From positions 248,001-312,000 of the forward strand of contig JAHEMR010000004.1 in the NCBI GenBank assembly GCA_024643545.1: DNA of 64,000 bases, given 5' to 3'. Positions 1 through 64,000 of this stretch are shown in pieces. The translations under genes and the position numbers were made by a program. This DNA is from Crocinitomicaceae bacterium (lineage in GTDB: Bacteria > Bacteroidota > Bacteroidia > Flavobacteriales_D > Crocinitomicaceae). Below the pieces are notes generated by a model, which was not told the DNA's origin, ran no database searches, and worked only from the letters and a program-made list of their open reading frames with translations. Every line of letters begins with the position of its first letter. Position 1 is the first letter of the stretch.

Positions 1-211
1 TGGTAAACAATGGTTGAATAAAAAACCAAAGTGGACCTAAAATGGTTTGTTTGTAAAAGGATACAAAATCTCTTTTCACCAAAAGCCAAAGTAAATCACG
101 GTAACGCCAAACGTCTTTTAAGTGCAGTTCAAATAGGGAGTTTTGAGGCTCGATTACCAAATCCCATTCACGTGATACTGTTGTTTCGTCCTTTGTTTTT
201 ATATTTCTAAT
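1..211 (-). CDS. ABC-2 type polysaccharide export permease, N-terminal part (Wzm/TagG-like)
   Basis: Translating the minus strand from about position 211 to the window edge gives an open frame of about 70 codons. It contains LKDVWRYRDLLWLLVKRDF followed by YKQTILGPLWFFIQP. This is the cytoplasmic amphipathic stretch and start of the first membrane helix typical of the permease of ABC exporters for O-antigen, capsule or teichoic acid. The rest lies outside the window. The start is unclear: an in-frame stop lies at about 244-242 and no ATG or GTG follows it before the conserved part. The candidates are ATT at 211-209, nearby ATA codons, or a TTG inside the conserved stretch (the Leu of EWDLVIEP), which would shorten the family N-terminus. 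It is the last visible gene of the minus-strand polysaccharide operon. Confidence 0.75.
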   Translation of the reverse strand, partial: MRNIKTKDETTVSREWDLVIEPQNSLFELHLKDVWRYRDLLWLLVKRDFVSFYKQTILGPLWFFIQPLFT

Positions 212-279
212 TATTATTTGATGTAAAATTTGTTTGAATTATTTTATTCTAACTTTGATAGTATAGGGATGAATATAAA

Positions 280-1131
280 TTATCTTTGAATTCGATTTTT
301 TGCTCTAAATCTGAAAAATACAATCACCAACACAAGCAAGTAAGCTGCTTCCAAAGACCAAAATAACATAGGAAACGTACTTAAGCGGTACATACGTAAG
401 CAAATGGTATCTGCGTATTTCTTTCCGTTAAAAAATTTACTTAAAAAATAATACGGTTTTACAATTCCACCCCATTTATCCCAATTTGTGTAACGAACAT
501 CGTCGAATTTATAGCGTTTGTTAAACTCTTCGGGCATTTGATTTTTATAGTTATCATAATGCTTCGCTACTTCTTTTACTGAAGCCCAATCACCATTCTT
601 TTCGCGGATAATCAACTTGAAAAGAGGATCAACAAAGACCCATTTCTGGAGGGTTTTAGAATAATATTCAATGATAATATGCCCGCCATAACCATATCCA
701 AGGGTTTTCAATTGCCCGATGCGCACATCTAGCCCCTGCAATTGCAATGTTCTCGCCAAAACTTTGGAATAGCCACCACATGCTCCTGAACCATACATTA
801 AGTCTATATCCACCGACTGAAAAACTGTTTGCTTCCAACTGTGTATTTCTTCGTCGCGAAAAAGTTCGTGCCTGCTTTGCATGATGTCATTGATGGAAAC
901 CATTGCCTCTTTGACGATACTTGTATCACTTTTGTTTTCGGCATGCATACGGGTCGTATGTCCAATATTTCGATAAAGGTTATTTTCGTGCTGCCATTCA
1001 ATGAGGATGTAAACTAACAAGACGAAAAAGAACATATGGGCTAACTTCAGCCTTGGAGTTGATATACAGGCTTTTAGAAAAGCCCAGAGCTGCATTCGTT
1101 GTTCAATAAGGATTTTTCGGAGAGAATTCAT
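280..1131 (-). CDS. membrane-anchored transglutaminase-like protein
   Basis: This 283-residue protein has a membrane helix near residues 32-47 and another near 254-274, with a soluble domain between them. The domain carries a papain-like transglutaminase triad in the right order and spacing: Cys118 in GSGACGGYSK, His151 in GYGGHIIIEY and Asp168 in FVDPLFK. Such domains act as peptidases, peptide crosslinkers or amidases, so the substrate cannot be told. It sits between fcl and the exporter permease on the same strand, which suggests a role in assembling or attaching the surface polysaccharide (inference). It has its own promoter-like TAATTTTG just upstream of the ATG. Confidence 0.7.
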   Translation of the reverse strand: MNSLRKILIEQRMQLWAFLKACISTPRLKLAHMFFFVLLVYILIEWQHENNLYRNIGHTTRMHAENKSDTSIVKEAMVSINDIMQSRHELFRDEEIHSWKQTVFQSVDIDLMYGSGACGGYSKVLARTLQLQGLDVRIGQLKTLGYGYGGHIIIEYYSKTLQKWVFVDPLFKLIIREKNGDWASVKEVAKHYDNYKNQMPEEFNKRYKFDDVRYTNWDKWGGIVKPYYFLSKFFNGKKYADTICLRMYRLSTFPMLFWSLEAAYLLVLVIVFFRFRAKNRIQR

Positions 1132-1135
1132 GCGG

Positions 1136-1143
1136 CAAAATTA
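1136..1143 (-). promoter_or_regulatory. promoter -7 element (TAATTTTG) of the transglutaminase-like gene
   Basis: Read on the minus strand this is TAATTTTG, which fits the Bacteroidota TAnnTTTG consensus. It ends only four bases before the ATG at 1131, so the transcript would have almost no leader. No clear -33 TTTG is visible. Confidence 0.45.
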
Positions 1144-1165
1144 CTTTTTTTAGACGTTTTGCCCT

Positions 1166-1192
1166 TCTAATTGGTTGCTAATTGGTTTCATT
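1166..1192. repeat. short tandem repeat, CTAATTGGTTG type
   Basis: CTAATTGG occurs twice, 11 bp apart, in the gap between fcl and the transglutaminase-like gene, and ATTGG recurs just beyond. The unit resembles the CTAATTTG/CTAATGTG repeats found at 10989-11054, 13454-13509 and 14712-14841, so it may be a degenerate member of that family. Confidence 0.4.
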
Positions 1193-1274
1193 TTTTATTG
1201 GTTATATTTTGAATTGGGTGATGAATTATGTCTTATTGAATGTAAATTGGAAGAAACATAAGCGAATGCGATCT

Positions 1275-2210
1275 TTAACTTAATTGTTGCACGTACCAAT
1301 CATAAGTTTGTTTAATTCCTTCCTCTAAATCTATTGTGGCTTTCCAACCCAAGTTATTCATCTTGGATACATCCATCCATTTGCGAGGTGTTCCATCTGG
1401 CTTTGAATCATCCCAAACAATTATACCCTTGTGATTAGTCACCGTTTGTATCATTTTCGCAAGATCTTTTATCGTAATGTCTGAACCAGTCCCAACATTA
1501 TAAAGATTCTCTGGCAACTTATTTTGCACTGCAAAAATTACAGCTTGTGCAAGGTCGTCTACGTGTAAAAACTCACGCATGGGACTTCCGGAACCCCATA
1601 GCGTAACAGGAGCATGATGGTTGTCCTTTGCCTCGTGAAACTTACGAATCATCGCAGGCAATACATGTGAACTCATTAAATCAAAATTATCATTTGGACC
1701 ATATAGGTTCGTTGGCATCAGGGAAACGAAATCCTTGTTAAATTCTTTTCGAATAGCTTCACATGCCTTCACGCCAGAGATTTTAGCAATCGCATACCAT
1801 TCGTTTGTAGGCTCCAGTGACGCCGTAAGTAAATATTCTTCCTTCAAAGGTTGAGGTGCATTTTTAGGGTAAATACACGAACTACCTAAAAAGATGAATT
1901 TCTGAACATCATGGCGATGAGCAGCATCAATCAAATTGTTTTGAATCTGCATGTTTTCCATCAGGAAAGCATATGGATACGTGTCGTTTGCTAAGATCCC
2001 ACCAACCTTCGCCGCTGCATCAATTACAACTTCTGGTTGTTCGGAAATAAAAAATGCCTCTACTGCAGCTTGATTTCTTAAATCGAGTTCCCTGGAAGTG
2101 TATCCAATGAGGTTTTCATACCCTGCATTTTCCAAGGCTCGCCAAACGGCAGAACCTACCATTCCGCGGTGTCCGGCTACGTATATTTTAGTTTCTTTTT
2201 TCAAGAACAT
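1275..2210 (-). CDS. fcl: GDP-L-fucose synthase
   Basis: This is an NADPH-dependent epimerase/reductase that turns GDP-4-keto-6-deoxy-mannose into GDP-L-fucose. It is 311 residues long, the normal family length. It shows the Rossmann nucleotide-binding motif GHRGMVGSA near the N-terminus, [14 protein letters not shown], and the catalytic Tyr-x3-Lys in WYAIAKISG. It overlaps the end of gmd by 23 bases on the same strand, so the two enzymes of the pathway are translationally linked. The presence of both in the exporter operon suggests a fucose-containing surface polysaccharide. Confidence 0.95.
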
Positions 2211-3249
2211 ATTTCAAATCGTGATCCATCATAATCTGCGCTAATTGCTCCAATGAAGTTTGTTGTGGATTCCAGCCCAAAAGTGTTTTCGCCTTCGATG
2301 GATTACCTAATAGTTGCTCAACTTCTGCGGGACGAAAATACTTAGGATCGACTTCAATCATTAGGTCACCGGTTACGGCATTAAATCCTTTTTCTTCTAC
2401 TCCTTTTCCTTCCCAGCGAATTTTAATTTCCGCTTCGGCAAAAGCCAACTCAATAAAATGTCTTACTGTGTGCATTTTTCCCGTTGCAATGACAAAATCT
2501 TCAGGAGTTTCGTGCTGTAACATCAACCACATGCATTCTACATAATCTTTTGCATATCCCCAGTCACGTTGCGCGTCTAAGTTACCTATGTACAATTTTT
2601 TTTGAAGTCCGTGCTTTATCCGACTCGCAGCTAAGGTAATTTTTCGCGTGACGAATGTCTCTCCACGGCGTTCACTTTCGTGGTTAAAAAGAATTCCATT
2701 CACCGCAAACATTCCATAAGACTCACGGTAATTTTTTGTTATCCAAAATCCATATTGTTTTGCAACACCATAAGGTGATCTTGGATAAAAAGGAGTCGTC
2801 TCTGATTGAGGAACCTCCTGTACTTTTCCATACAATTCCGAGGTAGATGCCTGGTAAATGCGGCATGTCTTTTCCATTCCTAAAATACGAACAGCTTCCA
2901 AAATACGCAAAGGACCAACTGCATCTGATTCAGCTGTATATTCTGGCACTTCAAAGGAAACTTTCACATGGCTTTGAGCAGCAAGATTATAGATTTCAGT
3001 CGGTTTTACTTGTTGGATAATTCGGATCAATGATGAAGAATCTGTCATATCTCCATAATGCAGTTCCAAGCTTCGCTTTTGACGTGTGTCTTTCACCCAT
3101 TCGTCAAAATAAAGGTGTTCAATTCTTCCCGTATTGAAATAGGACGAACGTCGAATCATCCCATGAACTTCGTATCCTTTTTCTAAAAGAAATTCTGCAA
3201 GATATGATCCGTCTTGTCCGTTGATTCCAGTGATAAGTGCAATTTTCAT
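2188..3249 (-). CDS. gmd: GDP-mannose 4,6-dehydratase
   Basis: This enzyme converts GDP-D-mannose to GDP-4-keto-6-deoxy-D-mannose, the first step to GDP-L-fucose. The extended SDR fold is seen in [11 protein letters not shown] at the N-terminus, the STSELYG segment, and the catalytic Tyr-x3-Lys in [10 protein letters not shown]. The [17 protein letters not shown] signature of the family is present with Glu where Pro is usual. I prefer the start at the ATG at 3249 (MKIALITG), giving 353 residues, over an upstream ATG at 3258, because the Rossmann strand then begins right at the N-terminus. It lies about 110 bases downstream of the antiterminator gene. Confidence 0.95.
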
Positions 3250-3306
3250 AAGGTTCAATAGTGCAGTTACTGCTGTTGTGTTGAATTTTCATGGCTTCGC
3301 CTCAGC

Positions 3307-3376
3307 TAGTCACAGCGACTAACCAAAAGAAGCACATAGCTTTTTGTAAATCAAGCCCGTAAGCTACATTTACAAA
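3307..3376 (-). promoter_or_regulatory. two hairpins between the antiterminator gene and gmd
   Basis: TAGTC-ACAGC-GACTA lies at 3307-3321. TTTGTAAAT (3343-3351) pairs with ATTTACAAA (3368-3376), the latter covering the stop codon of the NusG-like gene. Neither is followed by a T-tract on the minus strand, so they are not ordinary terminators. They could be part of an RNA leader read by the antiterminator (inference). Confidence 0.35.
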
Positions 3377-3909
3377 CGTATTACAAAGGATTTCGGCACG
3401 TTAACCGAAAATCCAATTCCCATGTTTTTAATTTCTATAATTAAACGCATGGAATTTTGCAGTTGAACAGCACAAGCTTGCAGCCCTTTGAAAGGCCCAC
3501 GAATAACCTCCACCATGTCTCCTGATTGTATATCTATTTGTGTCAATTCGTCCACATGAACTTCCTGTAACAAAATGCGTAAATTTTGAATTTCGTGCTC
3601 ATGCACAAGAGCAGGTCGACCCATATGTTTTAAAATGCTGTTTACACCTTGAATGGTGTAGAGTAAGTTTAAATCTCGTTCCGAAACTTTAACAAATACG
3701 ACTGAATTTATTAATGGTTTTTCAATTTTCTTTTTTCGATCACTCCACTGTCGAATTGCAGTAAATAAGGGCAAGTAATGCTCAATCCCCATTAAACTTA
3801 GTCGATTCGCGACTTTCTTTTCATTCAAGTGCTTCGTATACAAAACATACCAATTCTTTTCTGTAAGGGAAATCAGATGAGAAGAAGCGTGATGTTTTGA
3901 AATCAGCAT
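3370..3909 (-). CDS. NusG/RfaH-like transcription antiterminator of a polysaccharide operon (UpxY type)
   Basis: This 179-residue protein has an NGN domain at about residues 18-115 (NWYVLYTKHLNEKKVANRL, then HYLPLFTAIRQWSDRKKKIE and PLINSVVFVKV) and a C-terminal KOW-like domain (SGDMVEVIRGPFKGLQA). RfaH and UpxY are specialised NusG paralogues that ride RNA polymerase and stop early termination in long polysaccharide operons. Its place as the first gene of the gmd-fcl-exporter operon fits the UpxY pattern. The extra N-terminal tail of about 17 residues and the lack of ribosomal neighbours argue against housekeeping NusG. Confidence 0.85.
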   Translation of the reverse strand: MLISKHHASSHLISLTEKNWYVLYTKHLNEKKVANRLSLMGIEHYLPLFTAIRQWSDRKKKIEKPLINSVVFVKVSERDLNLLYTIQGVNSILKHMGRPALVHEHEIQNLRILLQEVHVDELTQIDIQSGDMVEVIRGPFKGLQACAVQLQNSMRLIIEIKNMGIGFSVNVPKSFVIRL

Positions 3910-3929
3910 ATTAATCGGCGTTTACATGA

Positions 3930-3937
3930 CAAATATA
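3930..3937 (-). promoter_or_regulatory. promoter -7 element (TATATTTG) of the antiterminator gene
   Basis: Read on the minus strand this is TATATTTG, a full match to TAnnTTTG, 20 bases upstream of the ATG at 3909. There is no matching TTTG at the usual -33 distance. Instead that position is covered by the 20-bp direct repeat at 3943-3962. Confidence 0.5.
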
Positions 3938-4320
3938 CGTGTTTTTCGCCTATTTTACCCTAATTAATTCTTACATGTTTTTATTAAATCTTTAACGGAC
4001 TAAAATGAAAGAACCGATTGATTTTATCCGGAACAGCAATAAATCTCCTTTATTTTCCGAACGTCTTCCACATTTACAACGTCTCTATCATTTCTTAATG
4101 GTATGCCGATCCCAGAACAAATTTATACAGGCTAGAATTACAATCAAACGAAATAATGAACTTCTTTGACATTGTTTATTTACTTATAAAAGATGAGCAT
4201 TTTCGCTTACTTTACCCTATAAATGAATGAAAAGCTTCATAAAAGTTCTTTCTCTAAAAAATTAAATGTTTCATTGTTGCATTATTACAAGGAAAAAATC
4301 TATATTTCCGGGTAAAAACT

Positions 4321-4328
4321 TACTTTTG
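4321..4328 (+). promoter_or_regulatory. promoter -7 element (TACTTTTG) of the ompA-like gene
   Basis: TACTTTTG matches TAnnTTTG and ends 14 bases before the ATG at 4343. No clear -33 element is visible. Confidence 0.5.
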
Positions 4329-4342
4329 TAAAAAAATCATTC

Positions 4343-5650
4343 ATGAAGCATCTTCTATTCACACTTTTTAGTTTAATTTCAATCATTGGGGTTTCGCAGG
4401 ACTATAACAAATGTTCCATTGGTTTCAATATCGGCGGACACGATGGAATGCACAATTCAAATCACACTACTCATGTCTACCAATTTACTCACTACGAGTT
4501 AAATTCTCGGTACATGTTTAATAACCGTGTCGGGTTGAAATTTGATGCTGGTTTTGACCATTTCAATTTTGTGGACGGACACCCAGCAACAAATGCATTG
4601 CGGTTCTCCATTCAACCAACATTTAACTTAACAGATTTGCTACACATGAATGACTTCACTACTCGTTGGGGAATGTTACTTCACATGGGTGGTGGTTATG
4701 CCGCGATGTGGAATAAATCATTGATTTCCGGTCCGAAAGAATTGTTTAGTTCCAAAGAAGGTTCTGTTGACGAAATGCTACAAGGAATTATAGGACTTAC
4801 GCCTCAATTTAAAGTGAATGAACGATTGAGTATAAATGGCGACATCTCTTTTATGGGAAACATTCGTCAAAATAATGGCTTTGATTTCGAAGCTGCACCT
4901 GTTCAAGGTGGTGGATTCTCTGGGTATTATGCAACTGCAACTATTGGTTTCAGTTACTATTTCGGGAAAGGGAAGACACACGCTGATTGGACGTACACGC
5001 CACGTTTGAGTCAAGCCGACTTAAACCGAATTTCAGCATTGGAAAAACAAGCAGCAGAAGCAGTAACAAAATTAGGTGACGATGATAAAGATGGTGTGAT
5101 TAACGCAGTAGATCAAGAAGCGAACACACCAACTGGAAATATGGTCGATGTTACTGGGAAAACGATTGAACCAACGAAAGCCCCTGACTTAATGACCATC
5201 GATACCGACGGAGATGGTTTCGTAGATGGAAAAGACGAGTGTCCGACTGTTAAAGGTTCGCACAATGGTTGTCCTGAGGATCATTCTCCAGAAACAGATG
5301 CAAAAGCATTGATCGATTATGGAATTTACGATGTGATGTTTGTGACTGGTTCTTTTTACCTGAACCCAACGTACAATGGGATTTTAGATAAAGTTGTAAG
5401 CTATATGGCTGCTAATCCTGGTCAAAAAATTGCTGTCACAGGACATGCTGATGTTACCGGAGGAGATGAAGTGAACAATAAGCTTTCTGAAGCGCGCGTG
5501 AATACAGTGGTGGACTATTTAGTAAAAAAAGGTGCTGATAAAAGTAGATTAGCCATCTCTTACAAAGGAAAAAAGGAAACAAAGTACGCTGGAAACACAT
5601 TGGAAATTGATGCGGCTAATCGCCGAGTGCAATTTTCAATTGCTCGTTGA
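4343..5650 (+). CDS. OmpA-family outer-membrane protein
   Basis: This 435-residue protein anchors the outer membrane to peptidoglycan. It has a signal peptide at residues 1-18, a predicted beta-barrel at about 20-205 with alternating aromatic strands, and two calcium-binding TSP3-like loops (DDDKDGVINAVD and DTDGDGFVDGKDECP). These are followed by an OmpA/MotB peptidoglycan-binding domain from about residue 325, with TGHADVTGG and NKLSEARVNTVVDYL. A strong terminator follows, so the gene is probably transcribed alone from the TACTTTTG promoter. Its position next to the polysaccharide loci may be coincidental. Confidence 0.9.
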   Translation: MKHLLFTLFSLISIIGVSQDYNKCSIGFNIGGHDGMHNSNHTTHVYQFTHYELNSRYMFNNRVGLKFDAGFDHFNFVDGHPATNALRFSIQPTFNLTDLLHMNDFTTRWGMLLHMGGGYAAMWNKSLISGPKELFSSKEGSVDEMLQGIIGLTPQFKVNERLSINGDISFMGNIRQNNGFDFEAAPVQGGGFSGYYATATIGFSYYFGKGKTHADWTYTPRLSQADLNRISALEKQAAEAVTKLGDDDKDGVINAVDQEANTPTGNMVDVTGKTIEPTKAPDLMTIDTDGDGFVDGKDECPTVKGSHNGCPEDHSPETDAKALIDYGIYDVMFVTGSFYLNPTYNGILDKVVSYMAANPGQKIAVTGHADVTGGDEVNNKLSEARVNTVVDYLVKKGADKSRLAISYKGKKETKYAGNTLEIDAANRRVQFSIAR

Positions 5651-5670
5651 TCCAAAATAAAAAAAGTGAA

Positions 5671-5696
5671 AGGCGGTCAATAGATCGCCTTTTTTA
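5671..5696 (+). terminator. intrinsic terminator after the ompA-like gene
   Basis: AGGCGGTC pairs with GATCGCCT (8 bp, one G-U) around an AATA loop and is followed by a run of T. It separates the ompA-like gene from the sugar-nucleotide cluster, which starts only 22 bases later. That cluster therefore needs its own promoter inside the hairpin region, or else depends on read-through. Confidence 0.85.
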
Positions 5697-5718
5697 TGAT
5701 TAAAAAAGAGAAGTTTCG

Positions 5719-6855
5719 ATGAAAAAAATTCAAATGGTGGACCTCGTTTCTCAATATGAGAAAATCAAACCGTCCATTGATAAAGCAATTCAAGACGTTA
5801 TTCAACATGCTCATTTCATCAATGGTCCATCCGTAACACGTTTTCAATCTGATTTACAAGATTACCTAGGCGTGAAGCATGTTATCCCGTGTGCGAACGG
5901 AACCGATGCATTGCAAATAGCGATGATGGCACTTGGTTTGAAACCGGGAGATGAAATTATCACTCCAAGTTTTACCTATATTGCCACAACCGAGGTAATT
6001 GCCCTTTTAGGATTAACACCGGTTTTTGTTGAAGTGGACCCACGAACGTTTTGTGTTGATCCCTCAGCAATCGAAGCTGCCATTACACCAAACACCAAAG
6101 CGATTGTTCCGGTTCACTTGTACGGACAAGCTGCGGATATGAATGCAATAATGGAAATCGCCAAGAAACATCAGTTATTTGTTATTGAAGATAATGCACA
6201 AGCAATTGGTTCAGATTACCATTTGTCCAACGGAAAGAAAGTAAAAACCGGTACCATTGGCGACATTGGTTGTACTTCTTTTTTCCCTTCGAAAAACCTT
6301 GGCTGTTACGGTGATGGTGGCGCATTGTGTACCAACAATGACGAACTTGCTCGAAAAATTAAGATGATTGCCAATCATGGCCAACAGCAAAAATACGTGC
6401 ATGAAGTCATTGGATGTAATTCACGTCTCGACAGCATTCAAGCAGCGATTTTAGAAGTGAAATTACGCCAATTAGATAATTACGTTGATGCACGGCGTGA
6501 AGTAGCAGAACGCTATGACGAGGCTTTCGCAAGTATTCCAGGAGTTCAAATACCATTTCGTGCGGATGATTCCAAACATGTTTTTCATCAGTATACATTG
6601 GTTTTAGAAAACGCGAATCGAAATGCCTTACAGGAACATCTTTCCGAAAACGAAATTCCAAGTATGATTTATTACCCGATCCCCGCGCACAAACAAAAAA
6701 TGTTCGCTGCATTTGGAAGTCATACGACCGAACTTCCAACAACGGATTGGTTAACTGAACGAGTGATTTCATTGCCCATTCATACCGAAATGGATGAGGA
6801 GCAACAGGAATTTATTATTGACACGGTGAAAATGTTTTTTGCAAGTAATAATTAA
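5719..6855 (+). CDS. wbpE: sugar aminotransferase, DegT/DnrJ/EryC1 family (WbpE-like)
   Basis: This PLP enzyme (378 residues) transfers an amino group from glutamate to a 3-keto sugar nucleotide. The probable substrate is UDP-2-acetamido-3-keto-glucuronate, inferred from WbpD-, WbpB- and dehydrogenase-like genes close by. The family signs are FINGPSVTRFQ, the aspartate of VIEDNAQAIG, and the Schiff-base Lys192 in FFPSKNLGCYGDGGAL. The start ATG is followed by KKIQMVDLVSQY, the normal family N-terminus. A different 3- or 4-amino sugar cannot be ruled out. Confidence 0.85.
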   Translation: MKKIQMVDLVSQYEKIKPSIDKAIQDVIQHAHFINGPSVTRFQSDLQDYLGVKHVIPCANGTDALQIAMMALGLKPGDEIITPSFTYIATTEVIALLGLTPVFVEVDPRTFCVDPSAIEAAITPNTKAIVPVHLYGQAADMNAIMEIAKKHQLFVIEDNAQAIGSDYHLSNGKKVKTGTIGDIGCTSFFPSKNLGCYGDGGALCTNNDELARKIKMIANHGQQQKYVHEVIGCNSRLDSIQAAILEVKLRQLDNYVDARREVAERYDEAFASIPGVQIPFRADDSKHVFHQYTLVLENANRNALQEHLSENEIPSMIYYPIPAHKQKMFAAFGSHTTELPTTDWLTERVISLPIHTEMDEEQQEFIIDTVKMFFASNN

Positions 6856-6866
6856 ATATAACCGTA

Positions 6867-6890
6867 GGTGAAAGGGCATTCCCTTTCACC
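6867..6890. repeat. perfect 10-bp stem hairpin after wbpE-like gene
   Basis: GGTGAAAGGG pairs with CCCTTTCACC around the loop CATT. No T-tract follows, so it is not a classic terminator. Its GGGCAT core recalls the palindromes at 9837-9914. Confidence 0.6.
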
Positions 6891-6898
6891 ACAAACAA

Positions 6899-6945
6899 AC
6901 CATTGAACAAAATCCCTGTTACCACCAACAACCATTGAACAAAAT
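6899..6945. repeat. direct repeat ACCATTGAACAAAAT, two copies
   Basis: ACCATTGAACAAAAT occurs at 6899-6913 and 6931-6945, 32 bases apart, and the flanks (ACCAC, AACAA) are also similar. The two copies form an imperfect tandem repeat between the wbpE-like and ugd genes. Confidence 0.6.
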
Positions 6946-6983
6946 TCCATTTGCTAAAATACCCAAACAAAAAAAATAGTTAC

Positions 6984-8300
6984 ATGACAAACATCGCAGT
7001 AGTTGGAACCGGATATGTCGGTTTAGTCACGGGAACCTGTTTTGGAGAGACAGGAAACAATGTCATTTGCATTGATATCGATGCAAACAAGGTTGCAAAG
7101 ATGCAAAACGGCGAGATTCCAATCTACGAACCGGAATTAGATGTGTTATTCGAACGCAACATCAAAGCAGGACGTTTGCGCTTTACAACAAATTTAGCAG
7201 AAGGAATTCAGGATGCCGAAATCATTTTTCTTGCCTTGCCAACACCCCCAGGGGAAGATGGTTCAGCAGATTTGTCTTACATTTTAGGTGTTGCAAGCGA
7301 ATTAGGAAAAATCATGACTGGCTACAAAGTCATCGTGGACAAGAGTACAGTTCCAGTCGGAACAGCAGATAAAGTTGCTGCAACGATTTCAGAACATGCA
7401 ACAGTAGAATTCGCTGTTGTGTCGAATCCGGAATTTTTGCGCGAAGGATTTGCCGTTAGTGATTTCATGAAACCTGACCGCGTTGTGATAGGTACTTCGG
7501 ATGAACGAGCACGTAAAATCATGGAGAACTTATACAAACCATTCGTTCGTCAAGGAAATCCCATTTATTTTATGGATGAGAAATCCGCAGAATTAACGAA
7601 ATACGCAGCAAATGCGTTTTTAGCCACAAAAATTACCTTCATGAATGAAATTGCAAATTTCTGTGAAATCGTTGGTGCGGATGTGGATAAGGTACGAATT
7701 GGAATTGGGTCGGATAATCGTATCGGAAAACGATTTTTATTCCCAGGTATTGGTTACGGTGGATCTTGCTTTCCAAAGGATGTTCAAGCCTTAGCGAAAT
7801 CAGGGAAAGAGAACAATTACGACTTTAAGATTTTAAATGCCGTAATGAAGGTAAATCAAAACCAAAAAACATATTTGTTTCCTAAAATGAAGAATTTCTT
7901 CCGTGGAAACCTTTCCGGAAAGCACATCGCTGTATGGGGATTGGCTTTTAAACCAGACACGGATGATATCCGCGAAGCTCCTGCTTTGTATATGATTGAA
8001 TCGTTGCTCGCTGCTGGTGCAACCGTGAGCGCTTATGACCCGGAAGCAATGCCAAACGTGAAACGATTAATGGGTGATAAAATCAACTTTGCATCTGACG
8101 AATACAGCGTATTAGATCAAGCCGATGCACTGCTCATTTGCACAGAATGGAGTATCTTTAGAAATCCTAACTTCAGCGAAATGAAAAACAAGTTGAAGGA
8201 TGCGGTAATTTTTGATGGCAGAAATTTATTTGAAACGGACGAAATGAATGAAAAAGGATTTTATTATTCGAGCATTGGTCGTCAGTTAATTCAACAATAA
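6984..8300 (+). CDS. ugd: UDP-glucose 6-dehydrogenase
   Basis: This enzyme oxidises UDP-glucose to UDP-glucuronate with two NAD+. It shows the Rossmann motif [12 protein letters not shown] at the N-terminus, NPEFLREG, and the catalytic Cys262 in [15 protein letters not shown] chose the ATG at 6984 because the NAD-binding strand starts immediately after it. An upstream TTG at 6951 would add a tail with no family counterpart. It ends one base before the start of the UDP-glucuronate decarboxylase gene, which uses its product. Confidence 0.95.
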
Positions 8301-8301
8301 T

Positions 8302-9288
8302 ATGAAACGCGTACTCATAACCGGTGCAGCCGGATTTTTAGGCTCACATTTATGTGATCGGTTTATCAAAGATGGCTACCATGTCATTGCGATGGATAAT
8401 TTAATCACAGGTCGATTAAAAAACATCGAACATTTGTTTCCTTTGGAACAATTTGAATTTTACAACCACGATGTTTCAAAGTTTATTCATGTGCCTGGTG
8501 AATTGGATTACATTCTGCATTTTGCATCACCGGCAAGTCCAATTGATTATTTAAAGATTCCTATTCAAACCTTAAAAGTTGGATCTTTAGGAATTCACAA
8601 CTGCCTTGGACTTGCAAAAGCAAAAAATGCACGATTAATCATCGCTTCAACATCCGAAGTTTACGGCGATCCAACGGTTCATCCACAAACAGAAGACTAT
8701 TGGGGAAATGTGAATCCTGTTGGACCGCGTGGCGTATACGACGAGGCAAAACGTTTTCAAGAAGCAATTACCATGGCTTACCACAATTTTCATGGTGTTG
8801 AAACGCGTATTGTACGCATCTTCAATACCTATGGACCTCGCATGCGTCTAAACGACGGGCGTGTACTTCCCGCATTTATTGGACAAGCATTACGTGGAGA
8901 AGATTTGACCATTTTCGGTGATGGATCACAAACTCGTTCTTTTTGCTATGTTGATGATTTAGTAGAGGGAATCGTGCGATTATTAATGAGCGACTATCCA
9001 TATCCTGTCAATGTTGGAAATCCATCAGAAATTTCGATTTCGCAATTCGCAGAGGAAATCATTGCGCTTACTGGTACAACGCAAAAGGTCATTTACAAGG
9101 ACTTACCTGTTGATGATCCGAAGCAACGTCAGCCTGACATCACTAAAGCAAGAGAGATTCTTAATTGGGAACCAAAAATTGACCGAAGTGAAGGGCTAAA
9201 ACGCACTTATGCCTATTTCCAAAGCCTATCTCAACAGGAATTAATGGAAACAGATCATTATAATTTTGATAAATACATTACGAAGTAA
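8302..9288 (+). CDS. uxs: UDP-glucuronate decarboxylase (UDP-xylose synthase)
   Basis: This is an extended SDR enzyme of 328 residues that decarboxylates UDP-glucuronate to UDP-xylose. The evidence is [10 protein letters not shown] for NAD binding, the family-specific [20 protein letters not shown], and the catalytic Tyr-x3-Lys in [11 protein letters not shown]. It is placed directly after ugd, with one base between them, and directly before wbpD, where the TAA is followed at once by ATG. Ugd plus Uxs gives UDP-xylose from UDP-glucose. Confidence 0.9.
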
Positions 9289-9885
9289 ATGAAGTATTTC
9301 GCACACGAAACAGCAGTGATTGATGATGGATGTCAGATTGGCGAAGGAACCAAAATCTGGCATTTTTCACATATCATGCCTAACTGTCAAATTGGATTGT
9401 CTTGCAATATTGGACAAAACGTTGTGATCTCTCCAGAAGTGATTTTAGGTAACAACGTAAAGGTTCAGAATAACGTGTCCATTTACACCGGTGTTGTGTG
9501 TGAAGACGATGTTTTCCTTGGTCCTTCCATGGTTTTCACTAATGTAATTAATCCACGAAGTGCCGTGAATCGCCGAGACAGTTACCTGAAAACGGTCGTT
9601 AAAAAAGGTGCTAGTATTGGTGCAAATGCTACGATCGTTTGCGGGCACGATATCGGTCAATACGCTTTTATTGGTGCAGGCGCCGTTGTCACAAAACATG
9701 TTCCTGATTACGCCCTAGTGGTAGGAAATCCTGCCCGTCAAATTGGATGGATGTCAGAATATGGTCACCGTTTGAATTTTGATGAAAATGGATTGGCAAT
9801 ATGCCCGGAAAGCGAACAGAAATATCGATTGACAGGATCAGGGCATGCCTTGATTGTGCAAAAAGATAATGATGATAAAAAATAA
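9289..9885 (+). CDS. wbpD: sugar N-acetyltransferase with left-handed beta-helix (WbpD-like)
   Basis: This 198-residue protein belongs to the WbpD/WlbB group, which acetylates the 3-amino group of UDP-2-acetamido-3-amino-glucuronate with acetyl-CoA. Hexapeptide repeats run from about residue 10 to 160 ([48 protein letters not shown]). Residues about 185-198 (GHALIVQK and a charged end) are encoded by one copy of a GGGCATGCC palindromic repeat, so the natural C-terminus has probably been altered by a repeat. Confidence 0.88.
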
Positions 9886-9914
9886 ATTGAATCGATTAGG
9901 GCATGCCCTAATCG
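9837..9914. repeat. GGGCATGCC palindrome, two copies (one in the wbpD end, one after it)
   Basis: Copy one (9837-9854) is an imperfect palindrome inside the last codons of wbpD. Copy two (9893-9914) is a perfect 22-bp palindrome in the gap. Both are followed by GTGCAAAA, so the repeat unit is palindrome plus tail. The core is shared with the hairpin at 6867-6890. Confidence 0.7.
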
Positions 9915-9979
9915 TGCAAAACAAGATTAATAGCCAATATTTTTTCCAGAACCTCGTGGAAATGTATTAAAATTAAAAT

Positions 9980-11008
9980 ATGTCAAAAATTAAATTTGCC
10001 GTAATCGGCGCTGGACACATTGGGAAACGTCATGCGGAAATGATCCGACGTGATAAAGAAGGAGACTTAGTTGCACTAGTTGATCCACTAGGAAAAGAAG
10101 CGTGTCAAGCGCAAGAGTTCGATGTGCCGTTCTTTACAACCATGGACGAATTATTCGACAGCGGTTTGGAATTTGATGTGGTTAATGTCTGTACGCCAAA
10201 CGGACTCCACGCAGAGCAGGCATTGTTAGCGCTGGAACATAAAAAACATGTTGTATGCGAAAAACCTATGGGCTTATCCAAAGAGAGTTGTGAGCGCATC
10301 ATTTACAAATCACTACAGGTTTCCAAACAAGTGTTTTGCGTCATGCAGAATCGTTATTCCCCCCCTTCCGTTTGGATCAAAGATTTAATCGACAGAAAAG
10401 TACTTGGAGATATCTACATGGTACAGTTGAACTGTTATTGGAACCGCGATGAACGTTATTACAAAGCAGGTGGATGGAAAGGTACGGAAGACCTAGATGG
10501 AGGTACCTTATTCACCCAATTCAGTCACTTCATTGATATCATGTATTGGTTGTTCGGAGACATCGACAACATCCAAGGTAAGTTTGCAGATTTCAACCAC
10601 AAAGACTACACTGACTTTGAAGATTCTGGTTTCGTGAGCTTCGATTTCATCAACGGCGGGATGGGATCACTGAACTACTCTACATCTGTAGCGAATCAAA
10701 ACTTAGAGTCCTCCATGACCATTATCGGTAAAAACGGTTCTGTAAAAATTGGCGGACAATACATGAATGAAGTGGAAGTTTGTAACATCAAAGATTACGA
10801 AATGCCAACACTCGCTCCAACAAATCCCGGAAATGACTACGGTCCATACAAAGGATCCGCTGCAAATCACAATTACGTCATCACAAATGTCATTGATTGC
10901 TTAAACGGGCGCACTGCTCCTACTACAAATGCACTGGAAGGAATGAAAGTGGTGGAAATTATTGAAAGGATTTATAAGGTGAGGGATGTTAATGGGTTAA
11001 TGTGCTAA
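9980..11008 (+). CDS. wbpB: Gfo/Idh/MocA-family oxidoreductase (WbpB-like)
   Basis: WbpB oxidises carbon 3 of UDP-2-acetamido-glucuronate using a tightly bound NAD+, making the keto group for WbpE. The protein is 342 residues long. It has the Rossmann motif VIGAGHIGKRHAEMI, the VNVCTPNGLHAEQA segment, the CEKPMGLS motif with the conserved Lys, and a C-terminal dimer domain. The last residues VNGLMC and the stop codon are encoded by the TTAATGGG/TTAATGTG repeat that fills the gap behind the gene. The family call is firm. The specific WbpB role rests on the neighbours. Confidence 0.85.
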   Translation: MSKIKFAVIGAGHIGKRHAEMIRRDKEGDLVALVDPLGKEACQAQEFDVPFFTTMDELFDSGLEFDVVNVCTPNGLHAEQALLALEHKKHVVCEKPMGLSKESCERIIYKSLQVSKQVFCVMQNRYSPPSVWIKDLIDRKVLGDIYMVQLNCYWNRDERYYKAGGWKGTEDLDGGTLFTQFSHFIDIMYWLFGDIDNIQGKFADFNHKDYTDFEDSGFVSFDFINGGMGSLNYSTSVANQNLESSMTIIGKNGSVKIGGQYMNEVEVCNIKDYEMPTLAPTNPGNDYGPYKGSAANHNYVITNVIDCLNGRTAPTTNALEGMKVVEIIERIYKVRDVNGLMC

Positions 11009-11054
11009 TGGGTTAATGGGTTAATTTGCTAATTTTCCAATGTGCTAATTAACT
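10989..11054. repeat. TTAATGTGCTAATGGG-type repeat tract
   Basis: This run of about 8-10 base units (TTAATGGG, TTAATGTGC, TTAATTTGC, TTTTCCAA, TGTGCTAATT) starts inside the last codons of wbpB and fills most of the gap to the next gene. The same family is at 13454-13509 and 14712-14841. Confidence 0.7.
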
Positions 11055-11088
11055 GATGTGATTCCGTTTCGGCGGAGAGAATACAAAA

Positions 11089-12393
11089 ATGAAATACATG
11101 ATTTACGAGAATTTAATAAAGAAAGAAGCTAAACTCGCACTTGTAGGATTAGGTTATGTTGGATTACCAATTGCGCTTGAATTCGCGAAACGCGTGAAAG
11201 TTGTTGGATTTGATATCAATCAAGCACGTGTGGATATGATGCGTCGTGGGGAGGATCCAAGTAGGGAGTTGGAATCCTCTGATTTTGAGAACCGTGACAT
11301 CTCGTTTTCCGCAGATATCAACGACTTAAAGGATGTCAATTTCTTTATTGTAGCAGTTCCCACTCCGATTGATGAAACCAACCTTCCTGACCTCAAACCA
11401 TTGCTAGGAGCGAGTCGCACAGTGGGAAAAGTTTTAAAGAAAGGTGATTATGTCGTTTTCGAATCAACCGTTTATCCTGGATGTACAGAAGAAGATTGTA
11501 TTCCTATTTTAGAAGCAGAATCTGGCTTAAAATTCCCGGAAGATTTCAAGGTTGGTTATTCCCCTGAACGCATTAATCCAGGAGACAAGGAACATACGTT
11601 ACAAAATGTGATTAAAATCGTTTCCGGTTGTGACGATGAATCCTTGGATCAAATTGCGAAAACATATGAATTAGTAGTAGCTGCAGGAGTTCACCGAGCA
11701 ACGAGTATCAAAGTTGCAGAAGCAGCGAAAATTGTGGAGAATACACAGCGTGACGTCAACATATCTTTGGTAAACGAACTATCGATCATTTTTAACAAAA
11801 TGGGCATCAATACCTTCGATGTTCTTGAAGCAGCAGGAACGAAATGGAATTTTTTGAAATTCTACCCAGGACTCGTTGGTGGACATTGTATCGGTGTAGA
11901 CCCGTATTATTTGGTGCATAAAGCCATGCAACTTGGTTACCACTCAAAGGTGATAAATTCCGGTCGATACGTGAATGATTCCATGGGATTTTATATTGGT
12001 AAACAAACCGCTAAAAAAATCATTGCACAGGGAAAAATGATTCAAGAAGCCCATGTCCTAGTGATGGGTGCAACATTCAAAGAAAATGTCAGTGACATCC
12101 GAAATTCCAAGGTGATTGATGTTGTAAATGAATTAAAATCGTTTCAAATTAACGTCGATGTGATTGACCCTCATGCTGATTCATCCGAGATGGAACATGA
12201 ATATGGTATTGGATTGGTTAAAGACATTCGGACGGATTACGATGCGATAATACTAGCCGTTAATCACCGAGAATATTGTCAATTCGACGAAACATATTTC
12301 AAAGGATTAATGAAGGATGGGAAAGGTGTTTTTGTTGATGTGAAAGGGATTTACCGAGGGAAAATAAATGATTTAACGTATTGGTCTCTGTAA
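11089..12393 (+). CDS. UDP-N-acetylglucosamine 6-dehydrogenase, TviB type
   Basis: This 434-residue nucleotide-sugar dehydrogenase oxidises C6 of a UDP-HexNAc. It shows LVGLGYVGLPIALEF for NAD, the TviB/WbpO-like VVFESTVYPGCTEEDC, SPERINPGD, the catalytic Cys267 in GLVGGHCIGVDPYY, and TFKENVSDIRNSK. It aligns by eye better with TviB (UDP-GlcNAc) than with WbpA. In this cluster it would supply UDP-GlcNAc-uronate to WbpB, WbpE and WbpD, which would otherwise have no source here. UDP-GalNAc as substrate is the main alternative. A second ATG lies four codons in. Confidence 0.88.
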   Translation: MKYMIYENLIKKEAKLALVGLGYVGLPIALEFAKRVKVVGFDINQARVDMMRRGEDPSRELESSDFENRDISFSADINDLKDVNFFIVAVPTPIDETNLPDLKPLLGASRTVGKVLKKGDYVVFESTVYPGCTEEDCIPILEAESGLKFPEDFKVGYSPERINPGDKEHTLQNVIKIVSGCDDESLDQIAKTYELVVAAGVHRATSIKVAEAAKIVENTQRDVNISLVNELSIIFNKMGINTFDVLEAAGTKWNFLKFYPGLVGGHCIGVDPYYLVHKAMQLGYHSKVINSGRYVNDSMGFYIGKQTAKKIIAQGKMIQEAHVLVMGATFKENVSDIRNSKVIDVVNELKSFQINVDVIDPHADSSEMEHEYGIGLVKDIRTDYDAIILAVNHREYCQFDETYFKGLMKDGKGVFVDVKGIYRGKINDLTYWSL

Positions 12394-12403
12394 AAAAAAT
12401 TAA

Positions 12404-13456
12404 ATGAAAAAAACAATCATCATTACCGGCGGAGCTGGATTCATTGGTTCACATGTCGTTCGACGATTTTTGACCAACTATCCGAATTACCTCATCGTGA
12501 ATGTCGATAAATTAACCTACGCAGGAAATTTAGAGAACCTGAAGGATGTTGCACTACATCCCAATTACCGTTTTGAACGTTTAGACATTGTGGATGCAGA
12601 TGCGATTCGTGCCATTTTTCAAAAATATGACGTAACAGATGTCATTCACCTTGCAGCAGAATCACACGTGGATCGATCTATCGAAGGACCAATGGACTTC
12701 GTCATGACGAATGTCGTTGGTACAGTAAACCTGTTACAAGCAGCCAAAGACGCATGGAAAGGATCGGACGGTCATGTTTTTCACCATGTATCTACAGATG
12801 AAGTGTACGGAAGCCTCGGCGATGAAGGTTTATTCACCGAACACACGCCATACGACCCTAGAAGTCCGTACTCTGCATCGAAAGCATCCTCGGATCATTT
12901 CGTAATGGCCTTCTACCATACTTATGGACTTCCGGTTAAAATGTCCAATTGTTCGAATAACTATGGAAGTCATCACTTCCCTGAAAAGTTGATTCCGTTA
13001 ATGATTCATAATATCCAAAACAAAAAACCGCTTCCGATTTATGGAAAAGGTGATAATATCCGCGATTGGTTATGGGTGGAGGATCATGCGAGCGCAATTG
13101 ATGCCATTTTCCACTCGGGAAGAATTGGAGAGTCGTACAACGTAGGCGGACTTAACGAATGGACGAACATCGAATTAGTTCGGTTTCTTTGTCAATTGAT
13201 GGATGAAAAATTAGGAAGAAACAAAGGTGAATCGGAAGAACTAATTTCTTACGTGACTGACCGCGCCGGACACGACAAACGTTACGCAATTGATGCAACG
13301 AAATTAGAGGAAGAACTTGGATGGACCCCATCGATCACGTTTGAAGAGGGCCTTTCTAAAACAGTTGATTGGTACTTAGAAAATCAAGATTGGGTGCAGA
13401 AAGTAACCAGTGGTGCATATAAAGATTACTATGAAACAATGTATGGTGGGAAGTAA
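12404..13456 (+). CDS. rfbB: dTDP-glucose 4,6-dehydratase
   Basis: This enzyme makes dTDP-4-keto-6-deoxy-glucose, the entry to rhamnose and many amino- or deoxy-sugars. The 350-residue protein has ITGGAGFIGSHVVRRF, HLAAESHVDRSI, VSTDEVYGSLG, the catalytic Tyr-x3-Lys in SPYSASKASSDHF, and SNNYGSHHFPEKLIPL, all diagnostic of RmlB. No rmlA, rmlC or rmlD is in the window, so the final sugar is unknown. Its stop codon is the first base triplet of a TAATGTGCTA repeat tract. Confidence 0.95.
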   Translation: MKKTIIITGGAGFIGSHVVRRFLTNYPNYLIVNVDKLTYAGNLENLKDVALHPNYRFERLDIVDADAIRAIFQKYDVTDVIHLAAESHVDRSIEGPMDFVMTNVVGTVNLLQAAKDAWKGSDGHVFHHVSTDEVYGSLGDEGLFTEHTPYDPRSPYSASKASSDHFVMAFYHTYGLPVKMSNCSNNYGSHHFPEKLIPLMIHNIQNKKPLPIYGKGDNIRDWLWVEDHASAIDAIFHSGRIGESYNVGGLNEWTNIELVRFLCQLMDEKLGRNKGESEELISYVTDRAGHDKRYAIDATKLEEELGWTPSITFEEGLSKTVDWYLENQDWVQKVTSGAYKDYYETMYGGK

Positions 13457-13509
13457 TGTGCTAGTTGGTTAATTTGCTAATTTTTTAATGTGCTAATTTG
13501 CTAATTATT
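13454..13509. repeat. TAATGTGCTAATTTGC-type repeat tract
   Basis: The tract fills the whole gap between rfbB and the PHP phosphatase gene. It starts with the TAA stop of rfbB and ends at the ATG of the next gene. Units such as TTAATTTGCTAA and TTAATGTGCTAATTTGC are repeated. Confidence 0.7.
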
Positions 13510-14250
13510 ATGAGCTTTTTTAAAAATCTTTTTCGTTCAAAATCCAATACTGTATTTGATTTAAGTCAATTGGAGGTGGATATGCATAGTCATTTGATTC
13601 CTGGAATTGACGATGGGTCTCCTTCGATGGATCACACGATTGCTATGTTGGCGAAATTTGAGCAATTAGGATACCGAAAAGTGGTGACAACCCCACATAT
13701 TTTAAATGATGTTCATCCCAATACGCCCAAAACCATTCTTGGTGGATTATCAGAGGTACAAGCGGAGATGAAACGCTTGGGGATGAAAATTGAAATTGAA
13801 GCCGCCGCAGAATATTATTGTGATGAATCTTTTCTTCCCATCATTGAACGCAATGAAATCTTAAGTTTCGGTTCAAACTTTGTATTAATGGAATTTGGAT
13901 TTTTGAGTCCCTCCCAATATGAAGCGCAGGCCTTGTTTAACTTGCAAGTGGCTGGATATGTTCCGATTATTGCGCACTATGAACGCTATCCATACTATTT
14001 TGGTGATTTCAAGAAAGTGGATGCGTTACGCGAACGAAACATTCAAATCCAAGTCAACCTTAATTCCTTGACTGGACATTATGGTCCAGGGGTGAAAAAG
14101 ATGGCTGAACAATTAATAAAAAACAAACAAGTTGATTTTCTTGGAACGGATTGTCACCGTATTGAGCACCTTACGCTTCTGGAAAATAATTTGAGCTTGT
14201 CTATTTTTAAAGACATCGAAGCACTGAATTTAAAAAACAATTTGTTGTGA
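13510..14250 (+). CDS. PHP-domain protein-tyrosine phosphatase, CpsB/YwqE type
   Basis: These metal-dependent phosphatases act on the autophosphorylated tyrosine kinase that controls capsule polymerisation. The 246-residue protein has the PHP motif DMHSHLIPGIDDGS, TTPHILNDVHPN, IIAHYERYPYY and LGTDCHR, which supply the metal ligands. I chose the ATG at 13510 (MSFFKNLF); an in-frame TTG at 13498 lies inside the repeat tract and is unlikely. No Wzc-like kinase is in the window. It overlaps the next gene by four bases. Confidence 0.9.
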   Translation: MSFFKNLFRSKSNTVFDLSQLEVDMHSHLIPGIDDGSPSMDHTIAMLAKFEQLGYRKVVTTPHILNDVHPNTPKTILGGLSEVQAEMKRLGMKIEIEAAAEYYCDESFLPIIERNEILSFGSNFVLMEFGFLSPSQYEAQALFNLQVAGYVPIIAHYERYPYYFGDFKKVDALRERNIQIQVNLNSLTGHYGPGVKKMAEQLIKNKQVDFLGTDCHRIEHLTLLENNLSLSIFKDIEALNLKNNLL

Positions 14251-14717
14251 ATTTACATGTTCTTCGACATGCCAAAACAAATCAAAATAGTCCAACAGGC
14301 CGAGATTTCGACCGTGAATTACTCCCAAGAGGCTACGAGCAACTAATCGAATTACAAGCTGAAATAGCTGCTAAAACATTATCCATTTCGCGCATATTTT
14401 GCTCCTCGGCAAAGCGAACACGTCAAACATCGACTCAAATCGAAGAGCTCTTTCCGAACGCCACAATTTCCTTTCATGACGACTTGTACCTTGCTTCCAA
14501 ATCAGTCATCTTAAACTTCATCACGCAGCTAAAAACGAGTGAAGAAATTCTTATCATCGGACATAATGAAGGACTTTCAGACCTTGTTTCATACCTTTCT
14601 GATACGGACATTCATCTAAAAACATGTGGATACGTCCAACTATCTTTTCCCTTTGAGCACTCTGGATATCTTTCAAGTGGAACAGGGAGTGTGGTTGAAA
14701 CATTTCGAATTAACTAA
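14247..14717 (+). CDS. histidine phosphatase, SixA-like
   Basis: This 156-residue member of the branch-1 histidine phosphatase superfamily starts with a GTG that overlaps the stop of the PHP gene (GTGA). The phosphohistidine motif is LRHAKTNQN with His8. FCSSAKRTRQTS and IIGHNEGLSDL supply the second Arg and second His. SixA removes phosphate from phosphohistidine on signalling proteins. Its coupling to a CpsB-like phosphatase suggests a regulatory role for this operon, but the target is unknown. Confidence 0.85.
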   Translation: MNLHVLRHAKTNQNSPTGRDFDRELLPRGYEQLIELQAEIAAKTLSISRIFCSSAKRTRQTSTQIEELFPNATISFHDDLYLASKSVILNFITQLKTSEEILIIGHNEGLSDLVSYLSDTDIHLKTCGYVQLSFPFEHSGYLSSGTGSVVETFRIN

Positions 14718-14841
14718 TTGACTCATGTACTAATGTTTCAATGTGCTAATGTGCTAATGTTTCAATGTGCTAATTTGCTAATTGAGCATTTGAAGAAATT
14801 AGCACACTGTCACATTCATTAATTAGCAAATTAGCACATTG
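14712..14841. repeat. TTAGCACATT repeat tract with a 21-bp inverted pair
   Basis: The gap after the SixA-like gene holds repeated CAATGTGCTAATGTGCTAATGT units and then their inverse, AATTAGCAAATTAGCACATT. The arms 14763-14783 and 14821-14841 are perfect inverted copies of 21 bp separated by 37 bases, so the RNA would fold into a long hairpin. No T-run follows. Confidence 0.75.
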
Positions 14842-14860
14842 TATTCAGTATATTTGTCAA

Positions 14861-15475
14861 ATGCAAGAACTCCTACCTTTTCTTTCGGAGCGATTCGGAG
14901 CGGATCAGATTCAAACGATAGAACGAAATCATGAATCTTTCACCCTTATCACACTTTTGAACTCGAATGAATTAAGGGTATTGATGACCAATGGCTTATC
15001 GAATCATCGAATGAATGTGCATGAGAAACATGTTGGGGAGGAATTCGCTGAATTATTTGTTTTGCTTCCGAGTTATTGGAAATTAGATGAACCGGATAAT
15101 CCTCGGATGAATTGGGTCTTTGATTGGTTATCAAAATTAAAGAAACATGTGATTGAAAAGGATACATGGATTGGAAACGGTCACACTTTTTCAACCGGAA
15201 AAGACATGGCATCCATTTCACCGACAATGTTGCAAAACCATTTCATCTTATCAGTTCCGTTAGAACTTGCAAAAGAATTAGCACCAATTGAAATGGCCGA
15301 TAAAAGCGTGTATTTCCTTTCGTTAATTCCAATCTTTGCAGATGAAATGGACTACAAACAAGGAAAAGGAACCGCAAAATTATTTTCAAAATTTGCCTTG
15401 CAAAACATAACTGAAAAACTCGATGATTTTCGCTCAACTGTATTGAAAACACGCTGGAATTTCCTTGCCAAATGA
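14861..15475 (+). CDS. suppressor-of-fused (SUFU) domain protein
   Basis: This is a soluble 204-residue protein with no signal peptide or membrane helix. NGLSNHRMNVHEKHVGEEFAEL and FVLLPSYWKL followed by WVFDWLSKLKKHVIE match the bacterial SUFU-like domain family, whose role in bacteria is not settled (immunity or housekeeping functions have both been proposed). It overlaps the transporter gene behind it by four bases (ATGA), so the two are translationally coupled. Confidence 0.75.
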   Translation: MQELLPFLSERFGADQIQTIERNHESFTLITLLNSNELRVLMTNGLSNHRMNVHEKHVGEEFAELFVLLPSYWKLDEPDNPRMNWVFDWLSKLKKHVIEKDTWIGNGHTFSTGKDMASISPTMLQNHFILSVPLELAKELAPIEMADKSVYFLSLIPIFADEMDYKQGKGTAKLFSKFALQNITEKLDDFRSTVLKTRWNFLAK

Positions 15476-16386
15476 ATCAAAAGTCACTTCAAGCGCACAT
15501 TGCGCTATTGTTGGTTAATGTACTTTATGGAGCAAGTCATGTTCTTGCGAAAGGCGTCATGCCCAATTACCTTACTCCAACCGTTTTCATTCTCTTTCGT
15601 GTAGTAGGTGCAACTGGACTATTTTGGCTTGTCCTCATGTTCACGAAACGTTCAAAAATAGAACGCAAAGATTTTCCATTATTAGCTTTATGTGGTCTTT
15701 TTGGTGTGGCAATCAACCAACTTTTCTTTTTCCACGGATTAAATCTTTCTTCAGCGTTTAATTCCGGCATCATTATGGCCTTGAATCCAATTATGGTTGT
15801 CATTTTATCCTTCTTCTTACTTAAGGAAAGGATAACCGCATTCAAATTAACAGGGATAACATTAGGAGCAACCGGAGCAATTCTCTTAACCCTAAAAGCA
15901 ACTACCCAGTTTGGAGATTCTCGTTTGGGTGATATGTTCCTATTTTTGAATGCCCTTAGTTATGCTATCTACCTTGTTATCGCCAAACCACTCATGAAAA
16001 AATATAGTCCGATTCAAGTGATTACTTGGGTTTTTACATTTGGACTTCTTTTCGTGCTCCTCTTCCCCCCTACCTTGAGTGAATTAACCCTAACTGATTT
16101 CCAACGCATTCCAACCCAAATTTGGTGGAAAATTTGCTATGTTGTGATTGGCGTTACCTTTCTAACGTATTTACTTACCATCTTCGGATTAAAATACCTC
16201 AGTGCTACAATTTCTAGCGCCTACATTTACACACAACCAGTCATGGTACTTCTCTTTACATTTTTGTTTGCCATCATTGGTTGGTCTGAGGATTATCGAA
16301 GCACCATTACTTCAGAAAAGATTCTGTATATGTTCGTTATATTTACGGGAGTTTACCTGACATCTAAATCAACATCCAAAAAATGA
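15472..16386 (+). CDS. EamA/DMT-family transporter
   Basis: This 304-residue protein has ten hydrophobic segments arranged as two repeated EamA halves, each ending in a helix of the LGATGAILLTLK type. Members export or import small metabolites such as amino acids; the substrate cannot be told. It overlaps the genes on both sides by four bases, which makes one unit with the SUFU protein and the S9 peptidase. Confidence 0.88.
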   Translation: MNQKSLQAHIALLLVNVLYGASHVLAKGVMPNYLTPTVFILFRVVGATGLFWLVLMFTKRSKIERKDFPLLALCGLFGVAINQLFFFHGLNLSSAFNSGIIMALNPIMVVILSFFLLKERITAFKLTGITLGATGAILLTLKATTQFGDSRLGDMFLFLNALSYAIYLVIAKPLMKKYSPIQVITWVFTFGLLFVLLFPPTLSELTLTDFQRIPTQIWWKICYVVIGVTFLTYLLTIFGLKYLSATISSAYIYTQPVMVLLFTFLFAIIGWSEDYRSTITSEKILYMFVIFTGVYLTSKSTSKK

Positions 16387-19172
16387 AAAACATCCTTTTT
16401 TGCTTTTTTTTACTTGGTATATCCATTTCATGGGGACAAAAAAAAATCATCGATAATTCTTCCTATCTCGAATGGAAACGGTTGGAAAAACAACAATTCA
16501 GTAAAAACGATCGATGGATTACCTATGAAGTCAATCCGCTGATTGGAGATGGATACTTACATTGGTATGAAACATTAACAGGGAAACATGACTCACTCCT
16601 TCGCGGGAAAGATGCACAACTTGATCCAAACGGTCAATTCATTGCTTGGAAAGTGACACCTGGATTTGACACACTGCGCAAGTGCGAATTAAACAAAGTG
16701 GACAAAAAGAAATGGCCAAAAGACAGCCTATATATTTATTTGACGGCGAATGACTCCCTCATCAAAATACCAAAACTAAAGTCATTCAAAGTATCGGAAG
16801 ATGCTTCCGTACTTGCTTATTTATCGGAAGTGAGTCCAAAATCAGCACCAGAAATCAAAAAGAACTGGTTGCAAAAACACGCTTTCGTAAAGGAGAAAAA
16901 ACCGGTTGACAAACCCAAAAGCGATGGACACCAACTCACTTTATGGACAACTACAAATTCCTGGAATCAAGTGAATGTTACTAAATATTCCCTGCCGAAA
17001 AATGGAAAATACGTTGCGATTGTTACCCAACAAAAACTAAAGAACGATTCTTCACAAGTGCGCGTTTATGAGGTATCGACCAAACAATTAATCAAGGAAT
17101 TCGATCGAAACACCAGCTGTGAAACACCTGTATGGAATGAAGACGGAACCCGTTTGGCTTTTTTCTCCAGCTTAGACACCAATAAAGTAAAGCAATTTGA
17201 GTTGATCGTATATGACCTAGCATTAAACAAAACATGGGTTCTCGGGGATACGCTCACACCAGATTTCGATACTTTAAAAGGAATTTCTGAAAATCGAACA
17301 CCAATTTTTACGCGCGACAATCGCTTTTTATTCTTTGGGATCTGTGATCGTGTAAAACCGGAAGTAAAAGACACGCTTCTAGAATCAGAAAAAGTACACG
17401 TAGACATCTGGCATTATAAAGATTTAGAAATTCAAGCACAGCAATTGGTACAACTCAATCAAGAGAAAAAACGCAATGATTTGTGTGTTTTTCATTTTGC
17501 CAATGAGAACATTATTCCACTCAGTAACGACACTTTAAACGTTCGAATATCTGATCAGCAAATTGGAGATTATGTGCAAGGAACGAGTAATGAGTCCTAT
17601 GCCATTCAACAACAATGGAAGTCTCCCGGATTTGAGGATGTTTATCGAGTTTCATTGCTGGATGGTTCCATACAACTATTAGCCAAAGGACTTTCTTTTC
17701 CGGGGAACCTTTCTCCTAAAGGAAAATTCTTTACTTATTTTCTTTCAGAAAAAAGTCAGTATATGTTGTTAGACATCGATGCTCAAACAAGCAAGGTAAT
17801 CAACCCAAACAGAAAAAATATTACTTGGAATGAAGACCTCAATGGTCAACCGATGGAAGCAGGTCCTGAAGGATGGATTGGTTTCGACCGTACAGAAGAT
17901 CACGTCTATTTTAAATCCCGATTTGACCTTTGGGATTATCAAATCAGTAAACAAACATTAACGTCCTTGTCAAATGATTGGGCTACAAAAAATAACGTTC
18001 GTTTAGACTTAGTAAAGTGGGAAACAGACAGTGTCTACATAGATCTGAATGATTGCTATGCAACAAGTTTTGAACTTTCGACTAAAAACGAAGGAGTCTA
18101 TCTATTTGATCAAAGTAAAGAAAATGGACTCCGACAATTAATTCAAATCCCTGCAAGAATTTCATTGATAGAACGTTCTCCAAATAAAAGCCATTATTTT
18201 TTCAGATGGATGACCGTTTCACATTACCCAGAATTAGAACTTTGGAACGACCAATACCAACCACAAGCAGAGATATCCGTAACCAATCCGCAACAAAAGG
18301 AATATAATTGGGCAACAAGTGAAATCGTGAAATGGCGTGCATATGATGGTCAAAATCTAGAAGGAATTCTCTATAAACCTGCAGATTATGATGCAACAAA
18401 GAAATACCCACTTTTACTGTATTACTATGAATTAAATTCAGACAATTTGAATAACTATCAAAGTCCACGTCCGTCAGCAAGTATAATTAATCCAACTGAA
18501 TACGCATCAGCGGGTTACCTCGTATTCATTCCAGATATTCGTTATGAAATTGGACATCCTGCCAAATCGGCATATAACTGCATTATGAGCGCAACCGATC
18601 ACTTGATCAAAAATTTCCCGATTGATTCGTTGCACATGGGCTTGCAAGGACAAAGTTGGGGTGGTTATCAAACTGCACAACTCGTTACCATGACCAAAAG
18701 ATATGCTGCCGCAATGGCTGGGGCTCCTGTTGGAAATATGATTTCTGCATATGGAGGGATTCGTTGGGGCTCTGGTTTAAACCGACAATTTCAGTATGAA
18801 TCGACACAAAGTCGCATCGGTAAAACCATTTGGGAAGCACCAGAATTGTACATCGAAAACTCTCCGTTATTTCATTTAACCAACGTCACAACACCATTAT
18901 TGATTATGTCCAATGACCGTGATGGAGCCGTACCATGGTATCAAGGACTCGAATTATATAATGGGATGAGACGCCTTGGAAAACCTTGTTGGTTGTTAAA
19001 TTACAACGATGACGACCATAATTTAACGAAGACACCCTACAAATTCGACTTGAGCATCCGTATGCGACAGTTCTTTGATCATTACCTGCTCCAAAAACCA
19101 GCGCCAATATGGCTAAAAGAAGGAATTCCCGCAGTTGACAAAGGCCAGAAATTAGGATATGAAATTGAGTGA
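16383..19172 (+). CDS. secreted prolyl-oligopeptidase family S9 peptidase
   Basis: This 929-residue protein has a signal peptide at residues 1-18, a long beta-propeller-like N-terminal part, and a C-terminal alpha/beta-hydrolase domain. The catalytic triad is seen as Ser757 in GLQGQSWGGYQTA, Asp in MSNDRDGAVPW at about 844 and His at about 879 in DDDHNLTK. It is probably a dipeptidyl or acylaminoacyl peptidase acting in the periplasm or at the cell surface on peptides. It overlaps the EamA transporter gene by four bases, which hints at peptide or amino-acid handling by the pair (inference). Confidence 0.88.
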   Translation: MKNILFCFFLLGISISWGQKKIIDNSSYLEWKRLEKQQFSKNDRWITYEVNPLIGDGYLHWYETLTGKHDSLLRGKDAQLDPNGQFIAWKVTPGFDTLRKCELNKVDKKKWPKDSLYIYLTANDSLIKIPKLKSFKVSEDASVLAYLSEVSPKSAPEIKKNWLQKHAFVKEKKPVDKPKSDGHQLTLWTTTNSWNQVNVTKYSLPKNGKYVAIVTQQKLKNDSSQVRVYEVSTKQLIKEFDRNTSCETPVWNEDGTRLAFFSSLDTNKVKQFELIVYDLALNKTWVLGDTLTPDFDTLKGISENRTPIFTRDNRFLFFGICDRVKPEVKDTLLESEKVHVDIWHYKDLEIQAQQLVQLNQEKKRNDLCVFHFANENIIPLSNDTLNVRISDQQIGDYVQGTSNESYAIQQQWKSPGFEDVYRVSLLDGSIQLLAKGLSFPGNLSPKGKFFTYFLSEKSQYMLLDIDAQTSKVINPNRKNITWNEDLNGQPMEAGPEGWIGFDRTEDHVYFKSRFDLWDYQISKQTLTSLSNDWATKNNVRLDLVKWETDSVYIDLNDCYATSFELSTKNEGVYLFDQSKENGLRQLIQIPARISLIERSPNKSHYFFRWMTVSHYPELELWNDQYQPQAEISVTNPQQKEYNWATSEIVKWRAYDGQNLEGILYKPADYDATKKYPLLLYYYELNSDNLNNYQSPRPSASIINPTEYASAGYLVFIPDIRYEIGHPAKSAYNCIMSATDHLIKNFPIDSLHMGLQGQSWGGYQTAQLVTMTKRYAAAMAGAPVGNMISAYGGIRWGSGLNRQFQYESTQSRIGKTIWEAPELYIENSPLFHLTNVTTPLLIMSNDRDGAVPWYQGLELYNGMRRLGKPCWLLNYNDDDHNLTKTPYKFDLSIRMRQFFDHYLLQKPAPIWLKEGIPAVDKGQKLGYEIE

Positions 19173-19176
19173 TCTT

Positions 19177-19206
19177 AACCAATTTAAAACAAAATTGGTT
19201 CTTATT
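19177..19206. terminator. hairpin between convergent genes
   Basis: AACCAATTT (19177-19185) pairs with AAATTGGTT (19192-19200) and is followed by CTTATT, a weak T-tract. A second hairpin (GAAGTTT with AAACTTC, 19222-19244) follows. They separate the S9 peptidase from the convergent rhomboid gene. Confidence 0.5.
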
Positions 19207-19270
19207 AAATGTCGTGTAATCGAAGTTTTCACACAATAAACTTCATTGAAGATCAAAAGATGTTGGAATG

Positions 19271-20047
19271 CTATTCATTCATTGCTGATGGCGGGGACTT
19301 TTTATAGTCATAGGTCACAGTAATTTCACTCGATACACTGCGCATTTCCTCTTGTTTAAGCCGTGCTTCTTCCTCCAAAATACGTATCCTTTCATTGTAC
19401 ATTCCTTCCAAATCAGGAGGCTCAATTCCCAATTCTTTTTCAATTTCAAATTGATACTTTGGACGCTGAGGACCACGAGAACGATATACATAAGCCAAGA
19501 TAATTCCAACAATCATCCCGCTTAAATGTCCTTCCCAAGAAATCCGCTCTTTTGTAGGGAAAATACCCCAAATCATCGAACCATATAGAAAAACGATAAA
19601 CAAAGACAAAGCTTGTAAGGGTAAATATTTTCGTAAAACACCAGAAGTAAATAAAAATGCCGCCAAACTATAAATGACTCCGCTCATTCCGATGTGATGT
19701 GCTCCGTTGTGCGCACCAAATATCCATAGTAAACAACCCGTTAAGAACCAACCAAACAAGAAAACTTTCAGTGCAATTTCCTTGTAAGAGTAAAACAACA
19801 AGGTGATTAATAAAAATGCTGGAACGGAGTTGTTTAAGATGTGCTTCGCATCCGAGTGTGCATGAATCCAAGGCATAAAAAAAATCCCCTTCAATCCAGA
19901 AAGTTCCGAAGGAACCACACCCAACTGATGAAAATCGTAAATAAAAAGAAAATCCGCCCAATAGAAAAGCCACATGATGACTAAAACCACCAAGGCTGGA
20001 GGAATAGCATTTCTCAAATGAGATTCAAAAGGTGCTTGACTTTGCAT
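19271..20047 (-). CDS. rhomboid-family intramembrane serine protease
   Basis: This 258-residue protein has six to seven membrane helices. The catalytic Ser122 lies in HHIGMSGVIYS and the catalytic His174 in WEGHLSGMIVG, the classic GxSG and HxxG positions. The HAHSDAKHILNNSVP segment is the conserved loop and helix 2 motif. The C-terminal 60 residues are a charged, coiled-coil-like tail (RIRILEEEARLKQEEM). The protease cleaves membrane-spanning helices; targets are unknown. Confidence 0.92.
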   Translation of the reverse strand: MQSQAPFESHLRNAIPPALVVLVIMWLFYWADFLFIYDFHQLGVVPSELSGLKGIFFMPWIHAHSDAKHILNNSVPAFLLITLLFYSYKEIALKVFLFGWFLTGCLLWIFGAHNGAHHIGMSGVIYSLAAFLFTSGVLRKYLPLQALSLFIVFLYGSMIWGIFPTKERISWEGHLSGMIVGIILAYVYRSRGPQRPKYQFEIEKELGIEPPDLEGMYNERIRILEEEARLKQEEMRSVSSEITVTYDYKKSPPSAMNE

Positions 20048-20133
20048 GATCCGATAATGTCAAAAGATATGCCTAGGATAAAAAACTGACAGACTGTCCT
20101 AAAAAAAATCGACTCCTGTTTTCGAACTTGGCG

Positions 20134-20141
20134 TATCTTTG
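20134..20141 (+). promoter_or_regulatory. promoter -7 element (TATCTTTG) directly before the DUF2480 gene
   Basis: TATCTTTG matches TAnnTTTG and ends four bases before the ATG at 20146, which predicts a leaderless transcript. Confidence 0.5.
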
Positions 20142-20145
20142 TGAC

Positions 20146-20655
20146 ATGGACGAAATCAAAAATAAGGTAAAAGACAGCGGTCTCATTCAATTGGACTTGG
20201 CGGACTTTAAACCGCGCGTTTCTGTCGTTGGCATTGACTTAACTCCACAACTTTGGCAAGGTCTTGTGCTAAAGGAAAAGGATTTTCGTGCTTGGATCAA
20301 AGAAAACGATTGGAATGTCTATGAAAATAAGGCTGTTTTCATATTTTGTTCCGCGGATGCAATTGTACCCACATGGGCGTATATGCTAGTGGCATCAGCA
20401 TTACACTCAGTTGCCTTCAAAGTTGTTGTTGGAAATCAATTCGATTTGGAGAAAATCCTCATCTCCGATGCGATTAATGCGATTGATTTGACCAAATTCC
20501 AGGATGGAAAAGTGATTGTGAAAGGGTGTAGCGATATTCCTGCGCCGGAATTCGCAATGGTCACCTTATTGGCTCACTTGCAAAATACTGTTCAGTCCAT
20601 TATGTATGGAGAACCTTGTTCAACTGTTCCCATTTATAAACGAAAAAACGCATGA
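20146..20655 (+). CDS. DUF2480 family protein
   Basis: This is a soluble 169-residue protein of the Bacteroidota-specific DUF2480 family, recognised by the SRVSVVGIDL-like start (PRVSVVGIDLTPQLWQGLVL) and the PTWAYMLVASAL and KGCSDIPAPEFAMV segments. Function is unknown. I chose the ATG at 20146 because it follows the -7 element by four bases; an upstream in-frame start would lie inside the promoter. It overlaps menA by four bases. Confidence 0.85.
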   Translation: MDEIKNKVKDSGLIQLDLADFKPRVSVVGIDLTPQLWQGLVLKEKDFRAWIKENDWNVYENKAVFIFCSADAIVPTWAYMLVASALHSVAFKVVVGNQFDLEKILISDAINAIDLTKFQDGKVIVKGCSDIPAPEFAMVTLLAHLQNTVQSIMYGEPCSTVPIYKRKNA

Positions 20656-21560
20656 AAATAAAAGCCTGGTTAAATGCTGCACGGTTGAGAACGTTGCCCC
20701 TTTCTGTTTCGGGAATCATTGTTGGATCAGGATTGGCCGCAGTTTTGGATAAATGGGACGGACGCATTTTTGCACTCGCCATGTTAACCACCATCGGATT
20801 TCAAGTCATTTCCAATTTCGCGAACGATTTAGGAGATAGTCAAAAAGGAACCGACAATGAACACCGCGTTGGACCGAAACGAACCATTCAAGCTGGATTA
20901 TTGACACAAGTCGAAATGAAACGAGGCATTTTTCTTGCGGGATTAATCTCTGCCTTTTCAGCAATTCTGCTCATTTTCATTAGCTCGAAAAACCTCACTT
21001 CACAATCCTTGTTTTTTTACTTGATCTTGGCGGGACTGTGTATTCTGGCAGCCATTACCTACACAGTAGGAAAAAATGCTTACGGTTACCGTGGACTTGG
21101 TGACGTAATGGTTTTTATTTTTTTTGGCTTGGTAAGCGTTTTGGGCGTTTTTCAATTGTATGGATTAAGCTTTGAGTGGTTGGCATTGTTTCCAGCCATC
21201 ACCATAGGACTTTGGAGTACAGCGGTGTTAAATTTGAATAACCTGCGAGACATCGAAAACGATCGTAAATCGAAAAAAAATACACTCGTTGTTCAATTGG
21301 GTTTCAAAAAAGGAAAGTTCTACCATGCGTTTTTAATCATTACAGGCGCACTTACTTGGTGGACAACCGTCTTTTCACTTGCAGGAATATCCTATAACCC
21401 CTTTTTGTTACTTTCATTGATTCCTAGTGTTTTCTTGTTTATTCACCTGAAAAAAGTGTTTTTAACAAGCGTTCCAGCTAATCTTGATTCAGAACTGAAG
21501 AAGGTCGCATTATTGACTTTTTTCTCTTCCGTGATATTCGCTGTCATATTGAATTATTAA
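20652..21560 (+). CDS. menA: 1,4-dihydroxy-2-naphthoate polyprenyltransferase
   Basis: MenA attaches the prenyl tail to dihydroxynaphthoate in menaquinone synthesis, in the inner membrane. The 302-residue protein has eight to nine membrane helices, the first Asp-rich motif in NFANDLGDSQKGTD, and the second in NNLRDIENDRKSKKNT. HRVGPKRTIQAG is the MenA-specific segment. Coupling to the DUF2480 gene is by a four-base overlap. Confidence 0.93.
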   Translation: MKIKAWLNAARLRTLPLSVSGIIVGSGLAAVLDKWDGRIFALAMLTTIGFQVISNFANDLGDSQKGTDNEHRVGPKRTIQAGLLTQVEMKRGIFLAGLISAFSAILLIFISSKNLTSQSLFFYLILAGLCILAAITYTVGKNAYGYRGLGDVMVFIFFGLVSVLGVFQLYGLSFEWLALFPAITIGLWSTAVLNLNNLRDIENDRKSKKNTLVVQLGFKKGKFYHAFLIITGALTWWTTVFSLAGISYNPFLLLSLIPSVFLFIHLKKVFLTSVPANLDSELKKVALLTFFSSVIFAVILNY

Positions 21561-21607
21561 ATTTATTTCTTGGAGATATTTGTCCTGTTTTGGTAGATTA
21601 ATTTCCT

Positions 21608-21615
21608 TAAATTTG
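21608..21615 (+). promoter_or_regulatory. promoter -7 element (TAAATTTG) of etfB
   Basis: TAAATTTG matches TAnnTTTG, 23 bases before the ATG at 21639. TTTTG lies 15 bases upstream, shorter than the usual spacer. Confidence 0.4.
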
Positions 21616-21638
21616 CATCACTTTTTAAAAGATAGAAC

Positions 21639-22379
21639 ATGAATATTTTGGTTTGCATCAGTAAAGCTCCAGATACCACTTCTAAAATTGCGTTTACAAA
21701 TAACAATACGCAGTTTGATGAAAATGGAGTTCAATATATTGTTAATCCGTATGACGAATGGTATGCACTTGTGCGTGCATTAGAGTTGAAAGAGTCCATT
21801 GGCGGAAATGTCACCATCGTTACTGTTGGAACAACTGCCGATGAAGCAATTATCCGTAAAGCATTAGCGATTGGAGCAGATGAGGCTGTGCGTATTGACG
21901 CAGATCCAAAAGACGCCTATTTTGTAGCAATGCAAATTGCTTCATTTGCAAAAGCGAAAGGATTTGACCTAGTAATGACCGGAAAAGAAACGATTAATTA
22001 CAATGGATCTCAAGTAGGTGGAATGATAGCGGAAGCAATGGATCTTCCCTTTATTTCGTTGGCAACAAAATTAGATGCTTCAGGTACAAAATTAACATTA
22101 GAGCGCGAAATCGTTGGTGGTGTTCAAGTTGTTGAAGTGGAAACACCAGCTGTTGTTTCATGTGCAAAAGGAATGGCGGAGCAACGTATTCCAAATATGA
22201 GAGGGATTATGGCCGCTCGCACAAAACCATTAACGATTATTCCGGCGGAGGAAGTAGCTGATTTAAGTAGCTACGTTTCTTACAATATGCCGAATGCAAA
22301 ATCTTCAGTTAAAATGATTGATCCTTCCAATATGGATGAGCTTGTTGCTCTTCTACACAACGAAGCTAAAGTAATTTAA
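21639..22379 (+). CDS. etfB: electron transfer flavoprotein beta subunit
   Basis: EtfB pairs with EtfA to carry electrons from acyl-CoA dehydrogenases to the quinone pool. The 246-residue protein has KAPDTTSKIAF, VNPYDEWYALVRALELKE and the AMP-binding area around TGKETINYNGSQVGGMIAE. Its C-terminal recognition-loop region carries the VVSCAKGMAEQRIPNMRGIM segment. etfA follows after ten bases. Confidence 0.95.
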   Translation: MNILVCISKAPDTTSKIAFTNNNTQFDENGVQYIVNPYDEWYALVRALELKESIGGNVTIVTVGTTADEAIIRKALAIGADEAVRIDADPKDAYFVAMQIASFAKAKGFDLVMTGKETINYNGSQVGGMIAEAMDLPFISLATKLDASGTKLTLEREIVGGVQVVEVETPAVVSCAKGMAEQRIPNMRGIMAARTKPLTIIPAEEVADLSSYVSYNMPNAKSSVKMIDPSNMDELVALLHNEAKVI

Positions 22380-22389
22380 GAAAAGACTC

Positions 22390-23331
22390 ATGGTACTCGT
22401 ATATATCAACTCAACAACTGGATTATCCAAAGCAGCTTTGGAAACAGTAACTTACGGTAAAAAAATAGGTGGTGATGTGACAGTCGTTACCAACGGATCT
22501 GCATCAAGTGAGCAATTAGCTCAGTTAGGTCAATATGGCGCATCAAAAGTATTGGTTGATCGTTCGGTTGATGGAGAAGATCCACAACAATTGACGCGTT
22601 TAATTGCAGCAGTTGCAGATCAGATCGGAGCATCATCCGTTATTTTCTCGCACGATATCTATGGAAAAGCAGTCGCTCCTAGACTTTCTGTTCGAATGAA
22701 AGCAGGATTAGTCGCTGGCGCAATTGCAATTCCTGAATCAGACGGTTCTATTAAAGTAAATGTGTTTTCTGGAAAGGCCGTTGGATTTGTCAAAGTTGCA
22801 AGTGATAAACAAATTATTTCTCTCTTACCAAACAGCATTCAACCAGAGCAATCTGGAAATTCTTGCAGTGTAGAAGAAATCAGTGGACACGCTGGATCAA
22901 GTGCCATTCGTGTCTTAGAAACGAAAAAACCGGAAGGGAACATTCCATTGCCAGAGGCGGAATTAGTCGTTTCCGCTGGAAGAGGATTGAAAGGACCTGA
23001 AAACTGGGGAATGATCGAGGATTTAGCGCAAGCACTTGGAGCAGCAACAGCATGCTCAAGACCAGTAGCTGATATTGGTTGGAGACCTCATCATGAACAC
23101 GTGGGTCAAACAGGTGTTGCTATTCGTCCAAATTTATACATCGCAGCTGGAATTTCTGGTGCCATTCAACATTTGGCAGGAGTGAATGGTTCCAAGGTAA
23201 TTGTAGTGATTAATACGGACAAGGAAGCACCATTTTTCAAAGCAGCAGATTACGGTGTTATCGGTGATGCTTTCGAGGTGATTCCAAGATTGACTGAAGC
23301 CGTTAAACGATTCAAAGCTACTCAACATTAA
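22390..23331 (+). CDS. etfA: electron transfer flavoprotein alpha subunit
   Basis: This subunit binds FAD. The C-terminal FAD domain is clear: VVSAGRGLKGPENWGMIEDL, SRPVADIGWRPHHEHVGQTG, and AAGISGAIQHLAGVNGSKVI. Length (313 residues) is normal. It is co-transcribed with etfB. No acyl-CoA dehydrogenase is adjacent. Confidence 0.95.
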   Translation: MVLVYINSTTGLSKAALETVTYGKKIGGDVTVVTNGSASSEQLAQLGQYGASKVLVDRSVDGEDPQQLTRLIAAVADQIGASSVIFSHDIYGKAVAPRLSVRMKAGLVAGAIAIPESDGSIKVNVFSGKAVGFVKVASDKQIISLLPNSIQPEQSGNSCSVEEISGHAGSSAIRVLETKKPEGNIPLPEAELVVSAGRGLKGPENWGMIEDLAQALGAATACSRPVADIGWRPHHEHVGQTGVAIRPNLYIAAGISGAIQHLAGVNGSKVIVVINTDKEAPFFKAADYGVIGDAFEVIPRLTEAVKRFKATQH

Positions 23332-23358
23332 TACGTATCTTCGTTAGAAATAAATCGT

Positions 23359-23949
23359 ATGCAAAAGGTTAAGTTGGAAATTACTGGAATCGCTTATAGT
23401 CAAACTCAGTCTGGTTCTTACGTTCTTACCCTTCTTGAGGTGGCAGGTAAACGAAAACTACCAATTGTCATTGGTGGATTCGAAGCACAAGCCATCGCTG
23501 TAGAATTGGAAAAAATGGTTCCCTCAAGGCCATTAACTCATGATTTATTCAAGTCTTTTTGCAAATCTTTTGGGGTAGAAGTAAAAGAAATTCTCATTTA
23601 CAAGTTCCATGAAGGCGTATTTTATTCCAAATTAATTTGCGAAAAAGATGGACAGCAAACTGAAATCGACAGCCGTACTTCTGACGCAATTGCAATTGGT
23701 GTGCGATTTAATGCCCCAATTTTTACCTTAGGTAAAATTTTAGATGAAGTTGGTGGAGCGGAAAATACGACCGATGATTCTTTCGATTTTGAGGAAGATG
23801 AGGAAGATGATCACGCTTTTTCAGCTGAGGGAAATGAGTGGAAGGATGTTAATTTGGAGGAACTTTCTAAACAATTGACAGAAGCGATTGAGAACGAAGA
23901 TTATGAACTAGCCTCCAAAATACGTGATGAAATCAAACAGCGCAGTTAA
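23359..23949 (+). CDS. bifunctional nuclease domain protein with C-terminal UVR motif
   Basis: Residues about 10-130 match the BFN/DUF151 family (GSYVLTLLEVAGKRKLPIVIG, ALAVELEKM-like, PLTHDLFKSF, IDSRTSDAIAIGVRF). An acidic linker (DFEEDEEDDHAF) leads to a UvrB/UvrC-type helix pair at about 165-195 (LSKQLTEAIENEDYELASKI). BFN proteins are described as nucleases in plants and are conserved in Bacteroidota with unclear function. The end overlaps the start of the next gene by about 23 bases. Confidence 0.85.
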   Translation: MQKVKLEITGIAYSQTQSGSYVLTLLEVAGKRKLPIVIGGFEAQAIAVELEKMVPSRPLTHDLFKSFCKSFGVEVKEILIYKFHEGVFYSKLICEKDGQQTEIDSRTSDAIAIGVRFNAPIFTLGKILDEVGGAENTTDDSFDFEEDEEDDHAFSAEGNEWKDVNLEELSKQLTEAIENEDYELASKIRDEIKQRS

Positions 23950-25240
23950 TTCCTCATTAGCGACCATTAAATATAAATTAACGGCAATGAGCTTTTTACA
24001 GTTCTTTGTCTGGGGAGCATGGTTAACAACAATTGGTACGTATTGTACGGTTGGAAAAGGCTGGACATTCGGTCAATTTGGTGCAATTTTCTCCACGCTA
24101 GCTTTATCATCCATTTTAATGCCTTCGATAATTGGTATTATCGCCGATAAATGGATGCGCGCGGAAAGACTCTACGGAATACTCCACCTTTGTTATGGCT
24201 TCATTTTATTAATGATCCCTCAACTAGATTTTCTCAAACAAAACATTCCATTTTTTAGCTCAATGCCAGAATACGATGTGCTTTACTGGCTTATCTTCGC
24301 TGGAATGATTTGCTACATGCCAACCATCTCTTTGTCGAATTCAGTTTCATACCGGATATTAACCATGTTTAATGGAAATGTTGTGAAGGATTTTCCTCCA
24401 ATTCGCGTTTGGGGTACAATTGGATTTATCGCTGCAATGTGGACTACCAACTTGACAGGCAGCAAGGATAATTCCATGCAATTTGTTATTGCCGGAGTAA
24501 CTGCGATCTTATTAGGAATTTATTCATTTACACTTCCTGCGTGCGCACCGGAAGATAAACCTACCGAGCGCAAATCATTCTTTTCCATGCTTGGACTCGA
24601 TGCTTTTCGCTTATTTGCAAGTTATAAGATGGCCCTCTTTTTTGTGTTTTCCATGCTTCTAGGCGCCGCGTTACAATTATCAAATATGTATGGTGATGCA
24701 TTCTTAAGTGGATTTCCGAAAGGATCAGTCGTAGAAAAATACTCAACGATTATTTACTCAATATCACAGTTTTCTGAAACGATCTTCATTCTAACAATTC
24801 CTTTTTTCCTCAAGCGTTTCGGCATGAAAAAGGTGATGTTGTTCGCATTATTCGCTTGGGTGCTACGTTATGGTTTCTTTGCGTTCGGTATGATTCCTAT
24901 GGGTAGCATATTCATCGTGCTTTCTTGCATCGTTTACGGAATGGCTTTTGATTTTTTCCTCATTTCGGGTTCTATGTACATTGAAACTACATCCGAGCCG
25001 AGGTTACGCTCTAGCGCTCAAGGACTTTTCATTATGATGACGAATGGTTTCGGTGCATACTTCGGAACGATCATCAGTAGTTGGGTCATTGACCGTTATT
25101 TTACGTTTTCAGATGGTAGTACAAATTGGCATTTTACCTGGGTGACCTTTGCCTTGTATTGTTTGGTCGTCGCTATTTTATTTGGCTTTCTATTCAAACA
25201 TGAACATCGCCCAGAGGAAATAGATTCCCTGAACCACTAA
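23927..25240 (+). CDS. nucleoside permease-like MFS transporter (NupG/XapB family)
   Basis: Twelve hydrophobic segments over about 437 residues, with the family N-terminus LTAMSFLQFFVWGAWLTTIG and the middle loop PPIRVWGTIGFIAAMW, point to the nucleoside:H+ symporter family. The ATG at 23927 overlaps the preceding gene. An internal ATG at the MSFLQFF segment is possible. Its stop overlaps the stop of the convergent response regulator gene by four bases. Confidence 0.85.
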   Translation: MKSNSAVNSSLATIKYKLTAMSFLQFFVWGAWLTTIGTYCTVGKGWTFGQFGAIFSTLALSSILMPSIIGIIADKWMRAERLYGILHLCYGFILLMIPQLDFLKQNIPFFSSMPEYDVLYWLIFAGMICYMPTISLSNSVSYRILTMFNGNVVKDFPPIRVWGTIGFIAAMWTTNLTGSKDNSMQFVIAGVTAILLGIYSFTLPACAPEDKPTERKSFFSMLGLDAFRLFASYKMALFFVFSMLLGAALQLSNMYGDAFLSGFPKGSVVEKYSTIIYSISQFSETIFILTIPFFLKRFGMKKVMLFALFAWVLRYGFFAFGMIPMGSIFIVLSCIVYGMAFDFFLISGSMYIETTSEPRLRSSAQGLFIMMTNGFGAYFGTIISSWVIDRYFTFSDGSTNWHFTWVTFALYCLVVAILFGFLFKHEHRPEEIDSLNH

Positions 25241-25920
25241 GAAACAAACTTATACCCTACTCCACGAATCGAGAAAAAATGCCGTGGGTTTTTCGGGTCC
25301 TTTTCAAACACTCTTCTAAAGACTAAAATGTAGTTGTCAATTGTACGCGTGGTAGGAAATTGATCTGTCCCCCAAACTCTATCAAGAATTTCACTTCTCG
25401 AAATTACTTTCCCTTCTTTTTCATGAAATAAAGTCAACAACTCAATTTCTCGTTTGGAAAATTGATGAACTTCTACACCATTCTTTCCTTGCACACTAAA
25501 TGTAGTGAAATCGATTCGGAAATCGCCAACCCTCATATATTCTTGGTTGTCAGCACTTAAAAGTCCATGGGTAAGAATCTGCACTTTCAACAAGAATTCT
25601 TCTAAGTCAAAAGGCTTCGATAAATAATCATTTGCTCCTAACTTTAAGCCGGTGACGCGATCCGCTGTCGTACCCTTTGCTGATAAAAATAATATTGGAG
25701 TAGCTGCATGTTTCCGCACCTCACGACAAATGTCAAAGCCATTAACATTCGGCAACATAACATCCAAAATAATCAAGTCAAAATGGAAAGGTTTAGATAA
25801 TAAATCGAACGCTTTTTGCCCATCAGTAAAACAGTGAACATGGTAACCTTCCATTTCAAGATTCAGCGAAATAAGTTCAATTAAACTTTGTTCATCTTCG
25901 ACCAAACAAACGCGCAACAT
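25237..25920 (-). CDS. OmpR-family response regulator
   Basis: This 227-residue protein has a receiver domain with VEDEQ, the phospho-acceptor Asp53 in LIILDVMLPNVNGF, and the switch Lys in LSKPFDLEEF. Its C-terminal winged-helix DNA-binding domain carries FSKREIELLTLFHEKEGKVI and RTIDNYILVFRRVFEKDP. No histidine kinase gene is next to it, so its partner is elsewhere. It is divergent from the secreted protease gene, with 61 bases between them. Confidence 0.92.
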   Translation of the reverse strand: MLRVCLVEDEQSLIELISLNLEMEGYHVHCFTDGQKAFDLLSKPFHFDLIILDVMLPNVNGFDICREVRKHAATPILFLSAKGTTADRVTGLKLGANDYLSKPFDLEEFLLKVQILTHGLLSADNQEYMRVGDFRIDFTTFSVQGKNGVEVHQFSKREIELLTLFHEKEGKVISRSEILDRVWGTDQFPTTRTIDNYILVFRRVFEKDPKNPRHFFSIRGVGYKFVS

Positions 25921-25923
25921 ACC

Positions 25924-25953
25924 TTTGAAAATTAATAAAAAGTTCTATTTTTG
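25924..25953 (+). promoter_or_regulatory. promoter TTTG-N18-TATTTTTG of the secreted protease
   Basis: TTTG at 25924-25927 and TATTTTTG at 25946-25953 are 18 bases apart, the best match to the Bacteroidota -33/-7 consensus in the window. The ATG is 28 bases downstream. Confidence 0.7.
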
Positions 25954-25981
25954 GGGTGAAATTACAACAAACTATTAAACC

Positions 25982-27664
25982 ATGAAAAAATTAGTACAAT
26001 CCTCATTGGTGTTGGTGTTAATGGTGAGTTCGAATTTATTCGGACAATCCTTTATGACTTCTACCAATCCAATTGAATTCTCCAAAAACATTCCCGTTCG
26101 AAGCGTTGATGCACCAGATAGGGCAAAATTAGCTGAAGAAGATGCTTCGCGAGACCGCCAAGGTTTACTTTACCGTATTGGAGTAGCTCGTTTAACAAAT
26201 GTAAATACTGCCAATAGTGGGATATGGACAACCTTAGCAAATGGTGATCGTCAATGGCAACTAATTGTCAATGCTCCAGGAGCAGAAGCGATTAGTTTTC
26301 TCTTTGAAACATTTAAAATCTACGGTTCAACTACCTTACGCATTCAAAACATGAACGGTTTGGATGTGCACCCATTAATGACATCAGCCGATGTACAAGA
26401 ACATTTTCGTCAAAACGCAGCGCTTTGTTTCGGAGACAAACTCCTATTAACATTAACGGAACCCAAATATACCACTCCATCTGAAATTGACATGGATCGA
26501 ATTATGTACAATTACCGCTCGACGGGGAATGCACCTGTGCAAAAAATTAATGAGTCCGATGTATGCGAAGTCAATGTAAATTGTTCACCTGTCGGAGATC
26601 CGTGGCAAGATGAAAAACGCGGAGTCGCTCGTTTATATGTCGTTGAAGGAACTCAAGCTGGTTGGTGTTCGGGAACGTTAATAAACAATACTGCATCAGA
26701 TTGTAAACCATACTTTCTTACCGCACTTCATTGTGGTGTAAATGCAACTGCAGCAAACATGAATCAATGGAAATTCTATTTCGGATATGAAGCACCTACA
26801 TGTGTTAACCCAACAACTGGAGGTTCTTTAGCGAGTCATTTCATTACTGGATGTTTACGCATCGCTGACGCAGGTGACGGTGGCGGGAATTCAGGATCCG
26901 ATTTTCTACTTGTTAAAATGGGTACAGCAAACAATGAAGCAACTGTTATTAATCAACTGAAATCAACCGCTTTCAACGCTTATTGGAATGGTTGGAATGC
27001 AAATACTACCGTAACAACTGGTGGTGTGGGTATACATCATCCAGCCGGAGACATCAAAAAAATCTCCACATTTACAGGTACTACCGTTAGTACGCAATGG
27101 GGAACTGCACAAGGCTCACATTGGCGCGTAACTTGGGCTTCCAACACGAATGGGTATGGTGTAACAGAAGGAGGTTCCTCAGGCTCTCCATTATTCAATG
27201 GCACGCAAGGTTATGTGATTGGTACATTAACTGGTGGTGGTTCGTATTGCACATCCCAAACCGCACCTGACGAATATGGTAAAGTTGCCTACCACTGGAC
27301 AAACAACGGAACTGCAGCGAATCTCCAATTGAAGCCTTGGTTGGATCCATCCAATACAGGCGTTTTAGAATTTGCCGGATCTTCAAATCCTTGTTCGGGA
27401 GTTGGATTAACAGAAATAGAGGATAATTCCATTAACATTTATCCGAATCCTGCAAACAATGAACTATTTGTGGATATCACAAAATCTAACATTCAAGTGA
27501 CTCTCATTGAAATTTTAGACCTGAATGGCAAATTATTGTTTTCACAACAACTTTCGAAAGACACTTTCATAAAATTGAATACTTCTAGTCTCGTTCAAGG
27601 AATGTATCAGATTAGAATCACTTCCGATCTTCAAACTTTTTCGAAACGCTTTATCAAGAACTAA
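25982..27664 (+). CDS. secreted lysyl-endopeptidase-like serine protease with type IX sorting domain
   Basis: This 560-residue protein has a signal peptide at residues 1-21, an N-terminal prodomain, and a trypsin-fold domain with His250 in YFLTALHCGVNAT, an Asp in NSGSDFLLVKM, and Ser400 in EGGSSGSPLF, as in Achromobacter protease I. Many Cys are present, as in that family. The last 80 residues form a type A sorting domain (INIYPNPANNELFVDI ... FSKRFIKN), so it should be exported by the type IX system, whose SprA is encoded at 34948-42303. It is followed by a terminator. Confidence 0.9.
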   Translation: MKKLVQSSLVLVLMVSSNLFGQSFMTSTNPIEFSKNIPVRSVDAPDRAKLAEEDASRDRQGLLYRIGVARLTNVNTANSGIWTTLANGDRQWQLIVNAPGAEAISFLFETFKIYGSTTLRIQNMNGLDVHPLMTSADVQEHFRQNAALCFGDKLLLTLTEPKYTTPSEIDMDRIMYNYRSTGNAPVQKINESDVCEVNVNCSPVGDPWQDEKRGVARLYVVEGTQAGWCSGTLINNTASDCKPYFLTALHCGVNATAANMNQWKFYFGYEAPTCVNPTTGGSLASHFITGCLRIADAGDGGGNSGSDFLLVKMGTANNEATVINQLKSTAFNAYWNGWNANTTVTTGGVGIHHPAGDIKKISTFTGTTVSTQWGTAQGSHWRVTWASNTNGYGVTEGGSSGSPLFNGTQGYVIGTLTGGGSYCTSQTAPDEYGKVAYHWTNNGTAANLQLKPWLDPSNTGVLEFAGSSNPCSGVGLTEIEDNSINIYPNPANNELFVDITKSNIQVTLIEILDLNGKLLFSQQLSKDTFIKLNTSSLVQGMYQIRITSDLQTFSKRFIKN

Positions 27665-27676
27665 TCGAAAAAAAAA

Positions 27677-27700
27677 GGCTCCGAATGGAGCCTTTTTTTT
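27677..27700 (+). terminator. intrinsic terminator after the secreted protease
   Basis: GGCTCC pairs with GGAGCC around GAAT, with an A-run before and eight T after. It should also work in reverse. Confidence 0.9.
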
Positions 27701-27953
27701 GTTCCATACATTTGTCCAAGGGCAAAGATAACACCAATTCTATTTTACTCCGTATTTTTTTTGCGTAGTAAAGAGTTAAATCGTTTAAGAGCATGCTATT
27801 CAAACCAGATTAATCGATTCGTTTTAATTGGCCAAAAACCCGCATCCGTAAAGGATTTTCATATGACTTAAGAGACGTAAGGTATTGAAAATCTCGTAAA
27901 CTTCTCCTTCGTAATCCAGCCTTAACAATTCCTTCATTTTAAGCTCAAATAGC

Positions 27954-27961
27954 TAACTTTG
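27954..27961 (+). promoter_or_regulatory. promoter -7 element (TAACTTTG) of sucA
   Basis: TAACTTTG matches TAnnTTTG and lies 25 bases before the ATG at 27987. No -33 TTTG is visible. Confidence 0.5.
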
Positions 27962-27986
27962 TGGTGAAAAAAAAGGATTGAAGCGA

Positions 27987-30698
27987 ATGGATAAGATTTC
28001 ATATGTGGGAAATGCCGATGTCAATGCCATCGACTATTTGTACGAACAGTACCGTCAGAACCCTGAAAATGTAGATATTAGTTGGAGCAAATTTTTCGAA
28101 GGATTTGAATTTGCCCAAACAAATTTTGAAGAAAAAGGTGTCATACCAGAAAATTACGTCAAAGAATTCAAAGTACTTAACTTAATAAATGGGTACCGCA
28201 CACGTGGACATCTATTTACTAAAACAAATCCTGTCCGCGAACGCAGACAATATGCCCCAACATTAGAAATTACCAACTTTGGATTAAGCGAAGCTGATTT
28301 AAACGTTGTATTTCAAGCAGGAGAAGAAATTGGTATCGGTGCGGCAAAATTAAGTGACATCATTGCACACTTAGAATTGACTTACTGCCAGTCTATCGGA
28401 ATTGAATACATCTACATGCGTGATCCAGATCGCATAGATTGGTTTCGAAATAAAATCGAATTAAACAATCGACCAACATTTGATAAGAACCGTAAAATTG
28501 AAATCTTCAAAAAATTAAACCAAGCATCCGGTTTTGAAGCATTTCTTGGGAAAAAATTCGTTGGACAAAAACGTTTCTCAATTGAGGGCGGAGAAGCGCT
28601 TATTCCTGCTTTGGATACACTTGTTCAAAAAGGATCTAAGCTCGGTGTTGAGTACTTTGTTATGGGTATGGCCCACCGTGGTCGTTTGAATACGCTAACC
28701 AATATCTTTGAAAAACGTCCACGTGATATTTTCTCTGAATTTGAAGGAAAACAATTCGACTTCGAAGGATATTTCGATGGTGATGTGAAATACCACCAAG
28801 GATTTACCTCTCACGTAAAGATGAATGGAGATAAAGAAGTTGGACTGACCCTAGCTCCGAATCCATCTCACCTTGAAGCAGTAAATACCGTTGTTGAAGG
28901 AATTTCACGCGCAAAAATCGACCAGATATTTCACGATGAAAGTAAAGTATGTCCAGTGCTCATTCATGGTGACGCCGCTGTTGCTGGACAAGGAATCGTT
29001 TACGAAACCATTCAAATGGCGCAATTAGATGGTTACCGTGCTGGAGGAACAATTCACATTGTTGTAAATAACCAAGTAGGATTTACCACGAACTATTTAG
29101 ACGCTCGCTCTTCCACCTATTGTACGGATGTTGCCAAAACAACGCTTTGTCCTGTTTTCCATGTAAATGGTGACGACATTGAGGCGGTAGTTCAAACCAT
29201 CGAGATCGCCATGGAATATAGACAACAATTCCACCGTGATATTTTTATTGATTTGCTGTGTTACCGTAAATATGGACACAATGAAGGTGATGAGCCAAAA
29301 TTCACCCAGCCGAAATTGTACAATATCATCGCAAAACATCCAAATCCAAAAGATATTTACCTCGAACAACTTGAGCGAGAAGCTATTCTTTCTAAGGATG
29401 AAGCTAAATTAATCGAAGATGAATACCAACAGTTTTTGGAAGATGAATTTACAGCATCTAGAAAAAGTGAAAAAGCGTTGGTGTATGACTTCCTTAGTTT
29501 AACATGGGAAAAATACCGTCACGGAAACCAAAAAGATTTTGACGCTTCTCCGAAAACTGGTTTAGATAAAAAAATCTTGATGGAACTTGGCGTGAAATTG
29601 TCAACGCTTCCAGAAGGAAAAAAATACTTCCGAAAAATTGCTAAAATCTTTGAAGATCGATTAAATGCTTTTAAAGAGGATAAATTAGACTGGGGATCTG
29701 CTGAAATGTTGGCGTATGCGACATTATTAACCGAAGGACATCCTGTTCGAATTTCTGGGCAAGATGTTGAGCGCGGAACATTCTCACACCGTCATGCTGT
29801 TGTAAAAACAGAGGATACGGAAGAGGAAATTGAAACATTGAATTTGTTGTCGGATAAACAAGCAAATTTCAATATTTACAATTCTTTGCTGTCAGAATAT
29901 GGTGTTCTAGGATTTGAATACGGGTATTCATTGGCGACACCAAACTCATTGACTATTTGGGAAGCACAATTTGGAGACTTCTTCAATGGAGCACAAATCA
30001 TGATCGACCAATTCATTTCCGCAGGTGAAGACAAATGGGCTACGCAAAGTGGATTAGTGATGTTACTTCCGCATGGATACGAAGGACAAGGAGCTGAGCA
30101 CTCTTCAGGAAGAATGGAGAGATTCTTACAACAATGTGCCGATTTAAATATGCAAATCGTAAATACATCGACACCTGCAAATCATTTCCACCTTATACGC
30201 AGACAAATAAAGAGAGATTTTAGAAAACCATTAGTTGTTTTCTCTCCTAAAATGTTGCTTCGCTATCCTGCCGCAACTTCTTCGTTGGAAGAAATGGCAA
30301 CTGGTTCATTCCAAGAGGTCTTAGATGACCCTACAGCAACAGCAAAATCAGTAGATACTGTTGTTCTATGTAGTGGTAAATTCTATTACGAAATGAAAGT
30401 AAAAGCAGAGGAACTTGGTGTAAAAAACATGGCATTTGTTCGTGTTGAGCAATTATACCCATTGCCACAAATCCAAATTGATGCGATTCTTGCAAAATAC
30501 AAAGCAAAAAACATCCTTTGGGCGCAAGAAGAACCTGCAAACATGGGTGCCTGGACACACATCGCAATGAGCATGCGACACCTTCCTATACAAGGAATTT
30601 GTCGTTCTGCCTCCGCAGCATCTGCAGAAGGATCAAAAAAATTACATGAAATTAGATTAGCGAAGTTGTTCAACGACATCTTTGCATTTGCAAAATAA
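27987..30698 (+). CDS. sucA: 2-oxoglutarate dehydrogenase E1 component
   Basis: This ThDP enzyme (903 residues) decarboxylates 2-oxoglutarate in the TCA cycle. It has the E1o N-terminus [55 protein letters not shown], the ThDP motif with [23 protein letters not shown], and the C-terminal [21 protein letters not shown] chose the ATG at 27987 over an in-frame TTG at 27978. sucB follows after 23 bases. Confidence 0.97.
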
Positions 30699-30721
30699 TA
30701 AAGCGCTTAAAACAAAAAATT

Positions 30722-31981
30722 ATGGCTATGCTAGAAATGAAAGTCCCGAGTCCGGGCGAGTCGATATCAGAAGTGGAAATCGCAACTTGGTTGGTTGCAG
30801 ATGGTGACTATGTTGAAAAAGATCAGGCAATTGCCGAAGTAGATTCTGACAAAGCAACACTTGAACTTCCAGCGGAAGAGAGCGGAATTATCACATTGAA
30901 AGCAGCAGAAGGAGATGTCGTGAAAGTTGGTCAAGTTGTTTGCCTTATTGATACATCAGCAGCAAAACCTGCAGGAAGCGCAGCAGTAGCAGCGGCAACA
31001 CCAGCTGATGTAACTCCAGCTCCAGCAAAAGAAGAGAAGGCAGCAGCAGCTCCGAATCCCGATCCAATTAAATCCGATTCTTATGCAGCTGGTTCAGCTT
31101 CACCTGCAGCGTCAAAATTGATGAAAGAAAACAATGTTTCTGCGAATCAAGTAAAAGCAAGTGGTAAAGATGGGCGCATTACGAAACAAGACGTAATAGA
31201 AGCAATGTCGGCCGGTTTCTCAACAGATGCAGCAAAAGTTTGGGGTGGATCTCGCAATCAAAGCCGCGAGAAAATGTCTATGTTGCGTCGTAAAATCGCA
31301 GAACGTCTCGTTTCAGTGAAAAACGAAACAGCCATGTTGACTACCTTCAATGAAGTTGACATGAAACCAATTATGGACCTTCGTGCAAAATACAAAGATG
31401 CATTCGCTAAACACCATGAAGTAAACCTAGGATTTATGTCCTTTTTTACCAAAGCCGTAACCGAAGCATTGAATTTATATCCATCCGTAAATGGGCAAAT
31501 CAGTGGGAATGAAATGATCTTCCACGACTATGCCGATATCGGTATCGCAGTATCCTCACCAAAAGGATTAATGGTTCCAGTTGTTCGAAACGCTGAGCAA
31601 ATGTCACTTGCTGAAATCGAACGCGAAATTAAGCGTCTTGCGATCAAAGCTCGTGATGGAAAAATTACCCCAGAAGACATGACCGGAGGAACATTTACGA
31701 TAACCAATGGAGGTGTTTTTGGATCCATGTTATCGACTCCAATCATTAATCCACCACAATCAGCCATTCTTGGGATGCACAATGTGGTTGAGCGTCCGGT
31801 TGCCATTAATGGAAAAGTTGAAATTCGTCCAATTATGTATGTCGCATTGTCTTATGACCACCGCATTATCGACGGAAAAGAATCAGTTGGATTTTTGGTG
31901 AAAGTAAAAGAAATGTTAGAGCACCCAGAAAGAATGATTTTTGGTTCAAAAGATCCATTAGAAGTACTCCTCGGAATCTAA
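30722..31981 (+). CDS. sucB: dihydrolipoyl succinyltransferase (2-oxoglutarate dehydrogenase E2)
   Basis: This 419-residue protein has an N-terminal lipoyl domain with the lipoyl-lysine in [14 protein letters not shown], an Ala/Pro-rich linker, and an E1/E3-binding domain ([19 protein letters not shown]). The C-terminal acyltransferase domain ends in the [15 protein letters not shown] motif with the catalytic His and Asp. It acts with SucA; the E3 subunit is not in the window. A terminator follows. Confidence 0.97.
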
Positions 31982-32001
31982 TTAAATAAGGACCCTTAAA
32001 C

Positions 32002-32047
32002 ATCCTTGCAAGCGATAGACAAAACAATCACTTGCAAGGATTTTTTG
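32002..32047 (+). terminator. intrinsic terminator after sucB
   Basis: ATCCTTGCAAG and CTTGCAAGGAT form an 11-bp stem with an 18-base loop, followed by TTTTTT. The T-run overlaps the -33 element of the next promoter. Confidence 0.85.
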
Positions 32048-32076
32048 TATTCTTTCGTCTCGTTTTCGTATATTTG
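32044..32076 (+). promoter_or_regulatory. promoter TTTG-N21-TATATTTG of maeB
   Basis: TTTG at 32044-32047 lies within the terminator T-run, and TATATTTG is at 32069-32076. The ATG is 18 bases after the -7 element. Confidence 0.6.
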
Positions 32077-32094
32077 CTTCCCTAAAATAATGGA

Positions 32095-34365
32095 ATGTCG
32101 AAAATCAGAAAACAAGATGCCTTGGATTACCATTCTTCTGGAAAACCCGGAAAGATTGAGGTAGTACCAACAAAACCTTACGCATCTCAACGTGATTTAT
32201 CACTTGCCTACTCTCCTGGCGTTGCAGAACCATGCCTAAAAATTGCCGAAAACAAATCGGACGTCTATAAATATACAAGTAAAGCAAACCTTGTTGCCGT
32301 AATCACAAATGGAACAGCTGTTCTTGGATTGGGTGATATTGGTCCTGAGGCCTCAAAACCAGTGATGGAAGGAAAAGGATTGCTTTTCAAAATATTTGCG
32401 GATATTGATGTATTCGATATTGAAATCGACGCAAAAGATCCAGAACTTTTCATTCAAACCGTAAAAGCCATCGCGCCTACGTTTGGAGGAATCAATCTTG
32501 AGGACATCAAAGCGCCAGAAGCATTTGAAATCGAGAAACGTTTAAAAGAAGAGCTCGATATTCCGATCATGCACGATGACCAACACGGAACAGCCATTAT
32601 TAGTTCTGCTGCGTTGTTGAATGCATTGGAATTAGCGAAAAAGAAAATCTCTAAAGTAAAAATAGTTGTCTCAGGTGCCGGAGCAGCAGCCATTTCCTGC
32701 GCTCGATTGTACCATTCACTTGGCGTACAATTAGAGAACCTTTTCTTGTACGATTCCAAAGGACTTATTCACAAGGGAAGAACTGATTTGGATGAGATGA
32801 AAGCATTCTATGCAAATCACCCAAAAGACATCCCATTTGAACAAGCATTTAAAAATGCGGATGTGTTTTTAGGTTTGTCTAAAGCAGGACTTGTTTCCAA
32901 GGAAATGATTGCCAGTATGGCAAAAGATCCCATTGTGTTTGCGTTGGCGAATCCTGAACCTGAAATCTCCTACAAAGAAGCGACTTCTGTTCGGAAGGAT
33001 ATCATTATGGCAACCGGGCGATCAGACCATCCGAACCAAGTAAATAATGTACTGGGATTCCCGTACATCTTCCGTGGAGCATTAGATGTTCGTGCTACAT
33101 CAATTAATGAAGAAATGAAATTAGCAGCCGTGAAAGCGATTGCATCTTTGGCAAAAGAAACCATTCCTGAAGAAGTAATCGAGGCTTATGGAGGGAAAAA
33201 CATTTCTTTTGGTCGAGAACAAATCATTCCTAAGCCTTTAGATCCCCGCTTGATTTACTACGTTGCGCCTGCGGTTGCTCGTGCGGCAATGGAATCAGGT
33301 GTGGCACAATTCCCTATTCAAAATTGGGAGGAATACGAAAATCAACTCAAAAGTCGACTAGGACTTGATAATAAATTGGTGCGTAATATAACGACCAAAG
33401 CACAAGGCAATCCAAAAACAGTGGTTTTCCCTGAAGGCGATAATATTAAAATCCTTAAAGCAGCCCAACAAGCGTACGAAGAAGGGGTTGCCTTTCCAAT
33501 ATTGTTAGGAAGGAAGCAAAAGATTCATGATTTGATGAACGAATACGGCATTGAATTGCCAGAGGTTCAAATCATTGACTGCAAATCCGATGAGGAAGAA
33601 AAACGCAGAATTGCTTATGGATCCGAATTTTTTGAAAAACGCAAACGCAAAGGAATGACAGAGTTTGAGTCCATTTCATTAATGCGTGAACGAAATTACT
33701 TCGGAGCAATGATGGTCGATCAAGGTGATGCAGACGCCATGATTACGGGTATTACACGAAGTTACCGTTCGTCCGTTCGTCCCGCAATTCGAACGATTGG
33801 GATGCAAAAAGATGTGAATGTCGTTTCTGGTATGTATATTCTTAACACCAAGAAAGGACCTCTATTCTTAGCCGATACGACCGTAAATTTAAATCCAACA
33901 GCGGAACAAATTGCCGAAATCACAGTGCATGTTGCAAAGATGATTCGCCGTTTGAAAATGACACCAAGGGTTGCCCTCTTGAGTTATTCAAACTTCGGTT
34001 CTTCTCCAGGACCAGATCCGGAGAAAATGGCAAAAGCGGCAGAGATTTTACATGAAACACATCCAAATTTAGTAGTTGATGGTGAAATGCAGGCGAACTT
34101 TGCTTTGAATTCAGATTTGATGAATGAAAAATTCCCTTTCTCAACACTGGCAAATAAACAAGTGAATACCTTGATTTTCCCAAATCTTTCTTCCGGAAAT
34201 ATCGCTTACAAACTTTTGCAACAAATGAATGAAGTGGATGCGATAGGTCCAATTTTAATTGGTTTAAGAAAATCTGTTCACATATTGCAATTAGGAGCAT
34301 CGGTAAGAGAAATTAACAATATGATCAAGATTGCGGTAATTGATGCACAAAACAACGAAAAATGA
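32095..34365 (+). CDS. maeB: NADP-dependent malic enzyme with phosphotransacetylase-like domain
   Basis: This 756-residue MaeB-type protein decarboxylates malate to pyruvate. Residues about 1-425 are the malic enzyme ([56 protein letters not shown]). About 430-756 form the PTA domain, which in such fusions is usually regulatory (acetyl-CoA binding) and often inactive ([40 protein letters not shown]). The alternative ATG at 32090 is out of frame. ruvA overlaps its end by four bases. Confidence 0.95.
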
Positions 34366-34937
34366 TCGGTAGGTTAAATGGACGTTTGATTGAAAAGAAT
34401 CCTACGGATCTACTCATCGAATGCGGTGGTGTTGGATACGAAGTGAAAATTTCACTCAATACTTTTTCCCAATTAGGAGGTGACGAAGCAGTGCAAGTCT
34501 ACACAAAATTAATTGTGCGTGAAGACGCTCATATCCTCTACGGATTTGCCAATAAGGAAGAACGGGAGATGTTCAATCACTTGGTAAGCGTCTCAGGAAT
34601 TGGGCCGAATACAGCGATGATTATGCTTTCTTCGCTCGTTCCTGACGAAATTGCCCAAGCTATCCTTACCGAAGACGTCGCAACAATACAAAAAATCAAA
34701 GGAATAGGAACAAAAACGGCTCAGCGCGTAATTATTGATTTGAAGAGTAAAGTTTCAAAAATGGAACTTTCTTCAGAAAATATTTTCACTTCAAACAATA
34801 GAAATCGTTTTGATGCGTTAAATGCATTGGTATCTCTCGGGTTCGACAAGAAATCCGCTGAAAAGGTATTGGATAAAATCGATACGGGTACCCAAAGCGT
34901 GGAAGAACTGATAAAAGACGCGTTAAGGAATTTATAA
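34362..34937 (+). CDS. ruvA: Holliday junction branch migration protein RuvA
   Basis: This 191-residue protein binds four-way junctions and loads RuvB. It has the N-terminal OB fold ([20 protein letters not shown]), two helix-hairpin-helix motifs (VSVSGIGPNTAMIML and QKIKGIGTKTAQRVIIDLK), and the C-terminal RuvB-contact domain (ALVSLGFDKKSAEKVL). The ATGA overlap with maeB and the 10-base gap to sprA suggest one transcript. Confidence 0.97.
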   Translation: MIGRLNGRLIEKNPTDLLIECGGVGYEVKISLNTFSQLGGDEAVQVYTKLIVREDAHILYGFANKEEREMFNHLVSVSGIGPNTAMIMLSSLVPDEIAQAILTEDVATIQKIKGIGTKTAQRVIIDLKSKVSKMELSSENIFTSNNRNRFDALNALVSLGFDKKSAEKVLDKIDTGTQSVEELIKDALRNL

Positions 34938-34947
34938 TTTAATTAAA

Positions 34948-37900
34948 GTGCATAAATTAATACGAAACATCTGTGGTATTCATCCGTCAAAAGCAAGTTT
35001 ACTTGTTTTGTGTGTCTTGATGTATGCTTCAGTCGTTCATGCACAAAATGGAATTAACCTTCCTTTCCCCATTTTTAATCCAATGAATCCCTATCAGAAC
35101 TTACCTCAAAGTTTTGACTTAGGTGACCCGACTTCCATGCAACAATCGATTGTATTTGATCCAGAGACAGGTCAATATGTGTTTAAGGAAACGTTGGGGA
35201 AAAATGGATTGTATTATCGAAATCCATCTAAAATGAGTTTAGAAGACTACCTCGACTACAACGAGAAGAAGTCTCAAAAAATGGATTGGCAAGAAATTAT
35301 TGAAGAACAAAGTGCAGAAAACCGTGCTTTTGAGTTGCCAATCAAAATAGGAAGCAAAGCTTTTACGAGTATTTTTGGATCAGACGAAATCAAGATTATT
35401 CCTGGGGGAAATTTGGAACTCTCACTCGGGATTAATCACTCACGCGTTGACAATCCCCTACTTCCTCAAAGGCAACGAAACATTACACGATTTGACTTTA
35501 ATCAAAACATCAATATGGACATCACTGGCCAAATTGGAACAAAGATGAAGTTGAACATGAAGTACAACACTGCGGCTAATTTTGACTTTGAAAATATTTC
35601 CAAAATCGAACATACTGGTAAAGAAGATGAGATCATTCAGAAAATTGGGATTGGGAATGTTTCGTTAAGCTTACCTACTTCATTAATTCAAGGGTCTCAA
35701 ACTTTATTCGGAGTTAAAACGCAATTAAAATTTGGTCGGTCAACATTTGATTTGATCGCCGCTGCATCAAAAGGAAAACGTACCGAAATCAACGTGACGG
35801 GTAAAGCCCAAATTCAAAAATTTGAAGTGACCGCTGATAATTATGAAGCGAATCGCCATTACTTCTTAAATCTTTACCACCAACAACATTACGATACTGC
35901 AATGTCCACATTGCCGGTAGTGAATTCAACCATGTACATCACAAGAATTGAGGTGTGGGTAACAAATCGAACAAGCAACACGGAAAACACACGTAATATT
36001 GTTGCACTTTCGGATTTAGGTGAAGCATTACCAAGTAACTGTCAAGGAAATCCTGGTTCATATGCCGGTACTGAAATTCCAGATAACGAAGCGAATGGAC
36101 TTTACCAGTGGGCCGCGAATCAACCGATGATTCGAAGTTTTGTAAATTCTACCACCGCATTGTCTGCCCAAGTGAATGCTCCTGGTCCTTTCAAACAAGC
36201 AGTTGATTACGAAAAAGTCGAAAACGCACGAAAATTAACAGAATCAGAATTTACCTACAATGCCCTCCTTGGGTATATTTCCCTCAATAATGCGCTGAAT
36301 AATGATGAGGTGTTAGCTGTTTCCTATGAATATACTTACAGAGGTGAGACGTTTCAAGTCGGAGAATTTTCAACGGATGGAGCCAGTGGTCAACAAGCTT
36401 TAATTCTAAAACTTTTAAAACCTACCATCACCAGCCCCAAAAATAAAATTTGGGATTTGATGATGAAAAATGTTTACTCGATTGGAGCATATCAAGTAGA
36501 TCAACTTGGATTTAAAATTGATATCTACTATAACAATCAAGAAACATCCCTTCTACAACCTTTCATGCCATTTGCAGGTGTCGATAAAAAACAAATTGTC
36601 ACCTTGTTAGACATGGATAAAATCAACCAAAACAACCAACCATTTTCTGATGGTGTTTTTGATTTTGCACCGTTTAACGTAGTTGGAAACAAGATCGATA
36701 ATGGGGGAACCATCAATAAGAAAAATGGAAGAATCTTCTTTAGTACAGTTGAACCATTCGGTAAAACTTTAGCGGAGAAATTAACCGCCGCTGGTGTTCC
36801 AGATGTGAACGTCAATAAAATTTCTTTTACGGAATTATACGATTCAACGAAAACCGCAGCGCAACAAATCCCTAGTAAAAATCGCTTCATATTCAAGGGA
36901 GAATTTCAATCATCCATCAGCTCAGAGATACCATTAAATCAAATGAATATTCCTCAAGGTGCAGTTGTGGTAACAGCGGGAGGAATCAAATTGATTGAAG
37001 GAACTGACTACACGGTTGATTACGCGTTTAGTCGGGTGAAAATCTTAAACACGGGTATTTTGGAATCGAATACACCGATTAAAATTACAATCGAAAGCAA
37101 TTCCGTTTTTGGATTCCAAGCACGATCAATGATGGGAGGACATTACCAATATCGATTGAACGAAAATTTCAAAATTGGTGCGACCTACATTCGCATGTTG
37201 GAACGACCCGTTACGCAAAAAGTAGACTTTGGGAATGAGCCATTTAAAAACAGCATGCTTGGTGCCGATTTCTCACTGCGTACCAATGTGCCGATTTTAA
37301 CTAAATTGGTTGACCTACTCCCTGTCATTTCGACCAATCAAATGTCCACCTTGTCGTTGACTGGTGAATATGCGCATTTAATACCTGGTCAGCCTAAAGC
37401 GATTAACAAAAGTGGAACTTCCTATATTGACGATTTTGAGGCAAGTCAAAGCGCCATAGATTTACGCCAATTTTCTGCTTGGAGAATGGCTTCTATTCCA
37501 CAAGGGCAACCTGATTTGTTTCCAGAAGCAAGTTTAAAAAGTCTCTCTTCAGGATTTAAACGTGCAAAAGCTGTTTGGTACACCATTGACCCTGTCTTTT
37601 ATCAGAGTAATTCTTTAACTCCTGATCATATTAAGCAAAATCCAGCTATGTTAACGGATAGTCGCATGCGCTTGGTGAATCAAGTTGATATTTTCCCGAA
37701 CCTTCAGCAGCAATATGGATCTATTCAAAACATTCCAATTTTAGAACTCGCCTATTATCCAACTGAAAGGGGAATGTATAACTACGACACCACGAATACC
37801 GTTGACTCTTTGGGACGATTTATTAATCCTGAAAATCGTTGGGGTGGGATAATGCGCGGTTTATCCACGAATGATTTCGAGGTAGCGAACATCGAATTTA

Positions 37901-40900
37901 TTCAATTTTGGGTATTAGACCCATTCAATGAAGACGCTGAAAATGAAAATCCAAATACGTTCCATACAGGTGGAGACCTCTATTTTAACCTAGGAAACAT
38001 CTCCGAAGATGTACTTCCAGATTCACGTAAGAGTTTTGAAAATGGACTTCCTTCAACACTAGATGTACCGTTAAGTGATAACATGGATACGACGGTGTGG
38101 TCGAGAATCTCCACGCAACAAATCGTGGTGAATGCCTTTGACAATGATCCAACTGCACGTACAAATCAAGATATTGGTATTGATGGATGGAAAAATAACC
38201 AAGAATCAACCTCTTATCAATCTTATGTGAATTGGGTTCAAAATAATGCGACACTTAATGCCGCTACCAAAGCACGAATGATTGCCGACCCATCTAACGA
38301 CGATTACACCTATTACCTAGATGACAATTACGATAATCAACAACTAAACATTCTAAAACGTTACAAGCGTTACAATGGAATGGAAGGAAATTCACCAACC
38401 ACGAGTATGTCTGACACAACGAATCAGGCAGGTTACCCTACTCAAGCAAGTAACCAACCCGATAATGAAGACATCAACCAAGATAATAATTTAGGGGAAA
38501 GTGAATCGTATTTTCAATACCGTGTTAGTATGCGTCCAAACGACTTACAACAAGTTGGAAACAATTACATCACGAATAAACAAATCTATCAAAACGGAAC
38601 CAAAACCGAAACATGGTATCAATTTAAAGTTCCCGTTAGTGATTTCGAGAAAAGGGTAAATGGAATTCAAGATTTTCGTTCCATACGATTCATGCGTATG
38701 TTCCTTAAAAATTTCGATGAAGAGGTCATTTTACGTTTCGCTCGACTGGAGCTTATTCGCGGTGAATGGAGAAGATATAAACAAGATTTAACGCAACCAG
38801 GATTAAGCGTACAGACTGACCCTAATTTAACAACATTCAATATTGCTGCGTTAAACATTGAAGAAAACGGACAGCGCCAACCAATTAATTACGTTGTTCC
38901 ACCGGGAATTGTACGTGAAATTGACCCTTCACAAGTATATCAGCGCCAAATGAACGAACAATCCTTGGTGTTGGAAGTGTGTAACTTACAAGACGGCGAT
39001 GCAAGAGCTGCTTATAGAAATGTTCAATTTGATGTACGAACTTACAAGAAATTGAAAATGTTTGTCCACGCTGAATCCGTTGTCCAAAATCAATGTAAGG
39101 ACAATGAGTTAAGTGTTTTCGTTCGACTTGGGACAGATTACGTTGAAAACTATTATGAATACGAACTTCCGGTGAAAATTACAGATTGGGGAGCTTCGAA
39201 TCCAGAGTCTATTTGGCCAGAACTGAACAACATCGAAATTGTTTTTGACGATTTATTAAACCTGAAAACAGCACGAAACAAAAAAGTTGAACAAGGAGCC
39301 CCTGGCGTCTCATACATCACGGAATATGAGATTGTTGACCCGCAAAACCCTCAACGAAAATTAAAAGTAAAAGGTAGTCCAAACTTGCAGGGAATGCGCA
39401 CCATTATGATTGGGGTTCGCAATCCATTAAAAACGGACCCGGATAACATCTGGCTTCCGGATAGTGGTGATGCCGAATGTGTGAATGTTTGGGTAAATGA
39501 AATGCGTTTAACAGACTTTGTGAGTGAAGGGGGTGACGCCGCAATTGGTCAAATGCAAGTTCAACTAGCCGACTTTGCTAACATTTCAGCTTCAGGTAAT
39601 TATTCCGGTGTCAATTGGGGAAGTGTCGAAAGTCGTGTGCAGGAGCGTCAAAGAAATCAGAAAATTGGCTTCGATATGAACTCTACCGTTCAACTTGGAC
39701 AATTCTTCGGCAAACAAGCACGTGTTTCGTTGCCGTTCTTTTACGGATATTCTTTGGGAGTGATCAATCCAGAATACGATCCTTTTAATCCAGACATTAA
39801 GTTATCTACCTACGATTTTGCTACCCGAAAAGAACGTTCAAAACTTGGACAAGACTTTACTGAACGTAGATCATTTAACTTTACTAATGTAAGAAAAGAG
39901 GCAAAAGCTGGAACGAAACCTCAATTTTGGAGTATTTCCAATTGGTCTGCTACGTATGCTTTTGCAGAAAACTTAAAGCGTGATTTCAACATCACTGCTG
40001 ATCGAACGAAAACATGGACAGGAGCGTTGAACTACAACTACACGTTCTCCGGAAAAGCCATCGAACCATTTAAGAAATGGGAAGCTGTTCAAAAATCACC
40101 TTGGTTAAAATGGATCAAAGAATTTAACCTGTTCTTACTTCCAAAAAACATCACATTTACAAACGATTACTCAAGAATTTACAACGAAAGACAGATACGT
40201 AACATCATTGTCCCTACGTATCAGTTTGATCCAATTTACCTCAAGCGTTTTGATTGGAATAGAAATTACCAAGTTGGATATGATTTAACGAAAAATTTAA
40301 AAACAACTTTTAGCGCCACGAATAAATCCATTTTTGTGGAAGGAAATCACGGTGTTGACCGCGTAACAAATCCAGAAGGATACCGCGAATTTATGGATAC
40401 CATTCGTTCCCAAATTACTACGTTTGGACGTACCATGGATTACACACACAATTACAGCATTAGCTATAACATTCCGCTGGATAAATTCCCATTAACAAAT
40501 TGGATTACTGCCAACGCGAAATATGCTGGTACATTTAATTGGCAGCGATCACCACTTGGACAAGCACCTTTTGGTAATACCGTTCAAAACAATCGCACAG
40601 TTAATATGACATTGCAAGGAAACTTTGTGACACTTTACAACAAAGTACCTTATTTCAAACGTGTTCTATCAGATGGCAAAGGGATGAAATCGAATGTCAA
40701 TTCAAAAGTTGGGAACGCCGGCGAAGGTGGCGGTGCGGCTAAACCGAATACGGCAGGACCAACAAAGTTGCCGGAATTCAAGCCCGAAAAGCCAATAGAA
40801 GAAATGACAGCCAAAGAATTGAAACAATACGAAAGGCAGAAAAAACGCTTCGATAGAAAACAGCTTCGACTTCAAGAAATAAAGGATAAGGAAAAAGAAA

Positions 40901-42303
40901 AAGTAAATCCGATTGGAGGATTCATTGCACGACTAATTATGAGTGTTCGAAATGTATCTGGAACTTATGCCCTAACAGATGGAACAATGTTGCCGGGATA
41001 CAATCAAGAATCTAGTATTCTTGGTATGAACGGAAGTAGCCTTGGAATGTCAAGTTTTGTTTTCGGTAAACAAGGGTACGATCTATTCGGGAGAAGCAAC
41101 GGATACAACGTTAGTACGCTTGCACGCGATAATAATTGGCTCGTTCAAAATGAAAATTTGAATAAACAATTTACCACTACACATACAGCTAACCTTCAAC
41201 TTAAAGCGACCTTAGAACCAATTAAAGATTTAAATGTTAATTTAAATCTAAGTCGCAATTACAGTACCAATTCCGGAGAGTTTTACCGTTGGAACGCAAC
41301 AACCAACGCATTTGAAAGCCAAAGCAAATTTGAGACAAGTACCCTCACATATACCACGCTAACATGGGGTTCGGCATTTATAAAAGAAGGGAAAGATTTT
41401 TCTTCAACCGTTTTCACCACGATGCTAAATAATAGAACCCAAGTTTCACAATTATTGGGAGCACAAAATTCCAATTCAACCTTACTTCCGAATGGTTACT
41501 ACAGCGGTTATTCCGGTTCTCAACAGGAGGTTGTAATGGGTGCATTCTTAACTGCATACACGAACACAAGTGTAAATAGTAAATCAATCAATCCACTATC
41601 GAATATTCCGCTGCCAAACTGGACCATTAACTACAACGGACTTACGAAGTTTGCCTTTGCAAAAGATGTAATCAAATCCTTTAAATTAAATCACAGTTAT
41701 TCATCGTCCACTAGTATTAATGGAATGCAAACCAATTTGAATGCTGTATTAGATGGAAATGGACAAGCTACAGCTTTAGACATCAACAATAATTACATTG
41801 CAGGAATGCAAATACAAAACATTACCATCTCTGAGCGTTTTTCACCACTCATTGGTATGTTGGCAACATGGAACATATTAGGCAAAAACATCACCACCAA
41901 TTTTGAATATAAAAAGGATCGTCAGACTACGCTTTCTTTGAATAATAATCAAATAACAGAGGTGCTTGGGAAAGAAATTGTGGTTGGAACCGTGATTAAC
42001 ATTCCTAAATTGAAACTTCCAGTACGGAGTTTAAAAGCAAGCGATTTATTGATCAATGTGAACTTCTCTTTCCGAGACAATTCTACAATCATTCGCAAAG
42101 TAGTTGAAAATACAAACCAAGCAACTGCGGGTCAAACAACGGTAAGTTTCAAACTTGATGCAAATTACAAACTGTCTGATCACCTAAGTGCTATTTTCTA
42201 TTATGAGCAATTCCTAAACACTCCGAAAGTATTCATCAGTTATCCAACAGGAAACTTGAAGACTGGAATTACCCTTCGCTTTGACTTGAACGGTTTAAAA
42301 TAA
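34948..42303 (+). CDS. sprA: type IX secretion outer-membrane translocon protein SprA
   Basis: SprA forms the very large outer-membrane channel of the type IX secretion system. The 2451-residue length is typical. The start is GTG (34948) with a signal peptide ending near VHAQ. The sequence is full of beta-strand pairs and contains the known SprA segments NITRFDFNQNINMDITGQIG, SYIDDFEASQS and RFARLELIRGEWRRY. A Lys/Glu-rich insert (about residues 1940-1990) interrupts the C-terminal barrel part. Probable substrates in this window are the proteins at 25982 and 45804. ruvA-sprA is a common neighbourhood in the phylum. Confidence 0.96.
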   Translation: MHKLIRNICGIHPSKASLLVLCVLMYASVVHAQNGINLPFPIFNPMNPYQNLPQSFDLGDPTSMQQSIVFDPETGQYVFKETLGKNGLYYRNPSKMSLEDYLDYNEKKSQKMDWQEIIEEQSAENRAFELPIKIGSKAFTSIFGSDEIKIIPGGNLELSLGINHSRVDNPLLPQRQRNITRFDFNQNINMDITGQIGTKMKLNMKYNTAANFDFENISKIEHTGKEDEIIQKIGIGNVSLSLPTSLIQGSQTLFGVKTQLKFGRSTFDLIAAASKGKRTEINVTGKAQIQKFEVTADNYEANRHYFLNLYHQQHYDTAMSTLPVVNSTMYITRIEVWVTNRTSNTENTRNIVALSDLGEALPSNCQGNPGSYAGTEIPDNEANGLYQWAANQPMIRSFVNSTTALSAQVNAPGPFKQAVDYEKVENARKLTESEFTYNALLGYISLNNALNNDEVLAVSYEYTYRGETFQVGEFSTDGASGQQALILKLLKPTITSPKNKIWDLMMKNVYSIGAYQVDQLGFKIDIYYNNQETSLLQPFMPFAGVDKKQIVTLLDMDKINQNNQPFSDGVFDFAPFNVVGNKIDNGGTINKKNGRIFFSTVEPFGKTLAEKLTAAGVPDVNVNKISFTELYDSTKTAAQQIPSKNRFIFKGEFQSSISSEIPLNQMNIPQGAVVVTAGGIKLIEGTDYTVDYAFSRVKILNTGILESNTPIKITIESNSVFGFQARSMMGGHYQYRLNENFKIGATYIRMLERPVTQKVDFGNEPFKNSMLGADFSLRTNVPILTKLVDLLPVISTNQMSTLSLTGEYAHLIPGQPKAINKSGTSYIDDFEASQSAIDLRQFSAWRMASIPQGQPDLFPEASLKSLSSGFKRAKAVWYTIDPVFYQSNSLTPDHIKQNPAMLTDSRMRLVNQVDIFPNLQQQYGSIQNIPILELAYYPTERGMYNYDTTNTVDSLGRFINPENRWGGIMRGLSTNDFEVANIEFIQFWVLDPFNEDAENENPNTFHTGGDLYFNLGNISEDVLPDSRKSFENGLPSTLDVPLSDNMDTTVWSRISTQQIVVNAFDNDPTARTNQDIGIDGWKNNQESTSYQSYVNWVQNNATLNAATKARMIADPSNDDYTYYLDDNYDNQQLNILKRYKRYNGMEGNSPTTSMSDTTNQAGYPTQASNQPDNEDINQDNNLGESESYFQYRVSMRPNDLQQVGNNYITNKQIYQNGTKTETWYQFKVPVSDFEKRVNGIQDFRSIRFMRMFLKNFDEEVILRFARLELIRGEWRRYKQDLTQPGLSVQTDPNLTTFNIAALNIEENGQRQPINYVVPPGIVREIDPSQVYQRQMNEQSLVLEVCNLQDGDARAAYRNVQFDVRTYKKLKMFVHAESVVQNQCKDNELSVFVRLGTDYVENYYEYELPVKITDWGASNPESIWPELNNIEIVFDDLLNLKTARNKKVEQGAPGVSYITEYEIVDPQNPQRKLKVKGSPNLQGMRTIMIGVRNPLKTDPDNIWLPDSGDAECVNVWVNEMRLTDFVSEGGDAAIGQMQVQLADFANISASGNYSGVNWGSVESRVQERQRNQKIGFDMNSTVQLGQFFGKQARVSLPFFYGYSLGVINPEYDPFNPDIKLSTYDFATRKERSKLGQDFTERRSFNFTNVRKEAKAGTKPQFWSISNWSATYAFAENLKRDFNITADRTKTWTGALNYNYTFSGKAIEPFKKWEAVQKSPWLKWIKEFNLFLLPKNITFTNDYSRIYNERQIRNIIVPTYQFDPIYLKRFDWNRNYQVGYDLTKNLKTTFSATNKSIFVEGNHGVDRVTNPEGYREFMDTIRSQITTFGRTMDYTHNYSISYNIPLDKFPLTNWITANAKYAGTFNWQRSPLGQAPFGNTVQNNRTVNMTLQGNFVTLYNKVPYFKRVLSDGKGMKSNVNSKVGNAGEGGGAAKPNTAGPTKLPEFKPEKPIEEMTAKELKQYERQKKRFDRKQLRLQEIKDKEKEKVNPIGGFIARLIMSVRNVSGTYALTDGTMLPGYNQESSILGMNGSSLGMSSFVFGKQGYDLFGRSNGYNVSTLARDNNWLVQNENLNKQFTTTHTANLQLKATLEPIKDLNVNLNLSRNYSTNSGEFYRWNATTNAFESQSKFETSTLTYTTLTWGSAFIKEGKDFSSTVFTTMLNNRTQVSQLLGAQNSNSTLLPNGYYSGYSGSQQEVVMGAFLTAYTNTSVNSKSINPLSNIPLPNWTINYNGLTKFAFAKDVIKSFKLNHSYSSSTSINGMQTNLNAVLDGNGQATALDINNNYIAGMQIQNITISERFSPLIGMLATWNILGKNITTNFEYKKDRQTTLSLNNNQITEVLGKEIVVGTVINIPKLKLPVRSLKASDLLINVNFSFRDNSTIIRKVVENTNQATAGQTTVSFKLDANYKLSDHLSAIFYYEQFLNTPKVFISYPTGNLKTGITLRFDLNGLK

Positions 42304-42749
42304 TGGCGTCCACAATACGAAAAGCAGAACGATTCGATGTAGTAGCCATTTTTGCACTAATCCAAGAACTAGCGCTATACGAAAAAGCACCCGAACAAGT
42401 CACGAATACCCCTGAGCAATTGGCTATTGACCTATTCGAAAAAAAAATATGCGAAGCTATCGTCGCTGAAAAAGAAAACGAAGTAGTTGGATTTGCATTG
42501 TACTATACCTCCTACTCCACTTGGAAAGGAGCCTGTTTATACTTGGAGGACTTTTACGTCATCGAATCCGAACGTAAACTTGGAATTGGTCAATTGTTAT
42601 TTGATCGTGTAGTACAAATAGCAAAAGAACGTAATGTCCAACGCATGGACTGGCAAGTATTGGAATGGAATGAGCCAGCTATTCGTTTTTATGAAAAACA
42701 AAAAGCCATCCTTGATCCAGAATGGTTGAATGGAAGACTTTTCTTTTAA
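42303..42749 (+). CDS. GNAT-family N-acetyltransferase
   Basis: This 148-residue GNAT-fold protein starts on the last base of the sprA stop (TAATG). LEDFYVIESERKLGIGQLLFDRV carries the acetyl-CoA pyrophosphate loop (R/QxxGxG/A type), and WQVLEWNEPAIRFYEKQKA is typical of the diamine/SSAT-like subgroup. The substrate is uncertain. Confidence 0.88.
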   Translation: MASTIRKAERFDVVAIFALIQELALYEKAPEQVTNTPEQLAIDLFEKKICEAIVAEKENEVVGFALYYTSYSTWKGACLYLEDFYVIESERKLGIGQLLFDRVVQIAKERNVQRMDWQVLEWNEPAIRFYEKQKAILDPEWLNGRLFF

Positions 42750-42784
42750 CGCAAGTTTAGTTGTAAGATGTCATCTATTTAATT

Positions 42785-43354
42785 GTGTCAGAAGAAATTG
42801 ATATCCAAGCGCTGCAACTCGGTGATGTACACGCATTCGAAATGCTCGTAGTTACCTACGAAAAAAAAGTACTGAACATGTGTTGGCACCTTTTACACAA
42901 CCGAGAAGAAGCTGAAGACGCTACACAAGATGTTTTTATCGCAATTTACCAATCTAAACACTTATTCAAGGGCGAGTCTCAACTTTACACATGGGTTCAC
43001 CGCATTACCATGAATAAATGCCTCGAATACATTCGGCGTTCAAAACGAAAAAAACGCTTCGGGATTAACATTCCAATTGATGAAACATTTCTGAATGCAG
43101 AAAATTCGACGCAACTTGACCCCGAACAAGTATTGATAGAAAAAGAGCGAGCAAAAGCATTTTATACGGCCGTGCAGCAACTTTCCGATAAGCAACGCAT
43201 TGCCTACAGTTTACATCACTTTGAGGACATTAGTTACAAAGAAATTAGCGAAAGTATGAACCTCTCGTTATCTGCTATTGAATCTCTGATCTTTCGAGCC
43301 AAGCAACAGCTAATTAAACAATTAAAAGATCCAATTCTTCAAAATTGGATTTAA
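42785..43354 (+). CDS. ECF-type RNA polymerase sigma factor
   Basis: This 189-residue sigma-70 family member starts with GTG. Region 2 is seen in NREEAEDATQDVFIAIYQ and TWVHRITMNKCLEYIRRSK, and region 4 in LSDKQRIAYSLHHFED and SYKEISESMNLSLSAIESL. A one-helix small membrane protein and a Spy/CnrX-like sensor follow at once, the layout of CnrH with CnrY and CnrX. I infer that it turns on the MbnP/MbnH/YHYH genes and probably its own operon in response to a metal in the periplasm. Confidence 0.92.
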   Translation: MSEEIDIQALQLGDVHAFEMLVVTYEKKVLNMCWHLLHNREEAEDATQDVFIAIYQSKHLFKGESQLYTWVHRITMNKCLEYIRRSKRKKRFGINIPIDETFLNAENSTQLDPEQVLIEKERAKAFYTAVQQLSDKQRIAYSLHHFEDISYKEISESMNLSLSAIESLIFRAKQQLIKQLKDPILQNWI

Positions 43355-43404
43355 GTCACAAGAAAAACAACTGATTAACATCTAAGTAAATTAGAATTGG
43401 AACT

Positions 43405-43641
43405 ATGAAGAATCATCGAACAATACAACCTATAGAAGTCAGTGCTTCACTTCATGATCGACTCATGAAAAGTCCGGTTTATGCACAAAAAATAAAAACG
43501 CGTACACTGACCATAAGCATTTTAACGACACTTTTAATCTTGATTAATTTATTTTATTTCATGGCAAACCAAGAAAATATTACTGAAGACCAAATTCTTG
43601 AGTCGCAATATGCTAATTTTGGTTCAGACCTTTCCATTTAA
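43405..43641 (+). CDS. small one-helix membrane protein, candidate anti-sigma factor
   Basis: This 78-residue protein has about 30 polar N-terminal residues, one membrane helix (TLTISILTTLLILINLFYFM) and an acidic C-terminal tail. There is no recognisable domain. Size, topology and position right after an ECF sigma gene match short anti-sigma factors such as CnrY, whose cytoplasmic tail holds the sigma factor. That role is inferred from context only. Confidence 0.6.
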   Translation: MKNHRTIQPIEVSASLHDRLMKSPVYAQKIKTRTLTISILTTLLILINLFYFMANQENITEDQILESQYANFGSDLSI

Positions 43642-43651
43642 TACCTAAAAA

Positions 43652-44089
43652 ATGAAAGCAAATAAACTATTACTTATCTGCATTGGCATATTGATTATCA
43701 TCAATGTGTTTTTACTGCTTAATTGCAACAAGTGTGGACAAGGTGAACCACCGCATCCTCCAAAATTGAGTTTAGCACTCGACATGAAAGGAAAAGATGC
43801 CGCATGGGTCGATCATGAATTTCAACGCCATATTCATGAAAAAGATGGCTTTTTAAACCAACAAAAGTCTTGGCGCATGAAACTCTCATTAGACCGATCC
43901 AAATCAGAAAAAAATCAACGTATTTTAGAAAAAATCAGTCGGCTTCAATACCAAATTGACTCATGCACATTCGATCATTTCATGAAAGTGAAAGCGATTT
44001 GTACGAAAAAGCAAGAAGAAAAACTTCATCGTTTGGTATACCGAATGATTCAAAGAGCAGGTAAACCAGGTCCAAAAGGAAGACCATGA
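43652..44089 (+). CDS. Spy/CnrX-like periplasmic heavy-metal sensor
   Basis: This 145-residue protein has an N-terminal membrane anchor (LLLICIGILIIINVFLLLNC) followed by a helical periplasmic domain. The His/Glu-rich DHEFQRHIHEKDGF segment may bind metal, and the later CTFDHFMKVKAICTKKQEEKL part matches the helix pair of the Spy/CpxP/CnrX family. CnrX holds metal and passes the signal through CnrY to CnrH. The next gene overlaps by four bases. Confidence 0.75.
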   Translation: MKANKLLLICIGILIIINVFLLLNCNKCGQGEPPHPPKLSLALDMKGKDAAWVDHEFQRHIHEKDGFLNQQKSWRMKLSLDRSKSEKNQRILEKISRLQYQIDSCTFDHFMKVKAICTKKQEEKLHRLVYRMIQRAGKPGPKGRP

Positions 44090-44736
44090 AACAACTCTTC
44101 ACATTCATTGTTTTTACAGCGCTTTTCAATCAAGCTCGCACGCAATTGAATGTGTCCCTTCGTTGGGGAACAGAACACATTGTACTTGATAAATATTACC
44201 TACTATCGAACGACAGTTTGATTTTTCGTGAAATGAAATTTTATCTATCCGATTTTCAATTTGAAAAAGATACGAGAAAACACATGATCCTTGGAACGCA
44301 TCTTATTGATCTTTCAGACAGTAGTTCATTTCAACTATTTCCAAATTTTCCGGTAGACGAATACGAACGAGTGCATTTTAATTTTGGACTTGATAGTAGC
44401 TATCAGGTTTCTGAAATCGTTGACGGCCCGTTAAATCCAATGAATGGGATGTATTGGGCATGGAATTCGGGATACATTCAATTCAAGTGTACTGGAAATT
44501 CATCAGCGATTGCATTAACTGATCAGACCTTTGAATACCATTTGGGTGGTTATCGTCAGCCATTTGAAACCCTTGTGCCCATTCAATTAGCCATTAACGG
44601 GAATACACTCATTCTAGACATAAAACCATTTTTTCAACAGACGGTAGATTTTACATCGGTACAACGCGTCATGATTCCTGGTAAAATTGCGCAATCTTAT
44701 TGTTTGGAACTATCTAAATCGTTTCGATCCGAATGA
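44086..44736 (+). CDS. MbnP-family metal-binding protein
   Basis: This 216-residue protein has a signal peptide at residues 1-19 and the MbnP/CorA fold, recognised by NSLIFREMKFYLSDFQ-like (SNDSLIFREMKFYLSDFQF), FNFGLDSSYQ, and PLNPMNGMYWAWNSGY. In known MbnP proteins a tryptophan is oxidised to kynurenine by the partner MbnH and helps bind copper. Trp124 and Trp126 lie in the MYWAW motif here, but which Trp is modified cannot be told. It overlaps both neighbours by four bases. Confidence 0.82.
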   Translation: MKQLFTFIVFTALFNQARTQLNVSLRWGTEHIVLDKYYLLSNDSLIFREMKFYLSDFQFEKDTRKHMILGTHLIDLSDSSSFQLFPNFPVDEYERVHFNFGLDSSYQVSEIVDGPLNPMNGMYWAWNSGYIQFKCTGNSSAIALTDQTFEYHLGGYRQPFETLVPIQLAINGNTLILDIKPFFQQTVDFTSVQRVMIPGKIAQSYCLELSKSFRSE

Positions 44737-45767
44737 AAGCAACAGCCATCATTTTAGGGAGCTTTGTTGCCAGTTGGATTTTCCTTGCTGGAATTTTAGA
44801 TGAAACACCATTTTATGTCCCAACAAAATGGCCGAAGCCCATCTACGATTTTACGGAAAATCCACTTTCGCAGGAAAAATTTGAATTAGGACGAACCTTG
44901 TTTTACGATCCAGATCTTTCCAGAGATAGTACCATTTCTTGCGCAAATTGTCACCTCCAATATTCCGGTTTTACGCACATTGATCATGCATTGAGTCATG
45001 GAATCGATGGGAAAATTGGTACACGAAATGCTCCTGTTTTAATCAATTTAGCTTGGCAAGAGTTTTTTCATTGGGATGGCGGTGTGAGTTCTTTGAATAA
45101 ACAAGCCATTAATCCGTTGACACATTCAAAAGAAATGGATAACAACCTTGTTGAAATTCTACGAAGATTGAATCAATCAAATTTCTATCGGACTCGGTTT
45201 TATCGCGCATTCGGCGAAAGTACTATTCAAACTTCTTCCCTATTGAAAGCACTAGCAAACTTTACCGTTTCATTGGTTTCGGCTTATTCGACATATGACC
45301 GCGTTAAACGTGGAGAGTCCAAGTTTACTCCTCAAGAACAAGCAGGTTATAAACGCTTCAAAAAATACTGTGCTTCCTGTCATCAAGAACCTTTATTCAT
45401 GAAAAATGAATTTAAATCCAATGGAATCAATTATATGCCAACACTTGGAGACTTAGGAAGAATGGCCGTCACGAATCGAAAGGAAGATTCCTTGCTTTTC
45501 AAAATACCAACCTTACGGAACATCGAATTCAGTTTTCCTTATATGCATGATGGACGCTTTAAACAATTAAAGGATGTACTGAATCATTACGGGAATTTAC
45601 ATGGAAATCAAACGTATTACAGCAATGAGCTCAAAAAACTAAATCGCCCACTTACATCCAATGAACAAAAAGACCTCATCGCCTTTTTAAAAACGTTGAG
45701 TGATCAAAATTTTCTTTTTAATCCTAAATTTAAATACCCTAAAAATGAGCGAAATGCAAGTTTTTAA
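44733..45767 (+). CDS. dihaem cytochrome c peroxidase/MauG-family protein, MbnH-like
   Basis: This 344-residue protein has an N-terminal membrane anchor or signal and two CxxCH haem c sites: CANCH at residues 70-74 and CASCH at 213-217. Conserved segments are FELGRTLFYDPDLSRDSTIS, GTRNAPVLINLAWQEFFHWDG, and FPYMHDGRFKQLKDVLNHYG. MbnH enzymes use such haems and peroxide to oxidise a tryptophan of MbnP. Its coupling to the MbnP-like gene (ATGA) supports that role over a simple peroxidase. Confidence 0.88.
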   Translation: MKATAIILGSFVASWIFLAGILDETPFYVPTKWPKPIYDFTENPLSQEKFELGRTLFYDPDLSRDSTISCANCHLQYSGFTHIDHALSHGIDGKIGTRNAPVLINLAWQEFFHWDGGVSSLNKQAINPLTHSKEMDNNLVEILRRLNQSNFYRTRFYRAFGESTIQTSSLLKALANFTVSLVSAYSTYDRVKRGESKFTPQEQAGYKRFKKYCASCHQEPLFMKNEFKSNGINYMPTLGDLGRMAVTNRKEDSLLFKIPTLRNIEFSFPYMHDGRFKQLKDVLNHYGNLHGNQTYYSNELKKLNRPLTSNEQKDLIAFLKTLSDQNFLFNPKFKYPKNERNASF

Positions 45768-45803
45768 AAAAATGAACATCTAACCTCAAACAAGCGAAAA
45801 ATT

Positions 45804-47165
45804 ATGAAAAAAATCAACCTTTTATTATTGCTATTTGTTTGCAGTCAGCAAGCAATGGCACAATTAAATCCTGCGATTGAACATTGGATCATCAATACAA
45901 CAGGGATCACCGGAAGACACTATGTTCAAGGAAACTCGACACCTATCAATGAAACAACCTTGGCAAATGTACAAACCGTACAATACTCAAATAATTGGGT
46001 TTACATTTCTACTAAAGGAATTCCGTCTTATATCACAGGACCATTTTTGGATGGGAATCCATCCCTAGCAACAAGTCAAAATGCCATTTTTAAAATTCCG
46101 CTAAATCCGACACAAAATACTGGAACTGCCACTCCTACTACTGGAGGAAACATTGGGATTTTCGTCAATGGTGTTGCATTGTTTGACTACCGTGATGGTG
46201 TTGCATGGAATTCAACAACGAATACCTTATGCGGTGGATTACCTGGAATGTCACCATGTCCAGGTGGCCCAGGAGCTGCTATGTCTTGGAACAGAGATGC
46301 CATTCCTGCAGAAAAAGTAGGTTTTGACTGTTCCAAAGGACACCCCGCAATGGGAAATTACCACCACCATCAAAATCCAAGTGCGTTTAAATTGGATCTT
46401 ACCGTTATCTCAAACGTTTGTGATTTATATGATGCCGATGGACTTTACGTAATCGATTCAACCGTACACGCTCCATTAATTGGTTACGCGTACGATGGCT
46501 TTCCCATTTATGGGGCCTATGGTTATGCAAATACTGACGGAACAGGTGGAATTACACGGATGAAATCCGGTTACCAATTGCGAAATATCACCACACGTAC
46601 GGTTTGGGCGGATGGGACAGATGTTCCGGATGGACCGGCCGTGAGTACTACTTATCCACTTGGATACTTTCGCGAGGATTATGAATTTGTTAGTCATTCA
46701 GGACAAGCAGACTTTTTAGATGTTCATAATGGGCGCTTTTGTGTCACTCCTGAATATCCCAATGGCATCTATTGCTATTTTACCACGGTGAATGAACAAT
46801 GGAACTCTGCATATCCATATGTAGTTGGACCCACATTTTACGGTGTGAAGTCCGCATCAAAAGTTACTTCAATTACTGAAACGGTCACAAACTATACTTC
46901 ATCCGCTGGAATTAATGAATTAACAGAAAATGAATGGTCTGTTTATCCGAATCCAAGTAATGACATCATCATGGTTCAAGTAAATGATTTAACCAATCAA
47001 AGTTATACTGTTGAATTATATGACGCATTAGGAAAACACATCCAATCACAGCAAATTGTACAAGGAAGTACCATTGCCTATTTCAATGCAGATACGTTAT
47101 ATAAAGGAGTGTATCTTGTGAAAATTAAAGGTCAAAACGGTTCGAAAAAAATCGTGATACGATAG
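45804..47165 (+). CDS. secreted YHYH-domain protein with type IX sorting domain
   Basis: This 453-residue protein has a signal peptide at residues 1-20 and a YHYH domain. The motif GNYHHHQNPSAFKLDL has Tyr186 followed by three His, and APLIGYAYDGFPIYGAYGY is the family signature. The last 80 residues form a type A sorting domain (NEWSVYPNPSNDIIMVQV ... KIVIR), so it should be exposed or released by the type IX system. The function of YHYH domains is unknown; the His cluster and the MbnP/MbnH neighbours suggest metal binding (inference). It lies 36 bases after MbnH and is followed by a terminator. Confidence 0.85.
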   Translation: MKKINLLLLLFVCSQQAMAQLNPAIEHWIINTTGITGRHYVQGNSTPINETTLANVQTVQYSNNWVYISTKGIPSYITGPFLDGNPSLATSQNAIFKIPLNPTQNTGTATPTTGGNIGIFVNGVALFDYRDGVAWNSTTNTLCGGLPGMSPCPGGPGAAMSWNRDAIPAEKVGFDCSKGHPAMGNYHHHQNPSAFKLDLTVISNVCDLYDADGLYVIDSTVHAPLIGYAYDGFPIYGAYGYANTDGTGGITRMKSGYQLRNITTRTVWADGTDVPDGPAVSTTYPLGYFREDYEFVSHSGQADFLDVHNGRFCVTPEYPNGIYCYFTTVNEQWNSAYPYVVGPTFYGVKSASKVTSITETVTNYTSSAGINELTENEWSVYPNPSNDIIMVQVNDLTNQSYTVELYDALGKHIQSQQIVQGSTIAYFNADTLYKGVYLVKIKGQNGSKKIVIR

Positions 47166-47192
47166 GTCTAGAAGAAATTTAAGTAAAGGAAA

Positions 47193-47219
47193 GGCACATA
47201 TATCATGTGCCTTTTTTTC
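47193..47219 (+). terminator. intrinsic terminator after the YHYH gene
   Basis: AGGCACAT pairs with ATGTGCCT around ATATC, followed by seven T. It closes the sigma factor-MbnP-MbnH-YHYH operon. Confidence 0.9.
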
Positions 47220-47263
47220 TTGTATCGATTAAAAGCCTGGATTCCCGCAAATTTGAAATTGAA

Positions 47264-47316
47264 ATATTCACAAAAAGCACCACAATATTCATTTGATATT
47301 GAAGGATATTCATTTG
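47264..47316. promoter_or_regulatory. three ATATTCA boxes at 21-bp spacing
   Basis: ATATTCA begins at 47264, 47285 and 47306, so all boxes lie on one face of the helix two turns apart. The spacing is that of LytTR-type direct-repeat sites, although the sequence is not the published LytTR consensus. Confidence 0.5.
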
Positions 47317-47355
47317 TTAGAATTAAGTCTAAACATAGTTCATACATTTAATTCG

Positions 47356-47428
47356 AAATAAGGAGAGAAACAGGATTCTTCTTATATGTAGAAGTTGACA
47401 GACTGCTTGGAGAGGCAGTTTTATTTTC
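47356..47428 (+). ncRNA. candidate small RNA 1
   Basis: A transcript starting about six bases after TACATTTA would have a purine-rich 5' part (AATAAGGAGAGAAACAGG), a CTTC/GAAG hairpin, and an ACTGC/GCAGT terminator hairpin followed by TTTATTTT. The layout is that of a bacterial sRNA. The start is a guess. Confidence 0.3.
47402..47428 (+). terminator. weak hairpin terminator of candidate sRNA 1
   Basis: ACTGC (47402-47406) pairs with GCAGT (47415-47419) and is followed by TTTATTTT. Confidence 0.45.
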
Positions 47429-47455
47429 TAGTTTGATAAGAGTTTAATAGTTTTT

Positions 47456-47565
47456 GTCGACGTCCCTCGGGAATATATATAAGAAGCACCTGTCCTTATT
47501 TATTCAAATGTACCACTCAGACTTTAATGTCTACTACTAGGAAGGGCTGAAAAGCCCTTTTTTTA
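47456..47565 (+). ncRNA. candidate small RNA 2 or leader with a 10-codon ORF
   Basis: A strong plus-strand terminator at 47542-47565 has no annotated gene in front of it, so something is transcribed toward it. The stretch holds a tiny ORF at 47508-47540 (MYHSDFNVYY) that stops just before the hairpin. The start is a guess; a poor promoter (TAGTTTTTG, 47448-47456) precedes it. Confidence 0.3.
47542..47565 (+). terminator. intrinsic terminator (GAAA tetraloop) in the intergenic region
   Basis: AAGGGCT pairs with AGCCCTT around GA-AA, followed by a T-run. It is oriented for the plus strand; read from the minus-strand gene it has no T-tract. Confidence 0.8.
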
Positions 47566-48303
47566 TTGTATTTTGTAAAGTACGGGTCTACTCGGACTTG
47601 CATCATTTTTAAATGCCGCCATTTGAATTTCAAGAATATAGGTTCCGTCCGAAACTTCATTCGGGACATAGATTAATTCTGTGATTGTACGTTCAAAATT
47701 TGGTTTTTCTGGAACATTCCAAAATGCATGGTGAAATGCCAACGCTCCTCCATCCTCTTCCCTATCTACCGATGGTTGATCCACTAAAAAATGTTTCACA
47801 TGGTATTCATTCAGTAATTCAACAAGTGCTACATCGAAATAGCACGGATTTGTTCCTGAATAATTTAGTGCTTTTTTATCCGGACCATTTGGTAATGTTC
47901 GAACAATTATCGCTTCCGAAAATTCAGGTTTTAAAAACGGTGCGATTTGCGCAGCTTGAACAACAAAATCTCCATTTTCCAACTGTACTGGATCTACCGT
48001 AATTAACGTCGCTCGGTAAAAATATTCCTTCAAGACATCATTTACCGCATAAACTTCGTTGGTAATGTGTCCACAGCATTCCGTATGGGTTCCGTGTCCG
48101 TGAGGATTGAAAAATACATCGCGGAAATTCACACTTCCACCTTCTTGAATGCTTCCGACAAACCCATTTGCTCGAACAATCTCCATCCTAGGTGGGTCAA
48201 CATACCATGCTCTAACGTTTTCTGTTGAAGCTTGTAACGGCATCGAAAGATCAATAGCCTCACTGGTTTCTATAAATTCGGATTTGGAAAGGTATAAACG
48301 CAT
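47563..48303 (-). CDS. cyclase-family metal-dependent hydrolase (kynurenine formamidase-like)
   Basis: This 246-residue protein belongs to the cyclase/arylformamidase superfamily. The metal motif HxGTHxDxPxH appears as HGHGTHTECCGH (residues 68-79), with Glu75 in the Asp position and Cys-Gly for Pro. Members hydrolyse N-formylkynurenine, isatin or similar amides; this subgroup is not assigned. It has no signal peptide. It converges on the metal operon, with the small-RNA region between. Confidence 0.8.
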   Translation of the reverse strand: MRLYLSKSEFIETSEAIDLSMPLQASTENVRAWYVDPPRMEIVRANGFVGSIQEGGSVNFRDVFFNPHGHGTHTECCGHITNEVYAVNDVLKEYFYRATLITVDPVQLENGDFVVQAAQIAPFLKPEFSEAIIVRTLPNGPDKKALNYSGTNPCYFDVALVELLNEYHVKHFLVDQPSVDREEDGGALAFHHAFWNVPEKPNFERTITELIYVPNEVSDGTYILEIQMAAFKNDASPSRPVLYKIQ

Positions 48304-48365
48304 GCAGTAAAAGTAAACATTCGCAACAATCTATCAAAAATGCCTTGTTGAAATTGTTTTGAGAA

Positions 48366-48399
48366 TTTGGCGCTCAAATCTTCAGAAGGGCTAACTTTG
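48366..48399 (+). promoter_or_regulatory. promoter TTTG-N22-TAACTTTG of glyS
   Basis: TTTG at 48366-48369 and TAACTTTG at 48392-48399. The ATG follows the -7 element by four bases, so the transcript should be leaderless. Confidence 0.6.
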
Positions 48400-48403
48400 C
48401 AAC

Positions 48404-49945
48404 ATGGATCAAAATCAAGACAAACTAAAGGACATTATTTCGCATTCAAAAGAATACGGATTTATTTTTCCATCTTCGGAAATTTACGACGGACTCGCAG
48501 CAACCTACGATTACGGACAACTAGGTTCTGAGTTGAAAAATAACATCAAAACGTACTGGTGGAAAGCGATGGTGCAAATGCACGAAAACATTGTGGGAAT
48601 TGATGCCTCCATTTTTATGCACCCAACTACATGGAAAGCTTCCGGTCACGTAGATGCCTTCAATGATCCATTAATTGACAATAAAGATTCTAAAAAAAGA
48701 TACCGTGCGGATGTGTTGTTGGAAGAACACATGGAAAAAATCCGTCAGAAAATTGAAAAAGAAGTTGAGAAAGGAAAAAATCGTTTTGGTGCTGACTTTG
48801 ACGAAACACAATTTCGTGCAACCAATCCAAATGTTCTTCGGAATGCAGAGAAAATTTCTTCTATTGAAAACCGAATGCGCGAAGCATTAGAAAACAATGA
48901 TTTAGAAGCTGTTCGAAATTTAATTGTTGATCTTGAAATCGTTTGTCCTGTTTCAGGATCTAAAAACTGGACAGATGTTCGTCAGTTTAATTTAATGTTC
49001 TCTACCGAACTCGGATCTGTTGCAGGAGATGCATCAACTATTTATTTACGTCCAGAAACGGCACAAGGAATATTTGTCAACTTCTTGAACGTTCAAAAAT
49101 CAGGAAGAATGAAAATCCCATTTGGCATTGCGCAGATTGGGAAAGCATTCCGAAACGAAATCGTAGCACGTCAATTCATTTTCCGAATGCGCGAATTTGA
49201 ACAAATGGAAATGCAATTCTTTGTTCGTCCTGGAGAAGAGATGAAATGGTATGCCTATTGGAAAGATGCACGAGAAAAATGGCATAAAAACCTTGGACTC
49301 GGATCTGAACTTTACCGTTTCCATGACCATATTAAATTGGCACATTATGCAAACGCTGCTTGTGACATCGAATACAACTTCCCAATGGGATTCAAAGAAC
49401 TCGAAGGAATTCACTCGCGCACCGACTTCGACCTCAAACAACATGAGCAATTTTCAGGTAAAAAACTACAGTTTTTTGATCCTGAATTAAATCAAAGCTA
49501 TGTGCCATATGTTGTAGAGACTTCAGTTGGACTTGACCGCATGTTCTTATCTGTTCTAAGTGCCGCTTATCAAAATGAAAAATTGGAAGATGGGTCAGAA
49601 CGCGTTGTTTTGCGCATCCCTCCAGTACTTGCTCCGTACAAAGCAGCTGTTTTGCCATTGGTTAAAAAAGATGGGCTTCCAGAGAAAGCGCGCGAGATCA
49701 TGAAGCAACTTCAATTTGACTATTCCATTCAATATGACGAAAAAGATTCCATTGGAAAACGTTACCGCAGACAAGATGCCATAGGAACACCATTCTCCAT
49801 AACCATCGACCATCAAACATTAACTGACAATATGGTAACGGTTCGAGACAGAGATACCATGGAACAGATTCGTATTGAAATCGCAGCATTAGATAGCCTT
49901 TTGGCAGAAAAAGCAAGCTGGAAAAGTGTGCTCAGCACCTTGTAA
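48404..49945 (+). CDS. glyS: glycyl-tRNA synthetase (single-chain, dimeric type)
   Basis: This class II enzyme of 513 residues charges tRNA-Gly. It has the N-terminal SSEIYDGLAATYDYGQLG, motif 2 in GKAFRNEIVARQFIFRMREF preceded by RPETAQGIFVNF, motif 3 in SVGLDRMFLS, and a C-terminal anticodon-binding domain (APYKAAVLPLVKK). It is the eukaryote/archaea-like single-chain form common in Bacteroidota. The next gene starts five bases after the stop. Confidence 0.97.
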   Translation: MDQNQDKLKDIISHSKEYGFIFPSSEIYDGLAATYDYGQLGSELKNNIKTYWWKAMVQMHENIVGIDASIFMHPTTWKASGHVDAFNDPLIDNKDSKKRYRADVLLEEHMEKIRQKIEKEVEKGKNRFGADFDETQFRATNPNVLRNAEKISSIENRMREALENNDLEAVRNLIVDLEIVCPVSGSKNWTDVRQFNLMFSTELGSVAGDASTIYLRPETAQGIFVNFLNVQKSGRMKIPFGIAQIGKAFRNEIVARQFIFRMREFEQMEMQFFVRPGEEMKWYAYWKDAREKWHKNLGLGSELYRFHDHIKLAHYANAACDIEYNFPMGFKELEGIHSRTDFDLKQHEQFSGKKLQFFDPELNQSYVPYVVETSVGLDRMFLSVLSAAYQNEKLEDGSERVVLRIPPVLAPYKAAVLPLVKKDGLPEKAREIMKQLQFDYSIQYDEKDSIGKRYRRQDAIGTPFSITIDHQTLTDNMVTVRDRDTMEQIRIEIAALDSLLAEKASWKSVLSTL

Positions 49946-49949
49946 GTTA

Positions 49950-50846
49950 ATGACCAAATACACATTTTGGTTGGTGTTATCGTTCCTCATTCAATTTGGT
50001 GGAAATGCACAAATAGTACTCAATCAAGAAGGGGAAGCTTTTACAGCCGTTCCATTTTTTAATCGGGATATCATTTTTTCCAAGCACATAAAAACAATAG
50101 AAGGGAACTATTCCACAAAAAATGAAGGTGAAATAATTCGCGAAAGTACCGATTGGTTTCGCTATCGTTTTGATGAAAAGGGCCGCTTGATTGAAAGCCT
50201 GGATATTCGGACCACCAACAAAAGGAAAGATACAACCCTACATCAATATACGTATGACTCGCTCAATCAATTGATTGAACACCGTAGATCAGAGAACAAA
50301 GGATTCACGACCGTTAAAAAATCATATGATTCCTTGCATCGTCTTGAATCTGAGGTAACTTGCCGAGAAATTTACTCCTATCCAAAAAACAAAGTACTTG
50401 AATCTGACACGATTAATACGGAGTATTTTCATTATTTCTCTCGACCGAATGAATGGGAGCAAATTCGATGCAACAACGATAAACTTCCATACATGAGTGA
50501 ACTTCGTTACTTTAATCAGGTCGGTTATTTGACTGAAAAAAAATCCATGTATTTAATGAGTTTATCAGAGTTCACAACAAAATACGAATATAGCGAAAGT
50601 GGGCTCCTGACATCGAAGGCGCTATTCCATGAAAAAGATGTTCTTGCAGACGAAGAATGGAAATTCAGCTATGATCCTTTTGGAAATGTGATTGAAATTC
50701 ATTGTTATAGATTCGGGCAACTTCAAAAAGACCTACAAATTGTTTACGATACCAAATCACAGCTCTTAGGTTCAACGATACAACGCGACGTCAAAACAAA
50801 TGCCCTACTCTTACTAAGATTCACGAAATATACATTTTACAATTAA
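49950..50846 (+). CDS. secreted protein with YD-like repeats, unknown function
   Basis: This 298-residue protein has a signal peptide at residues 1-21 (ending GGNAQ) and repeated Tyr/Asp segments: YRFDEKGRLIES, YTYDSLNQLIEHR, KSYDSLHRLESEV, YEYSESGLLTSKA, FSYDPFGNVIEIH. These resemble RHS/YD repeats, which form beta-sheet tubes, but the protein is short and has no toxin domain. I chose the ATG at 49950 because the signal peptide starts there; an upstream frame start would add a tail overlapping glyS. Confidence 0.65.
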   Translation: MTKYTFWLVLSFLIQFGGNAQIVLNQEGEAFTAVPFFNRDIIFSKHIKTIEGNYSTKNEGEIIRESTDWFRYRFDEKGRLIESLDIRTTNKRKDTTLHQYTYDSLNQLIEHRRSENKGFTTVKKSYDSLHRLESEVTCREIYSYPKNKVLESDTINTEYFHYFSRPNEWEQIRCNNDKLPYMSELRYFNQVGYLTEKKSMYLMSLSEFTTKYEYSESGLLTSKALFHEKDVLADEEWKFSYDPFGNVIEIHCYRFGQLQKDLQIVYDTKSQLLGSTIQRDVKTNALLLLRFTKYTFYN

Positions 50847-50944
50847 CCAGGTATTTTTACTACGGTCATTACTCGATTTTTTTTCTCCTTGATTTTTTCG
50901 GAAATTTGGCATGAAAATAGAAGCGACAGCGTAAAATTCAGCTT

Positions 50945-53900
50945 ATGAAAAAATTATACATCCTCAGCATACTCCTCATTTGTTCCTCTTTTGCTAATGC
51001 TCAACGCATCAATTACGACATTAGCTCTAAGTGGTTTTTTGGATTGAATGCAGGTGTTACTTGGAATTCAAACGACGTGAAAAACGTAAATAGTTCCGGT
51101 TATGGCTTGGTGTTAGGTCGATCTTACAACTACGATTACGGTAAAAAAATTAGCTTCGATCTTCGTGGGAGGTACCTCGCCGGCTCTTGGGTTGGACAAG
51201 ATACCAGTGCATTTAAATTGACTAATTATCCGGGTGGGCCTTTGGATAGTTACAACATTGATAGTAATTCAATTTATGTCAATAACTTCCAAACAGATGT
51301 GCGTCGACTTGCATTGGAACTCGTTTTACACATGAATGGAGTGAGAGAAAAAACTGGGATTGACCCGTACATTTTTGGTGGCATCGGACTAACCTGGACT
51401 CAAACATATGGCGACTTACTAAATACCGTTGATTCTACTTCATTGTATGATTACACCTCCTTACAGCAAGCAGGGCCACTTGGTCCTCAATTGCCTTCGG
51501 CATTAGACGGACTTTATGAAACTAGACTTGATGGTGGAAAAGACAATCAATACAATGTAAAATGGATGCCTAGTTTGGGATTTGGACTGGGATATCAAGT
51601 CGGTAAAAGAACGAGTTTAGGAATCGAACACAAAACAACTTTCACGAAAGGAGATAACTTTGACGGTTTTATTTCGCAAAGCAAACGATTAAAAAATGAT
51701 TGGTACCATTATACTTCAGCTTACATAAGAATCAACTTTAAATCTCGTGGTAGACAAAATTCCACAGATAATACCATCGATAATTCGACCGGTAACATAA
51801 ACAATTATACTTCAGCAACTAATTGCCCAAAACCGACTTTGACTTTAGTTTCCGGAAATAATAAAACGGTTACAAACAGTCAATACCACATTGAATTCAA
51901 AGTAAGTAATTTACTGTCTGCTAGTGGAGCAACATTATTTAACGAGTTGAATCAACCCGTTCTGTTCAATTATAATGCCTCTACACAAGTGATTGACGCC
52001 ATGGTGCAATTGCATTCAGGGCAAAATACATTTCACCTTACCGCAAGCAATAATTGTGGAAGTGAAACGGCAATCGTCACAGTAACCCTATTAAATTGTG
52101 TTACACCAACTGCCGCATTTACAAATCCTAATGGAGGATCCATGACCGTGAAAACAAGTGACTTTGCATTTAGTGCTGTCATTCAAGGATCAGTAAATGC
52201 CAATGGAATCAAACTTGTGATGAACGGAATGTCCTTAAACGGAGCGACCTATAATCAAGCAAATGGTTTAATTCAACGTGCCATTACTCTTGTGCCCGGT
52301 GTGAATACCATCCAACTCACAGTAACCAATGACTGTGGAACAAATACATACACAGCGACAATCACTTACGATAATTGTGTCCCTGTAAGCCTTCAGTTAA
52401 TAAATCCGAGTGCTTCAGGAACAACCGTAAACAACGCTGCTTTTACCCTTAGTGCATCGATTTCCGGAAGTTTGACGAATGCGCAAGCCAAAGTTTTCCA
52501 AAATGGCCTGCAGTTATCAAATATCCTTATTCAAGCAAATGGACAAATTCAAATTCCGACAACATTAACTACTGGTATAAACACCTTCAATGTTGAAGTA
52601 AGCAATGGATGTGGCAACGATGTAGAAATCACCTCTATCTATTTCCAAAATTGTATTGCTCCTTCCATTACCATTCAAAGTCCAACACAAAATCAATCCT
52701 TGACGGCTTCTGGAAATGCGGTGCGATTGAAATCTACGATAAGCAATATTACCACTAAACAAAACATTAAAGTCATTGTGAACGGAATCGAGCAATCAAA
52801 TTTCACATTTAATGCCGCAACAGGTGCACTCGAATTGGGCTTAAGTCCAATAAATGGAAGTAACAGCATAACCATTACTGCGACAAATAATTGTGGGTCT
52901 GATGTAGAAACGATCCAGTTTAATTACATTAATTGTACAGGTTTAGCTCCGAATGTTTCCATGCTCTCATCCGGCGGAACAACGAATTCATCCATTTATA
53001 CCTTATTGGCGAATACTGGAAGTGTTGGAATAAATGGTCAATCAATAACGGTTACTCAAAATGGATCACCGATTGCATTTAATCAAACTGCTGGACAAAT
53101 CAATGCAGTGACTACTTTGATTCCAGGTGTGAACACATTTGTCGTTACGGCCGCAAGTACCGCCTGTGGCAGTGATTCAAAAACAATTACTGTAAACTAC
53201 AATAATTGTGTCGCTCCACAAATCACCTTGATTCAACCAACCACAACAGGTGGAACAACGAATATTGGTTCGCTTCAATTTAAAGCAAGTGCCACAAACA
53301 TTGTTCAATCACAAAACATCCAATTAGTTAAAAATGGCCAGCAAATTCCTTTCACGTTTGCGAATGGACTGATCGAGGCAACGATTAATTTAACGAATGG
53401 CATCAACACAATAACCGTTTCTGTCAATAATGCTTGTGGAAATGATGCGGAAACATTTACCGTTAATTATGTGCAATGTATACCACCTACGATTCAATTA
53501 AATTCATCGATTCCAACTGGAACAACTGTAACAAATGCCTCATTCCCGTTCAGTGCGATTGTGCTTGGAGCGCTGTCGCAAAATATGAGTTTGAAATTGA
53601 ATGGCGTTACAACTTCGTTCAATATGAACAATACTTCCGTAACTGCCACCCTCTCACTTTCTCCCGGTCTTAATACAATCATTTTCAATGCGAGCAATGA
53701 TTGTGGTGTAGATGTAGAAACGATTACTGTAAATTACGATAATTGTATTGTTCCTTCCATTTCAAACTTTTCAAACAATGCAAGCTCTATTATAGCAACA
53801 GCAAGTGCGGCTCAAACAATTACAGCAACAATTGCCAACGCAACGACACAAAACATCATCTTTACCCAAAATGGTGTTCAACGTCCATTTAGCCTAGTGA

Positions 53901-56851
53901 ATGGTCAATTCAACGCGGCAATTACACTTTCTTCGGGTGCCAATTCACTGGTTTTAACGGTGAACAACAATTGTGGAACAGACCAACATCATTGGGATAT
54001 TCAATTTACACCTTGTTCTACTCCGGTAATTAGCATAATGAATCCAAGTAACAGTGGACTTTCTGTCAATGCTGCGGGTTTTAATTTTCAAGCGAACCTT
54101 CAAAACATCACCAATACACAAGGAATTTTATTCAGTTTAAATGGCGCGACGATTTCAAATTTCAGCTATTCAAATGGAGTCTTGACATCAAATTTAAACC
54201 TTCAAAATGGATTAAATACCATTGTCCTAAAAGCTACGAATGCTTGTGGAACAGACATAAAAACGGTAACACTTTTTTACACTAATTGTGTGGCACCGAT
54301 TATTAACGTGAGTAGCCCATCATTGAACAATGGAACTGTTTCAAATCCTACATTTGCCTATTCAGCAAACATTCAAAACATCACAAATACACAAGGAATT
54401 CTCCTGAGTTTGAATGGAACAGCAATTTCAAATTACACCTTCACCAACGGACAACTTTCAGCCAACATTAATTTGGCAGCAGGATTGAACACCCTTGTTT
54501 TAACTGTTACGAATGCATGTGGTTCGGACATGAAAACGACAACAGTAAATTATTTGAACTGTTCAGTACCGAGTGTTTCAATCATGAATCCAGCTACAAG
54601 TAATGTAAACGTTAGCAATGCCGCATATACTTTCCAAGCTGCGGTACAACAAATGACAAGTTCACAAGGAATCAGTTTAACCTTAAACGGTGTGTCCATT
54701 CCAAATTTTACCTTCGCCAATGGACAAGTGTCTGCGGTTGTAAATTTAATTCCTGGTATCAATACCTTCGTCATTTCCACTACAAATGCATGTGGGTCCG
54801 ATTCCAAAACGCAAGTGCTTACCTATACAGCGTGTACAGCACCTCAAGTCACAATATTGAATCCAATCAATACCAATTTCGGGGTTTCAAATCCAACAAT
54901 CAATTTTCAAGCAACTTGCACGAACGTAAATACAACGCAAGGAATTAGTTTTAGTTTAAATGGAAATCCAATAACGAATTTTGTTTTGCTCAATGGCCAG
55001 ATTTCGGAGAACATTACCTTATCAAACGGAATGAATACGATTGTCCTTTCTGCAACAAATGCATGTGGGAACGATGCTCAAAACCGAGTAATTCGTTATG
55101 AACCGTGTATTGCGCCAATAGTATCGATCACAAATCCAACCGGAACAAACTACACTGCAACTTCAAATGCGATTTCATTGTCAGCAAATGTGCAGAACAT
55201 GACAAATGCTCAAGGAGTAAGTTTAACCGTTAATGGTGTGCCGGTAAGTAACATCCAATTCAATCTGTCATCAGGACTTCTCACAGCAAATATTCCATTA
55301 TCTGCAGGCAATAACAGCATCGTATTAAGTGCAAATGGTTCTTGCGGTACAGACAGTAAAACGATTGATGTTGCATTCAATCCGTGTATTGCTCCAATTG
55401 TTTCAATTTTGACTCCAGCAAGTAATAATAGTACTGTGAGTTCAGGTACTTTTGCTTTTTCAGCGAATGTGCAAAATGCAACTATGCAACAAATTAGTGT
55501 GTCGTTGAATGGGACTAACGTACCGAATTTCAACTTGAATAATGGGGTGGTTTCAGCAAACCTGAATCTATCCAATGGCGCGAATGAAATTGCCGTTTCT
55601 GTAACGAATGCTTGTGGTACAGATAGCAAAACAGTTTACGTCAAATTTGAAGAATGCCTTGCTCCCGTCGTGAATATTAGCAATCCACTTTCTTCAGGAA
55701 CTTCAGTTACAAACGCAAGTTATAATTTCTTGGGTACCATTCAAAACATCGGAAATGGACAAGGAATCAGTTTAACATTGAACGGTAACATCATTCCAAA
55801 TGCAAGCTTCTCAAATGGTCAAATTTCGGCGATGTTAACCTTAACGAGTGGCATGAATCAGATCGTATTATCGGCAGTTAATAACTGTGGTACAGATAGT
55901 CAAAGCACTACGATTACATTTGATCAATGTGTTCCTCCTGTGGTCACAATCCAAAATCCTGTTGATGTATTCTATGGAGTAAACAGTCCTATTTTTCCTT
56001 TTCAAGCGACGGTTCAGAATATGCCAAATTCCCAAGGAATCAACTTAACCATTTCGGGTAATCCAGTGAATAATTTCAACTTTTCCAATAGCAACTTTAC
56101 CTCTACCCTAAACTTGCCGGAAGGCGTAAATGAAATAGTTTTAACGGCAACAAATGCATGTGGTACCTCTTCGCAACTTCGCACCATTCGTTACCAGAGT
56201 TGTATTCCACCTGTGGTGAATATCACAACGGATCCTATTTCGGGAAGTACAACAAATTCAACAAACCTTGTTTTCACGGCGAATGTTACAAATTTCGCCC
56301 CAAGTACCATCCTTCAACTAACCGTTAACGGGAATAATTTCACCAACTATTCCAATATGAATGGTGCATTAAGTGCGAATATTTCGTTAATGAACGGTAC
56401 AAACGAGGTTCAGGTGACCGCCATTAGCTCTTGTGGGTCCGATACTAAGACCTATGTCATTACCTTTGATGACGCCAGTCAAAACGGTGGGCCAGGGAAT
56501 TCCGATGGAACATTCAAACTAAATCAACAATCGAATCAGACGAAACCAACATCAACTCCACCACAGCATACCATACCTGCGAAACCAACAACACCTCCTC
56601 CAGCGGCAAAACCAACAACCGTTCCGACTACCACAACTGCACCGGTGAAACCCACAACACCTCCTCCAGCGGCAAAACCAACGCAAACACCGGTAACGAC
56701 AAAACCAGCGGCAACAACTCCAACGCCACAAAAAGAAATACCGGCATCAGGTGGAGGTCAAAAGCCCGTAAACACGAACCAGAGTCCACAAAATCAAACA
56801 AATCCAGTTCCCGCTAAAGGCGGTAGTACTGAAAAAGGAGGAGGCAAATAA
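50945..56851 (+). CDS. giant surface protein: outer-membrane barrel plus 17 Cys-paired repeats plus Pro/Thr tail
   Basis: This 1968-residue protein has a signal peptide at residues 1-20, then a predicted beta-barrel at about 25-270 (alternating strands such as GYGLVLGRSYNYDYGKKISF and WMPSLGFGLGYQVGKRT). From about residue 292 to 1845 there are 17 repeats of about 85-93 residues. Each has NGxxxxNFxFxNGQ, LxxGxNTIxLxATNACGTD and, about 15 residues on, a second Cys before APxVxIxNP. The last repeat lacks the second Cys. The tail (1845-1968) is Pro/Thr/Lys/Gly-rich. The repeats resemble HYR/Ig-like modules, and a barrel followed by Ig-like repeats recalls inverse autotransporters. Adhesion is a guess. 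Confidence 0.75.
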   Translation: MKKLYILSILLICSSFANAQRINYDISSKWFFGLNAGVTWNSNDVKNVNSSGYGLVLGRSYNYDYGKKISFDLRGRYLAGSWVGQDTSAFKLTNYPGGPLDSYNIDSNSIYVNNFQTDVRRLALELVLHMNGVREKTGIDPYIFGGIGLTWTQTYGDLLNTVDSTSLYDYTSLQQAGPLGPQLPSALDGLYETRLDGGKDNQYNVKWMPSLGFGLGYQVGKRTSLGIEHKTTFTKGDNFDGFISQSKRLKNDWYHYTSAYIRINFKSRGRQNSTDNTIDNSTGNINNYTSATNCPKPTLTLVSGNNKTVTNSQYHIEFKVSNLLSASGATLFNELNQPVLFNYNASTQVIDAMVQLHSGQNTFHLTASNNCGSETAIVTVTLLNCVTPTAAFTNPNGGSMTVKTSDFAFSAVIQGSVNANGIKLVMNGMSLNGATYNQANGLIQRAITLVPGVNTIQLTVTNDCGTNTYTATITYDNCVPVSLQLINPSASGTTVNNAAFTLSASISGSLTNAQAKVFQNGLQLSNILIQANGQIQIPTTLTTGINTFNVEVSNGCGNDVEITSIYFQNCIAPSITIQSPTQNQSLTASGNAVRLKSTISNITTKQNIKVIVNGIEQSNFTFNAATGALELGLSPINGSNSITITATNNCGSDVETIQFNYINCTGLAPNVSMLSSGGTTNSSIYTLLANTGSVGINGQSITVTQNGSPIAFNQTAGQINAVTTLIPGVNTFVVTAASTACGSDSKTITVNYNNCVAPQITLIQPTTTGGTTNIGSLQFKASATNIVQSQNIQLVKNGQQIPFTFANGLIEATINLTNGINTITVSVNNACGNDAETFTVNYVQCIPPTIQLNSSIPTGTTVTNASFPFSAIVLGALSQNMSLKLNGVTTSFNMNNTSVTATLSLSPGLNTIIFNASNDCGVDVETITVNYDNCIVPSISNFSNNASSIIATASAAQTITATIANATTQNIIFTQNGVQRPFSLVNGQFNAAITLSSGANSLVLTVNNNCGTDQHHWDIQFTPCSTPVISIMNPSNSGLSVNAAGFNFQANLQNITNTQGILFSLNGATISNFSYSNGVLTSNLNLQNGLNTIVLKATNACGTDIKTVTLFYTNCVAPIINVSSPSLNNGTVSNPTFAYSANIQNITNTQGILLSLNGTAISNYTFTNGQLSANINLAAGLNTLVLTVTNACGSDMKTTTVNYLNCSVPSVSIMNPATSNVNVSNAAYTFQAAVQQMTSSQGISLTLNGVSIPNFTFANGQVSAVVNLIPGINTFVISTTNACGSDSKTQVLTYTACTAPQVTILNPINTNFGVSNPTINFQATCTNVNTTQGISFSLNGNPITNFVLLNGQISENITLSNGMNTIVLSATNACGNDAQNRVIRYEPCIAPIVSITNPTGTNYTATSNAISLSANVQNMTNAQGVSLTVNGVPVSNIQFNLSSGLLTANIPLSAGNNSIVLSANGSCGTDSKTIDVAFNPCIAPIVSILTPASNNSTVSSGTFAFSANVQNATMQQISVSLNGTNVPNFNLNNGVVSANLNLSNGANEIAVSVTNACGTDSKTVYVKFEECLAPVVNISNPLSSGTSVTNASYNFLGTIQNIGNGQGISLTLNGNIIPNASFSNGQISAMLTLTSGMNQIVLSAVNNCGTDSQSTTITFDQCVPPVVTIQNPVDVFYGVNSPIFPFQATVQNMPNSQGINLTISGNPVNNFNFSNSNFTSTLNLPEGVNEIVLTATNACGTSSQLRTIRYQSCIPPVVNITTDPISGSTTNSTNLVFTANVTNFAPSTILQLTVNGNNFTNYSNMNGALSANISLMNGTNEVQVTAISSCGSDTKTYVITFDDASQNGGPGNSDGTFKLNQQSNQTKPTSTPPQHTIPAKPTTPPPAAKPTTVPTTTTAPVKPTTPPPAAKPTQTPVTTKPAATTPTPQKEIPASGGGQKPVNTNQSPQNQTNPVPAKGGSTEKGGGK
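56581..56682. repeat. 36-bp direct repeat in the Pro/Thr tail
   Basis: The segment at 56581-56616 recurs at 56647-56682 with one difference. It encodes KPTTPPPAAKPT and suggests recent slippage or recombination. Confidence 0.7.
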
Positions 56852-56863
56852 GCCTCCTTTTTT
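56839..56863 (+). terminator. intrinsic terminator overlapping the stop codon of the giant repeat gene
   Basis: AGGAGGC pairs with GCCTCCT around AAATAA, followed by T. The loop contains the TAA stop and the 5' arm encodes the last Gly residues. Confidence 0.85.
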
Positions 56864-56925
56864 ATTCGAAATAATAGTACTTTTCATCATTTCTTGCTAT
56901 ATTCGCAATCTTAAAATTTAGTGAA

Positions 56926-59157
56926 ATGGCAATTATTGGAAAAATACGTTCAAAATCGGGATTACTAGTTGGAATTGTAGGACTTGCATTGGCAACCTTT
57001 ATCTTATCAGATTACCAACAAATGCTAGGTATCAATGAAGGTGAATATGGTATTGGTACTGTATACGGAGAAAAAGTTGATCCGAAAGATTACACCATTG
57101 CGAGCAATAAATTCCAAGAGCAAGGTAGAAACCAAGCGATGCAAAACAACAAGGAATTTACGGATGCCGACATGGAAACAGCCAATGATAATAGCTGGAA
57201 CTATTTGGTTGATTCCACCATTTTAAGCAAAGAGTACAGCGCATTAGGTATCTCCGTTTCAGAACGTGAGTTTAACGCGTATTTATTGGCTACTGATGGA
57301 TTCAACATCATACAAGACCTGAATCAATTCTTTGTTGATTCTTTGACTGGTGCGGTTTCTCCTCAATCAATGGTAGAAGGAAGAAAAAAACTTCAATCAA
57401 CCTTAACAAAACTAAAAACTAGCAAAGAGCCTCAAGCAGTTCAGCAGTGGAATGGCACAAAACAATATTACACGGACACAAGAAAACGTGAGAAGTATTT
57501 TGGTTTATTAGACCAAGCAGCTTACGTTACAAATCTGGAGGCAGCTGATAAATATTACGCTGCAAAAGAAACAAAATCAATTTCTTTTGTTTTCCGTCCG
57601 TATTCTGATATCGCGGATGCAAACGTTAAAGTTTCAGACAAAGAATTACACGCATATTACGACGAACATAAAGGGGATAAAAAATATGCAATCCGTTCGT
57701 CTTCTCGTGAGGTGAAAGTATTTGATGTTGTTGTAGCTCCATCGAAAGCGGATACAAGTAAAATGAACAAGTTATTGAATGAGTTAAAAGCTGGCTTCAT
57801 TACCTCTACAAATGATTCCTTGTACGTTTTACGCAACAGTGATGTGAAAGTATATTTCAACAACAAACGTTCTACAGCTGTTCCTGAAGGAAATCCAAAA
57901 TCAAATCAATACCAGACATACCCAATTTCTTATGATACGATTTTTAAATTAGCTACAATTGGTCAAGTAGTTGGTCCATATGCGATGAAAGAAAGTATGG
58001 TTATTTCTAAAGTAATTGGCTTTACACCATCAAGATTGAAGGCAAGACATATCCTTTTATCAACGAATGGAAGCAAAGACGCTAAAGTAATTGAAGCGAA
58101 ACGTCAAACAGCAGACAGCCTACTAAAAGTGATCAATAAAGATAACTTTGTATCCATTTCAGATAAATACTCTGATGATACTCAATCCAAAAAAGCAGGT
58201 GGGGTTATCGATAATTTCTTAGAAGGTGACATGGTTGCGGAATTTGGTTCTTATTGTGCGACTGCTCCTCTAAATAAATTTGGCATCGTGAAAACAGAAT
58301 TTGGTTTTCACATTGTTGAAGTATTGGAAAGAGATGCATCAAAACTACCAGTCTTAGCTTCAATTTCAAAACAATTTAAGGCATCTGAAGAAACGATTAG
58401 CAATAAAGAAAGTGAGATTAATAACATCCTTTATAAATTGGATAGAAAAATTGGAAAAACTACTGATTTGTTGAAGAAAGTAAGCCTATTCGATACCATT
58501 GTACGTCAAGCAAATTATGTGGCTCGTTCAATCATGTTGGAAGACAGAGCTCCTAAAACCTATGGCTTTATGACCTCCATGGCTTCAGATAAAATTCTGG
58601 AGTTAGCGTACAGTGAAGGTGTTGAAGTAGGATCGTTAACTACCTATCCAATCAAGGATAAAGACAAGTACATTATCGGTATGGTTACTTCTATTAAAGA
58701 AGAAGGTGAGCCAACATTCGAGAATGCGAAAGCAGAAATGGAACGTGAGTTGATCATTGAGAAAAAAGCAAAACGATTAATGAACCAAATGTCAAAAGGA
58801 AACTCGCTAAAAGCGGTAGCTAAAAAATGTAATTTGGTAGTTCAAAATGCAGAGATCACTTTTGCAAATCCGCAAATCGCAAATGTTGGATACGAACCAG
58901 AAATTATCGGTATGCTTTTCTCTTCTGTCATGAAAAAAGGGAAACGCACATTGCCTTTAAAAGGGAAAAGTGGTGTGTACATGATTCAAGTAATGAAAAT
59001 GACGAAAGCTCCTGCGAGCACTTCTTTCAAAGTTGAACGTGATGAAATGACCAAAACATTAAAAGGTTCATTCCAAGGGCAAGCAATTGGGGCCTTGAGA
59101 AAAACGGCTGAGGTTGTTGATAACCGTAAATTAAATGAATTGAGATTACGTTTATAA
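56926..59157 (+). CDS. PpiD/SurA-like periplasmic folding factor with PpiC domain
   Basis: This 743-residue protein has one N-terminal membrane helix (GLLVGIVGLALATFIL), the SurA_N-type chaperone part, and a PpiC prolyl isomerase domain at about residues 360-460 (LKARHILLS, FVSISDKYSDDTQSKKAGG, FGFHIVEVLER). This layout is PpiD, an inner-membrane chaperone for outer-membrane proteins. A TATATTCG at 56898-56905 resembles a -7 element. Confidence 0.9.
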   Translation: MAIIGKIRSKSGLLVGIVGLALATFILSDYQQMLGINEGEYGIGTVYGEKVDPKDYTIASNKFQEQGRNQAMQNNKEFTDADMETANDNSWNYLVDSTILSKEYSALGISVSEREFNAYLLATDGFNIIQDLNQFFVDSLTGAVSPQSMVEGRKKLQSTLTKLKTSKEPQAVQQWNGTKQYYTDTRKREKYFGLLDQAAYVTNLEAADKYYAAKETKSISFVFRPYSDIADANVKVSDKELHAYYDEHKGDKKYAIRSSSREVKVFDVVVAPSKADTSKMNKLLNELKAGFITSTNDSLYVLRNSDVKVYFNNKRSTAVPEGNPKSNQYQTYPISYDTIFKLATIGQVVGPYAMKESMVISKVIGFTPSRLKARHILLSTNGSKDAKVIEAKRQTADSLLKVINKDNFVSISDKYSDDTQSKKAGGVIDNFLEGDMVAEFGSYCATAPLNKFGIVKTEFGFHIVEVLERDASKLPVLASISKQFKASEETISNKESEINNILYKLDRKIGKTTDLLKKVSLFDTIVRQANYVARSIMLEDRAPKTYGFMTSMASDKILELAYSEGVEVGSLTTYPIKDKDKYIIGMVTSIKEEGEPTFENAKAEMERELIIEKKAKRLMNQMSKGNSLKAVAKKCNLVVQNAEITFANPQIANVGYEPEIIGMLFSSVMKKGKRTLPLKGKSGVYMIQVMKMTKAPASTSFKVERDEMTKTLKGSFQGQAIGALRKTAEVVDNRKLNELRLRL

Positions 59158-59178
59158 TCCTTATATATTGATTTTTTG

Positions 59179-59745
59179 ATGCTGAAATCAGAAATCAGAT
59201 CCTTTTACAAGCAAAAAAGATCCGGACTAAGTCCAACCGAAATAGAAAGAATCTCCTCACAAGTCCAAGCACTTGTAGGAGATTCTTTTTCGTTTAAAGA
59301 CAAAAAGATTAGCTTGTTTTTACCCATAGTACGTCAAAAAGAAATCAATACTTTTGGTTTGCTGGCTGACATTATTCAACAAGGTGGACACCCAGTCGTT
59401 GCTAGAGCTAATTTTACAGACTTGACTATGAGCTTGTATCTTTATGAAGGAGCGAGCCAATTGACTTTGAACAGCTTTGGCATACCAGAACCAACAAGTG
59501 GGATAGAAATTCAAGCGGAAGAGCTAGACCTAGTTTTTGTGCCATTATTAGGCCTTAACAATAAAGGTTTTCGTGTTGGATATGGAAAAGGGTTTTACGA
59601 CCGTTTACTTCAACGTTGTGCGCCTAACTGCATGTTTGTCGGGCTTCATCTCTTTGACGAATTCATGCAGATAGAAGATCTCCATCAAAACGATATCGCA
59701 CTGCATATGTGCATCACTCCAGTAAGACAATATGATTTCAGATAA
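59179..59745 (+). CDS. 5-formyltetrahydrofolate cyclo-ligase
   Basis: This 188-residue enzyme of the MTHFS/YgfA family turns 5-formyl-THF into methenyl-THF with ATP. The signature GFRVGYGKGFYDRLLQR is present, with an N-terminal FYKQKRSGLSPTEIERIS. I chose the ATG at 59179; an in-frame TTG at 59176 precedes it. A small membrane ORF starts within its last codons. Confidence 0.92.
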   Translation: MLKSEIRSFYKQKRSGLSPTEIERISSQVQALVGDSFSFKDKKISLFLPIVRQKEINTFGLLADIIQQGGHPVVARANFTDLTMSLYLYEGASQLTLNSFGIPEPTSGIEIQAEELDLVFVPLLGLNNKGFRVGYGKGFYDRLLQRCAPNCMFVGLHLFDEFMQIEDLHQNDIALHMCITPVRQYDFR

Positions 59746-59899
59746 AAACTTGCAAGGAAGGTTCCATTTGTTGGCAATACTGTTAATCCCAGCAAACATG
59801 ATGGTGATCTTTATGAATGTAAAATGGTGGGTAGAAATCCCCGTTCACATTATCTCTGTGGTACTTATTATTTTTTCTTTGAAGAAGAAACAGGGATAA
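59732..59899 (+). CDS. small two-helix membrane protein (55 residues)
   Basis: This short ORF starts with ATG 14 bases inside the end of the cyclo-ligase gene and overlaps the end of the convergent DUF4920 gene by 32 bases. It encodes two hydrophobic segments (FHLLAILLIPANMMVIFMNV and PVHIISVVLIIFSL) flanked by charges (KWW between, KKKQG at the end). The composition looks like a real membrane protein and the overlap suggests translational coupling. There is no family match I can name. Confidence 0.6.
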   Translation: MISDKNLQGRFHLLAILLIPANMMVIFMNVKWWVEIPVHIISVVLIIFSLKKKQG

Positions 59900-60353
59900 G
59901 AACTCCATCTGCTTCAAAATTCATTTCAATCTTAGGAGAAACAATTTTGTCTATTTCTGATTGAGGTGCATTTCCATCTTCTAAAAAGTGCTTTTGAAGT
60001 TGTACCGAAATCGTATCATAATAAGCTACACCATGAAAATAAGCAACATTACCAGTTTCTGTTTTTGGTGGAATGCCAAAGTGGTTTTTGAAACGAATAC
60101 GCAACAATTCTCCATCCGATTTTTTAACATTTACCCAGCAACCTGCACTTTGACAAACATTCACGATTGGTGCGGAAAAAGTAAATGTATCTTGTTGTGG
60201 ATTTTGGTTAAATTGCTTCACCATGTCCTCTAATGAAATCGCTTTAGCCATTTCAACATCGCTTGGTCCATAATGCTTGAACGCCTCTTTTTGAGAGCCA
60301 CAACTTTGTAGGATGAATCCAATACTTAAAATTGATGCGAAACAGATTCTCAT
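59868..60353 (-). CDS. DUF4920 lipoprotein
   Basis: This 161-residue protein has a lipobox (ILQSC, Cys18) and the DUF4920 domain (FTFSAPIVNVCQSAGCWVNV, KNHFGIP, AYFHGVAYYDTISVQ). It belongs to a conserved Bacteroidota family of unknown function, probably anchored in a membrane facing the periplasm. Its ATG overlaps the stop of the preceding gene by four bases. Confidence 0.85.
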   Translation of the reverse strand: MRICFASILSIGFILQSCGSQKEAFKHYGPSDVEMAKAISLEDMVKQFNQNPQQDTFTFSAPIVNVCQSAGCWVNVKKSDGELLRIRFKNHFGIPPKTETGNVAYFHGVAYYDTISVQLQKHFLEDGNAPQSEIDKIVSPKIEMNFEADGVLIPVSSSKKK

Positions 60354-60721
60354 TTTTCTAGGAAGTTTTGATAAAAGTCTTGCAACAAATACGATTTTCC
60401 ATCCACAACAACTGTTTGAATTTGATTAGCCGACAAAAAACGCAAAATCACACGTCGTGAATCAGCTGTATTTGAAACCATCAGAAATGTCGCTTTATGG
60501 TTTGTAGCATTAAAGTCCACATTGAAAAATGGCTCATAATATTTGGCGTACGATGCGACATCTTCTGAACTTAATTGATTTGGTAGAACTACTTCGATTC
60601 TTCCCGAAGCCACACCCTCTCTTAAGTGATTCACAGATGAACAACTAGCTGTATTTGCAGACTGTGCAATAGAAATTGAACCTGTCACAAAAAATAGGAT
60701 TCCAAAAAGTACATGTTTCAT
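60350..60721 (-). CDS. small secreted protein, unknown function
   Basis: This 123-residue protein has a signal peptide at residues 1-19 (ending SIAQ). The mature part of about 100 residues has alternating strands and helices (VDFNATNHKATFLMVS, RVILRFLSANQIQTVVVDG), with no recognised domain. It is coupled to the DUF4920 gene by a four-base overlap, so the two may act together. Confidence 0.65.
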   Translation of the reverse strand: MKHVLFGILFFVTGSISIAQSANTASCSSVNHLREGVASGRIEVVLPNQLSSEDVASYAKYYEPFFNVDFNATNHKATFLMVSNTADSRRVILRFLSANQIQTVVVDGKSYLLQDFYQNFLEK

Positions 60722-60780
60722 AGCAAGATGGTTTTATTCGTATGTGCTAATCTACAAAATATTTCGCAATTTTGAATCCA

Positions 60781-61392
60781 ATGGGAAATTTATTAGCATT
60801 TCATACACCAGGCCGTTTGGAAGGTGGTTGCGACGAAGCAGGAAGAGGATGTTTGAGTGGTCCAGTAGTTGCTGCTGCAGTGATTCTAGACCCCAACAAA
60901 CCTATTCCAGCACTTAACGACTCCAAACAGATTACCGAAAAGAATAGGTTGATTCTTCGTGACCAAATTATGAATGAAGCACTCGCATTCGCAATTGGCA
61001 TCGTTTCTCATCAGGAAATTGATGAAATAAATATTCTCAACGCGAGTTTCTTGGCGATGCACCGTGCGATTGATCAACTAAATATTACGCCTGAATTTTT
61101 GCTCATTGACGGAAACCGATTCAATCCCTATACTGGAATTTCACATGTATGTATTGTAAAAGGGGATGCCAAATACCAATCAATCGCGGCAGCATCAATT
61201 CTCGCCAAAACAAAACGAGATGAAATCATGGATTCACTTCACGAGCTTTATCCCGTATATAAATGGTCTAAAAACAAAGGCTATCCAACGATTGATCACC
61301 GCTCGGCAATCGCTGAACATGGTGCAAGTCCATATCACCGAATGACATTTCGCTTGCTCGCTGATAAAAGTCAACTTGATTTATTCGAGTAA
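60781..61392 (+). CDS. rnhB: ribonuclease HII
   Basis: RNase HII removes ribonucleotides from DNA. The protein of about 203 residues has the catalytic Asp-Glu in [20 protein letters not shown] and the LLIDGNRF motif with the third acid. [17 protein letters not shown] is the family C-terminal signature. I chose the ATG at 60781 ([11 protein letters not shown]); an in-frame TTG at 60772 lies inside a promoter-like CAATTTTG. Confidence 0.95.
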
Positions 61393-61473
61393 ACATTAAC
61401 TTGTTAATTTAAATCACTAAAACGAAGCAAAGCACGTCGAATTCACGCTAATTTTGAATAAATACGTGAAATG

Positions 61474-63639
61474 ATGAAACGTTTGCTGCTTGCCATTCTT
61501 GGCATGTTTATAATTACTTGGATTAGTTTTGTGTCTTACGACCTACTTCAAAAGGAAAACACCCATAATCTCAGAACATACTTTCAAGTTTCAGATGGTG
61601 CAATTTGGGCAATCCATCAACCAAATGAAGTAAATTGGGATGACCTTTCCATTCAATCGCCTTCACTAAATCAAGCACTTTATTCCTCCTTTATTACACG
61701 GGTAAATGAACCATGCTCGTATATTTTCAGTTCCAAAAAAGTGTTGTTCTTACTTGAAAAAAGAAGTTCTTGGTCAAAAAAGGAGATTATCAAACTCTTT
61801 AAAAACGGTTTGTTTCCTTTCGAATTTGGCAAATTGAATTCATTTGAATACGGGAAACTGCATGGTTTTTTTAAAGGAAATCAACTCTTGATTTATGACG
61901 GTGATCTCTCACTTCCTAGAGACAAATCATTTCTACTAGATTCGAAAGCAAGCTTTAGTCGGGTAATTCTTTCCAATAAAAAAAATGGCGAACATATTAG
62001 CGACATGTACCTTAAAAAAGGACGGATTTACACCTATACAAAGAGCCAAATTGGTTCGAATAAGATAAAAGAAGTAGACGACCGCAGAATCTTTGCTCAC
62101 ATTGTCCCAGCAAATTTCGATAGTTATTCTTTTTATGAAAAATCGTATTTATCGAAAGTTGATCCTGTTTTTGCTCATTCTGCGTTTTCAAAACAAATGA
62201 TTTCCAATGGAGTCGTATTTATTACAAAAGATGCACGTAGCGCCGCCATTTTTGATTACCAAGAAGATTATAGTCCGATCGATATTCTTAATGAACACCT
62301 TCAACTGGATGGATCTGTTGAATTAAGTGCTGAATACAAGCACCTTCGGTTTTCAAAAATATTGGAAGGATTCGCAGATAGCAGTTCGGAAAAACCGACC
62401 TTACACCTTGCCTTAATGGAAGGATTCGCTGTTGTTTCAAGTTCCAAAGAATTTATCGATTACGTACTTTCGGAAGCAGAACTTGCAAACACACTTTCGC
62501 AAGATGAAAGAAGGATAACAGCCATTTTTGGTAACCTTCCAAAAAAAGTTGCTTTTCGACATGTATCCAAATCGAAACAACAATCCATCAGCGTTTACGG
62601 AAAGAAAATGCTTGAAACGAGTTGCAGAGTGATTGACTTTGTTGATCGAAAAGAAAACCAAAAAATCAAAGATTATTTCGTGATGAATCCAGGTGTTCGC
62701 GTTATTGACTTCGCAGCTTTTCCTGAACGAGGAAATGTGATCGCACTTACAGAAAATCACACGTTGGTTGGATATATCAATGGTTTAAAAAAATGGGAAA
62801 AACCTTGTGCGCAAGAAGTGGTTTCTATGAACCTAATCAACCTAGGTCAATCCTATGTTTCTGTTCAATTTGCATCAGAAACCCAACTCTTTGACAAAAC
62901 AGGGCGTCTTGTTCTTCGCATGACATCCCAAAAGAACGTCCCTCCTAGCGCCTACTTCGCCAAAAACAAAATGGAATTTGTGGTGGCAAATTCAGCGAAT
63001 AGCATTCAGCTAATTAACGAGCAAGGAACGGTCATCAAACCTTTTCAGGTGAACGGATCGATTAAACAAATCGCGATTACAACACAAACAAAGAACCCAA
63101 TTCTAGGCGTACTTACATCCACCATGTTTTATACCATTGATTTAACGAAGCGTAAAACATTGAACAAATTGTCAATTGACAGTACCTATAACTTACTGAA
63201 TACTGGGTTGGAATTCATCCCTGCTTCTGTTAAGAATGCAAGCCTTACAGTGATTAAAAACGGTAAGCCAACACAATTTTCCACAAAAAGTAACGTTAAA
63301 CTGCTCGGCTCCTACCTCTTAAACAAGGAAATTATATATGTGCTTTCAAGAGAGAAAGAACTTTATGCGTATAAAAACGGTCAGATTCTCTGGGAAAAAA
63401 CAATGCCTTTGCAAGAAATTAGTGCAATAAGCATCCAAAGTTCAAAAAATGGCTTGCCAATACTTTGCATATTGGATGCACTTGAAAATGAATTATTAAT
63501 ACTAGATCAGAATGGACGCGTTAGCGACCAAAACGACCGTCATGGTGAAAGAAAAGTTCAAGTTAGTCCATTCGGTTCTAGCGCCTATTCTATCACAACG
63601 TTCTTAGGTTCCTACCTGATCCAATACACGAAACAATAA
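61474..63639 (+). CDS. membrane-anchored protein of unknown function, 721 residues
   Basis: It has an N-terminal membrane helix (LLAILGMFIITWISFVSYDLL) and no recognised catalytic motif. The second half has repeated beta segments (VIALTENHTLVGYINGLKKW, LFDKTGRLVLRM, IQLINEQGTVIK, LYAYKNGQILWEK) like a degenerate PQQ-type beta-propeller. The first half holds paired helices and strands. Two adjacent ATGs start the frame; I give the second. The next gene (an outer-membrane protein) starts three bases after the stop, suggesting a pair. Confidence 0.6.
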   Translation: MKRLLLAILGMFIITWISFVSYDLLQKENTHNLRTYFQVSDGAIWAIHQPNEVNWDDLSIQSPSLNQALYSSFITRVNEPCSYIFSSKKVLFLLEKRSSWSKKEIIKLFKNGLFPFEFGKLNSFEYGKLHGFFKGNQLLIYDGDLSLPRDKSFLLDSKASFSRVILSNKKNGEHISDMYLKKGRIYTYTKSQIGSNKIKEVDDRRIFAHIVPANFDSYSFYEKSYLSKVDPVFAHSAFSKQMISNGVVFITKDARSAAIFDYQEDYSPIDILNEHLQLDGSVELSAEYKHLRFSKILEGFADSSSEKPTLHLALMEGFAVVSSSKEFIDYVLSEAELANTLSQDERRITAIFGNLPKKVAFRHVSKSKQQSISVYGKKMLETSCRVIDFVDRKENQKIKDYFVMNPGVRVIDFAAFPERGNVIALTENHTLVGYINGLKKWEKPCAQEVVSMNLINLGQSYVSVQFASETQLFDKTGRLVLRMTSQKNVPPSAYFAKNKMEFVVANSANSIQLINEQGTVIKPFQVNGSIKQIAITTQTKNPILGVLTSTMFYTIDLTKRKTLNKLSIDSTYNLLNTGLEFIPASVKNASLTVIKNGKPTQFSTKSNVKLLGSYLLNKEIIYVLSREKELYAYKNGQILWEKTMPLQEISAISIQSSKNGLPILCILDALENELLILDQNGRVSDQNDRHGERKVQVSPFGSSAYSITTFLGSYLIQYTKQ

Positions 63640-63642
63640 ACC

Positions 63643-64000
63643 ATGAAAAAACTACTCATTTGTCTTTCTTTACTTGCAATCCAAGTTCAACTGAATGCTC
63701 AAAGTTATCTTGGACTAAGTTCGAGCAACTACGCCGGCGTGATTGGTAATCAAGTGAATCCTGCAAATTTCGTAGACGGACGCTACAAATTCGACCTTCT
63801 ACTGTTTGGAACAAACATGAATATTTACCAAAACTTTGGATACTTTGACGCAAACGCGATGCGCAGCGCACAAGGTGGGTCCGGTTATTGGTGGTATAAA
63901 TCCTTTTCGGATACCGCTATTTTTAACTCTTGGTCAAAACCTGACGCGACCTTTATTGATCGGTTAATTGTTCACAATTACGATGAAACATCGAATAAAA
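63643..64000 (+). CDS. DUF5723-like outer-membrane protein, N-terminal part
   Basis: Cut by the window end after about 119 codons. It has a signal peptide (residues 1-20, ending LNAQ) followed by SYLGLSSSNYAGVIGNQVNP and ANFVDGRYKFDLLLFGTNMN, which resemble the start of DUF5723/PorV-like barrels of Bacteroidota. The family call is by eye. Confidence 0.6.
   Translation, partial: MKKLLICLSLLAIQVQLNAQSYLGLSSSNYAGVIGNQVNPANFVDGRYKFDLLLFGTNMNIYQNFGYFDANAMRSAQGGSGYWWYKSFSDTAIFNSWSKPDATFIDRLIVHNYDETSNK

Follow-up and report, generated by a model that had tools for sequence, protein, structure and literature searches.

We describe a conserved cluster of genes whose ECF sigma factor would drive its own gene, those of a predicted anti-sigma factor, a predicted CnrX-like sensor, MbnP and an MbnH-like enzyme, and the gene of a YHYH protein predicted to be exported, most likely as a response in copper homeostasis; we put the probability of this reading at about one in two. 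The cluster lies in a stretch of 64,000 nucleotides of Crocinitomicaceae DNA, analysed as a whole and referred to as the window. An ORF check of the window located all six ORFs on the plus strand at the positions given by an earlier sequence-only reading, with intergenic gaps of 50, 10, -4, -4 and 36 bases. The features are as follows.

42751..42778, plus strand: P1, ECF-type promoter-like site GCAAGTTT-N13-CATCTAT, ending 6 bases upstream of the sigma start codon
42785..43354, plus strand: ECF sigma factor gene (CnrH-like role), GTG start; PF04542 and PF08281 above cut-off
43358..43385, plus strand: P2, weaker promoter-like site ACAAGAAA-N13-CATCTAA upstream of the anti-sigma gene, 11/15
43405..43641, plus strand: predicted anti-sigma factor gene (CnrY-like role), 78 aa, one membrane helix
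43652..44089, plus strand: predicted membrane-anchored CnrX-like sensor gene; model pLDDT 89.4
44086..44736, plus strand: MbnP gene; PF20243, 1.6e-32
44733..45767, plus strand: MbnH-like di-haem enzyme gene; PF03150 (CCP_MauG), 7.7e-51
45756..45783, plus strand: P3, promoter-like site GCAAGTTT-N13-CATCTAA upstream of the YHYH gene, 15/15
45804..47165, plus strand: YHYH protein gene; PF14240, 1.5e-58; PF18962 (Por_Secre_tail), 5e-13
47190..47214, plus strand: terminator hairpin, then a T run; -16.2 kcal/mol, z -5.35

The six genes, their gaps and the terminator were thus confirmed. The further claim that they form one operon may need changing: with two exact sigma-type sites (42751-42777 and 45756-45782) and one weaker site, none of them mentioned in the earlier reading, the cluster has up to three sigma promoters and may comprise three overlapping transcription units.

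The first protein carries Sigma70_r2 (PF04542) and Sigma70_r4_2 (PF08281) above the Pfam cut-offs, as an ECF sigma factor should, and matches CnrH (4cxf_A) at 3.7e-5, yet is nearer to RpoE, SigH and SigW chains. For the second and third proteins no Pfam or NCBIfam family scored above cut-off. A one-helix ORF of 70-112 aa occupied the gap between the sigma and sensor genes in 44/44 loci, as against 6/44 on the reverse strand and 12/220 at random places, and it is from this position and the helix alone that the second protein is predicted to be a short one-helix anti-sigma factor and the partner of the sigma factor. Its profile matched none of the solved anti-sigma chains at E values up to 10, with no detectable similarity to CnrY, and the charge bias over the 44 loci was N-in in 26, tied in 11 and N-out in 7. 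According to an excerpt of PMC7406223, only 6% of the ECF factors in Bacteroidota have a class I anti-sigma factor nearby; the cluster supplies one group of ECF factors in this phylum with a likely anti-sigma factor.

In both structure comparisons of the predicted sensor model CnrX ranked first, pointing to a CnrX fold, and the CnrYXH-like trio proposed earlier is supported by this model and by the ORF in the sigma-sensor gap. With an E value limit of 0.1, PF13801 matched 15/36 sensor relatives but not the sensor encoded in the window. The candidate metal ligands conserved in the sensor are His60 (36/36) and Cys117 (34/36); CnrX has five ligands (H42, H46, E63, H119 and M123). As in CnrYXH of Cupriavidus metallidurans, an ECF sigma factor is combined with a short one-helix predicted anti-sigma factor and a membrane-anchored periplasmic sensor with a predicted fold nearest to CnrX, and sigma-type sites precede the system's own genes and a target gene. 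Unlike in CnrYXH, the order here is sigma, anti-sigma, sensor, the targets would be the MbnP/MbnH (MbnPH) pair and YHYH, and an efflux pump (CnrCBA-like) is absent among the six genes and their direct neighbours.

The sensor profile also reaches Spy (3oeo_A, 0.0011), and the model also resembles CpxP, Spy and ZraP. Both results would fit an arrangement with no metal switch, in which a Spy/CpxP-like sensor responds to envelope stress, YHYH acts as a hydrolase that depends on zinc, and MbnPH belongs to the clients of a response to envelope or oxidative stress. Excerpts of PMC7824862 predict YHYH domains to be zinc-dependent hydrolases, and the envelope-stress arrangement would also suit the sites found in one genome upstream of a DUF2490-CotH gene and an LTXXQ-like gene (see below). 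We nevertheless regard it as unlikely, since CnrX was the top match in both comparisons and the links to MbnP and multicopper oxidases indicate copper.

The predicted site P1 is an exact match to the 14-base core and scores 14/15 against the consensus, and P3 overlaps the final bases of the MbnH-like gene. Genome-wide, GCAAGTTT-N13-CATCTA has two exact copies, upstream of the sigma gene (P1) and of the YHYH gene (P3); other lineages carry GAAGGATT-N13-CGTCTAA as the site. Upstream of the sigma gene, 33/67 regions had a site of at least 12/15, with a spacer of 13 in all 33, versus 39/1340 random stretches, and across 58 loci such sites numbered 29 for P1, 33 for P2 and 35 for P3 versus 23/1740 random stretches, these random-stretch controls making no correction for relatedness, and loci that are nearly identical but come from two collections each being counted. 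The class of the sites agreed within loci in every comparison: 23/23 for P2/P3, with both classes represented, and 18/18 for P1/P3 and 14/14 for P1/P2, all of class I. At L232, which belongs to the one named isolate encountered, Flavobacterium sp. WG47, the sites are weak.

A site of at least 12/15 upstream of YHYH was found in 25/38 genomes with the sensor versus 4/35 without it (Fisher 2.8e-6), 13 of the 38 lacking such a site, and the link also holds where the sensor and YHYH genes sit apart. Two genomes outside the order that were excluded from motif building (G414 and G497) have a 15/15 site upstream of YHYH. What the sequences themselves show is the conserved arrangement of the genes, the promoter-like sites with their agreement in class, and the link between these sites and the sensor. 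Self-regulation, as proposed in the sequence-only reading, is well supported by these promoter-like sites upstream of the sigma gene and within the cluster, which are widely repeated in relatives, and the matching sites ahead of the switch and of YHYH suggest that all of these genes would be activated by the switch.

In the window's own genome the pattern gave 2 matches with at most one mismatch, the backward-pattern control also giving 2; of 26 two-mismatch sites, 24 had no ORF start within 80 bases while two were located inside ORFs, and with three mismatches the pattern was not in excess. The stretches fetched for the other two MbnPH pairs of this genome contained no class I site at 12 and no class II site at 13. 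Among class II genomes, G086 and G173 have better-scoring sites elsewhere, and G138 and G155 have equally good ones. A large class II regulon was considered and set aside, the two-mismatch counts not being clearly above the backward-pattern control, and only the best sites carry weight. One genome, G052, has sites upstream of a DUF2490-CotH gene and of an LTXXQ-like gene; CotH has six matches in the window's own genome, and its link to the sites was found in G052 only.

The neighbourhood recurs well beyond close relatives, as the earlier reading had proposed to check. In an order-wide sample of 47 full-type YHYH loci with enough upstream sequence, MbnP-MbnH was present at 40 and the sigma gene with the CnrX-like gene at 25; the complete set was found at 43/80 named loci and in one genome outside the order (G434). 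It is very improbable that the sigma-sensor unit, MbnPH and YHYH are merely loosely or accidentally grouped and share no function. Each unit does occur alone: two more MbnPH pairs lie elsewhere in the window's own genome, YHYH has neither partner unit at 6/47 loci, and at L084 and L113 sigma and sensor adjoin YHYH with MbnPH absent. Against such a grouping, the units re-join in different orders (YHYH is ahead of MbnPH at L213 and L086), the set recurs outside the order, and units lying apart keep matching sites.

The MbnP/MbnH-type pair was likewise upheld, with PF20243 and CCP_MauG above cut-off. MbnP scores 113.4 for PF20243 (gathering cut-off 27), and W124, W126, M122 and H152, and with them the WxW motif, are invariant in 43/43 sequences; a profile search for solved relatives found none with an E value of 1 or lower. 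The MbnH-like protein has a di-haem CCP/MauG fold with both CxxCH motifs invariant in 33 sequences, and its best solved relative by profile is 6e1c (E 6.7e-60; entry name: Di-heme enzyme), which we take to be MbnH. The known reaction of MbnH is the oxidation of an MbnP Trp, which yields kynurenine. Like the MbnP/MbnH pairs of Methylosinus and others (TIGR04052/TIGR04039), the two genes are adjacent, with WxW, two CxxCH and 6e1c as the nearest solved enzyme; unlike those pairs, the proteins here fall under both NCBIfam cut-offs (26.6 vs 140 and 198.5 vs 362.85, respectively) and have a YHYH partner. Excerpts of PMC3621798 place isolated Methylosinus MbnP/MbnH pairs likewise near ECF sigma genes, albeit of FecI/FecR type with a TonB-dependent receptor, as opposed to the CnrX-type sensor here.

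A multicopper oxidase gene lies near YHYH in 6/180 fetched loci, as well as in G414, where it follows YHYH behind a 15/15 site. Upstream of the oxidase genes of L204, L213, L228, L231, L080 and L235 the best site reaches 11/15, and except in G414 the link rests on position. Copper is the likely metal, given the WxW of MbnP, MbnH as the nearest solved enzyme and the multicopper oxidase of a few relatives. With kynurenine as the product of MbnH, an arylformamidase-like neighbour (47563-48303, minus strand) was an attractive candidate, but it was taken as incidental: it occurs in 39/40 genomes searched (own included), is separated from the sigma-sensor genes by lying on a different contig in G003, G005, G009 and G014, and scores far under the arylformamidase cut-off (29.8 vs 223).

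The YHYH protein has a signal peptide-like start and a type IX sorting domain; PF14240, PF18962 and TIGR04183 are above cut-off, and the export proposed earlier is thus predicted from both Pfam and NCBIfam. H187-H189 is invariant in 41/41 sequences. Fold prediction from 41 close relatives gave no usable model (mean pLDDT 48.7), and the solved chains matched by sequence either align with the sorting tail or are weak hits to unrelated proteins. The YHYH family is large: in one search, 6854 of the 8000 candidates that were scored gave a match. Like other members of the YHYH-domain family PF14240, phage tail proteins among them, this one combines a Pfam match above cut-off with a conserved His cluster; unlike them, it has a type IX sorting tail, an upstream sigma-type site and linkage to MbnPH. 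The earlier idea that YHYH hands metal to MbnP is weakened by the hydrolase prediction cited above and by full-type YHYH genes with no MbnP/MbnH nearby (7/47).

In the mechanism that we propose, the small membrane protein would tether the sigma factor to the inner membrane until metal, probably copper, binds the periplasmic sensor (His60, Cys117) and, by analogy with Cnr, frees it. The sigma factor would then fire P1, P2 and P3, the YHYH gene being served from its separate promoter-like site (P3), and negative feedback would come from the anti-sigma factor and the sensor, both encoded downstream of P2. MbnH would oxidise a Trp in the WxW motif of MbnP, which would then bind copper, and type IX secretion would carry YHYH to the cell surface. 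Our inferences concern the metal, the direction in which it acts on the response and what each of the six proteins does here.

The same wiring might run in the reverse direction and give the acquisition system favoured in the earlier reading: scarcity would induce copper acquisition, YHYH would pick up metal on the cell surface, and MbnP would be its periplasmic carrier; we consider this somewhat unlikely. CnrX-type sensors release their sigma factor upon metal binding, and neither a TonB-dependent receptor nor an importer recurs among the 28 commonest flanking families (sequence starts inspected). In its favour, many carriers are, to judge by their record titles, small-genome freshwater bacteria, and in excerpts of PMC3912023 the related, similarly working CorA/CorB is made at low copper, which also speaks against a metal-on switch, with CorA bound to the surface. 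The cluster resembles CorA/CorB and MopE of methanotrophs in that a surface or periplasmic kynurenine copper protein adjoins a di-haem enzyme gene (PMC3912023, excerpts); the sequence of MbnP has no marked similarity to those of MopE and CorA (PMC3621798, excerpts), and the excerpts describe no sensor-sigma trio for these, unlike for the cluster here.

Returning to the metal-responsive switch, we tentatively suggest that a Cnr-type metal-sensing sigma switch was rewired to a kynurenine-copper system reaching from periplasm to surface, with YHYH as a metalloprotein exposed on the outside of the cell and a single sigma factor coordinating the surface and periplasmic halves, including in genomes that have the two sets of genes at separate places. 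Within the open-licence literature we found no description of the sigma/sensor trio combined with MbnPH and YHYH; Cnr-type control is known, and its combination with these proteins appears new. The YHYH literature found consists of predictions, and the shared promoter-like site, the sensor and the MbnPH pair give these proteins a testable role, while the promoter sequence makes the regulon readable from genomes.

The six ORFs of the sequence-only reading, the gaps between them and the terminator behind them were all confirmed on re-examination of the sequence. In domain scans an ECF sigma factor, MbnP, a CCP/MauG enzyme and a YHYH protein with a type IX tail scored over the cut-off, and the second and third proteins (the predicted anti-sigma factor and the predicted CnrX-like sensor) matched no family over it. 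The cluster, which would make kynurenine, has these neighbours in the window:

34948-42303, + strand: ORF of 2451 aa, just 5' of the cluster
47563-48303, - strand: putative cyclase/arylformamidase-like gene, adjoining the cluster

The first, which we take to resemble the type IX translocon protein SprA, is still close to the cluster in close relatives. The second suggested a functional tie to the kynurenine cluster, but since it is near-universal among relatives and often found at other places, its position is probably incidental.

The neighbourhood proved to be conserved beyond close relatives, a point on which the proposal of a metal acquisition operon had been staked. YHYH is present in 93 of 199 genomes of the source organism's order, and 88 loci were examined (by own profile 54 high-scoring, 28 lower-scoring and 6 without a strong YHYH). 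Among those with at least 3.5 kb upstream, high-scoring YHYH was accompanied by MbnP and MbnH in 40/47 and by sigma factor and sensor in 25/47, and lower-scoring YHYH in 3/24 and 2/24, respectively. A second collection of 80 named loci, 23 of them with less than 3.5 kb upstream, held MbnP and MbnH in 62, of which 43 also had sigma factor and sensor. These carriers are mainly labelled uncultured Crocinitomicaceae and Flavobacteriales, with Saprospiraceae (L200), Sphingobacteriales (L209) and Chitinophagales (L196) among the other labels, some bins appearing mislabelled; the sole isolate is Flavobacterium sp. WG47 (L232). Phylum-wide, full-type YHYH is a minority trait (14/395 genomes at E <=1e-60, own genome included). 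Outside the order 12 YHYH genomes were examined: G434 has the whole set, with the sigma gene cut by a contig end and the small ORF not covered by the search; five others have MbnH, four of these with MbnP; G414 has YHYH-multicopper oxidase-redoxin; and the stretches read from the remainder held neither MbnP nor MbnH. By eye, four relatives have a microbial rhodopsin-like gene between MbnH and YHYH:

L211, 3003-3731
L212, 5107-5838
L214, 7143-7889
L215, 7142-7888

A promoter-like motif, GCAAGTTT-N13-CATCTAA (class I), scored at least 12/15 before the sigma gene in 33/67 distinct regions, as compared to 39/1340 random stretches, and the spacer was 13 in 33/33 qualifying regions though 12 to 19 was allowed. 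Before YHYH, class I only, this score was reached in 39/153 (random 20/2715). In the window's own genome (2.75 Mb, 38 contigs) the exact 14-base core occurs twice, before sigma and before YHYH, with no one-mismatch copies; the backward control pattern gave two matches at one mismatch or fewer. At three mismatches this genome showed no excess (177 and 172 vs 218 and 214), and of 26 two-mismatch sites 24 had no ORF start within 80 bases and two lay inside ORFs. The -10 element before sigma ends 6 bases 5' of the GTG start (window 42751-42787), and the transcript may therefore be leaderless or nearly so; the distance is equally short in many relatives. Two more MbnP-MbnH pairs in this genome (L337 7324-9284 and L338 7196-9012) had no adjoining sigma or sensor gene that was recognised, and no sigma-type site in the fetched stretches. 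One of their MbnPs has, by eye, a T9SS-like C-terminal tail.

With a second class, GAAGGATT-N13-CGTCTAA, included, sites of at least 12/15 precede sigma (P1) in 29/58 distinct loci, anti-sigma (P2) in 33/58 and YHYH (P3) in 35/58, against 23/1740 random stretches, a control that ignores kinship; P2 of the window itself scores 11. Where both qualify, P2 and P3 agree in class in 23/23 (12 class II, 11 class I). The agreement of P1 with P3 (18/18) and with P2 (14/14) is less telling because all are class I. In all these comparisons shared descent accounts for part of the match. Among class II genomes, P3 is the top site and P2 the second in G149 and G097, and P3 alone is top-scoring in G166 and G038; equally good sites exist elsewhere in G138 and G155, and a better one in G086 and G173. 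In one sublineage (L077, L127, L128, L129, L194) a 14/15 site precedes anti-sigma and none precedes YHYH, which lies directly 3' of MbnH, and P2 may serve it there.

The sensor was searched for in 73 genomes. A site of at least 12 preceded YHYH in 25/38 genomes with the sensor vs 4/35 without (Fisher 2.8e-6), or 25/34 vs 4/20 for high-scoring YHYH only (p 2e-4). Where the sensor does not adjoin YHYH the site was found in 7/11, some separations perhaps being explained by contig breaks. G052 has sigma, anti-sigma and sensor on contig 9, with one-mismatch sites before and within the sigma gene, and on contig 20 an MbnP site with two mismatches and a YHYH site with one. Further one-mismatch sites precede a DUF2490-CotH run, a possible further target, and an LTXXQ-like gene (below cut-off). 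In G030 sigma and YHYH, ~65 kb apart, have the -10 variant CAACTAA in common.

L329 (G052), 3808-7229: class II site, DUF2490 gene, two CotH-like genes
L296 (G030), 3851-8835: sigma-sensor genes between two MbnP-MbnH pairs

In G414, left out of motif derivation, the sole exact class II site precedes YHYH. The sensor gene, on a different contig, has a two-mismatch site 290 bases 5' of it. G426, G442, G335 and G251, with YHYH and no sensor at E <=0.01, had no site of at least 13 in the fetched loci.

As to the metal, MbnP residues W124, W126, M122 and H152 are kept in 43/43, and the best solved relative of the MbnH-like enzyme is 6e1c, above CCP and MauG chains. Of 180 fetched loci, 6 carry a multicopper oxidase gene within the cluster or close to it (L080, L213, L228, L231, L235 and L204, there between MbnH and YHYH), as does G414. 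Copper is the likely metal. In the CnrX logic, metal switches the system on. CorA/CorB are switched on without copper (PMC3912023). By these analogies the cluster might respond in either direction. In the YHYH domain H180, H187-H189, H222 and several Asp are kept in 41/41; for such domains a zinc site and hydrolase activity are predicted (PMC7824862).

The interpretation as a self-regulated metal acquisition system is partly supported. What the sequence comparison newly adds is evidence that matching sites would place the regulators, MbnP and MbnH, and YHYH under a single sigma factor, a wiring that may persist where the genes are split.
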